Shown: piece after piece, positions 1-37,497 of the stretch
Position numbering within the stretch: position 1 is the stretch's first letter
Layout: each line of letters opens with the position of its first letter
Assembly: GCA_945898065.1 (NCBI GenBank)
Contig: CAMDHH010000009.1
Span: forward strand, 1 to 37,497
Origin: Bifidobacterium breve
Lineage (GTDB): Bacteria > Actinomycetota > Actinomycetes > Nanopelagicales > Nanopelagicaceae
Reading direction: 5' to 3'
DNA length: 37,497 nucleotides
Notes under the pieces: generated by a model
What the model saw: the letters and a program-made list of their open reading frames with translations, nothing else
What the model was told of the DNA's origin: nothing
Database searches by the model: none
Translations under genes and position numbers: made by a program

Positions 1-2649
1 CAGCGCGGAGTGGAGTTTGCTGATTTTTGGTCAGTGAATGCATCAATGATTGTTACAACAAAGTACTTCCGTGGCGCAGTAGGTCACGAAAATCGCGAAT
101 GGTCACTCAAGCAAGTTATCGACCGCGTTGTACTTACATATACAAAGGCTGGCAAAGAGCACGGATATTTCGCAACAGATAATGATGCAGAAATTTTCGA
201 ACATGAACTTACCTACATGTTGCTCCATCAAATATTTGCATACAACTCACCAGTGTGGTTCAACGTTGGAACAGCATCACCACAGCAAGTAAGTGCGTGC
301 TTCATTCTCTCCGTTGATGACACTATGGATAGCATTCTTAACTGGTATCGCGAAGAAGGAATGATCTTCAAAGGCGGATCCGGTGCGGGACTCAACCTTT
401 CACGCATTCGTTCATCAAAGGAACTTCTCAAATCAGGTGGAACTGCATCTGGTCCAGTCTCCTTTATGCGCGGTGCTGATGCATCTGCAGGAACAATCAA
501 ATCAGGTGGCGCTACACGTCGCGCTGCAAAGATGGTTGTTCTAGATGTTGCTCACCCAGATATTGAAGAATTTATCGAGACAAAGGTCAACGAAGAGAAC
601 AAAATCCGCGCGCTACGCGATGCTGGATTCGATATGGATCTTGGCGGAAAAGATATTATTTCTGTGCAATATCAGAATGCTAATAACTCAGTTCGCGTAT
701 CAGATGAATTTATGCGCGCTGTAGAAAAGGGCGATTCATTCGGCCTGACTGCTCGCTCAACAGGTGAAGTTATTGAAAATGTTGATGCTCGCACACTCTT
801 TACCAAGATGGCACAAGCTGCATGGGCATGCGCCGATCCAGGGATTCAATATGACGACACAATCAATGATTGGCACACAAACCCAGAGACTGGACGCATC
901 AACGCATCCAACCCTTGCTCTGAGTACATGTCACTCGATAACTCATCATGTAACTTGGCATCACTCAACTTGATGAAGTTCCTCAAGTCAGATGGTTCAT
1001 TTGATGCAAAGACATTCGGCAAGGCTTGCGAACTCGTCATTACATCAATGGATATCTCCATCTGTTTTGCAGACTTTCCAACTGAGGCAATTGGCGATAC
1101 AACAAAGGCTTATCGCCAACTTGGTATCGGTTATGCAAACCTCGGAGCACTTCTTATGGCCTCAGGTCTTGCATACGATTCAGAAGGTGGTCGTGCACTA
1201 GCTGGTGCAATCACATCATTGATGACAGGTATTACTTACAAGCGTTCAGCAGAACTTGCTGGAATTGTGGGTCCATATGCCGGCTTTGCACAAAATGCAA
1301 CGCCACATGCACGCGTTATGCGCAAGCATGCAGCAGCATCATCTGCTGCAAAGTCTGAGACAACACTTGATCGCGATGTCTGGGCAGAGGCAAATAAGGC
1401 TTGGGATTCATGTCTTTCAACAGGAGATAAGAATGGATGGCGCAACGCGCAAATTTCCGTTCTTGCTCCAACAGGAACAATTGGTTTGATGATGGATTGC
1501 GATACAACAGGTATCGAGCCTGACTTCTCACTAGTGAAGTTCAAGAAGCTTGTTGGCGGCGGTTCAATGCAGATCGTGAACCAGACAGTTCCTGCAGCAC
1601 TTCGCAAACTTGGTTATACAGAAGAGACAATAGAAGCAATTGTTGAGTTCATTGCAGCCAATGGCCATGTCATTGATGCACCTGGTCTCAAGCTAGAGCA
1701 TTACGACATTTTCGATTGCGCACTTGGTGCACGATCAATTGCTGCCATGGGCCACGTTCGAATGATGGCTGCTTGCCAACCATTCCTATCAGGTGCAATT
1801 TCAAAGACAGTCAACCTTCCTGAGGATGCAACTGTTGAAGAGGTTGAAGATGTCTACTTCCAAGCATGGAAGATGGGCGTCAAGGCACTCGCTGTCTATC
1901 GCGATAATTGCAAAGTTGGACAGCCACTCTCTGACGGAAAAGCAAAGGTGAAGGATGTTGCAGTTGAAAGCGCACATCCAGCAGCTGCAGTTCGCAAGCG
2001 TCTTCCAAAGTCACGCCCATCAACAACAACATCATTTGCTGTTGGCGGTGCAGAGGGTTACATGACATCAGGTGCATACGCTGATGGCGCACTCGGTGAG
2101 GTATTCCTCAAGCTCGGCAAGCAAGGATCAACACTTGCCGGTGTGATGGATGCATTCTCAATCGCAGTATCGATTGGTCTTCAATACGGTGTTCCACTAG
2201 AAACATTTGTTGAGAAGTTCACTAACTTGCGCTTTGAGCCAGCAGGTATGACAGATGATGCAGATATTCGTATGGCACAGTCGATGATGGATTACATCTT
2301 CCGTCGTCTAGCCCTCGATTACTTGCCATTTGATTCACGCAGTGCAATGGGCTTGTACACATCAGCAGAGCGCACACGTGCACTCGAAACTGGTGAATAC
2401 ACACCTGATATCACTGCAGCAACTGAAACGATTGCACAATCAGCAGCACCTGCTGTTGTGAGCAAGCCTGTTGAGGTAAAGATTGAAGTTGCACCAAAGC
2501 AAGAGTACGGATCATCTACTGAACTCCTTGAAGCAATTTCAGGAATCACATCAGATGCCCCACTCTGTATGACATGTGGCGTGAAGATGCGTATGTCAGG
2601 TGCATGTTATGTATGCGAAGGTTGTGGAAACACATCTGGTTGCAGCTAA
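1..2649 (+). CDS. nrdJ: Adenosylcobalamin-dependent (class II) ribonucleoside-diphosphate reductase, 5' end cut by window edge
   Basis: Reduces ribonucleotides to deoxyribonucleotides with a B12-derived radical, supplying DNA precursors without oxygen or an NrdB partner. The frame is open to base 1, and a GTG at 10 is only an internal Val, so the N-terminus lies outside the window. Visible family marks are the first redox Cys (SACFILS, codon at 298-300), the glycyl/Cys loop N-P-C-S-E with its radical Cys at 916-918 and Glu at 922-924, the TGIEPDFSLVKFKKLVGGG block near 1510-1560, and a C-terminal Cys-rich tail (CMTCGVKMRMSGACYVCEGC, 2566-2628) that fits the thioredoxin-exchange/zinc segment of long NrdJ proteins. 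A strong terminator follows directly, so it is the last gene of its transcript. Class II enzymes of this long type are common in Actinobacteria. The assignment is very secure. Confidence 0.96.
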   Translation, partial: QRGVEFADFWSVNASMIVTTKYFRGAVGHENREWSLKQVIDRVVLTYTKAGKEHGYFATDNDAEIFEHELTYMLLHQIFAYNSPVWFNVGTASPQQVSACFILSVDDTMDSILNWYREEGMIFKGGSGAGLNLSRIRSSKELLKSGGTASGPVSFMRGADASAGTIKSGGATRRAAKMVVLDVAHPDIEEFIETKVNEENKIRALRDAGFDMDLGGKDIISVQYQNANNSVRVSDEFMRAVEKGDSFGLTARSTGEVIENVDARTLFTKMAQAAWACADPGIQYDDTINDWHTNPETGRINASNPCSEYMSLDNSSCNLASLNLMKFLKSDGSFDAKTFGKACELVITSMDISICFADFPTEAIGDTTKAYRQLGIGYANLGALLMASGLAYDSEGGRALAGAITSLMTGITYKRSAELAGIVGPYAGFAQNATPHARVMRKHAAASSAAKSETTLDRDVWAEANKAWDSCLSTGDKNGWRNAQISVLAPTGTIGLMMDCDTTGIEPDFSLVKFKKLVGGGSMQIVNQTVPAALRKLGYTEETIEAIVEFIAANGHVIDAPGLKLEHYDIFDCALGARSIAAMGHVRMMAACQPFLSGAISKTVNLPEDATVEEVEDVYFQAWKMGVKALAVYRDNCKVGQPLSDGKAKVKDVAVESAHPAAAVRKRLPKSRPSTTTSFAVGGAEGYMTSGAYADGALGEVFLKLGKQGSTLAGVMDAFSIAVSIGLQYGVPLETFVEKFTNLRFEPAGMTDDADIRMAQSMMDYIFRRLALDYLPFDSRSAMGLYTSAERTRALETGEYTPDITAATETIAQSAAPAVVSKPVEVKIEVAPKQEYGSSTELLEAISGITSDAPLCMTCGVKMRMSGACYVCEGCGNTSGCS

Positions 2650-2661
2650 AAAAGTAATTAG

Positions 2662-2697
2662 AAAAACCCGCTAATCCCAGTGATTAGCGGGTTTTTT
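2662..2697 (+). terminator. Rho-independent terminator after nrdJ
   Basis: An A-rich stretch followed by CCCGCTAATC (from 2667) pairs with GATTAGCGGG (2682-2691) around a 5-base CCAGT loop and runs straight into six T residues (2692-2697). With the flanking A and T runs the stem reaches about 15 pairs. It begins 12 bases after the nrdJ stop and insulates glycerate kinase downstream. Confidence 0.93.
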
Positions 2698-2716
2698 CTT
2701 GTGCAAGGATAGAACC

Positions 2717-3772
2717 ATGGCCCGCATCGTTATTGCTCCTGATTCTTTCAAGGGTTCGATATCGAGTAGCGATGCAGCGCGTGCGATTGCGCAAGGGTGG
2801 TTATCAATTCGCCCATCTGATGAAGTTCTCGAAATTCCATTTGCCGATGGAGGCGAAGGAAGTTTGGATGCAATAGAAAAGTCTCGTCCTGATTCAATTC
2901 GTGTAAAGGTAGGCAATGGTTACTGGCTTTATTTGCCTGAAGGAATTGCAGTTGTAGAGCTAGCGCAGGCGAGCGGAATTACATTGCTCAAAACGTTAGA
3001 CCCATTGAATGCGCATACATATGAATTAGGAATAGTGCTTGCTCATGCTGCGCAAGATTCTCGTGTTACTAAAATATTTGTTGCCCTCGGCGGATCAGCC
3101 AGCACTGATGGCGGCGTAGGTGCACTCATGGCCCTTGGATATCGATTCTTAGATATAGATGGGAAAGAAATTGGCAAAGGCGGGGGAGAGCTTTCTCGAA
3201 TTGCCTCCATTGATACATCGAATGCGATTGCAGCACCTGCGCAAGGAGTCGTCGCATTAGTAGATGTTCAATCACCGTTGCTCGGTATCAATGGTGCGGC
3301 TGCCACGTATGCACCGCAAAAAGGTGCTACACCGCAGCAAATAGTTGAATTAGAAAAAGGTTTATCTCATCTTCTATCAATTGTTGGCAGAGCAGATAGC
3401 GCTGGTAGTGGCGCAGCAGGTGGAACATCGTTTGGGCTTCGAGCTATGTGGGGTGCAACATTTGAAAGCGGGGCAGAGGCCATTGCAAGAATTGTTTCAT
3501 TGCGTGAAGCAATCGCTAGTGCAGATTTAGTGATTACAGGTGAAGGTCGATTAGATGAACAAAGCTTTGTTGGAAAAGGTGTTGGTTATATTCGCGAATT
3601 AGCACAGAAGAATTCAGTTGATATTGCTTATTGTGTCGGTGCTAGAAAAGTTGAGTTCCCTGATGGATCAAAAGGCGTAACACTCAATGAATTAGTAAGT
3701 AGTGATGAAGCAATTTCTCACCCTGAGATCTACTTGAAAAAAGCTGGAGAAAAACTCGCCGAACAGTTCTAA
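2717..3772 (+). CDS. Glycerate 2-kinase (GlxK/GarK family)
   Basis: Phosphorylates D-glycerate with ATP, feeding it into lower glycolysis. The 351-residue product starts MARIVIAPDSFKGS, the N-terminal signature of the family, and carries a GGSASTDGGVGALMALGYRFLD-like glycine-rich block near residue 130 and ITGEGRLDEQSFVGKG near residue 273, both typical of PF02595. The length matches the usual 370-380 within a short margin. I chose ATG 2717, with an AAGGA stretch 8 bases upstream, over an in-frame TTG at 2699 that lies in the terminator tail. The next two genes encode an MFS carrier and a 2-hydroxyacid dehydrogenase, which suggests uptake and use of a small hydroxy- or keto-acid such as glycerate, glyoxylate or hydroxypyruvate. 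Family is certain; the 2-phospho versus 3-phospho product is not readable. Confidence 0.9.
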   Translation: MARIVIAPDSFKGSISSSDAARAIAQGWLSIRPSDEVLEIPFADGGEGSLDAIEKSRPDSIRVKVGNGYWLYLPEGIAVVELAQASGITLLKTLDPLNAHTYELGIVLAHAAQDSRVTKIFVALGGSASTDGGVGALMALGYRFLDIDGKEIGKGGGELSRIASIDTSNAIAAPAQGVVALVDVQSPLLGINGAAATYAPQKGATPQQIVELEKGLSHLLSIVGRADSAGSGAAGGTSFGLRAMWGATFESGAEAIARIVSLREAIASADLVITGEGRLDEQSFVGKGVGYIRELAQKNSVDIAYCVGARKVEFPDGSKGVTLNELVSSDEAISHPEIYLKKAGEKLAEQF

Positions 3773-3813
3773 AGGCCTATAGGATTTAGCTCTATCTCTA
3801 GGAGATTTCAGTA

Positions 3814-4947
3814 ATGAATCAGGCACCTGTACTGCCGTATGCCAATCGTTTGATTGCCTTGCACGGAATGATGGGATTCACTCAGTATGCAATTGGTTTT
3901 TCAATCCCACTTCTAAAAAGAGATCTTGAAATCTCTCGAGTGATGGCCTCAATTCACAATATCGGATGGGCGCTTGCTGTAATAACTCTTTCAATTCTGA
4001 TACCAAGACATATCCATAAGTACCCGCCTCATCGACTTTTACGTCTTGGTTGGGCTCTCACGATTATTGGAATTTTCGGTTACTGCCTTGGCAGAACGTT
4101 GTGGATTACAGTCCCATCTTTTACTTTATCTGCAATCGGTGCAACCATTTTCAACAATACTAATTCAGCAACACTTGGCTCGCATTCAGGAACTGCAGTA
4201 AAGATGATGCTTCGCACCGTTGGCATAAGTGGGCTCTTTGGAGCAATCTCACCAACAATTATTGGAATCTTTACACGCGGTGGCGTGGAATGGCGTTACA
4301 CAATAATCGTTGCAACAGTAATCCTTGGAAGTACTGCATTGTTGATGGTTCCACAGATAGAAATGAGAGATTCTTCCAGTGGGCACAGTAAGAAAATAAT
4401 TTGGGATAAGAGTTTCATGATATTAGTATTTTTTGGCTTCTTGACCATTTGGCTGGAGACGGGAACGACAACCTGGTCTTTAGATTTACTCGTTGATAGA
4501 GGCATGACACTTCGCAATGCTGTGCTGATCGTGACCGCTATTGGTTACTTCATTTCAATTAGCCGAATAGCCTTTTCGTTTATGTCGAGGGTATCTACAA
4601 ACTTTATGTGGACATTTTCAACTACATTTATGACACTGGGCTTGGTAATGATAATTCTTGCATCAAGCCCAACTCTTACCTTTATAGGCCTACTAATTGC
4701 CGGCTTTGGTCTTGGTCCCCTCAATGCAATTGCACTTGCCCGCTCTGCTGCAAGTGAGCAAGGCCCTGATGTAGGAATCGCGTCCTTTGCTATTGGTATG
4801 GGCCCAGCACTCGGTATTGCCCCTTGGATAATGGGATGGATGAGTGAGTCAATTGGTTTTGAATGGGCTTACGCCTTTATTCTATTGATATTGGCTATTG
4901 CAACTTATATGTATATCTATATAGATAAGAATGTGGTGAAGAGATGA
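3814..4947 (+). CDS. MFS transporter, small organic acid or sugar type
   Basis: A 377-residue integral membrane protein with about 11-12 hydrophobic spans, a short basic loop in the middle (after MVPQIEMRDSSSGHSKK, near residue 190) and internal two-fold layout typical of the Major Facilitator Superfamily. A Shine-Dalgarno (TAGGAGA) precedes ATG 3814. Its stop overlaps the start of the next dehydrogenase gene (ATGA at 4944-4947), so the two are translationally coupled. Substrate cannot be read from sequence. The company of glycerate kinase and a 2-hydroxyacid dehydrogenase points to a hydroxy acid; the fucose genes further right leave a sugar acid possible as well. Confidence 0.82.
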   Translation: MNQAPVLPYANRLIALHGMMGFTQYAIGFSIPLLKRDLEISRVMASIHNIGWALAVITLSILIPRHIHKYPPHRLLRLGWALTIIGIFGYCLGRTLWITVPSFTLSAIGATIFNNTNSATLGSHSGTAVKMMLRTVGISGLFGAISPTIIGIFTRGGVEWRYTIIVATVILGSTALLMVPQIEMRDSSSGHSKKIIWDKSFMILVFFGFLTIWLETGTTTWSLDLLVDRGMTLRNAVLIVTAIGYFISISRIAFSFMSRVSTNFMWTFSTTFMTLGLVMIILASSPTLTFIGLLIAGFGLGPLNAIALARSAASEQGPDVGIASFAIGMGPALGIAPWIMGWMSESIGFEWAYAFILLILAIATYMYIYIDKNVVKR

Positions 4948-5840
4948 TTTGGACGCAGTGGAGTGATTTGGCGATTCCTGCTGGTTTAGAGCACTTACCA
5001 ACTAATGGAATACATCCAACCCCTGATCAACTGGAAAAAGTAACTTTTTATGTTCCGCTTTATATGGGCGGTAAAGCTGCAATTGAGCAGATTCCAAAGA
5101 TGAAGAATTTGAAGGTAGTGCAATATCCCAATGCAGGCTTTGATGATGTGCTTCAACTTTTGCCAGAAGGTGTGACCCTGTGTAACGCATCTGGCGTCCA
5201 CGATGCTTCAACCGCAGAACTTGCAGTGGGCCTGACTATCGCTGCCCGTCGCGGCTTTGCAACCTTTGCTTCTAATAAAGAGAAAGGCCAATGGGTTCAT
5301 ACGCGCAATACAGCACTGGCTGATTCACGAGTAGGAATCGTTGGATATGGAAATATCGGTGCACTCATTGCCAGGCAACTCTCTAATTTTAGTGTTGAGG
5401 TAATTCCATTTACTCGCTCTGGTGCTAATGGTTCAAAGAAGATGAGTGAATTTGATTCTCTTTTGCCAACCCTTGATGTCATTATTTTGATAGTGCCACT
5501 AACAGATGAGACACGCCATCTCATGAGCGATCAGCGCTTATCGGCAATGAAGGATGGGGCAACGCTAATCAATGTTGCTCGCGGACCTGTTGTAGATACA
5601 GATGCTTTGATCAAAGAATTACATACAGGCCGAATAACTGCTGGGCTAGATGTAACAGATCCAGAACCGTTGCCAAGTGGCCATGCTCTGTGGAGTGCGC
5701 CAAATGTAATTATTTCCCCACACGTTGGCGGAGATTCAACTGCATTTGAACCACGAGGACGCGCACTTGTTGAATCACAACTCAAAAGATTTGCAGAAGG
5801 TAGCCCGCTCATCAATTGTGTCGCAGGACCTGCTCGCTAA
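4944..5840 (+). CDS. D-isomer specific 2-hydroxyacid dehydrogenase, NAD-binding
   Basis: Interconverts a 2-keto acid and a D-2-hydroxy acid with NAD(P)H. The 298-residue protein has the dinucleotide motif VGYGNIG near residue 130, then the catalytic trio of the family: Arg213 in NVARGPVVDT, Glu241 in DPEPLP and His260 in SPHVGGD. The N-terminal substrate domain is somewhat short. Glyoxylate/hydroxypyruvate reductase is the most economical role because glycerate kinase is two genes upstream and would accept the product D-glycerate. Erythronate- or phosphoglycerate-type substrates cannot be excluded. The start is fixed by the 4-base ATGA overlap with the MFS gene. It ends 3 bases before the convergent dehydratase gene, with no terminator between them. 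Confidence 0.87.
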   Translation: MIWTQWSDLAIPAGLEHLPTNGIHPTPDQLEKVTFYVPLYMGGKAAIEQIPKMKNLKVVQYPNAGFDDVLQLLPEGVTLCNASGVHDASTAELAVGLTIAARRGFATFASNKEKGQWVHTRNTALADSRVGIVGYGNIGALIARQLSNFSVEVIPFTRSGANGSKKMSEFDSLLPTLDVIILIVPLTDETRHLMSDQRLSAMKDGATLINVARGPVVDTDALIKELHTGRITAGLDVTDPEPLPSGHALWSAPNVIISPHVGGDSTAFEPRGRALVESQLKRFAEGSPLINCVAGPAR

Positions 5841-5843
5841 AAC

Positions 5844-6959
5844 TTAGAGAATTGCGACAGTGTGCTTGTCGATGAAGTCCCAGTCGTACTCAATACAGAG
5901 ACCTTCACCAACAGGTGCCATGACATATCCATCGACAATATTGAGCTTGCTCTTTGTGCCGAATTCAAAATCATCAAATGGATAAAGAGTTTCAAAGAAC
6001 TCACAGTTGACCATAGCAAGTGATGGATGAAGTTGGACTTGCTCAAGGGCGTGATAAATCGTCGTATGCAGTTCGCACTGAACACCATGGGCCTCTGCCA
6101 AGTGCGCAGTCTTCATTACTGCAGTGATACCTGCGCGCCATGAGACATCTGTACGCACGATATCGACGATTCCTTCTGTGATGCAGTGAGCGACGCTGTA
6201 ATGATTGCCAGCGATTACTTCAGTGCCACAGATTGGAATATCCAATTTTTCACGCAGTTTTTTAAGTCCATTGAGATTGACATCGAGGAGTGGCTCTTCA
6301 AGCCACTTGTAGCCAAGGCGCTCAAGTTCACGTCCTGCCTTCAACGCATCTTCATATGAAGCCATAATCACTGGATCGGCCATCAATGTGAAATCATCGC
6401 CCACGGCTTCGCGCACTGCGCGGTAGCAAGCGATATCTAGATCTAAGCCTCCTGGTGGGTGAAGTTTGTAGCCTCGATAACCTTTGGCTTTAACTTCAAG
6501 TGCTTGCTTTGCATAATCTTCAGGTCCAGGCAGAAACATTGATGAGACGTATAGAGGAACTTTTTCACGAGCAGCGCCGAGTAATTTATAAACAGGTTGA
6601 TGCGCCATCTTTCCTACAATGTCCCAACATGCATTATCAAAAGGCGCGTATGAATAAATTGGAACGTGATTCCAACGGCGATCAAAGAGTTCAAAATCCT
6701 TCATATTCTTTGCAGAACCGTGTGGGCTGCGGCCCATAAAGAATGGCTTTACTTGTGACATCGTTGCAGCAGCAGCCTTGGCATCGAGTGCTCCAAAACC
6801 AAATGATGTTCCTTTGACTCCATCCGACGTTGTCAGTGTGATGACAGTGAAATCAGGACGTGAGCCACCTGGTAGTTGTACGGCACTGACTGCATCGAGT
6901 GTGTTGAGTGCATCGCCACCGCGGCATGCACGGATCTCTATATCTGTTATTACTGTCAT
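5844..6959 (-). CDS. Enolase-superfamily (mandelate racemase-like) sugar acid dehydratase or epimerase
   Basis: A 371-residue member of the mandelate racemase/muconate lactonizing group. Metal ligands are Asp195 (MADPV), Glu221 (WLEEP) and Glu247 (CGTEV); His298 (CELHTT) lies where the barrel's second base sits. The first-base motif is K165-L-H167 (YKLHPPGG), not the K-x-K of mandelate racemase or of the FucD encoded four genes earlier in transcription order. That argues for a sugar acid dehydratase with a different substrate stereochemistry, perhaps for another deoxy- or hexonic acid. Its ATG overlaps the stop of the GntR gene (6956-6959), so it is the last gene of the fucD operon. It is clearly not a duplicate of fucD, sharing only the fold. 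The exact reaction is unknown. Confidence 0.85.
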   Translation of the reverse strand: MTVITDIEIRACRGGDALNTLDAVSAVQLPGGSRPDFTVITLTTSDGVKGTSFGFGALDAKAAAATMSQVKPFFMGRSPHGSAKNMKDFELFDRRWNHVPIYSYAPFDNACWDIVGKMAHQPVYKLLGAAREKVPLYVSSMFLPGPEDYAKQALEVKAKGYRGYKLHPPGGLDLDIACYRAVREAVGDDFTLMADPVIMASYEDALKAGRELERLGYKWLEEPLLDVNLNGLKKLREKLDIPICGTEVIAGNHYSVAHCITEGIVDIVRTDVSWRAGITAVMKTAHLAEAHGVQCELHTTIYHALEQVQLHPSLAMVNCEFFETLYPFDDFEFGTKSKLNIVDGYVMAPVGEGLCIEYDWDFIDKHTVAIL

Positions 6960-7717
6960 TTGTTTAGCGCCTTTGCTGCTGGAGAGAATCGGTCTAAGGA
7001 AGATTGAATATGTTTTTGCATGGAGCTCTTTGCACTTTTGTCATCGCCAGTACAAATTGCATGAGCAATCGCTTCATGTTCTTTGATTGTTAATTGGCCT
7101 TGACCAGTTTGGTAATAACGATAAAAAAGATCTTCGACAAATTTATCTTTTGGTTTGTCATCTATGAGGTGGCTTTGAGAGGCTAGAAAGAGGCGAAAAA
7201 GGTGTAAGTGGCAATGAGTACGTTCAAAGGACTCAGTAACAGATTCGTTGCCAGATATACGAGTAATGAGTGAGTGGAATCGGGCGTCATGTTCAATAAA
7301 TGCTTGAACTTGCTGGCTCTCGCTGAGCTTGAGCGCTGTTTTTGCACTCTGCATCTCGGCCTTGAGAGCTGCGATACCGACTGCATCAATTTTTTTGGCA
7401 GATTGCTCTGCAGCCCAAGGCTCTACAAGTAAGCGAAATTGGAATAAGTCGTTGAATTGTTTGACTGTAAGCAATTTTGTTGTCGAATAACCCTTGAGTG
7501 CCTCTTTTGCAATGAGGCCATCGGATTCTAAACGGGCAAGTGCTTCACGAATAGGAGTTTGCGAAACACCTAATTTCACCGCTAACGCGTCAATATTTAC
7601 CTTTGCACCAGGTGCAATTTCATGAGTAAGAATCATCGCCTTGACCATGTCATATGTTTCATCAGAGAGGACAGATCGTCTTGGACCTGCAGCAACTGGT
7701 TGAACTTTGCGTGGCAT
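6956..7717 (-). CDS. GntR-family transcriptional regulator, FCD (FadR-like) subfamily
   Basis: A 253-residue DNA-binding protein. The N-terminal winged helix-turn-helix (about residues 17-80) includes the GntR hallmark LGVSQTPIREALARLESDGL. The C-terminal all-helical FCD domain has the usual metal-site pattern, with HDARFH in the middle and a KEHEAIAHAI stretch near the end. FCD regulators bind sugar acids or organic acids and usually act as repressors released by the ligand. It lies inside the fucose operon, 26 bases after the SDR gene and overlapping the second dehydratase, so autoregulation of the operon is the natural reading. A fucose-pathway acid is the likely effector. The inverted repeat at 9825-9847 is a candidate operator. 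Confidence 0.92.
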   Translation of the reverse strand: MPRKVQPVAAGPRRSVLSDETYDMVKAMILTHEIAPGAKVNIDALAVKLGVSQTPIREALARLESDGLIAKEALKGYSTTKLLTVKQFNDLFQFRLLVEPWAAEQSAKKIDAVGIAALKAEMQSAKTALKLSESQQVQAFIEHDARFHSLITRISGNESVTESFERTHCHLHLFRLFLASQSHLIDDKPKDKFVEDLFYRYYQTGQGQLTIKEHEAIAHAICTGDDKSAKSSMQKHIQSSLDRFSPAAKALNK

Positions 7718-7743
7718 GAGCTTCTCTCGAACTAGTTAGGGAA

Positions 7744-8493
7744 TTATTTAGGTAAGCGTAACCCTTGCATGCCACCATCGATAGCGAGTGAAGTTCCAGT
7801 TGTCGATGCCTGCAGGGGATTGGCAAGATAGAGAATTGCGCGTGCTACTTCATCGGCTGAGACAAGTCGACCCATTGGTTGGCGAGCCTCAAGTGCTACG
7901 CGTTGAGCAGCAGGATCTGCAGCTTGTGCAAGCAGTCGTCCTACCCACGGTGTATCGGCTGTTCCAGGATTGACGCAGTTGACTCGAATTCCTTCTTTTA
8001 CAAAATCTGCTGCCATTGCAAGAGTGAGTGAGAGCACTGCTCCTTTACTAGCACTATAGATCGCGCGTAAGGGTAACCCTGCAGTTGCTGCAACTGAGCA
8101 AGTATTTACTATGGCTCCAGATTTACTCATTCGCAAGTATGGAAGAGCGGCTGAAGAAATTCTGCTGATACCTACGACATTGATATTGAGAACATTGAGC
8201 CACTCTGCACTTGTTGTATCTGCGACACTACCAATAGAGCCGATGCCGGCATTATTGATAACAATGTCAATTTTTTTAACCTTTGAAGTTATCTCTTTAA
8301 AAGCAGCATTTACTGAATCATCATTTCCGACATCGCATTTAACAAATGTTGCAACGGATGCCATGGAGCCTTCATTGAGATCTAAGCCAAAGACCTGTGC
8401 GCCTTGTGCTTTGAGCATCGTTGCAACTGCGAGTCCAATTCCAGAGCCTGCACCTGTCACTACTGCATCAAGACCTTTGAAATCTTCGCTCAT
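7744..8493 (-). CDS. Short-chain dehydrogenase, probable 2-keto-3-deoxy-L-fuconate 4-dehydrogenase
   Basis: A 249-residue classical SDR: cofactor motif TGAGSGIG near residue 14, NNAG near 86, and catalytic Ser and YSASK near 135-150, followed by the loop NPGTADTPWVGRLL. That loop and the gene setting match the dehydrogenase that oxidises 2-keto-3-deoxy-L-fuconate to 2,4-diketo-3-deoxy-L-fuconate in the non-phosphorylating fucose route described in Xanthomonas. Its ATG overlaps the fucD stop by 4 bases (8490-8493), so product of FucD and enzyme are made together. An alternative is L-fucose 1-dehydrogenase, since some SDRs of this clade do that; the presence of a separate aldo/keto reductase for that step favours the keto-deoxy role. 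Confidence 0.85.
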   Translation of the reverse strand: MSEDFKGLDAVVTGAGSGIGLAVATMLKAQGAQVFGLDLNEGSMASVATFVKCDVGNDDSVNAAFKEITSKVKKIDIVINNAGIGSIGSVADTTSAEWLNVLNINVVGISRISSAALPYLRMSKSGAIVNTCSVAATAGLPLRAIYSASKGAVLSLTLAMAADFVKEGIRVNCVNPGTADTPWVGRLLAQAADPAAQRVALEARQPMGRLVSADEVARAILYLANPLQASTTGTSLAIDGGMQGLRLPK

Positions 8494-9800
8494 TTCTTCA
8501 CCGCACTCTTCCAGTAGGTGCCGGTTGGGAATAGGAATTCATCGATGCTTGCTTGGAACATTTCTGCTCCAGCACCAGGCTGCGTTGGAGCAATATAAAA
8601 ACCATTGACAACATTTGTTGGAACAACGAAGTGATTGTGCAAGTGATCCACATATTCAACGATGCGCTTTGAATGATGGCCAGTAACTGCAACAGCATCA
8701 AACATGGCCATATGTTGAACCATTTCGCAGAGCCCAACTCCGCCAGCGTGAGGACACACTGGAATACCAAATTTTGCAGCCATCAAGATATTTGCAAGGT
8801 TTTCATTGACCCCTGCAACGCGTGTTGCATCAATTTGCATAACAGAGATTGCATTTGATTGAAGGAGTTGTTTGAATATCATGCGATTACTAGCCATCTC
8901 ACCGGTGGCAACAGGGGTAGGGGCAACTTCACGAGCAATGCGAGCGTGGCCAAGCACATCTTCTGGATGCGTTGGTTCTTCAATCCAGCGCAATTTGAAC
9001 TCGGCGAGGGAGTTGACCCAATCAATTGCTGTATCGACATCCCAGACTTGGTTGGCATCGATTGCAATAGAGAAATCTGGTCCTACTAATTCGCGTACCT
9101 TGGTAAGGCGACGGCGATCATCTTCTTTAGATTTTCCACACTTATATTTAATGAGAGTAAAGCCATCTGCCATGGCTTGCTTTGTAAGGTCGAGCATCTT
9201 CTCATCGCTATATCCAAGCCAGCCAGGAGTAGTTGTGTAGGCAGGTAATCCTTTAGCACGCAAAATCTTTTCATTCTCAGCCTTTGCGCCTTCGCTCTTT
9301 TTCAAGATCGCAAGTGCTTCAGCTGGTGTGATTGCATCGCTGATATATCTAAAATCAATGGCCGCAACAATTTCCTCAGGACTCATGTCGGAGAGAAGTT
9401 TCCACAGTGGAACATTGCGAGATTTTGCAAAAAGATCCCAGAGGGCATTGAGTACTGCGCCAATTCCCATATGGAACACGCCGGTATCTGGTCCAAGCCA
9501 ACGGATCTGACTATCACTTGATAATTCGCGAGTTATCTTTCCAATATTCTTGAATGCCTCATCTATATCCATGCCAGCAAAGCGTTCAACCAACATCTTG
9601 ATTGCCGCAATCTGCACATCGTTTCCGCGCCCAATGGTGAAGACGAGGGAGTGGCCAGATAAGCCTGTTTGATCTGTATCGATTCGAAGGTAGCCCGCTG
9701 AGTAATCGGGGTCTGCGTTCATGGCATCGGAGCCATCGAGCATGGTGGAGGTAGGGAAGCGAACGTCAAAAACATTGAGCGAAGTAATTTTCGCGCCCAT
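8490..9800 (-). CDS. fucD: L-fuconate dehydratase, enolase superfamily
   Basis: Removes water from L-fuconate to give 2-keto-3-deoxy-L-fuconate. The 436-residue protein follows the FucD/ENOSF1 pattern from end to end: LDGSDAMNADPDYS at 21, AYTTTPGWLGYSD at 187, K218-Y-K220, D248-A-N250, W272-I-E274-E, T299-G-E301 and P350-H351-A-G-G. Lys220 and His351 are the two bases and Asp248, Glu274 and Glu301 the Mg ligands; from memory these numbers coincide with those reported for the Xanthomonas enzyme. A strong Shine-Dalgarno (GAGGAGG) lies just before ATG 9800. It is the first gene of the minus-strand operon, and its promoter shares the 108-base gap with the divergent fucose dehydrogenase gene. This is the anchor for reading the region as a fucose locus. 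Confidence 0.94.
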   Translation of the reverse strand: MGAKITSLNVFDVRFPTSTMLDGSDAMNADPDYSAGYLRIDTDQTGLSGHSLVFTIGRGNDVQIAAIKMLVERFAGMDIDEAFKNIGKITRELSSDSQIRWLGPDTGVFHMGIGAVLNALWDLFAKSRNVPLWKLLSDMSPEEIVAAIDFRYISDAITPAEALAILKKSEGAKAENEKILRAKGLPAYTTTPGWLGYSDEKMLDLTKQAMADGFTLIKYKCGKSKEDDRRRLTKVRELVGPDFSIAIDANQVWDVDTAIDWVNSLAEFKLRWIEEPTHPEDVLGHARIAREVAPTPVATGEMASNRMIFKQLLQSNAISVMQIDATRVAGVNENLANILMAAKFGIPVCPHAGGVGLCEMVQHMAMFDAVAVTGHHSKRIVEYVDHLHNHFVVPTNVVNGFYIAPTQPGAGAEMFQASIDEFLFPTGTYWKSAVKK

Positions 9801-9824
9801 GGGACCTCCTCGATAGGGTCGTCA

Positions 9825-9847
9825 AAATACTATACGAAATAGTATTT
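9825..9847. promoter_or_regulatory. Perfect inverted repeat, candidate operator between divergent fucose operons
   Basis: AAATACTAT, a 5-base ACGAA spacer, then ATAGTATTT: two perfect 9-base arms. It lies 24 bases upstream of the fucD start and 61 bases upstream of the aldo/keto reductase start, so one bound protein could control both directions. Short AT-rich palindromes of this kind are typical GntR/FCD sites, and a regulator of that type is encoded in the same operon. A -10-like TATAGT for the minus strand falls inside the repeat. I saw no second perfect copy in the window. Confidence 0.6.
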
Positions 9848-9908
9848 GGCTAGTAGCCTTCGGAGATATTTCCGCCAGTAAAAATAGCATCTGAGTAGAG
9901 GATTTTTC

Positions 9909-10868
9909 ATGGCTCATAACACCAAAGTTGAAATCGCACCTGGCGTAGAGATTTCTATGATGGGAATTGGTGCTGCAACATTTGGTGGATTATTTACTTC
10001 GATGTCAGATAGCGATGCTGTCGATGTCGTCAAGAGTGCATTTGCCCATGGAATAAATTATTTTGATACTGCGCCGCATTATGGAAAAGGAACATCAGAG
10101 CGCAGATTAGGCGCTCTGCTCAATGCATATCCACGAAACTCTTACATTCTTTCATCAAAGATTGGACGTCTGCTTGTTCCAACTACACAAGGTGCTGACC
10201 CTGACTTTTTAGATGCAGATCCAACGGTGGAGCGATTATTTGATTTTTCAGCTCAAGGTGTTGAGCGCTCGCTCAAAGATAGTTTGGAGCGCTTAGGCCT
10301 AGATAGTATCGATATTGTTTTTGTGCATGATCCAGATAATCACGCCGATGTCGCAATCAAAGAAGCATATCCAGCACTCGCGAAAATGCGTGATCAAGGA
10401 ATTGTCAAGGCAATCGGTATTGGAATGAATCAAAGTGCAATTCCAACTCGATTTGTGAAAGAGACCGATATTGACATTGTGCTCCTTGCTGGGCGCTACA
10501 CACTCTTAGATCAAAGTGGCGCGCAAGATCTTTTGCCAGCAGCCCTTGCTAAGGGAGTTTCAGTTTTAGCAGCAGGTGTCTACAACTCGGGAATCCTTGC
10601 AAATCCAGTCAAGGGCGCAACCTATGACTATGCCCCAGCTAGCGATGAAATTCTCGCCCGAGCAAAGATGATCTCTGATTTCTTGCGAGAACAAGGTGTC
10701 TCGCTATCGCGCGCAGCTCTTCAATATCCACTTCGCCACCCAGCAGTAAAAGCACTTTTAGTCGGAAGCAGAAGCAAGGCCGAAGTTGATGCCAATGTTG
10801 CAGCCTTCAACGATGTGGTTCCAGATTCTGTTTGGAATGCACTAGATGAATTACTCGCGCGAAAGTAA
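9909..10868 (+). CDS. Aldo/keto reductase, probable L-fucose 1-dehydrogenase
   Basis: A 319-residue TIM-barrel oxidoreductase with the AKR tetrad Asp53 and Tyr58 (YFDTAPHYG), Lys84 (SSKIG) and His140 (FVHDPD). The segments LAGRYTLLDQ and AAGVYNSGILA are characteristic of the aldose 1-dehydrogenase/pyridoxal 4-dehydrogenase branch, which includes the L-fucose dehydrogenase of the Xanthomonas pathway. It would oxidise L-fucose with NAD(P) to L-fucono-lactone, the substrate of the lactonase three genes later. It opens the plus-strand operon, with an AGAGGA Shine-Dalgarno 7 bases before ATG. Related D-arabinose or L-galactose activity is common in this branch, so exact sugar preference is not certain. 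Confidence 0.87.
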   Translation: MAHNTKVEIAPGVEISMMGIGAATFGGLFTSMSDSDAVDVVKSAFAHGINYFDTAPHYGKGTSERRLGALLNAYPRNSYILSSKIGRLLVPTTQGADPDFLDADPTVERLFDFSAQGVERSLKDSLERLGLDSIDIVFVHDPDNHADVAIKEAYPALAKMRDQGIVKAIGIGMNQSAIPTRFVKETDIDIVLLAGRYTLLDQSGAQDLLPAALAKGVSVLAAGVYNSGILANPVKGATYDYAPASDEILARAKMISDFLREQGVSLSRAALQYPLRHPAVKALLVGSRSKAEVDANVAAFNDVVPDSVWNALDELLARK

Positions 10869-10877
10869 GGTGTATCC

Positions 10878-11804
10878 ATGACATTGAATCCGCAAGCGAA
10901 AACACTTTTAGATCGCATGAAAGCTCTTAATCTTCCAGAGGCATGGGACCTCGGTGCCAAGGCTCGATATGGCGGCCATGAAGAGGTAGATATGGCAGGT
11001 CCTATTGAGGGCGGCGTGCGCATAGATCACCGTTTTATTTCTTCTGCAACAGCAGATCTTCCGATTCGCATTTACACACCAGAGGCCCCAGGACCTTTCA
11101 ACGCATTTATTTATTACCACGGTGGTGGCTGGGTTTTTGGTCATATTGATCGATATGACTCGCAACTAGTCTCACTCGCTAAGAGAACTAATTCAGTGGT
11201 TGTCTCGGTCAATTACCAAAAATCACCTGAGCACAAATTTCCAATTCCACATGATGATTGTTATGAAACTCTTGAATGGGTTGCAGCCAATGGGGCTTAC
11301 CTCAATATCAATGTAAAGAAGATTGGTGTTGGTGGAGATAGCGCCGGAGGTAATTTGGCATCAGGTGTTGCACTTCGTGCTCGTGATGAAGGAAAAATCA
11401 AACTTGCCTATCAATTACTAATCTATCCAGCCAATGGATTAGATTTTGAAGCACCCTCATATAAAAATAATGCAGAGGGATACGGACTATCAAGCCGTGG
11501 AATGATCTGGTTCTGGGAACAATACTTGAATGAAAAAGATAAGAATAATCCTTATGCAGTACCGCACACAGCAAAATCTTTGGCAGGTCTTGCACCAGTT
11601 GTAATCATCACGGCCGAATATGACGTGCTTCGCGATGATGGATTGCTCTATGCCAAGAAACTCAAAGAGGCTGGTAACTATGTCGTCCATAAAGATTATG
11701 AGGGACATATTCACGGTTTCTTTAGCCACGGGAAATATGTAGATGAGGGTATTGCTGTTCGTGATTTCTTTGCCGCCGAGATAAATAAAATCCTTGCGAG
11801 CTAA
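10878..11804 (+). CDS. Alpha/beta hydrolase, hormone-sensitive lipase (HSL) type esterase
   Basis: A 308-residue cytoplasmic hydrolase with the oxyanion HGGGW (81-85), nucleophile Ser155 in GGDSAGG, Asp249 in AEYDVLRDDG and His279 in GHIHGFF, i.e. a complete catalytic triad in the usual order. No signal peptide. It sits 9 bases after the fucose dehydrogenase gene and 3 bases before the RraA-like gene, so it belongs to the operon. It has no counterpart in the textbook fucose pathway. Removing O-acetyl groups from imported fucosyl sugars, or acting as an additional lactonase, would both fit the context, but the sequence itself only shows an ester hydrolase. Confidence 0.85.
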   Translation: MTLNPQAKTLLDRMKALNLPEAWDLGAKARYGGHEEVDMAGPIEGGVRIDHRFISSATADLPIRIYTPEAPGPFNAFIYYHGGGWVFGHIDRYDSQLVSLAKRTNSVVVSVNYQKSPEHKFPIPHDDCYETLEWVAANGAYLNINVKKIGVGGDSAGGNLASGVALRARDEGKIKLAYQLLIYPANGLDFEAPSYKNNAEGYGLSSRGMIWFWEQYLNEKDKNNPYAVPHTAKSLAGLAPVVIITAEYDVLRDDGLLYAKKLKEAGNYVVHKDYEGHIHGFFSHGKYVDEGIAVRDFFAAEINKILAS

Positions 11805-11807
11805 CTA

Positions 11808-12479
11808 ATGAGCGCTCAACCATTTGTATTGCGAAGTGGACTCGAAGTCGATCTTCGAGTCCGAAGCGCCTTAGTCTCTGACTCACTCGACCTCATAGGA
11901 TTTCGCAGCAATGTAATGTCGCGTGCGGTGACCCCATTAGTTTCATCAATGAAAATTATGGGTTATGCATCCACTATTGAATTTGTAGAAGGAAATGATT
12001 TCGATCCACAGGATCCTTATGGCCCGGCAATTGACTTCCTTGATTCATTGCAATCTGGCGATGTTGCAATCGTTGCAACAGGGCATTCCACACAGTCAGC
12101 CTTTTGGGGTGAACTATTTTCAACAGCTGCAAAGGGACGCGGAGCCAATGGCGTAGTAACTGATGGCCCACTTCGCGATACTCAAGAGATATTGCCCGTG
12201 GGATTTAGCGCTTTCGGAATCGGAACTCTGCCCTTTGATTACAAAGGGCGCATGAAAGTGAGCAGCGTTCACTCACGCGTGAATTGCGGGGGAGTAGAGG
12301 TCAACCAGGGAGATCTCATCGTCGCCGATAACGATGGGGTTGCAGTCGTTCCAGCCTCAAAGACTGATGAGGTAATTACTTTGGCAAATGAGCGAGCACG
12401 ACGTGAAAGTACAGTGCTCAAGGAATTACTTGAAGGCAAGAGTGTTCGATCTGTGTGGGATAAACACCGTGTTCTATAA
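11808..12479 (+). CDS. RraA-like protein, HMG/CHA aldolase or decarboxylase fold
   Basis: A 223-residue member of the RraA/DlpA/HMG aldolase family. The active-site pattern G101-E102, then 20 residues, then R123-D124 (DGPLRD) matches the metal-dependent pyruvate aldolases and oxaloacetate decarboxylases of this family. Only 3 bases separate it from the esterase gene, and 21 from the lactonase gene. In a route that produces 2-keto-3-deoxy and 2,4-diketo acids, a pyruvate-releasing aldolase would offer a shortcut or an alternative exit, for example to pyruvate plus lactaldehyde. The family also includes an RNase E inhibitor, but catabolic-operon members are generally enzymes. Substrate unknown. 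Confidence 0.83.
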   Translation: MSAQPFVLRSGLEVDLRVRSALVSDSLDLIGFRSNVMSRAVTPLVSSMKIMGYASTIEFVEGNDFDPQDPYGPAIDFLDSLQSGDVAIVATGHSTQSAFWGELFSTAAKGRGANGVVTDGPLRDTQEILPVGFSAFGIGTLPFDYKGRMKVSSVHSRVNCGGVEVNQGDLIVADNDGVAVVPASKTDEVITLANERARRESTVLKELLEGKSVRSVWDKHRVL

Positions 12480-12500
12480 GTTAGTAATGGAGAGATTGCA

Positions 12501-13367
12501 ATGAGCCAGAAGCCATTTATTGATGCACACCAGCATGTGTGGAAATATTCCGAACGCGAGTATTCATGGATTACTCCAGATATAACTCATCTACTTGGTC
12601 ACGACTATGTACAAGAACAAGTTAACCCATCGATTGCCAAATTTGGCATAACAGGAACCGTCTACGTTCAGGCAGCAGATACATACGATGACACCTTTTA
12701 TATGTTTCATTCGGCCACCAAAAATCCCCAAATTGCGGCAATTGTCGGATGGGTGCCACTTGATCGAACCCAGGAAGCGGTTGCTGCCCTCGATATCTTC
12801 GGAAAGAATCCACTCTTCAAGGGTGTTCGAAATCTGACTCATGATTACGGAAACTCAAAGTACGAATCTGATGATGCATGGATATTGCGCGAGCCAGTAC
12901 TCAAAACTTTAGGCGAAGTTGCCTCACGTAATCTCTCTTTCGATTATGTTGCGATAAAGCCTGAGCACACTCGAAATGTTCCAACCATTGCTAAGCGCCA
13001 TCCAAACCTCACCATCATTGTTGATCACTTTGCAAAACCAGATATCAAAGGTGGGCAATGGGATGAATGGTTAGTTGAAATGCAAAAGGCTGCAGCATTT
13101 CCTAATGTCTACACAAAGTTCTCAGGTCTCAATGTTTTATCTGATTGGGAAAAATGGACGATTGAAGATTGGCGTCCATACGTCATGGCGATGAAGGAAT
13201 CTTTTGGAACATCGCGAATGATGATGGGAAGTGATTGGCCCTTCTCCAGCATGGCCAATGATTACGACACTGTTTGGAAAGCACAGTTAGAGCTTATAAA
13301 AGATTTCTCGCAAGCAGAGATTGATGATTTGAAATACAAAACCGCAATCAAGGCTTATCGCCTTTAG
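12501..13367 (+). CDS. L-fuconolactonase, amidohydrolase family
   Basis: Opens L-fucono-lactone to L-fuconate. The 288-residue protein belongs to the COG3618 amidohydrolases: H10-x-H12 in FIDAHQHVW at the N-terminus, His176 in IIVDHFAKPD, and Asp245 in MMGSDWPFS, with the GWVPL and FKGVRN segments usual for this group. Start chosen at ATG 12501, preceded by GGAGAG 7 bases upstream. It lies between the RraA-like and mutarotase genes with gaps of 21 and 13 bases. Placed next to fucose dehydrogenase and fucD, it supplies the lactone-opening step. A related rhamnono- or galactono-lactone role is less likely given FucD. Confidence 0.9.
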   Translation: MSQKPFIDAHQHVWKYSEREYSWITPDITHLLGHDYVQEQVNPSIAKFGITGTVYVQAADTYDDTFYMFHSATKNPQIAAIVGWVPLDRTQEAVAALDIFGKNPLFKGVRNLTHDYGNSKYESDDAWILREPVLKTLGEVASRNLSFDYVAIKPEHTRNVPTIAKRHPNLTIIVDHFAKPDIKGGQWDEWLVEMQKAAAFPNVYTKFSGLNVLSDWEKWTIEDWRPYVMAMKESFGTSRMMMGSDWPFSSMANDYDTVWKAQLELIKDFSQAEIDDLKYKTAIKAYRL

Positions 13368-13380
13368 GGATGGAGAGAAA

Positions 13381-13704
13381 ATGAAAAGAGTAGGTTCTGT
13401 TATTGGTATTGCACCAGGTGCTCGCGCAGAATATGAGCGCATTCACGCTGCTGTATGGCCCGAAATTTTGGCTCAGATCAGCAAAAGCCATATTCAAAAT
13501 TATTCAATTTATCGCCACGGTGATCTTCTCTTCTCATATTTTGAATATGTAGGAAATGATTACGAAGGCGATATGAAAGCGATGGGCGATGACCCAAAGA
13601 CTCAAGAGTGGTGGTCGCTAACAATTCCGATGCAAGCACCGATGGAAGATCGCGCCGAAGGTGAATGGTGGAAAACGCTACCCGAGGTGTTCCATACAGA
13701 TTGA
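13381..13704 (+). CDS. L-rhamnose mutarotase-family protein, probable L-fucose mutarotase
   Basis: A 107-residue dimeric alpha/beta barrel protein of the RhaM family (PF05336, COG3254). Recognisable parts are EYERIHAAVWPEI, then NYSIYRHGDLLFSYFEYVG, and the Trp-rich tail EWWSLTIPMQ followed by EGEWW. It would speed up alpha/beta interconversion of the free sugar so that the dehydrogenase is not limited by spontaneous mutarotation. Members of this family next to fucose genes act on L-fucose. It is the last gene of the plus-strand operon. Its 3' end overlaps the convergent FAH-family gene by 27 bases. GGAGAG lies 6 bases before ATG. Confidence 0.87.
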   Translation: MKRVGSVIGIAPGARAEYERIHAAVWPEILAQISKSHIQNYSIYRHGDLLFSYFEYVGNDYEGDMKAMGDDPKTQEWWSLTIPMQAPMEDRAEGEWWKTLPEVFHTD

Positions 13705-14526
13705 TTCAATTTCGCCAATACCTTCGATACCAGTCTTGACTACTTGACCAGGCTCGAGATATTTTGTTGGATTCAATCCCATTGCAACACCAAATGGTGT
13801 TCCTGTATTTATAACATCACCAGGGAAGAGTTCCATGAACTGGCTGATGTACCAAACGATGTGATCGATACCAAAGAGAAGATCACTTGTTCGTGAATCT
13901 TGACGCATCTCTCCATCTACGCTGCACCATAGGCGCAAGTCATGAGGATTTATTTCATCTCCCGTGACAATACATGGCCCGATTGGATTGAATGTTGGGA
14001 ATGATTTTCCTTTCATCCATTGTCCGGAACGTTCAATTTGCCAATGGCGCTCACTCACATCTTGAGAGATTGTGTAACCTAAAATATGTTGCGCCGCATC
14101 TTTCGTATCCTTCAAATACAGCGCGCGCTTTCCAATAACAATTGCAAGCTCTACTTCGTAATCTGTTTTCAAACTTCCAGGTGGGATAACGATTGGGTCA
14201 TTGGGGCCAACGACGCTATCGGGGGCTTTCATAAAAATAATTGGCTCCGGTGGAGTCGCCGCATTTGTCTCTTTGATATGCAATAAATAATTGAGTCCCA
14301 CGCAAATAACTTTCGTAGGGTGGGCAATGGGTGAACCTATTCGTAACGATTTGTTATCAACTCGCGGTAGCGCGGAGAGATTTGTCGACGCTACTTTCTG
14401 GTAACCCCCGTTACTGAGCGTTTCACGGTCCCAATCGGTAATAAGAGAGTCAACAAATATTGCATCCTCGCCAACCAAAACTGCTGGACGTTCTTGACCA
14501 ATTTCTCCCAATCGAGCTATACGCAT
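13678..14526 (-). CDS. Fumarylacetoacetate hydrolase-family enzyme, probable 2,4-diketo-3-deoxy-L-fuconate hydrolase
   Basis: A 282-residue FAH-fold C-C hydrolase. The family core KVICVGLNYLLHIKE (from residue 72), metal ligands Glu124/Glu126 (TDYEVELAIVIG) and Asp156 (SQDVSERHWQ), and the GQWMKGKSF loop are present. In the Xanthomonas-type route this family splits 2,4-diketo-3-deoxy-L-fuconate into pyruvate and L-lactate, the final step here. I chose ATG 14526 because a GAGAAAGG Shine-Dalgarno lies 8 bases upstream and MRIARLGEIG is the usual family N-terminus; an in-frame start at 14568 would add 14 unlikely residues. It is transcribed away from the ABC importer and against the mutarotase gene, so it has its own promoter in the 14527-14698 gap. 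Confidence 0.86.
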   Translation of the reverse strand: MRIARLGEIGQERPAVLVGEDAIFVDSLITDWDRETLSNGGYQKVASTNLSALPRVDNKSLRIGSPIAHPTKVICVGLNYLLHIKETNAATPPEPIIFMKAPDSVVGPNDPIVIPPGSLKTDYEVELAIVIGKRALYLKDTKDAAQHILGYTISQDVSERHWQIERSGQWMKGKSFPTFNPIGPCIVTGDEINPHDLRLWCSVDGEMRQDSRTSDLLFGIDHIVWYISQFMELFPGDVINTGTPFGVAMGLNPTKYLEPGQVVKTGIEGIGEIESICMEHLG

Positions 14527-14698
14527 CGAAAAACCTTTCTCACGAATTATCCAATATCCTATAGACAAATCCCCAAAAAACCTCCAAGATTTCCCCTATG
14601 CAGTTCCAAGCCCTGGAGCTGTTCTTCTGCGCTATGGAAAAACCTACTCGTGGGGTTTTCGATAGCGCCGAGGTTACATTCGTAAAGAAGGAGTTTGA
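14527..14698. promoter_or_regulatory. Divergent promoter region between FAH hydrolase and ABC importer
   Basis: A 172-base gap serving two outward-facing transcripts. It holds AT-rich -10-like sequence (CCTATAGAC near 14570 on plus; GATAAT on minus), a Shine-Dalgarno AAGAAGGAG before the binding-protein gene, and a possible hairpin AAAACC (14639-14644) with GGTTTT (14654-14659). A 34-codon open frame from ATG 14598 ends in a TGA overlapping the binding-protein ATG (14699-14702) but has no Shine-Dalgarno, so I do not call it a gene. No copy of the 9825-9847 palindrome is visible here. Confidence 0.5.
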
Positions 14699-16075
14699 AT
14701 GAAGTCATCGTTCCGAGTCTCCGGAAAGTCTGTTGTTGCACTTAGCGCAATTTCATCGGCTTTTGCATTAGTACTTAGTGGTCTCTCGATTACCCCAGCG
14801 AGTGCAGCCCTAGGGACAGAACCGGTAACACTCACAGTTCAGCATGAAACAACTGGAGATCGTCCAGAAGAAGAATGGGCCGCAGTTGGCAAGGCATTCG
14901 TCAAGAAGTATCCAAATGTCACAATCAAATATTCACCAATTACAAATGAAGCAAAGGGTGGACCAAACCTTCAGGTTCTCTCATCCGACGGTGCACCAGA
15001 TATCGCACTGCTTCCTTTGAACTCAAATGTGTATACACAGATGGTTAAGAACAAGGCACTTGTTCCACTCAACGGAATCTTTGCAGCAGATAACACTGTT
15101 GCTCGCATTGGTCCACCAGCTGCTGCTCTCAAGCAAGCAGATGGTAAGTACTACGCAACACCTCACGTTGTTGTGTATTACAACGTTCTTTGGACAAATC
15201 CAGATGCAATCGCGAAATCGAAGGCTAAGATTCCTGGAAGCGGACATTTCGCATCAGTTGCACAACTTGTTGCATTTGGTAAGGCCTGCAAAAAGGCTGG
15301 TTATGCCGGTCTAGCAATTGGTGGAAAGACAAACTTCCAAGCTTCTTGGATGTTTGACTCAATGATGCCAACAGCTGTTTCTGCTAAGGCACTCAACAAC
15401 TACATCAATAGCTACAAGCCAGATGTTCCTGTTACAGCAAAGTGGACAGATCCAGGAGTCCTCAAGACTCTTGATGCACTTGGTGCAATTGCTAAGGGTG
15501 GCGTTTATCAAAACGGTTACCTTGGTATGGATCTAGATCAAGCAACTGCTTACTTCACAGCCGGTAAGTCATGCATGCTCCTTGGTGGAACATGGATGCC
15601 AGGTGGTGCATTTGATTCAGAGACAAAGAAGGGTGCAATGAAGTTCACACCAGGACTTGCTGTTTTGCCTTCTGTTGTAGCTGGAAAGAAAGCAACATAC
15701 ACACCTTATTACGGTGATGCATATGGAGTTCCTACAAAGTCAAAGAACCAAGAGTGGGCACTTGAACTTCTTCGCTACTTCATGAGCGATGAAGGACAAA
15801 GAATTGGTGCACTAGAAGCTGCTGGAAACCTTCCAGTGGTTACAACAATTCCACAATCCCTATATACAAAGGTTCCACAAGGCGTGAAGGATGTTCTTGC
15901 CCTTGTTGCTGCTTACGGATCACAATCAGGATGGACTTCTGAAGTACCTGGTGCATATGGCCAGACCTTCATCAATCCATTGATCCAGAAGTTGCAAGAA
16001 GGAAAGACAACATCTGCAGAAATTGCTAAGGCTCAACAGGCCAAGCTCGAAGATGTACGCAAGAACGGCCTCTAA
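14699..16075 (+). CDS. Sugar ABC transporter substrate-binding protein, secreted
   Basis: A 458-residue extracellular solute-binding protein of the maltose/oligosaccharide (family 1) type. Residues 1-36 form a signal peptide: basic start, hydrophobic core ALSAISSAFALVLSGLS, and a signal-peptidase I site ITPASA/A. There is no Cys at the junction, so this is not a lipoprotein, unlike most Gram-positive binding proteins. The mature part starts with VTLTVQHETTGDR and includes the APDIALLP and MLLGGTWMPGG segments usual for the family. Lys is written mostly AAG, a bias suggesting high expression. It opens the importer/fucosidase operon. Fucosylated oligosaccharide is the inferred ligand from the five GH29 genes downstream. 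Confidence 0.92.
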   Translation: MKSSFRVSGKSVVALSAISSAFALVLSGLSITPASAALGTEPVTLTVQHETTGDRPEEEWAAVGKAFVKKYPNVTIKYSPITNEAKGGPNLQVLSSDGAPDIALLPLNSNVYTQMVKNKALVPLNGIFAADNTVARIGPPAAALKQADGKYYATPHVVVYYNVLWTNPDAIAKSKAKIPGSGHFASVAQLVAFGKACKKAGYAGLAIGGKTNFQASWMFDSMMPTAVSAKALNNYINSYKPDVPVTAKWTDPGVLKTLDALGAIAKGGVYQNGYLGMDLDQATAYFTAGKSCMLLGGTWMPGGAFDSETKKGAMKFTPGLAVLPSVVAGKKATYTPYYGDAYGVPTKSKNQEWALELLRYFMSDEGQRIGALEAAGNLPVVTTIPQSLYTKVPQGVKDVLALVAAYGSQSGWTSEVPGAYGQTFINPLIQKLQEGKTTSAEIAKAQQAKLEDVRKNGL

Positions 16076-16125
16076 GCCGTACTTTCGTATGTAGCAATTT
16101 CCGTATGTAATTAAAGGCTTCGGCC
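16065..16125 (+). other. Short hairpins between binding-protein and permease genes
   Basis: ACGGC (16065-16069) pairs with GCCGT (16076-16080) across the stop codon, and GGC-TTCG-GCC forms a small tetraloop hairpin at 16116-16125. Between them TTTCGTATGTA and TTCCGTATGTA form an imperfect direct repeat. Neither hairpin has a T run, so they are not ordinary terminators. Structures at this position commonly stabilise the binding-protein mRNA or reduce read-through into the permeases. Confidence 0.35.
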
Positions 16126-16146
16126 CTGAGTTGAATTGAGGAAGAA

Positions 16147-17109
16147 ATGTCAGTGAAGAACGAAAGTCCTTCAAAAGAAGTATCAACCTCAAGCACTCAG
16201 GGCCGAACTCTTTTTTCTAGGAAAAAGAAAACTCAAATAGGCCTCAATGCAATCAATATCAAGAGTGCACGTTTTACTCTAATTCCAGTTTTTGTCTTAC
16301 TATTTGTATTCCTTGCATTGCCAATGCTTAACTCAATTAAGCTCAGCGTCTCTCGCTGGGGTGGCCTTGGTCCATTAGAGCCAGTTGGCTTAGATAATTA
16401 TAAATTTCTATTTTCGGATCCACAGATGCGTTATTCATCTCGCATCACTATTTTTTACGCCTTTTCCGTTGCTTTTTTAGTTGTCGCAATTGCCACAGTA
16501 TTAGCAGCTGCAGTAAGTGCCAACGTGCGTGGTCATAAAGCGATGAAAATTATCTGGTTCTTTCCAGGAATTGCCCCTCCTACAGCAGTTGCAATCTTCT
16601 GGAGTAGTAGCTTCCAACCCGAAAGTGGAGTCGTCAATGTAATTCTAGGCAAGCTGGGCTTAGGAGATGATTATGCATGGCTTGCGAGTTCAGATACTGC
16701 CCTTTACCCCGTAATTTTTGTCGGCGTATGGAGCGCAGTAGGTTTCGCCTTTCTAGTCATCCTTGGAGCAGTTGAACAAATTCCTGTATCACTACGCGAG
16801 GCTGCATTAGTAGATGGTGCAAATGTGCGCCAACAATTTACAAAAATTACTTTGCCACTGATTCGCCCAATTTTGATGACAATTTTTACACTTCAAATTA
16901 TCTGGACCTTCAATGGTTTTACAGTTGTATGGGCGATGACAACTGGTGGCCCCTCTGATTCAACATCAATTTTGCCAATCTTAGCTTATAAAGAGGCATT
17001 TAGATATGGACGCTTTGGAACCGCTGCCGCAATGGCGGTTGTAACAGGAATCTTCTTGATGATTGTTGGAACTATTGGTATTCGCTTGAGTAGATCGAAG
17101 CAGCAGTGA
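16147..17109 (+). CDS. Sugar ABC transporter permease, MalF/UgpA type
   Basis: A 320-residue inner-membrane protein with a polar, Lys/Arg-rich N-terminal 35 residues, then six predicted membrane spans (first around FTLIPVFVLLFVFLALPML). The cytoplasmic EAA loop that contacts the ATPase is visible as REAALVDGANVRQQFTKITLPL near residue 218. It is the first of the permease pair for the importer; the second overlaps it by one base. GAGGAAG precedes ATG 16147. Together with the binding protein it defines a carbohydrate CUT1-type importer. No ATP-binding subunit gene accompanies it here. Confidence 0.92.
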   Translation: MSVKNESPSKEVSTSSTQGRTLFSRKKKTQIGLNAINIKSARFTLIPVFVLLFVFLALPMLNSIKLSVSRWGGLGPLEPVGLDNYKFLFSDPQMRYSSRITIFYAFSVAFLVVAIATVLAAAVSANVRGHKAMKIIWFFPGIAPPTAVAIFWSSSFQPESGVVNVILGKLGLGDDYAWLASSDTALYPVIFVGVWSAVGFAFLVILGAVEQIPVSLREAALVDGANVRQQFTKITLPLIRPILMTIFTLQIIWTFNGFTVVWAMTTGGPSDSTSILPILAYKEAFRYGRFGTAAAMAVVTGIFLMIVGTIGIRLSRSKQQ

Positions 17110-17945
17110 TGAAGGCTCTGGTCGCTAAATTCTTTGCTCAACTCGGCGTATGGGGTTGGACTGTTCTCGTACTTATTCCGTTTTTCTTTATCATGCTCTT
17201 TGCAACAAAAGATACGACTGATATCTACGGAAAACCATTAGCCCTAATTTATAAGCCTAATTGGGGAAACTTCTCAGGTGCATGGAATGCAGGTCCGGGT
17301 GAAGGAACTATCGGTGTATGGTTCATAAATACAGGATTACTTGTTACAACTGCACTCATCGTTTCACTCGTTGTTGCGGTACCTGCCGCCTACTTCACAA
17401 TATTTTTGTCACTAAAGCAAAATCGCACTGTGATGATCACCGTCTTAGCTGGTACTGTTGTACCAACAATCTTGTTAGTAATTCCTTACTTCAAGGCATA
17501 TAACCAATTTGGATTGCTCAACAAACCAATTGCAACAGGCGTTGCTTATGGAGTTCTTGCTATTCCAACCACTTTTCTCTTGATGAATCGATTCTTCTTG
17601 GACTTTCCTCGCGAAGTTTTGGAAGCAGGATTACTCGACGGACTATCAAATTCTAAGATTTTCAAGAAGCTAGTTCTTCCATTATCTGTTGGACAGATCG
17701 TCTCTGTTGGAATTCTTACTCTTATTTGGGCGTGGGGTGATAGCCAGATTGCAATTGTTTTGCTGCAGAGTCAATCAGCGCAACCAATATCAGTTGGAAT
17801 GCTCTCATTTGCGGCAGACTTCACAACAAACCTCGGCGCAACATTTGCTGGTCTTTCGATGGCAGCTATTCCACCGGTAATTCTTTATGTAATTTTGAGT
17901 AAGTACGTCACCAAGGGAATTGCCCTTGGTGGAATCACAAAATAG
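17109..17945 (+). CDS. Sugar ABC transporter permease, MalG/UgpE type
   Basis: A 278-residue membrane protein with about six spans and the EAA loop EAGLLDGLSNSKIFKKLVLP near residue 171, marking it as the partner permease of a CUT1 sugar importer. ATG 17109 overlaps the preceding stop by one base (TGATG); a GTG immediately before it (17106) is an equally possible start adding one residue. The periplasmic-side loop after the first span (DTTDIYGKPLALIYKPNWGN) is typical of MalG-like proteins. The first fucosidase gene begins 10 bases after the stop, so transport and hydrolysis genes share a transcript. Confidence 0.92.
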   Translation: MKALVAKFFAQLGVWGWTVLVLIPFFFIMLFATKDTTDIYGKPLALIYKPNWGNFSGAWNAGPGEGTIGVWFINTGLLVTTALIVSLVVAVPAAYFTIFLSLKQNRTVMITVLAGTVVPTILLVIPYFKAYNQFGLLNKPIATGVAYGVLAIPTTFLLMNRFFLDFPREVLEAGLLDGLSNSKIFKKLVLPLSVGQIVSVGILTLIWAWGDSQIAIVLLQSQSAQPISVGMLSFAADFTTNLGATFAGLSMAAIPPVILYVILSKYVTKGIALGGITK

Positions 17946-17955
17946 AGGTAATAAC

Positions 17956-19326
17956 ATGTCCGAAGGAACGATATTTGATTTAGAGAAGTTATCTTCTCGA
18001 ATGAATGACTACTATCCACTTATCAATGGGCATGAAAAGCGGTGCAAAAACTGGTTCACAGGTGCCGGCCTCGGAATGTTTATTCACTGGGATCACACAA
18101 GTGAGCAAGGAATTGAAATCTCTTGGCCATTGGTGGGGGGAGTTTTTTCACTACCTGGTGGAAAAGATGTCACTGTTGAGCAGTATCACTCCACTGCAGC
18201 AACATTTAATCCAACTCAGTGGGATCCCAAAGAGATTGCAAAGCTAGCTAAAGATGCAGGAATGGCATACATAGTTTTCACATCAAAGCATCACAACGGT
18301 TGGGCTACATGGCCCTCAAAGGTTGGAAATCGAAATATAACTTCATCCCCATATGGAAAAAACGGTGGAGATATTTTGCGCACTTACGTTGATGCAGTGC
18401 GCGCGGAAGGGCTCAAAGTTGGAGTGTATTACTCCCTTTCTGACTGGGGACATGAAGATTATTTAGCCTGGAAAGATGAATATCTCCCTTACGTATTTGG
18501 TGATAGCGCACCAATGGGAACGCCAGAACAATGGCAGAGATATCGCAAATATCTAAAAGATCAACTCACTGAAATTCTCACAGGTTACGGCCAAATCGAT
18601 ATGTTGTGGTTTGACGGTGCGTGGGAGCGCAGTGATGAGGATTGGAATTCAATAGATATTGGTAACCATATTCGTTCCCTTTCTCCAAATACGTTGATCA
18701 ATGATCGACTCTTCACTCAAGGTGACTTCCGCACACCAGAACAATGGATTCCTGCGCAACCACTTCCTGAACCATGGGAATGTTGCATGACTATGAATTA
18801 CTCATGGGCATACGTTCCATCAGATACAGCATTCAAATCTCCTTATGAAATCTTGCGTACATTGATTGAAGTTGTATCTCGCGGCGGAAATCTTTTGCTC
18901 AACATTGGACCTCGCGAAGATGGATCACTCGTGCCAGAAGAGCGCGACATCATGGTCGAGCTTGCTAAGTGGATGAAGACAAATAAAGAAAGTGTTGTTG
19001 GAGTAACTCCAGGACTTGAGCCATGGCAGTTCTATGGACCAAGTACACAAAATGGAAACCTTGTATATCTACATCAATTTGCAATGCCAACCGAATCAGT
19101 GGTTGCTCGCGGCATCAAGGTGGCACGAGTGAAGTCAGTAAAAATCCTTGGTAGCAATGAAGAACTCAAATTTACTCGCCGCACCGCTATCAATGACATT
19201 TCGATCAAAGATCCTGATGGCGAAATCATTATTGATGTGCGTGGGAAGAATCTTTCAGGTCTCATTCCTGTCATAGTTCTAGATCTCAGCGCTAATCCTG
19301 CTGAAGTAGCACTTCGGAATTGGTAA
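17956..19326 (+). CDS. Alpha-L-fucosidase GH29, type A copy 1 (cytoplasmic)
   Basis: Hydrolyses terminal alpha-L-fucosyl residues by a retaining mechanism. The 456-residue protein has the GH29 marks F42-I-H44-W-D, K111-H-H-N-G-W, and the nucleophile Asp220 in MLWFDGAW. A conserved PWECCMTMNYSWAY block lies near 273 and VVSRGGNLLLNIGP near 307. No signal peptide, so it acts on imported sugars. A GAGGT Shine-Dalgarno precedes ATG 17956; the longer frame from 17920 overlaps the permease and is unlikely. The sequence differs from the type B copies by longer loops around 140-200, and matches the copy at 22005 closely. All key residues are present. Confidence 0.93.
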   Translation: MSEGTIFDLEKLSSRMNDYYPLINGHEKRCKNWFTGAGLGMFIHWDHTSEQGIEISWPLVGGVFSLPGGKDVTVEQYHSTAATFNPTQWDPKEIAKLAKDAGMAYIVFTSKHHNGWATWPSKVGNRNITSSPYGKNGGDILRTYVDAVRAEGLKVGVYYSLSDWGHEDYLAWKDEYLPYVFGDSAPMGTPEQWQRYRKYLKDQLTEILTGYGQIDMLWFDGAWERSDEDWNSIDIGNHIRSLSPNTLINDRLFTQGDFRTPEQWIPAQPLPEPWECCMTMNYSWAYVPSDTAFKSPYEILRTLIEVVSRGGNLLLNIGPREDGSLVPEERDIMVELAKWMKTNKESVVGVTPGLEPWQFYGPSTQNGNLVYLHQFAMPTESVVARGIKVARVKSVKILGSNEELKFTRRTAINDISIKDPDGEIIIDVRGKNLSGLIPVIVLDLSANPAEVALRNW

Positions 19327-20648
19327 TGAACGTTTTCAATCGCTTTGAGCGTGAAGTTCCCGAGTGGTTTCTCGATGCCAAGTTGGGTTTCATGGTCTCG
19401 TGGGGGGCATTCTCTGTTCCAGCATGGGGTGAACCTATTGGTGAACTTGGAACAATTGAAGACTGGAAAGAATGGTTTAGGCACAACCCATATGCAGAGT
19501 GGTATTACAACACTATTCGCATTGAAGGCTCTCCTGCTCGTGAATATCATAAAAAGAATTTCAATGATTGCGACTATGACGATCTTTTGGATATGTGGAA
19601 GGCAGAAAAATTTCAACCCGATGAGTGGGCTAAGTTATTTGCGTACGCAGGCGCGCAGTACATAGTTCCACTTTCTAAACACCATGATGGGATCACGCTC
19701 TGGGATGCTCCCGGGACGGGCACACGTAACACTGTGCATCGCGGACCAAAGCGTGATCTCATCGGTGATATTGCAACAGCTGTTCGCAAAGCTGGAATTC
19801 GATTTGCTGTCTATTACTCAGGCGGACTCGACTGGGAAGTTACAAAAACTCTGCCAGCGATATCAGATAATGATCAGCATAAAGGATTGCAACGCCCGGT
19901 AGATGCCGCATATTCCATGTATGCCTATAAGCATGTAATTGATTTGATTGATCGCTATAAGCCCGATGTTCTTTGGAATGATATTGAATGGCCAGATTTT
20001 TCAAAGCGCGAAGGTCAATATTCACTCGCGGCTCTCTTTGATTATTACTACAAGGCTGTTCCTCACGGCGTTGTCAATGATCGTTGGGGTAAAGAGACGC
20101 ACTCAGATTATGAAACAAGTGAATATCAATATATGGCGGATAGTGAAAATGCTGATGCCTGGGAAAATTGTCGCGGAATCGGACTCTCATTTGGTTACAA
20201 CCAAGTTGAATCAGAGCAGCACTCACTCAATACCGAGAGCGCACTTCGTCATTTCTTAGACATTGTTTCTCGCGGAGGCAATTTCTTACTCAATGTTGGC
20301 CCAACTGCATCAGGTGAAATTCCAGAAATTCAAAAGAAAGTTCTTATGGGACTAGGCGATTGGATGGCAATTAATTCTGGCGCAGTTTATGCAACTCGCG
20401 CAATCAAGGAAATTCCTGCAACCGATGCTCCATGGGTTCGTTGGGCAAAGAAAGGTAACTCAGTTTTTGCATATATTGATGCCATTGGAAACGTTGAATT
20501 TAGCGCTCCAGCAAGCCTGGTCAATGCTAAGAAAGCCACAATATTTGGTGGTGCAGCGATCACAGCCACTCGCAATGGCGACAAAATTTCAATGACAATT
20601 CCGGCTCCAAAAGTACCGGGACCAACTGTTATTGAATTTTCACACTAA
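19326..20648 (+). CDS. GH29 alpha-L-fucosidase-like protein, type B copy 1, active-site His replaced
   Basis: A 440-residue GH29 protein coupled to the previous gene by a TAATG overlap (ATG 19326). It keeps WYYNTIRIEGSP, K118-H-H-D-G, the nucleophile Asp219 in LWNDIEWPDF, and the RGGNFLLNVGPTASG block. However, the conserved F-I-H-W-G near the N-terminus reads M-V-S25-W-G, so the His that in GH29 structures contacts the fucose ring is Ser. The two other type B copies in this array have His there. Reduced or altered activity, or a changed sugar specificity, is possible. No signal peptide. Otherwise a full-length, intact reading frame. Confidence 0.9.
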   Translation: MNVFNRFEREVPEWFLDAKLGFMVSWGAFSVPAWGEPIGELGTIEDWKEWFRHNPYAEWYYNTIRIEGSPAREYHKKNFNDCDYDDLLDMWKAEKFQPDEWAKLFAYAGAQYIVPLSKHHDGITLWDAPGTGTRNTVHRGPKRDLIGDIATAVRKAGIRFAVYYSGGLDWEVTKTLPAISDNDQHKGLQRPVDAAYSMYAYKHVIDLIDRYKPDVLWNDIEWPDFSKREGQYSLAALFDYYYKAVPHGVVNDRWGKETHSDYETSEYQYMADSENADAWENCRGIGLSFGYNQVESEQHSLNTESALRHFLDIVSRGGNFLLNVGPTASGEIPEIQKKVLMGLGDWMAINSGAVYATRAIKEIPATDAPWVRWAKKGNSVFAYIDAIGNVEFSAPASLVNAKKATIFGGAAITATRNGDKISMTIPAPKVPGPTVIEFSH

Positions 20649-20669
20649 AGCATTACTAAGGAGATAACC

Positions 20670-21983
20670 ATGGAATTCAAAAACTTCGAACGCTTCAATC
20701 GCCCAGTGCCGACATGGTTCTCTGATGCCAAGTTTGGAATATTCATTCACTGGGGCGCTTATTCAGTGCCTGCATGGGCGGAGCCAACTGGTGAGCTAGG
20801 TGCAGTTGATGACAGCGTATGGATGGCACATAATCCATATGCAGAGTGGTACTACAACACAATTCGCATTGAAGGATCCCCCGCACAAAAGCACCACCAA
20901 GAAATCCATGGTGGCGCACCATATGACGACTTCCTTGATCAATGGAAGGCAAGTAAGTTCAATCCAGATGATTGGGCAGCACTCTTTGCTAAAGCTGGCG
21001 CACAATATGTAATTCCAACAACTAAGCACCATGACGGAATTACTTTGTGGGATGCACCAGGAACAGGAACACGTAACACTGTTGCTCGAGGTCCAAAGCG
21101 TGACCTTGTTGCTGCAATTGGCGACGCTGTTCGCAAAGCCGGAATCAAGTTTGGTGTCTACTACTCAGGTGGTTTGGACTGGAGCGTTGATAACTTCCCT
21201 CCAATGACAATTGGTGATCACGTACGAGGATTTCGTCCAAGCGATGCTGCCTATGCAATGTATTGCTATGAGCACATCACAGACCTAATCAATCGTTACA
21301 AGCCAGATGTTCTCTGGGATGATATTGAATACCCAGACTTCGCAAAGCGCGAAGGTGCATATTCACTCGCAGCAATCTTTGACCACTATTACAAGGCTGT
21401 TCCACAGGGTGTTATCAATGACCGCTGGGGAGTACCTCACTCTGATTACAAGACAAGTGAGTACCAACATTCACTCGATAACGAGAGTGGGGCAGCATGG
21501 GAAAACTGTCGCGGTATAGGACTCTCATTTGGTTACAACCAAATTGAAGATGAGAAGCACTACATGAGCATTAATGCTGCTCAACATCACCTCATCGACA
21601 TTGTCTCTCGAGGAGGAAATCTTCTTCTCAACGTTGGACCAACAGCCGATGGTGAAATTCCTGCCTTCCAGCGCAAAGTACTAGAAGGAATTGGCGCATG
21701 GATTGCAGTAAATAAAGAGGCAATTTACGCTTCCCGCGTCGCCGCAGATGTGAAGCCATCTGATTCACCTTGGGTTCGCTGGACTGCTAATGGCAAGAAG
21801 CGTTACGCAATCATTGATGCAACAGGTTCAGTGGAATTTGATGCACCAGAGAGCGCCGTTGATATCAAGAGCGCAACAGTTCTTGGTGGTGGAGCAATTG
21901 CAGTAACACGCAGCGGTTCAAAGATCTCAATGACTATTGCAGCGCCAAAGGTCGAAGGACCAACTGTCGTAGCTTTCAACTAG
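20670..21983 (+). CDS. Alpha-L-fucosidase GH29, type B copy 2 (cytoplasmic)
   Basis: A 437-residue GH29 enzyme with complete motifs: F24-G-I-F-I-H27-W-G, K119-H-H-D-G, nucleophile Asp218 in LWDDIEYPDF, and RGGNLLLNVGPTADG. It has the best Shine-Dalgarno of the set (AAGGAG, 7 bases before ATG) and Lys written mostly AAG, like the binding-protein gene, which suggests it is the most strongly expressed fucosidase. It lacks a signal peptide. The C-terminal 60 residues form the small beta domain usual for short GH29 enzymes. It stands 21 bases after copy B1 and 21 bases before type A copy 2. Confidence 0.93.
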   Translation: MEFKNFERFNRPVPTWFSDAKFGIFIHWGAYSVPAWAEPTGELGAVDDSVWMAHNPYAEWYYNTIRIEGSPAQKHHQEIHGGAPYDDFLDQWKASKFNPDDWAALFAKAGAQYVIPTTKHHDGITLWDAPGTGTRNTVARGPKRDLVAAIGDAVRKAGIKFGVYYSGGLDWSVDNFPPMTIGDHVRGFRPSDAAYAMYCYEHITDLINRYKPDVLWDDIEYPDFAKREGAYSLAAIFDHYYKAVPQGVINDRWGVPHSDYKTSEYQHSLDNESGAAWENCRGIGLSFGYNQIEDEKHYMSINAAQHHLIDIVSRGGNLLLNVGPTADGEIPAFQRKVLEGIGAWIAVNKEAIYASRVAADVKPSDSPWVRWTANGKKRYAIIDATGSVEFDAPESAVDIKSATVLGGGAIAVTRSGSKISMTIAAPKVEGPTVVAFN

Positions 21984-22004
21984 TCATAAAAGATTGATGT
22001 TGTG

Positions 22005-23381
22005 ATGGCCACTGAAACTAACGTTTTCGATAAGGAAGCGTTAGCTCCGAGGTTGAATGAATTTCATCCTCTTATCAGTGGTCATCAACAACGTTGTTCA
22101 GAGTGGTTTACAGGGGCTGGGTTAGGGCTTTTCATTTGCCTTGATCACGCCAGCCAACAAGGCATTGAAATGTCATGGCCGATGCTAGGTGATGTTAATT
22201 TTGCGCTACCACTCGGAGGCTTAGTTACTGTTGACCAATATCGATCAACTGAGAGCACGTTCAATCCAACATCGTGGAACCCAAAAGATTTCTTACAAAA
22301 AGCAAAAGATGCAGGGTGTAAGTACGCCGTATTTACTGCAAAGCATCACAGTGGATGGGCTATCTGGCCATCACAATATGGTGACCGAAATATAACTTCG
22401 TCACCTTTTCATTCAACTGGTCGTGATATTTTGCGTGAATATGTTGATGCCGCACGTGAAGTCGGAATAAAGGTCGGAATCTATTACTCATTATCTGACT
22501 GGGGCCATAAGGATTATCTAGCGTGGAAAGATGAGTACCGCCCATATATTTTTGGAACTAGTCCACCCATTGGAGATCAAGATCAGTGGGAGAACTTTCG
22601 CCAGTACACCAAAGATCAATTGACTGAATTGTTGACTGAGTATGGCCCAGTAGATCTCTTGTGGTTCGACGGTGCGTGGGAGCGAAGTGATGAGACCTGG
22701 AACTCGAAAGACTTCGGAGACCATATTCGTTCAATCTCACCAAATACGCTAATCAACGACAGACTTTTTACTCAAGGGGATTATCGAACTCCCGAGCAGT
22801 GGATTCCAGCAAAGCCACTCAATGAACCATGGGAATGCTGCATGACCATCAATTACTCATGGGCATATGTTCCAAGTGATAAGACATATAAATCTACCTA
22901 TGAAATCTTGCGCACACTCATTGAAGTTGTCTCTCGTGGTGGAAATCTATTGCTCAATGTTGGACCAAAGCCAGATGGCACTTTGGCATCTGAAGAGGCG
23001 CAAACATTAGATGATTTAGCTGTGTGGATGAAAGTGAATAAAGAGAGTATTGAAAACGTTACCCCAGGTCTAGAAGATTGGCAGTATTACGGACCTTCGA
23101 CACAGCGTGGAGATATTGTTTATTTGCATAATTTTGCACTTCCTCAAGAGAGTGTTGTTGTTCGTGGCGTAAAGGTTGCTCGATTGAAATCGGCCAAAAT
23201 GTTAGGAAGTAGCGAAGAACTGACATTTACCCGCAGGACTGCAATTCATGATGCAGAGATGCCTGATCCCGATGGAGAAATAATTATCGATGTGCGCGGT
23301 AAAAAAGTCTCTGGACTCATGCCAATACTTATTTTAGATTTTAGTGGCGATCCGTCATCCATAGAGATTCGTAACTGGTAA
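22005..23381 (+). CDS. GH29 alpha-L-fucosidase-like protein, type A copy 2, active-site His and Trp replaced
   Basis: A 458-residue paralogue of the gene at 17956, similar along the whole length, with KHHSGW (113-118), nucleophile Asp222 in LLWFDGAWERSDE, and PWECCMTINYSWAY. The conserved F-I-H-W-D is here F-I-C45-L46-D: both His and Trp are exchanged (TGCCTT in place of CACTGG), which takes several base changes and so is not a single sequencing error. These residues line the fucose pocket in GH29 structures. ATG 22005 chosen over GTG 22002; the Shine-Dalgarno is weak. The frame is intact, so the gene appears maintained despite the change. Confidence 0.9.
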   Translation: MATETNVFDKEALAPRLNEFHPLISGHQQRCSEWFTGAGLGLFICLDHASQQGIEMSWPMLGDVNFALPLGGLVTVDQYRSTESTFNPTSWNPKDFLQKAKDAGCKYAVFTAKHHSGWAIWPSQYGDRNITSSPFHSTGRDILREYVDAAREVGIKVGIYYSLSDWGHKDYLAWKDEYRPYIFGTSPPIGDQDQWENFRQYTKDQLTELLTEYGPVDLLWFDGAWERSDETWNSKDFGDHIRSISPNTLINDRLFTQGDYRTPEQWIPAKPLNEPWECCMTINYSWAYVPSDKTYKSTYEILRTLIEVVSRGGNLLLNVGPKPDGTLASEEAQTLDDLAVWMKVNKESIENVTPGLEDWQYYGPSTQRGDIVYLHNFALPQESVVVRGVKVARLKSAKMLGSSEELTFTRRTAIHDAEMPDPDGEIIIDVRGKKVSGLMPILILDFSGDPSSIEIRNW

Positions 23382-23405
23382 AACCACAACTAAAGGGAGA
23401 GAAAA

Positions 23406-24719
23406 ATGGCAGATGCAGTGAACTGGGATCGCTTCAAACGCGATGTTCCACAGTGGTACACCGAAGCAAAGTTTGGAATCTTTATTCACTGGGGTGCTTA
23501 TTCAGTTCCTGCATGGGGTGAACCAATTGGCGAGCTTGGAACCATGGAAGCTAAGAAATGGTTTCCACATAATCCATATGCCGAGTGGTATTTCAACACT
23601 ATTCGTATTGAGGGCTCACCTGCGCAAGAACATCATAAGAAAGTTCATGGCAACGCACCGTATGACGATTTCTTAGATCGATGGAAGGCAGAAAAATTCA
23701 ATCCTGATCAATGGGCTGAACTCTTTGCTTACTCTGGCGCGCAATATGTTTTACCAACGACTAAGCACCACGACGGAATCGCACTCTGGCAAGCACCAGG
23801 AACGGGAACTCGAAACACAGTTAATCGTGGGCCAAAGCGTGACCTTGTTGGAGATATCGCAACTGCTGTTCGCAAAAAAGGACTGCACTTCGGTGTTTAC
23901 TACTCTGGCGGTTTGGACTGGAGCGTTACTAATTTGCCTCCACACAATGACGAATATGAATTAGCGCGTCCATCAGATGCTGCATATTCAATGTATTGCT
24001 ACGAGCACGTAGTCGACATTATTGATCGATATAAGCCAGAAGTGATATTCAACGATATCAACTGGCCAGATTTCTCAAAGCGTGAAGGCGAATATTCATT
24101 GCCAGCACTCTTTGATTATTACTACTCACATGTACCAACGGGTGTGGTCAATGATCGTTGGGGAATTCCACACTGGGATTACAAAACGAGTGAATACAAG
24201 ATGAACCTGCACGTTGAAGATGGGGGAGTCTGGGAGAACAACCGTGGCGTTGGTTATTCATTTGGATATAACCAACTCGAAACTGATGAGCACTACCTTA
24301 ACATCAGCGGATTACTCCATCACCTGCTCGACATTGTCTCTCGTGGAGGAAATCTTCTTCTCAATGTTGGCCCAACGGCATCAGGTGAAATTCCTGAGCT
24401 TCAACAAAAAGTATTGCGTCAAATGGGGGATTGGATGAAGATTAATTCCAAGGCTATTTACGCTTCCAATGCTGTTCCAGAATTCAAAGCATCTGATGCG
24501 CCATGGATTCGCTGGACAGGTGTCGGCAAAGAAATATTTGCTCACATCGAATCAACTGGAAAAACTACTTTCGAAGTTCCAGAGTCACTCGTTGATGATT
24601 CAAGTGCACATTTCCTCAGTGGAGAAAAGGCAACTATTACTCGTAGTGGAAATAGCGTCACTATTGATATCGATGGAAAGCACGCTCCAATGGCAGTGCT
24701 CTCCTTCAAGCGTCGCTAA
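23406..24719 (+). CDS. Alpha-L-fucosidase GH29, type B copy 3 (cytoplasmic)
   Basis: A 437-residue GH29 protein with F-I-H28-W-G, K120-H-H-D-G and RGGNLLLNVGPTASG. The nucleophile is Asp217, but its context reads V-I-F-N-D-I-N-W instead of the L-W-N-D of the sister copies, a mild change next to the active site. A good Shine-Dalgarno (AAAGGGAGAG) precedes ATG. It is the last gene of the 10-kb importer/fucosidase operon and ends 18 bases before a convergent aldo/keto reductase pseudogene, with no clear terminator. No signal peptide. It is closest in sequence to copies B1 and B2. Confidence 0.92.
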   Translation: MADAVNWDRFKRDVPQWYTEAKFGIFIHWGAYSVPAWGEPIGELGTMEAKKWFPHNPYAEWYFNTIRIEGSPAQEHHKKVHGNAPYDDFLDRWKAEKFNPDQWAELFAYSGAQYVLPTTKHHDGIALWQAPGTGTRNTVNRGPKRDLVGDIATAVRKKGLHFGVYYSGGLDWSVTNLPPHNDEYELARPSDAAYSMYCYEHVVDIIDRYKPEVIFNDINWPDFSKREGEYSLPALFDYYYSHVPTGVVNDRWGIPHWDYKTSEYKMNLHVEDGGVWENNRGVGYSFGYNQLETDEHYLNISGLLHHLLDIVSRGGNLLLNVGPTASGEIPELQQKVLRQMGDWMKINSKAIYASNAVPEFKASDAPWIRWTGVGKEIFAHIESTGKTTFEVPESLVDDSSAHFLSGEKATITRSGNSVTIDIDGKHAPMAVLSFKRR

Positions 24720-24737
24720 AAATTAGTCTCTCTAACC

Positions 24738-25715
24738 TCAATCTCTAAAGGGTGGCTGGTTTAGTAATTCTTCGTGAAGAGGTCCTAGATCAGCTGAGAG
24801 CGAGGCATTGAGCCCCGCCAATTCATCTGCGCTCAATGTGATGCTGACACCCTTGAAGGAATCCAATATTGACTCTGGACGCGTTGCACCAGGAATTGGA
24901 ATTTCTACTGGTGAATTAGCAAGGTGCCACGCAATTGTTATTGCATATGCAGAAACACCTTTTGCTTTAGCTAGTTCATCAAATGCGTTGTATTTTCCAG
25001 TTCCAACAGCGCCAGGGTTGCCAATGCCGCCCATAGGTGACCATGGCAAGAATGCGATGCCGTTTTCTTTACAGATCTCTAATACTTCTGCACCGTGACG
25101 GTAGCGAGGACTCCATTCATTTTGTACTGAAATGAGCCCACCTTGCGCTGGTGTTCCACCAATTTTGATTGCTCGGCGAAGTTGTTCTGCATTGACATTA
25201 CTTACGCCAACGTTTTGAACAACACCATGGGCTTTAAGTTTCATGACGTTTTCGAATTGAGTCTCATAGGCCATTGTGTGATTGAGGCGGTGGTGTTGCC
25301 ACAATTGAATCTTCTCTACGCCTAATTTTCCAGCTGATGCTTCGACTGCGCGGTAGAGGTAATGCTCTTCAGCGTTTCGACCGCCAGTACCAAACCAATC
25401 ATTTCCTGGTCCACGTGTGATTCCACCTTTAGTTGCGATTACAACTTTGCTTTTCGCATCCGCTGAACCATTCCACGTTCTAAATGCTTCACCCACTAGC
25501 TGTTCATTGTGACCCATTGTGTTCCACGTTGGAGAGTAGATATCTGCACTATCAAGAAGCGTGATGCCAGCATCTAGTGCGGCATGGATCACGGAAATTG
25601 CTTAGTCTCTCTTATCGAGAATCCAAGCCTTCTCTGGTGGGAATCCAGACATTGGCATACAGCCAAGACCAATTGCTGAAACTTGATATGGACCGAGTGT
25701 TCTTGTATTTGTCAT
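24738..25715 (-). pseudogene. Aldo/keto reductase interrupted by an in-frame TAA
   Basis: Reading back from ATG 25715 gives MTNTRTLGPYQVSAIGLGCM, a perfect AKR N-terminus, then continues PMSGFPPEKAWILDKRD to a TAA at codon 38 (bases 25604-25602). The same frame resumes at once with AISVIHAALDAGITLLDSADIY and runs to the stop at 24738, so one C-to-T change of a CAA Gln codon explains the break. The rest keeps the AKR Asp/Tyr (DSADIY), Lys (ATKGG) and His (LWQHH). A GTG at 25592 could restart translation but has no clear Shine-Dalgarno and would lack the first barrel strand. Function before damage is unknown; it is not a copy of the fucose dehydrogenase at 9909. Confidence 0.83.
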
Positions 25716-25812
25716 GTGTATATCTTTCCATCTTTTACGTTGAACACATATTGAACGTGGCAAATATTTTCACTTGAAGGGCTTTGTCTCATCTATTGGA
25801 TAAGGTGCACCA

Positions 25813-27813
25813 GTGAGTGAGTTATCTGCCCAAGTTCGCAAAGCACTCGATGCTGCAGTTACTGCAATTGGCGGCTCACCTCGTGATGGCCAGATTGAAA
25901 TGGCTGAAGCAGTTGCAAATGCACTCACTGATCGCCATCACCTTATGGTCCAAGCTGGTACTGGTACTGGAAAATCATTGGCATACATAGTTCCAGCACT
26001 TGTACATGGTCGAAAAGTATTAGTTGCAACAGCAACACTTGCCTTGCAAAGACAATTAGTAGAACGTGACTTGCCCGCTGTCGTTCCAGCACTTGAAAAG
26101 GTTCTTGGGCGAGATATTACGTATGCAATTTACAAAGGTGTTGGTAACTACATCTGCTTGCAGAAAATGAATAGCACTGAAGGTGATCCCGATGGTGAGG
26201 TCTTATTAGAGGTTTCATCTCTTGGAAAAGATGCACAGCGCTTGCATGCATGGGCAAAGACTCCAGGAATAACTGGGGATCGCGATGATGCCCCCGATGT
26301 TGATAGACGAGTCTGGCTTGCGAATTCAACATCAGGGCGCGAATGCGTGGGGGCAGATAACTGCAATTACGGCTCTCAATGTTTTGCAGCTAATGCAAAG
26401 GCAAAAGCACAAAGCGCTGACGTTGTTGTAACAAATCACACGCTGTTGGCAATCGAAATTGTGGACTCGCACCCTATTTTGCCTGAGCGTGATGCAGTTA
26501 TTTTGGATGAAGCGCATGAATTTATGGATCGCACAACGCAAGCGGTAACAGAGGAACTCACTGCAGCACGCGTTATTCGAGCTGCTGCAATGGCTCGCAA
26601 ATATATGCCTGGAAAATTAGCGGACGCGTTTACAAAAGCGGCTGATAATTTTCATGATGCGATGGCCGATTATGGCGATCATGTTCGCTCAGATTTCTCT
26701 GCGCAAGGCCGATTAGAAGAGATTCCTTCGGTACTTGAATCACCGATTCGAAAGGTGCGCGAGGCAGCCCAAGCAATTACCCAATCACTGACTGCAGACG
26801 AAGAGGCGATTGGCACTGATGCAATGGCAGAGCGAGCACGCGTCAAGGGCGCAATAACTGAAGTTTCAACAACTGCTGCAAAGATTCTCAAACTCGGTAA
26901 TGGCCAAGTGCTCTGGTATGAACCAACTTTTTCAACACTTCACCTAGCGCCCCTTTCTGTCTCTCATGTCTTGCGTTCGAACTTACTTACTCAAACACCA
27001 GTGATTGCAACATCTGCAACGCTGACCGTTGGGAATAACTTTGATGCAATGGCTAAGAGCATTGGCTTTTTAGTGGGTAGCGATGCCGATGTTGCAGAGA
27101 TAGCAGATGACGAGATTGACCCCGCCAATGTGCAGATGCTAGACGTCGGCTCACCATTTGATTTTGCTAACCAAGGTGTTTTATATATGCCAAAACACTT
27201 GCCAGAGCCTGGGCGAGATGGTCCTAGTTCAGAAGTCCTAACCGAACTAGGTGAACTCATTGATGCAGCCGGTGGTCGCACACTTGCACTCTTTAGTTCG
27301 TGGCGCGGTGTTGAGGCAGCAGACTTGCATCTGCGCAAAGTCTTAGCAGATTTGCCAATAAAGATAATTACGCAAAAGCGTGGAGATTCAGTTGGCCCAC
27401 TTGTAGAGCGCTTTGCAAAAGATGAGACATCGATTCTCATTGGAACGATGTCGCTATGGCAAGGCGTCGATGTTCCGGGGGATTCGTGCATCCTTGTAGC
27501 AATTGACCGCATTCCATTTCCAAGGCCAGATGAGCCCGTTATGTCTGCTCGTGCATCACAGGCCGATGAAGCAGGTGGAAGCGGATTCATGCAAGTCTCT
27601 TTGCCGCGCGCAGCACTTCTTTTGGCACAAGGAACTGGTCGTTTAATTCGCTCCGTTGATGATCGCGGCGTTGTTGCAATTCTAGATTCGCGAATAGTAA
27701 ATAAGCGCTATGGAAGTGTTTTACTCAACTCAATGCCGCCACTGTGGCGAACATCGGATGGGGCAGTAGTGCGAGAATCTTTGCGTCGCTTAGCTCAAAA
27801 GAGTAAGGATTAG
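25813..27813 (+). CDS. ATP-dependent DNA helicase, DinG/YoaA (XPD-like) family
   Basis: A 666-residue superfamily 2 helicase. Walker A is QAGTGTGKS (47-55), the DEAH box is LDEAHE at 231-236, and four Cys at 115, 178, 184 and 190 lie between them in the positions that hold the 4Fe-4S cluster of XPD/DinG proteins. The C-terminal helicase motifs include SATLTVGN near 398, FSSWRG near 496, GTMSLWQGVDVPGD near 543 and QGTGRLIRS near 610. It unwinds DNA with 5'-3' polarity and is linked to repair and R-loop or replication-conflict clearance. Start is GTG 25813 with AAGG upstream. Its 3' end overlaps the convergent NUDIX gene by 24 bases. Confidence 0.92.
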   Translation: MSELSAQVRKALDAAVTAIGGSPRDGQIEMAEAVANALTDRHHLMVQAGTGTGKSLAYIVPALVHGRKVLVATATLALQRQLVERDLPAVVPALEKVLGRDITYAIYKGVGNYICLQKMNSTEGDPDGEVLLEVSSLGKDAQRLHAWAKTPGITGDRDDAPDVDRRVWLANSTSGRECVGADNCNYGSQCFAANAKAKAQSADVVVTNHTLLAIEIVDSHPILPERDAVILDEAHEFMDRTTQAVTEELTAARVIRAAAMARKYMPGKLADAFTKAADNFHDAMADYGDHVRSDFSAQGRLEEIPSVLESPIRKVREAAQAITQSLTADEEAIGTDAMAERARVKGAITEVSTTAAKILKLGNGQVLWYEPTFSTLHLAPLSVSHVLRSNLLTQTPVIATSATLTVGNNFDAMAKSIGFLVGSDADVAEIADDEIDPANVQMLDVGSPFDFANQGVLYMPKHLPEPGRDGPSSEVLTELGELIDAAGGRTLALFSSWRGVEAADLHLRKVLADLPIKIITQKRGDSVGPLVERFAKDETSILIGTMSLWQGVDVPGDSCILVAIDRIPFPRPDEPVMSARASQADEAGGSGFMQVSLPRAALLLAQGTGRLIRSVDDRGVVAILDSRIVNKRYGSVLLNSMPPLWRTSDGAVVRESLRRLAQKSKD

Positions 27814-28251
27814 TTTCTTTACATCTGGCCAGCTCGCACCAAAACTTGGATGTAGTAATTGCTCATCAACTTTTTCTATTTCAATCCAACGTACTTCATG
27901 TGATTCGTCATTGATTTCGTGAGCAACTAACTCCGCTGAACCAAGTGCAATTACTGTGTCATAGCGCCAATTGCCATGATCATCTTCAAAAATTGAGAGA
28001 GGCGTAATGCAATCTGGGTCAATCCCTGTTTCTTCGATTGCCTCTCGCAGAGCGCCTTCTGTAACGCTCTCATGTGAATCTCGCGCACCGCCGGGAATTC
28101 CCCACGTATCTCCATTGTGAACCCACGGTGCGCGATGTTGCATCAATACCAAACCCTCGCGAATGATGAGTAAACCTGCAGCGCCATTTTTGCCCCAATG
28201 ACGATTGCCGCAATCGCAATCTATCCAGCCATCTCCATCACGCGCCACCAT
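27790..28251 (-). CDS. NUDIX hydrolase
   Basis: A 153-residue pyrophosphohydrolase with an exact NUDIX box: G55, five residues, Glu61, seven residues, then R69-E-A-I-E73-E74-T-G-I. The N-terminal stretch DGWIDCDCGNRHWG, with Cys12, Cys14 and His18, is a small motif common in actinobacterial NUDIX proteins. It would cleave a nucleoside diphosphate-linked compound such as an oxidised nucleotide or a sugar nucleotide; the substrate cannot be told. ATG 28251 has AGGA close upstream. It converges on and overlaps the helicase gene. Confidence 0.9.
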   Translation of the reverse strand: MVARDGDGWIDCDCGNRHWGKNGAAGLLIIREGLVLMQHRAPWVHNGDTWGIPGGARDSHESVTEGALREAIEETGIDPDCITPLSIFEDDHGNWRYDTVIALGSAELVAHEINDESHEVRWIEIEKVDEQLLHPSFGASWPDVKKLILTLLS

Positions 28252-28288
28252 GTTCCTAGAGTGGCATATCTATCCACAAGGTGAGTAG

Positions 28289-29056
28289 TTGAAAGGGATG
28301 AGCTCTCCCTTGAGATTTACCCTGCCGCGCATGAAATATAAAAAATATCTAGCGCTTATACCAATTTTTTCACTCATCCCACTTGCGCCACAGTTCGTAT
28401 ATGGCGCTGACTGCTCGCCATCGGCATGTATCGATGTTTACACCCGAAATGGCGAAATTATTATCGAAGGCCATAAGGGCAGTGGTCCAATCAAGAAGAA
28501 AGTAACAACAAAAGTTCCGATTGCCCCTAAGCCCATAGTCACAAAGAAAGCGCCACTTCCTCAGGCTTCAGGCACTCCAGTTCCAAAAATAAAACGAATA
28601 TACAAGCCACGAATAGTAAAGAAAGTTACAAAAGCACCTGCAGTCTCACTCAGTGATCGATTAGTAAAACTATTGCCCACAGCAGGTGTTGCATATCAAC
28701 CTGAAATAGAGCCACTGATCAATGTACCCATCTATTTCTGGTGTGACCTTCCTGCAATATTTCAAAGCAGAGTCAATGTTGTTGGAGAAATTGTTGATGT
28801 TGCGCTTCGCCCAAGTTTCACATGGTCATTTGGAGATGGAACGTTTATGAGTTCTATTGAAAATGGTGCGCCGTATCCCGATGGAAAAATTCGACATACA
28901 TATTCACAGCCGGGCACCTATTTAGTAACTCTACTTTCAACGTGGAATGGCATTTTCACACATAACGGCGTGAGCCGCGCAATTACAGGAACTGTCAAGA
29001 AAACATCGGTGGCAACAGTCACTGTTGTAAGTGCATCAACAACTTTTGTGAATTGA
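28289..29056 (+). CDS. Secreted protein with a PKD-like domain, function unknown
   Basis: A 255-residue protein with an N-terminal export signal (MKYKKYLALIPIFSLIPLAP then a likely cleavage after VYG, before ADCSPSACIDVY), a Lys/Pro-rich linker (about residues 65-110) and a PKD-like beta domain near residues 170-225 showing FTWSFGDGTF and HTYSQPGTYLVTL. PKD domains usually mediate binding at the cell surface. Start is uncertain: TTG 28289 has a well-placed AAGGTGAG, while ATG 28298 and ATG 28331 are alternatives, the last giving a compact signal peptide. It is followed 6 bases later by a DUF4192-like gene. I do not recognise a specific family. Confidence 0.78.
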   Translation: MKGMSSPLRFTLPRMKYKKYLALIPIFSLIPLAPQFVYGADCSPSACIDVYTRNGEIIIEGHKGSGPIKKKVTTKVPIAPKPIVTKKAPLPQASGTPVPKIKRIYKPRIVKKVTKAPAVSLSDRLVKLLPTAGVAYQPEIEPLINVPIYFWCDLPAIFQSRVNVVGEIVDVALRPSFTWSFGDGTFMSSIENGAPYPDGKIRHTYSQPGTYLVTLLSTWNGIFTHNGVSRAITGTVKKTSVATVTVVSASTTFVN

Positions 29057-29062
29057 GTAGAA

Positions 29063-29632
29063 ATGACGACATGTACCCCATCAGATGATCACAGCAATAT
29101 TATTTACACATTGGAATCAATTGAACTCTCAAGTGATTCAGAGTTTATTGATGCAGTTCAGGGTTTCTTCGTCAATTCTGATTCATCAGAACTCAATGCC
29201 ATGCAGCAAGATGGCGCAAATGCCATTGTGGATTTAGCCCTTGACTATGAGATGAATGGTTCGTGCGATGATCTTGATTTACTTGCCCACGTAATTGGCC
29301 GTTTGAGTGATATTCAAGTTCGTGATTACGCACTTGGTTCGCATAATGATGAAAACCTATCTACATACTTAGCAATGTGGCATAACCTCACCATCATCGC
29401 TCCACATCACTACATCGCACCCGTTGCATGCCTCTTTGCCTCACTGGCATATGAAAATGGAGATAGCGAGCTCGCTCTCACAGCAATCGAGCGCGCACTC
29501 CATGATGATCCTTCCTACTCACTAGCCATTTTGCTTCGTCGTGTTTTCAAAGCTGGTTGGCCGCCTCGTTCATTTTCGGCCATGCGCGCAGAGCTGCATC
29601 CAAGGATTGTTGCAACTATTTTCCATTCCTAA
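29063..29632 (+). CDS. DUF4192-like protein, short form
   Basis: A 189-residue soluble protein. The C-terminal half (WHNLTIIAPHHYIAPVACLF, then LALTAIERALHDDPSYSLAILLRR) resembles the C-terminal part of actinobacterial DUF4192 proteins, where a residue run like this follows the N-terminal domain. Full-length members are usually well over 300 residues, so this is a short form; the N-terminal 50 residues are acidic and Ser-rich and I do not recognise them. No function is known for the family. The gene follows the PKD-domain gene after 6 bases and precedes a P-loop kinase gene after 21 bases. Confidence 0.65.
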   Translation: MTTCTPSDDHSNIIYTLESIELSSDSEFIDAVQGFFVNSDSSELNAMQQDGANAIVDLALDYEMNGSCDDLDLLAHVIGRLSDIQVRDYALGSHNDENLSTYLAMWHNLTIIAPHHYIAPVACLFASLAYENGDSELALTAIERALHDDPSYSLAILLRRVFKAGWPPRSFSAMRAELHPRIVATIFHS

Positions 29633-29653
29633 AAATGCTTTAGAATCTATTTC

Positions 29654-30283
29654 ATGTCAGCCCAGATAGATTCACTAGAAGGCGCTCTAACTCATATTCA
29701 AGGAATTCTTGATTCGAGTCAGGAGCGCTTTTTACTTGGCATCGTAGGTAAACCGGGCAGCGGTAAATCAACTTTTACAAAATCACTTGTCAATGGACTC
29801 AAATCCCCTGAAGTAGCGCTGATCAATATGGATGGTTATCACATGAGCAATGAAATATTGCTGATGTTAGATAGACGAGAGCGCAAAGGTGCACCCGATA
29901 CTTTCGATGTTGGTGATTTTGCGCAGCTTCTAAAAACAGTTCGCAGTGCAAAAGCAGATGTATTTTTCCCACTCTTTGATCGATCCATTGAGGCATCAAT
30001 TCCTGATGGTGCATCTATCCCAGCGCGTGCACGTCTCATCATTGTGGAGGGTAATTACTTACTTCACGATAGCGGGGGATGGGAAGAGATTGCCCCGCTA
30101 CTCGATCAGAGTTGGTTTCTCGATATCGATGAATGGATGCGCCAATCTCGATTAATCTCACGCCACATTCACTACGGAAAATCACCCGAAGCAGCCCGTG
30201 AATGGGCGCTAGGAAGTGATGAGATCAATGCCCAACTCATCGAGGGCGGTCGCACTCGAGCTGATTACATCGTGAAGGCGTGA
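29654..30283 (+). CDS. P-loop kinase, uridine kinase/pantothenate kinase-like
   Basis: A 209-residue nucleoside/nucleotide-kinase-fold protein. The P-loop is GKPGSGKST (32-40), followed by the acceptor-site segment INMDGYHMSNE and the RKGAPDTFDV segment that marks the uridine kinase/PanK/fructose-transport kinase branch, then IIVEGNYLLHD near 128 and the lid arginines RQSRLISRHI near 168. It phosphorylates a small molecule, possibly a nucleoside or a sugar, with ATP. The substrate is not readable. The SAM-IV riboswitch and metX follow, but are separately controlled. Confidence 0.83.
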   Translation: MSAQIDSLEGALTHIQGILDSSQERFLLGIVGKPGSGKSTFTKSLVNGLKSPEVALINMDGYHMSNEILLMLDRRERKGAPDTFDVGDFAQLLKTVRSAKADVFFPLFDRSIEASIPDGASIPARARLIIVEGNYLLHDSGGWEEIAPLLDQSWFLDIDEWMRQSRLISRHIHYGKSPEAAREWALGSDEINAQLIEGGRTRADYIVKA

Positions 30284-30312
30284 GCACGCTTTTCATGAGT
30301 TAGACTTCTGCC

Positions 30313-30397
30313 TAGGTCACGAGTTCTAGGTATTAGCCCCGGCTTACTAGACGGCAACCCTCCACCGCGGCGGGGTGCTCCGGGTGACGACCAGGCT
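30313..30397 (+). promoter_or_regulatory. SAM-IV-type riboswitch upstream of metX
   Basis: The leader reads GGTCACGAG, then AGCCCCGGCTT, GACGGCAACCCTCC, CCGCGGCGGGGTGCTCCGGG and TGACGACCAGG, which is the conserved skeleton of the actinobacterial SAM-IV aptamer. The 5' GGTCA and 3' TGACGACC ends close P1, TCTAG/CTAGA forms an inner stem, and CCCCGG with CCGGGT can form the pseudoknot. It senses S-adenosylmethionine and reduces expression of the methionine gene that follows. A further hairpin CTTAT/ATAAG (about 30396-30417) lies between aptamer and the metX Shine-Dalgarno and may be part of the switching region. Confidence 0.88.
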
Positions 30398-30446
30398 TAT
30401 TGCTTATGAAACTATAAGTAGTTGGCAAGTGCGTGAAGGATTTATT

Positions 30447-31535
30447 GTGACGAAGAAAAATATCAGTACAGATGTAACAGGTGCGTGGCTGGAATATCAC
30501 GAACCAGGGGATCGCCATTTTCTAAATATTGGATCTCTTGTACTTGAAAACGGCGAAACACTTACCGATATCACTATCGCATATCAAAGTTGGGGCACTC
30601 TCAACGCTACAAAAGATAATGCGATTCTCGTCAATCACGCGATGACTGGTTGGTCAGATATTCCAGGATGGTGGCCATCAATGGTTGGCCCAGGCTTGCC
30701 ATTTGATTCCGATAAATATTTTGTCATCTGCCCTAATGTCATTGGCGGATGCCAAGGAAGCACAGGTCCATCGAGTATTGCTTCAGATGGAAAACGATGG
30801 GGCTCTAGATTTCCATCGCTAACAATTCGCGACATGGTTGCCGCTGAAGTCGCATTTAGTGATGCGCTCGGAATTCGAAAATATCGCCTCGCTGTTGGAC
30901 CATCACTGGGTGGAATGCGCTCACTGGAATGGGCTGCCCAATTACCTGATCGCGTTGGAGCAATCTGCACAATTGGCTCATCGGCTGTTGCAACGGGTGA
31001 TCAAATTGGTACTGCTGCAATTCAAATTCGGGCAATAAAGAGTGACCCTCATTTCTACGGTGGAGATTATTACGAGCAAGAACTTGGACCTATTGAGGGT
31101 ATGGGCATAGCGCGCCGTATCGCCCACCTTACGTATCGCACAGAGTCTGAGATGGATGTGCGCTTCGGTCGAGAGCTACAAGGAGATGAAACGGGGCGCT
31201 ACGCCGTTGAGTCTTACCTTGATCATCAAGCAGAAAAACTTGCTAAGAGATTTGATGCAAATACCTACATTGCACTGACTGAGGCAATGAATTCTCACGA
31301 TATTGGACGAGATCGTGGGGGAGTTGCCAAGGCGCTCGCTGCCATCACAATTCCTGTCGTCATTGTCTCCATCGATACTGATCGCCTCTTCCCGCCCCGT
31401 CTACAGGCCGAGATAGCCGAATTAGTGCCCGCTGCTGCCCCACTTGTCACAATCTCCTCAGATTTTGGCCATGATGGATTTCTCATTGAAGTTGAATCAG
31501 TAGGGGATGCAATTAGGAGCGCGCTCGCTCTATAA
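30447..31535 (+). CDS. metX: Homoserine O-acetyltransferase
   Basis: First committed step of methionine synthesis: acylates homoserine from acetyl-CoA. The 362-residue alpha/beta hydrolase-fold protein has ILVNHAMTG near 60, the nucleophile Ser153 in GPSLGGM, Asp312 in SIDTDRLFPP and His342 in FGHDGF, the acyltransferase triad. Start is GTG 30447, with AAGGA 6 bases upstream; an upstream in-frame GTG at 30375 lies inside the riboswitch aptamer and is not a start. The leader carries a SAM-IV riboswitch, so product methionine/SAM status controls it. A succinyl-CoA donor is also possible in this family and cannot be excluded by eye. Confidence 0.92.
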   Translation: MTKKNISTDVTGAWLEYHEPGDRHFLNIGSLVLENGETLTDITIAYQSWGTLNATKDNAILVNHAMTGWSDIPGWWPSMVGPGLPFDSDKYFVICPNVIGGCQGSTGPSSIASDGKRWGSRFPSLTIRDMVAAEVAFSDALGIRKYRLAVGPSLGGMRSLEWAAQLPDRVGAICTIGSSAVATGDQIGTAAIQIRAIKSDPHFYGGDYYEQELGPIEGMGIARRIAHLTYRTESEMDVRFGRELQGDETGRYAVESYLDHQAEKLAKRFDANTYIALTEAMNSHDIGRDRGGVAKALAAITIPVVIVSIDTDRLFPPRLQAEIAELVPAAAPLVTISSDFGHDGFLIEVESVGDAIRSALAL

Positions 31536-31602
31536 AGTCGGCATTGAGCCTTTTGAGGGCGGAAATAGGCATTCAGATGTGCAATTTGGCCTAAAAATAA
31601 AT

Positions 31603-31608
31603 TATAAT
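31603..31608 (+). promoter_or_regulatory. Perfect -10 hexamer upstream of the primary sigma factor gene
   Basis: TATAAT at 31603-31608 in an A/T-rich stretch, 70 bases before the GTG start. No convincing -35 box sits at 17 bases; the nearest is TGCAAT. Transcription from here would give a 5' leader of roughly 60 bases. Confidence 0.5.
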
Positions 31609-31677
31609 ATACCTATCGCTTCGCCGCGTTTGAGTCAGAGAGATTCAATCAGATGGTGAAAAAATAAAAGGACAATT

Positions 31678-33327
31678 GTGGCTGTACCTAGTGCGCTCAA
31701 AAATAAGGTGAAGAGAAAAAAATCTGCACCCGTAAAGAAATCACCTGCAAAAAAAGCACCAGCTAAGAAAGTTGCTGCTAAAAAAGTGGTTGGAAAGAAA
31801 GCGCCTGCGAAAAAAGCCCCTGCTAAGAAGGTTGCAGCTAAGAAAGCGCCTGCAAAGATTGCGTTGAAAACCGTCCTTACTGAAAAAGATGTACACATTA
31901 TTGTTGATACAAAGAATGCAGTAATTCGACAGAAAGAAATTGATGCAGAACTTGCCACACGTGGAGTAACAAATATCAATCGGATTCCAAAGAAGGTTGA
32001 TAAAGATTTAGTAGATGAAGCCCGTGCGCTCGCAATTTCGGTTCCGGTGATGGTTGAGAAGATGCGCAAGGCTGGCCTTGGTACACCTTCCCGAATTCTC
32101 AAAAAGACAGATCTCGCACTCATTGCCCCACCTCCTGCACCAGTTGTAGCTGCGCCAAAGATTGATGCAAAGACAGGTAAAGCCGTAGTTGCAAAAATTG
32201 ATGGAGAAGATGTTGAACTTGAAGAAGTTGAATTAGAAGATGTTGAAGCACTCATTGCTGAGGCTGTTGAAATCATCGATTCAGAGGCTGAAGATAAAGG
32301 TAACCAACCACGCGTTGTAAACCTTGCAGAAGAGTCATCCGGCAATGAAGAAGATGCCTTCACAATCAAGGCATCTGAAGAAGATGATGCTCCAGCGCAG
32401 ACAGTTATGACTGCTGGTGCAACGGCAGATCCTGTAAAGGATTACCTCAAGCAGATCGGCCGCGTTGCGCTTTTGAATGCAGAGCTCGAAGTTGAGCTGG
32501 CAACAAGAATTGAAGCGGGACTCTTTGCGGAGTTCAAAATTACAACAGAGAAGAAACTCGAAAAGAAACTCAAGCGCGAACTCGACTGGATTGTCGAAGA
32601 TGGTAAGCGCGCGAAGAATCACTTGCTAGAAGCAAACTTACGTCTCGTGGTATCACTTGCAAAGCGATATACAGGTCGTGGAATGTTGTTCTTGGACTTG
32701 ATTCAAGAAGGAAACCTTGGACTTATCCGTGCAGTAGAAAAGTTTGACTACACAAAGGGTTATAAGTTCTCAACATATGCAACATGGTGGATCCGTCAAG
32801 CAATCACACGCGCAATGGCTGATCAGGCCCGCACCATTCGTATTCCGGTTCACATGGTTGAAGTCATCAACAAGTTGGCACGTGTTCAGCGCCAGATGTT
32901 GCAGGACTTAGGTCGTGAACCGACCCCAGAAGAATTGGCAAAAGAACTTGATATGACACCTGAAAAGGTTGTTGAAGTTCAAAAGTATGGTCGCGAACCA
33001 ATCTCACTTCACACTCCATTGGGAGAAGAAGGCGATTCAGAGTTCGGTGATTTGATTGAAGATAGCGAAGCGGTAGTTCCTGCTGATGCTGTTTCATTCA
33101 CACTACTTCAGGAACAATTGCACTCAGTGCTCGACACATTGTCAGAGCGCGAAGCAGGCGTTGTTGCGATGCGCTTTGGTCTAACAGATGGACAGCCAAA
33201 GACTCTTGATGAGATCGGTAAAGTTTATGGAGTTACTCGTGAACGTATTCGCCAGATTGAATCAAAGACAATGTCGAAATTGCGCCACCCATCACGAAGT
33301 CAAGTGCTTCGTGATTACCTCGACTAA
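31678..33327 (+). CDS. rpoD: RNA polymerase primary sigma factor (HrdB/SigA type)
   Basis: Directs RNA polymerase to housekeeping promoters. The 549-residue protein has a Lys/Ala/Pro-rich tail (residues 8-62, repeated KKAPAKK units), an acidic region near 180-215, then sigma 1.2 from [17 protein letters not shown] (251), region 2 with [20 protein letters not shown] and [20 protein letters not shown], region 3, and region 4 ending in [20 protein letters not shown]. The basic tail is a hallmark of actinobacterial HrdB-type factors. Start is GTG 31678 with AAAGGA 5 bases upstream. It converges with a DUF7455 gene 5 bases later. Confidence 0.96.
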
Positions 33328-33332
33328 AGAAA

Positions 33333-33548
33333 TTAGTTAGAGTTACTTTCGACTAGCTTGCTTGTTTCATCCTGAATCAATGAAGTTACTGGCTTGAGTT
33401 TTTCTGCATATTCCTTAGCGTGGTGACCGCAAAATAGGAGCTCTCCACCAGAGAGCAAGACAGCGCGAACGTAGGCCTGCGCACCGCAGCGATCACAACG
33501 ATCTACTGCATTTAGAGGTGTGGTTTCGAGAAATACTTGCTCGGTCAT
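33333..33548 (-). CDS. DUF7455 small zinc-ribbon protein
   Basis: A 71-residue protein with a CxxC pair at Cys18 and Cys21 (VDRCDRCGAQAYVRA) and a C-x-H-H at Cys40-G-H-H (LLFCGHHAKEY), a compact zinc-ribbon. It is a widespread actinobacterial family that typically sits between the primary sigma factor gene and a topoisomerase gene, exactly as here. No function is established. I chose ATG 33548 (GGAGAG upstream) over an in-frame start at 33572 that would add eight residues. It overlaps nothing and ends 5 bases from the sigma gene stop. Confidence 0.85.
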   Translation of the reverse strand: MTEQVFLETTPLNAVDRCDRCGAQAYVRAVLLSGGELLFCGHHAKEYAEKLKPVTSLIQDETSKLVESNSN

Positions 33549-33702
33549 CGCGCTCTCCGTTCGTTCAAGCACCGAATGTGCTTACCTATAGGGAACATCA
33601 AACCATGCATTGCTTATTCCCCGCTCGCTAAAAAAGATTATTTTGCTGTGAATATTCAATTATTTTCCTCATTTTTCATTATGTGAGACCTTTTCGGCGC
33701 GT

Positions 33703-33733
33703 TTGCCCTAGAAAATCACCCTTGGCATATAGC
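33703..33733 (+). promoter_or_regulatory. Candidate promoter immediately before parE, possible near-leaderless mRNA
   Basis: TTGCCC (33703-33708), 17 bases, then CATATA (33726-33731) give a plausible -35/-10 pair. The expected start of transcription would fall about 5 bases before GTG 33744. No Shine-Dalgarno is visible there, so the mRNA may be leaderless or nearly so. Confidence 0.42.
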
Positions 33734-33743
33734 CTTTGGCGCC

Positions 33744-35828
33744 GTGGCTACCAATGAAGATTCAATTGCAAAGGTTTCGCAGGATAGCTACACCGCAAAA
33801 GATTTAGCAGTTCTCGAAGGCCTTGATGCTGTTCGCAAACGCCCAGGAATGTATATCGGATCCACTGATTCGCGTGGACTTATGCATTGCTTGTGGGAAA
33901 TTATTGATAACTCTGTCGATGAATCACTTGCAGGACATTGCAAGAAGATTGAAATCAATTTGGAATCTGATGGCTCCGTTGAAGTCCACGATGATGGCCG
34001 CGGTATTCCAGTAGATAAAGAGCCAAAGACTGGTCTTACGGGTGTTGAAGTTGTTCTTACAAAATTGCATGCTGGTGGAAAATTCGGCGGTGGTTCATAT
34101 GCGGCTTCTGGTGGATTACACGGAGTAGGTGCATCGGTTGTCAATGCGCTTGCATCACGCCTTGATGCAGAAGTTGATCGTGATGGAAAAATTTATTGGA
34201 TGTCATTCCAACGCGGAGTTGCTGGAATCTTCGATGGCGATGGACCGAAAGCTACATTTGAGGCAAAATCTGGCTTGCGTATTATTGGAAAGATTTCTAG
34301 CAAGGTAACTGGAACACGTATCAAATGGTGGAGTGATAAGCAGATCTTCCTCAAAGAGGCAGAGCTCGATATTGAGGATATTTACGCACGAGCACGCCAA
34401 ACTTCATATTTAGTTCCTGGACTCACACTTATCGTCAACGATAATCGCACTAAAGCAAAGACAACTGAAACTTTCTTCCATAAGGGTGGAATTGCTGATT
34501 ACTGTAACTTTTTACAGCCAGATGCAGCAGTCGGTGATGTAATACGTATTTATGGCACTGGTCATTACCAAGAGACTGTTCCAGTTCTCGATGATAAAGG
34601 ACATATGGTCTCTACAGAGGTAGAGCGCGATATGGAAGTTGATATTGCTATGAAGTGGGGCGATGGCTTTGAAACAACTCAGCGCTCCTTTGTAAATATT
34701 ATTGCAACACCAAAAGGTGGAACACATGTTGTTGGCTTTGAGAGAGCCCTTGTCAAGGTAGTAAACGAGGCCCTGCGCGCTACCAAGACTCTCAATAACA
34801 AAGAGGCCGATGTAATCAAAGATGACATCCTCGAGGGCATGACAACCGTTGTTACGGTGCGCATGTCAGAACCACAATTTGAAGGACAGACAAAAGAAGT
34901 ACTTGGTACAGCGGCTGCAACTCGAATTGTCTCTGCCGTAGTTGCCGATAAAATGAAAGAATATTTCACAACCTCTAAGCGCATTGATAAAGCAAATGGT
35001 CGCTTAGTCCTTGAAAAGATTGCGGCAGCCTCGAGAACTCGAATTTCTGCTCGTGCCCATAAGGATCTTCAGCGCCGCAAGAACGCTCTGGAATCATCAT
35101 CTCTTCCAACAAAATTATCTGACTGCCGCTCCGAAGATATAACTCGCACTGAGCTATTTATCGTTGAAGGTGACTCTGCTCTCGGCACAACAAAGGCTGC
35201 TCGCAATAGCGAATTCCAAGCAATCCTTCCTATCCGCGGAAAGATTCTCAATGTTCAAAAGGCATCACTGTCACAGATGCTCGATGACAAAGAGTGTGGC
35301 TCCATTATTCAAGTTCTTGGCGCTGGATCAGGTAAGAACTTTGAACTAGATGAAGCGCGCTATGGCCGAATTATCTTGATGTCAGATGCTGATGTTGATG
35401 GCGCACACATTCGTTGCCTTTTACTTACCCTTCTCTACCGCTACATGCGCCCTCTCATCGATGCTGGACGTGTATTTGCTGCAATTCCACCACTGCACCG
35501 TATTGAAGTCATGGGCGGCGGGGGCAAGAGGGGTGATTACATTTATACGTATTCCGATGATGAGATGAAAAGAGTTACAGCAGATTTGAAGAAGAGTGGC
35601 AAGAAGTGGAAAGAACCAATGCAGCGCTACAAAGGTCTAGGCGAAATGGATGCCGACCAACTTCGCGAAACAACAATGGATCCAGATGCAAGAACTCTTC
35701 GTCGCATCACAGTAAAAGATGCTGCTGCCGCAGAAGCCATGTTTGAACTACTAATGGGCAGTGATGTTGCCCCGCGCAAGGAATTCATTGCAACAGCTGA
35801 GATTGATCGCGAGCATATCGACGCGTAA
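33744..35828 (+). CDS. parE: Type IIA DNA topoisomerase subunit B (ParE/GyrB-like)
   Basis: ATPase subunit of topoisomerase IV or gyrase, which passes one duplex through another. The 694-residue protein has the GHKL site E52-I-I-D-N56, DDGRGIPVD near 88, GLHGVGASVVNAL near 128, the transducer region, and the TOPRIM motifs E475-G-D-S and D548-A-D-V-D552. The C-terminus has the PMQRYKGLGEMDADQL block typical of this subunit. Pairing with the primary sigma factor/DUF7455 genes is the usual place of the actinobacterial parE-like paralogue, whereas gyrB sits near dnaA; this favours topoisomerase IV. No parC follows. Start is GTG 33744. Confidence 0.88.
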   Translation: MATNEDSIAKVSQDSYTAKDLAVLEGLDAVRKRPGMYIGSTDSRGLMHCLWEIIDNSVDESLAGHCKKIEINLESDGSVEVHDDGRGIPVDKEPKTGLTGVEVVLTKLHAGGKFGGGSYAASGGLHGVGASVVNALASRLDAEVDRDGKIYWMSFQRGVAGIFDGDGPKATFEAKSGLRIIGKISSKVTGTRIKWWSDKQIFLKEAELDIEDIYARARQTSYLVPGLTLIVNDNRTKAKTTETFFHKGGIADYCNFLQPDAAVGDVIRIYGTGHYQETVPVLDDKGHMVSTEVERDMEVDIAMKWGDGFETTQRSFVNIIATPKGGTHVVGFERALVKVVNEALRATKTLNNKEADVIKDDILEGMTTVVTVRMSEPQFEGQTKEVLGTAAATRIVSAVVADKMKEYFTTSKRIDKANGRLVLEKIAAASRTRISARAHKDLQRRKNALESSSLPTKLSDCRSEDITRTELFIVEGDSALGTTKAARNSEFQAILPIRGKILNVQKASLSQMLDDKECGSIIQVLGAGSGKNFELDEARYGRIILMSDADVDGAHIRCLLLTLLYRYMRPLIDAGRVFAAIPPLHRIEVMGGGGKRGDYIYTYSDDEMKRVTADLKKSGKKWKEPMQRYKGLGEMDADQLRETTMDPDARTLRRITVKDAAAAEAMFELLMGSDVAPRKEFIATAEIDREHIDA

Positions 35829-35835
35829 AGCTTTT

Positions 35836-37434
35836 TTAGTCAATAGAGACTAAGTCGAAGTATTCATCTTTCCATAAATCTTCATCGCCATCTGGCAAAA
35901 GAATTACGCGCTCTGGCTTGAGGGCTTGTACTGCGCCTTCGTCGTGAGAGACCATGATTACTGCGCCTTGATATTCACCAAGTGCGTCAAGAATTTCGGC
36001 GCGAGATGCTGGATCTAAGTTATTTGTTGGCTCATCAAGGAGTAAAACATTTGCAGCAGATACAACGAGGACTGCGAGTGCTAAACGAGTTCTTTCTCCA
36101 CCACTGAGAACCTTTACCGGTTTGTGAACATCGTCGCCGATAAAGAGGAATGAACCCAGAACGTTTCGTGCTTCAGGCTCGCGAAGATCTGGAGTTGCGC
36201 TCATCATGTTCTCTAATACAGAGCGCTCGAAATCTAGTGATTCGTGTTCCTGTGCGTAGTAACCAATCTTGAGGCCATGTCCTGAAACAACCGTACCTGT
36301 ATCAGATTCGAGTTCACCGGCAAGAATACGAAGCAGTGTTGTCTTTCCTGCACCGTTGAGACCCAAAATTACAACGCGTGAGCCCTTATCGATGATGCAA
36401 CTAACATCTGTAAAGATTTCAAGTGAGCCATAAGACTTTGAAAGTTCGTCACCAGATAGTGGCGTTTTTCCACAAGGTGCTGGCGTTGGGAAGCGAAGTT
36501 TTGCAACTTTGTCACTGACGCGAACATCTTCAAGACTGCTGCGCAATTTCTCTGCGCGACGAAGCATGCCTTGAGCAGCAACTGCCTTACTCGCTTTCGC
36601 ACGCATTTTCTCGCCTTGCTTTTGCAAGATTTCCGCCTTCTTCTCAGCATTAGCGCGCTCACGTTTGCGACGATGTTCATCTTGCTCACGTTGTAATAGG
36701 TATTGCTTCCAACCCATGTTGTATACATCGATCACATTTCGATTTCCATCGATGTAAAAAACCTTATTTACAACTGTTTCAATCAAGTTCACATCGTGGC
36801 TGATAATTACTAGACCACCAGAATATTTACTCAAATATTCACGGAGCCAGATGATGGAATCAGCATCTAAGTGGTTAGTTGGTTCATCGAGTAGAAGAGT
36901 TTCGGCGCCAGAGAAAAGAATGCGTGCAAGTTCAATACGTCGGCGCTGACCACCGGAGAGCGTGCTCAATTCATGAGCAAAGACGGCTTCAGTGACACCA
37001 AGAGAGGTCGCAATTGCTTCTGCTTCAGCTGTAGCTGCATATCCACCAGCGGCGCTGAATTCGGCCTCTACTCGACCATAGCGTTCCATCGCTTTTTCTA
37101 GAGCGTCACCTTCAGTTGTAGACATCTCTTCTTCAACCATGCGCATACGATGTGAAATCTGATCCAAATCACGTGCTGAAAGAATGCGTTCAATAACACT
37201 TCCTTGATCTTCGCCGGTGCGAGGATCTTGGGGGAGATAACCAATTTTTCCTGTGCGATTTACTGCGCCACCCGCAGGCATAGTCTCACCTGCAAGAACT
37301 TTTGCCAGAGTGCTTTTGCCAGCGCCATTTCGGCCAACGAATCCAATACGGTCACCATGATTGATGCGAACAGTGACGCCAGATACTAAGAGTCTTGCCC
37401 CAGCACGCAATTCAAGAGCCTGTGTGGAGATCAT
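35836..37434 (-). CDS. ABC-F family ATPase, translation factor type
   Basis: A 532-residue cytoplasmic protein with two ATP-binding cassettes and no membrane spans. Cassette 1: GRNGAGKST near 34, LSGGQRRR near 160, LLLDEPTNHLD near 181. Cassette 2: GLNGAGKTT near 355, LSGGERTR near 445 and LLLDEPTNNLD near 465. Between them, about residues 245-300, a long charged linker rich in Lys, Arg and Glu matches the P-site interaction motif that contacts the ribosome in ABC-F proteins such as EttA and Uup. Housekeeping translation role is most likely; antibiotic protection is a possible alternative. GGGAG lies 10 bases before ATG 37434. Confidence 0.92.
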   Translation of the reverse strand: MISTQALELRAGARLLVSGVTVRINHGDRIGFVGRNGAGKSTLAKVLAGETMPAGGAVNRTGKIGYLPQDPRTGEDQGSVIERILSARDLDQISHRMRMVEEEMSTTEGDALEKAMERYGRVEAEFSAAGGYAATAEAEAIATSLGVTEAVFAHELSTLSGGQRRRIELARILFSGAETLLLDEPTNHLDADSIIWLREYLSKYSGGLVIISHDVNLIETVVNKVFYIDGNRNVIDVYNMGWKQYLLQREQDEHRRKRERANAEKKAEILQKQGEKMRAKASKAVAAQGMLRRAEKLRSSLEDVRVSDKVAKLRFPTPAPCGKTPLSGDELSKSYGSLEIFTDVSCIIDKGSRVVILGLNGAGKTTLLRILAGELESDTGTVVSGHGLKIGYYAQEHESLDFERSVLENMMSATPDLREPEARNVLGSFLFIGDDVHKPVKVLSGGERTRLALAVLVVSAANVLLLDEPTNNLDPASRAEILDALGEYQGAVIMVSHDEGAVQALKPERVILLPDGDEDLWKDEYFDLVSID

Positions 37435-37497
37435 TTGACGAAGTCTCCCACAGCCTAGAAGTTATACGAAATTAGGCTTTGCCGATTCGCGTACGAC

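Follow-up and report, generated by a model that had tools for sequence, protein, structure and literature searches.

The sugar-binding pocket of GH29 alpha-L-fucosidases is built around a first-shell histidine, H34 in the numbering of the Thermotoga maritima enzyme (TmFuc), which we use throughout (H34, F32, E66, D224, E266, W222 etc.). H34 is conserved across GH29-A and GH29-B (PMC7711723 Table 1); its equivalent hydrogen-bonds fucose, and the equivalents of F32 and W222 hold the C6 methyl (PMC7872956, PMC11108932). Both solved GH29 alpha-L-glucosidases, ClAgl29A and ClAgl29B of Cecembia lonarensis (7xsf, 7xsg, 7xsh), have Asp at this position, so that the histidine is a conserved feature of the family and no condition of membership. 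A further GH29 enzyme with a non-fucose sugar, the exo-alpha-L-galactosidase BpGH29 of Bacteroides plebeius (7ljj, 7snk), retains it, unlike ClAgl29A and ClAgl29B; its sugar, of the L-galactose type, has the C4 configuration of fucose.

The window (the whole stretch of 37,497 nucleotides analysed) contains five full-length, co-directional GH29 genes downstream of a sugar importer, in the order A1-B1-B2-A2-B3:

17956..19326, + strand, A1, GH29 with the conserved His (FIHWD), PF01120 E 4e-79
19326..20648, + strand, B1, GH29, H34 replaced by Ser, PF01120 E 7e-84
19398..19400, + strand, codon of B1 Ser25, H34 position
20670..21983, + strand, B2, GH29, canonical first-shell residues, PF01120 E 3.5e-89
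22005..23381, + strand, A2, GH29, H34 replaced by Cys and W35 by Leu, PF01120 E 6e-78
22137..22139, + strand, codon of A2 Cys45, H34 position
23406..24719, + strand, B3, GH29, W222 replaced by Phe, PF01120 E 4e-89
24048..24050, + strand, codon of B3 Phe215, W222 position

A preliminary description had given this arrangement as two types in the order A-B-B-A-B behind an importer, and open reading frames, PF01120 matches and identities agree with it. All five genes are intact from an ATG start (17956, 19326, 20670, 22005 and 23406), encode proteins of 456, 440, 437, 458 and 437 aa, and exceed the PF01120 cut-off, with the family model lying over the catalytic domain (E 6e-78 to 3.5e-89). The assembled genome (completeness estimate 85%) has no PF01120 match beyond these five. 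Spacing is tight: A1 lies 10 nt downstream of the second permease gene, B1 overlaps A1 by 1 nt, and the remaining gaps between successive GH29 genes are 21, 21 and 24 nt. Protein identity is 68% for A1/A2, 63–65% among B1, B2 and B3, and 25–32% between types over partial alignments. Literature searches on GH29 arrays of this kind and on the role of H34, incomplete in coverage, returned no description of the array that we recognised.

TmFuc (1hl8, 1odu; GH29-A) aligns with most of B1 (E 4e-110), B2 (E 1e-114) and B3 (E 2e-122), which share the positions of its nucleophile D224 and acid/base E266. The nucleophile motifs proposed earlier hold in outline (LWNDIEWPDF in B1, LWDDIEYPDF in B2, IFNDINWPDF in B3). 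The B copies differ from TmFuc in that B1 lacks H34 and F32, B3 lacks W222, and all belong to a five-gene array accompanied by an importer. Among solved structures, A1 is closest to isoenzyme 1 of Paenibacillus thiaminolyticus alpha-L-fucosidase (6gn6, GH29; E 1e-73), with which it shares the catalytic positions. Unlike 6gn6, the A-types have inserted residues following strand 1, GxExSWPLVGG among them, and A2 additionally lacks H34. For A1, B1 and B2, 3ues is a much poorer match than 6gn6 or 1hl8, which places these three copies outside GH29-B as far as best matches, rather than a formal subfamily model, can tell.

The copies diverge at the residues that hold the sugar. Position 34 is Ser in 8/8 B1 orthologues, where the strand motif reads MVSWG against FIHWG in B2 and B3, and H34-W35 is Cys-Leu in 8/8 A2 orthologues. 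An FIHWD-like motif had been ascribed to both A copies; it is present in the copy at 17956, while the one at 22005 reads FICLD. The histidine is kept in A1 (8/8 orthologues), in B2 (9/9 orthologues covering the site), in B3 and in 34 of the 35 actinobacterial relatives examined. B3 has its own change, with W222 of the fucose-methyl pocket replaced by Phe in 9/9 sequences. The catalytic machinery is preserved: the equivalents of D224, E266, H128, H129, Y171, W222 and R254 are unchanged in B1 and A2 (8/8 each), and the nucleophile is found in all five enzymes and every orthologue covering the site. An E266-type acid/base Glu aligns in all five, a call that for A1 and A2 is based on alignment only, since acid/base residues of GH29-A align poorly according to a review (PMC10154630).

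Comparison with the alpha-L-glucosidases gives a partial analogy. H34 is replaced in both ClAgl29 enzymes as in B1 and A2, and positions 38, 125 and 126 are altered in ClAgl29A as in B1, though to other residues. Changes at 125 and 126 are not diagnostic, because BpGH29 also differs from TmFuc there while keeping H34. The B1-like changes at 125 are absent from A2. The ClAgl29 enzymes are 27–28% identical to B1 by structural alignment. The likeness is limited because B1 retains E66, which aligns with an Asp in ClAgl29A, because Ser and Cys are not Asp, and because the comparison concerns two enzymes of one organism. For the A-types, the E66/W67 pair is not alignable in A1 or A2, which makes their pocket uncertain even before the loss of the histidine. 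Predicted models of B1 and A2 (mean pLDDT 66.5 and 49.0) are too weak near the active site to show its geometry; the B1 model served solely for a second comparison with known folds.

We then considered the history of the copies. The five-gene order is intact on a single contig in six of the order's ten GH29-bearing genomes; some of the genomes with this order are public MAG records. Aligned DNA of same-type paralogues is only 69–73% identical. Together these observations exclude coverage doubling or misassembly, the kind of artefact that would have refuted the preliminary description. Pairwise identities, proposed there together with a tree, separate the two types. In the trees, each of the three B enzymes groups with its orthologues in a single clade that also takes in another genus, making the B copies older than the split from it, and every copy represents a separate line of orthologues in which residues at active-site positions are fixed. 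Pairwise dN/dS was 0.03–0.10 in 18/18 computable comparisons of the five genes. Tandem, co-directional genes of one family might suggest dosage copies from a recent duplication, or an assembly error. The 63–68% protein identity, the age of the B copies, the recurrence of the order and the low dN/dS of each copy leave that explanation next to no probability, and we rejected both the artefact and the recent duplication. As judged from these sequences, the five enzymes are of old standing and have been maintained separately, rather than being dosage copies. The duplication of an A-B pair plus an extra B copy, put forward earlier, is not established: support for B1+B3 is 56/13 (90/59 in a larger tree), AU tests leave B1+B2 (p-AU 0.18) and B2+B3 (p-AU 0.49) standing, and on whether A2 predates the split from genome G054 the AU test likewise gives no decision (p-AU 0.25). 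Among 396 genomes of the phylum, only the window's own matched a DNA pattern written for eight residues of the B1 motif; this proves little, because the pattern is codon-strict and would miss the G054 orthologue too.

The array is preceded by importer genes and by putative genes for L-fucose breakdown:

6956..7717, - strand, GntR/FCD-type regulator, possible locus regulator (PF00392 + PF07729)
7744..8493, - strand, short-chain dehydrogenase, candidate for 2-keto-3-deoxy-L-fuconate oxidation (Pfam; step presumed)
8490..9800, - strand, L-fuconate dehydratase (1yey L-fuconate dehydratase, E 2e-167)
9909..10868, + strand, aldo/keto reductase, candidate L-fucose dehydrogenase (L-galactose dehydrogenase 8scc, E 1e-40)
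10878..11804, + strand, alpha/beta hydrolase, possible locus esterase (PF07859)
12501..13367, + strand, candidate L-fucono-1,5-lactonase (NF052480 E 5e-41, below cut-off; 4dlf E 5e-25)
13678..14568, - strand, FAH-type hydrolase, candidate for the last pathway step (PF01557; NF053535 E 2e-74, below cut-off)
14699..16075, + strand, importer sugar-binding protein (PF01547)
16147..17109, + strand, importer permease 1 (PF00528)
17106..17945, + strand, importer permease 2 (PF00528)

As in the described non-phosphorylating L-fucose pathway, an L-fuconate dehydratase (1yey as best evidence) lies in one locus with candidate partners, one each for the fucose dehydrogenase, lactonase, second dehydrogenase and diketo-acid hydrolase. 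The lactonase and hydrolase fall below NCBIfam equivalog cut-offs, the best model for the hydrolase is named for the rhamnonate route, and the short-chain dehydrogenase gave no specific match. The difference is the coupling to an importer and five putatively intracellular GH29 enzymes.

The carbohydrate ABC importer is represented by its binding protein and two permeases. The cluster's ORFs include no ATPase gene; a MalK-type domain that may serve this importer is encoded on another contig of the genome. Of 296 genomes of the family, six have the binding protein, all six of them array carriers, and it was not found in the array genomes G167, G211 and G054, whose contigs each stop inside or before the importer genes. 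Its own N-terminus is signal-like (maximum 12-residue hydropathy in the first 45 residues, 2.16). In the five enzymes the same measure reaches 0.97–1.60, on barrel strand 1, and this simple hydropathy check, which is not a signal-peptide predictor, found no signal-like N-terminus in any of them. Together with the importer directly upstream and the adjacent L-fucose genes, this supports intracellular action after import, in line with the earlier proposal that import precedes hydrolysis.

Fucose-containing sugar chains are thus probably imported by this small lake bacterium and then trimmed in the cytoplasm by five related yet distinct enzymes. Gene order and co-occurrence tie the importer to the array, and its ligand would be fucose-containing oligosaccharides. 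The enzymes, GH29 by family and catalytic positions, would act as retaining exo-alpha-L-glycosidases that remove terminal L-sugars singly, and the freed L-fucose would pass to pyruvate and lactate through the non-phosphorylating pathway suggested by the adjacent genes. A functional division of labour among the copies is well supported by their separate orthologous lines, fixed active-site residues and low dN/dS (0.03–0.10). Part of it may concern the glycon (-1 subsite), because B1 and A2 lost the -1 histidine and B3 has an altered C6-methyl pocket. Five paralogues for one sugar, split by linkage or neighbouring sugar, had been suggested; the division stands, and the single sugar is called into question by these changes. 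Our leading reading, a little short of even in our estimate, is import and trimming with the copies split not by linkage alone but also by sugar unit or C4/C6 substitution. Plain fucose would fall to B2 and A1, and an L-sugar end that is O4-substituted or different at C4 to B1 and A2. That B1 and/or A2 have a new glycon specificity, for a C4-different alpha-L-sugar or an O4-substituted (e.g. acetylated or methylated) L-fucose, reached by loss of the same fucose-holding histidine in two distant GH29 types so that the set reads more than one kind of L-sugar end, is a tentative and on balance rather unlikely proposal.

A division by linkage or aglycone only, in which all five enzymes cleave plain terminal L-fucose and the changes at H34 and W222 merely tune the pocket, has a substantial chance, though well under even. 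Linkage preference is known to vary among GH29 clusters (PMC11189522 sections 6 and 7), the catalytic residues are retained in all five, and the H34 variants might be merely slower fucosidases. The catabolic genes next door would serve L-fucose, so most of the released sugar would be fucose, which argues against a division by glycon. What speaks for such a division is the placement of the fixed B1 and A2 substitutions on the glycon (-1) side, at a position also replaced in two GH29 enzymes that use L-glucose.

Two further explanations assign B1 and A2 other roles. They could join B2/B3 or A1 in mixed oligomers, completing or regulating the partner's active site, as one H34-less copy per type alongside H34-bearing copies might suggest; 6gn6 is reported to be a hexamer with active-site complementation (work cited in PMC10154630). 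We consider this improbable, given that the nucleophile, acid/base and other alignable first-shell residues are intact in 8/8 B1 and 8/8 A2 sequences. Most pseudo-enzymes, in contrast to B1 and A2, do not preserve their catalytic residues. Less probable still is that the two chiefly rearrange imported oligosaccharides as transfucosidases: in engineered GH29 enzymes, transglycosylation can gain from weaker -1 contacts (PMC13342150), but H36N/I of BiAfcB, the H34 equivalent, does not figure among the mutations that PMC7711723 (Table 1) marks as improvements of transglycosylation, and a physiological need is not evident.

Use of sulfated fucans by means of the organism's own sulfatases found no support: eight of the nine array genomes had no sulfatase match, which is not proof of absence because these drafts are 63–95% complete. 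The ninth (G168) has one sulfatase match, but its contig also encodes a TonB receptor plug and is probably contamination. A GH2 match occurs in 9/9 array genomes, nearly full-length in six, so that use of homofucan only is not inferable.

Most discussion of GH29 specificity concerns linkage. In this operon-like array, two distantly related types each include a member in which the same first-shell histidine has given way to another residue, and strong purifying selection has kept both replacements. The array is thus a natural and directly testable case of how GH29 enzymes may change the sugar they accept, and gives annotators a reason against labelling every GH29 gene a plain fucosidase. A change of this kind would also indicate what sort of oligosaccharides, with fucose or with modified L-sugars, streamlined lake bacteria can draw on.

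The window begins at base 1 of contig 9 in a draft genome of 1.39 Mb and 77 contigs. The five GH29 genes named in a preliminary description are intact open reading frames, each above the PF01120 cut-off, and they are the only PF01120 matches in the whole assembly (estimated completeness 85%).

GH29 genes of the array
From 17956, + strand: A1, type A
From 19326, + strand: B1, type B
From 20670, + strand: B2, type B
From 22005, + strand: A2, type A
From 23406, + strand: B3, type B

Protein identity is 68% between A1 and A2, 63–65% among B1–B3 and 25–32% between types. A 42-nt stretch is nevertheless 88% identical between A2 (22927–22968) and B3 (24334–24375), which may be a conserved motif or the remnant of a gene conversion. 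The second permease gene ends 10 nt before A1, and the spacing along A1-B1-B2-A2-B3 is a 1-nt overlap followed by 21, 21 and 24 nt. Because these gaps are so short, the importer binding protein, two permeases and five GH29 genes probably form a single co-transcribed operon. No importer ATPase gene was found within the cluster; a MalK-type domain was found on another contig of the same genome. Judged by hydropathy only, none of the five enzymes has a signal-like N-terminus, in agreement with the preliminary description, and the binding protein has one. Gram-positive binding proteins are mostly lipoproteins; this one (14699–16075) differs in having no cysteine within its first 45 residues.

Upstream of the array lie eight genes, which we take to be the set for a non-phosphorylating L-fucose route to pyruvate and lactate.

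Genes upstream of the array
Aldo/keto reductase, related to L-galactose dehydrogenases
Alpha/beta hydrolase
RraA-like protein
Amidohydrolase; best NCBIfam model L-fucono-1,5-lactonase, score below cut-off
L-fuconate dehydratase; match to 1yey, E 2e-167
SDR
FAH-type hydrolase; best model an L-rhamnonate-route hydrolase, score below cut-off
GntR-type regulator

Going by sequence matches, the L-fuconate dehydratase is the one strong assignment among the pathway genes, the others being candidates. The aldo/keto reductase adjoining the array (24738–25592, − strand) has 284 aa versus 325–342 aa in the orthologues found, with an in-frame stop upstream of its listed start; it is either a disrupted gene or the product of an error in the draft sequence.

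Across the 296 genomes of the order, GH29 of any kind occurs in ten, the window's own genome counted, and in six of these a single contig holds the full order A1-B1-B2-A2-B3.

Array content of the ten GH29-bearing genomes
Window, G167, G168, G188, G231, G239: full order on one contig (B3 of G231 cut by the contig end)
G229: array split over two contigs
G211: B2-A2-B3 at contig start
G054, from another genus: A1-B1-B2-B3, without A2
G180: B2 alone

The binding protein was found at E ≤ 1e-60 in six of the 296 genomes, all six carrying the array; it was not found in G167, G211 or G054, where contigs end inside or before the importer genes. The neighbours of the lone B2 of G180 (L042, 5259–9899) are an aldo/keto reductase and an altronate/galactarate-type dehydratase in two parts; this genome may therefore use a different sugar-acid route. 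A small contig of the actinobacterial bin G168 (C54; L043, 3684–10426) encodes a TonB receptor plug, a sulfatase and a 603-aa GH29, and is probably Gram-negative contamination. Seven of the eight named public records are these contigs or near-identical MAG contigs with B2; the eighth has B3. Lac Pavin is mentioned in one record title, and further isolate codes resemble those of lake samples; we infer a streamlined freshwater actinobacterium. Two public MAG contigs with parts of the array (L044, L051) are titled Bifidobacterium breve, probably a mislabel.

Selection on the five genes, compared with up to four relatives, gave dN/dS of 0.03–0.10 in the 18 computable comparisons of 19 (our own Nei-Gojobori script; dS approaches saturation in the comparisons with G168 and G054). 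In trees, B1, B2 and B3 each form a single clade, with the G054 orthologue inside it. The B copies are therefore either older than the divergence of the two genera or were acquired by joint transfer. The duplication of an A-B pair proposed in the preliminary description is one possible origin; in trees and tests, no single order of B1, B2 and B3 was firmly supported, nor was A2 placed clearly before or after the divergence of G054.

In T. maritima (TmFuc) numbering, D224 (nucleophile), E266 (acid/base), H128, H129, Y171 and R254 are unchanged in all copies and in all orthologues that cover them; W222 is unchanged except in B3. The B copies retain E66 and W67. For A1 and A2 these two positions are not alignable, and both enzymes have an insertion at this place. 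This GxExSWPLVGG-like insertion (17956–19326 and 22005–23381; residues ~45–65, after strand 1) otherwise appears only in locus L083 among the 16 alignment rows shown. H34 is kept in A1 (8/8), in the nine B2 sequences covering it (of ten) and in the eight B3 sequences covering it (of nine); the B3 frame found in G054 starts downstream of H34, and the preceding DNA reads FIHWG in frame. The position is Ser in 8/8 B1 and Cys in 8/8 A2. Among 35 actinobacterial relatives with loci returned by the search, 34 keep H34; the exception, the distant L071, has Leu there and Phe at H128 and represents a further natural variation of this pocket for fucose. B1 has nine fixed positions with residues absent from 20 comparators, including Met, Phe, Leu and Ser at 32, 38, 125 and 126, respectively (each 8/8); B3 has four, including F at 222.

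H34 is listed as a first-shell residue conserved across GH29-A and GH29-B (PMC7711723, Table 1). In E1_10125, fucose is described as hydrogen-bonded by His61, with Phe59 and Trp219 forming the C6-methyl pocket (PMC7872956); by motif, these residues would correspond to H34, F32 and W222. The histidine-fucose contact is also described in other GH29 enzymes, including that of T. maritima (PMC11108932). We compared structures titled ClAgl29A (7xsf) and ClAgl29B (7xsg and 7xsh, also with L-glucose bound), Cecembia lonarensis enzymes called alpha-glucosidases in a review citing "Discovery of alpha-L-glucosidase" (PMC10154630). Both have Asp at the H34 position, where B1 has Ser and A2 Cys, whereas the Bacteroides plebeius alpha-L-galactosidase BpGH29 keeps His. 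L-galactose shares the C4 configuration of L-fucose, and L-glucose has the opposite one. This pattern, from very few cases, suggests that the H34 position reads C4 of the sugar.

Beyond the genes, order, conservation, residues and selection, which the analysis shows, the most likely course is that an oligosaccharide would first be imported, then exo-trimmed in the cytoplasm by five non-redundant GH29 enzymes, and the fucose finally catabolized. The five enzymes likely differ in function. Two readings are about equally likely: either B1 and A2 take a different or substituted L-sugar, or the enzymes divide the work by linkage alone. B1 and ClAgl29A are both altered at 38, 125 and 126, but to different residues; BpGH29 is also altered at 125 and 126, and B1 retains E66, which counts against full likeness to ClAgl29A. 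Ester removal by the alpha/beta hydrolase encoded here is conceivable and would be consistent with O-acylated fucose.

Intracellular GH29 enzymes beside importers are an already known kind, and no description of this five-gene array was found among the papers that our literature search on such arrays turned up. Within that kind the array is a variant, set apart by a member of each type that has consistently lost H34.
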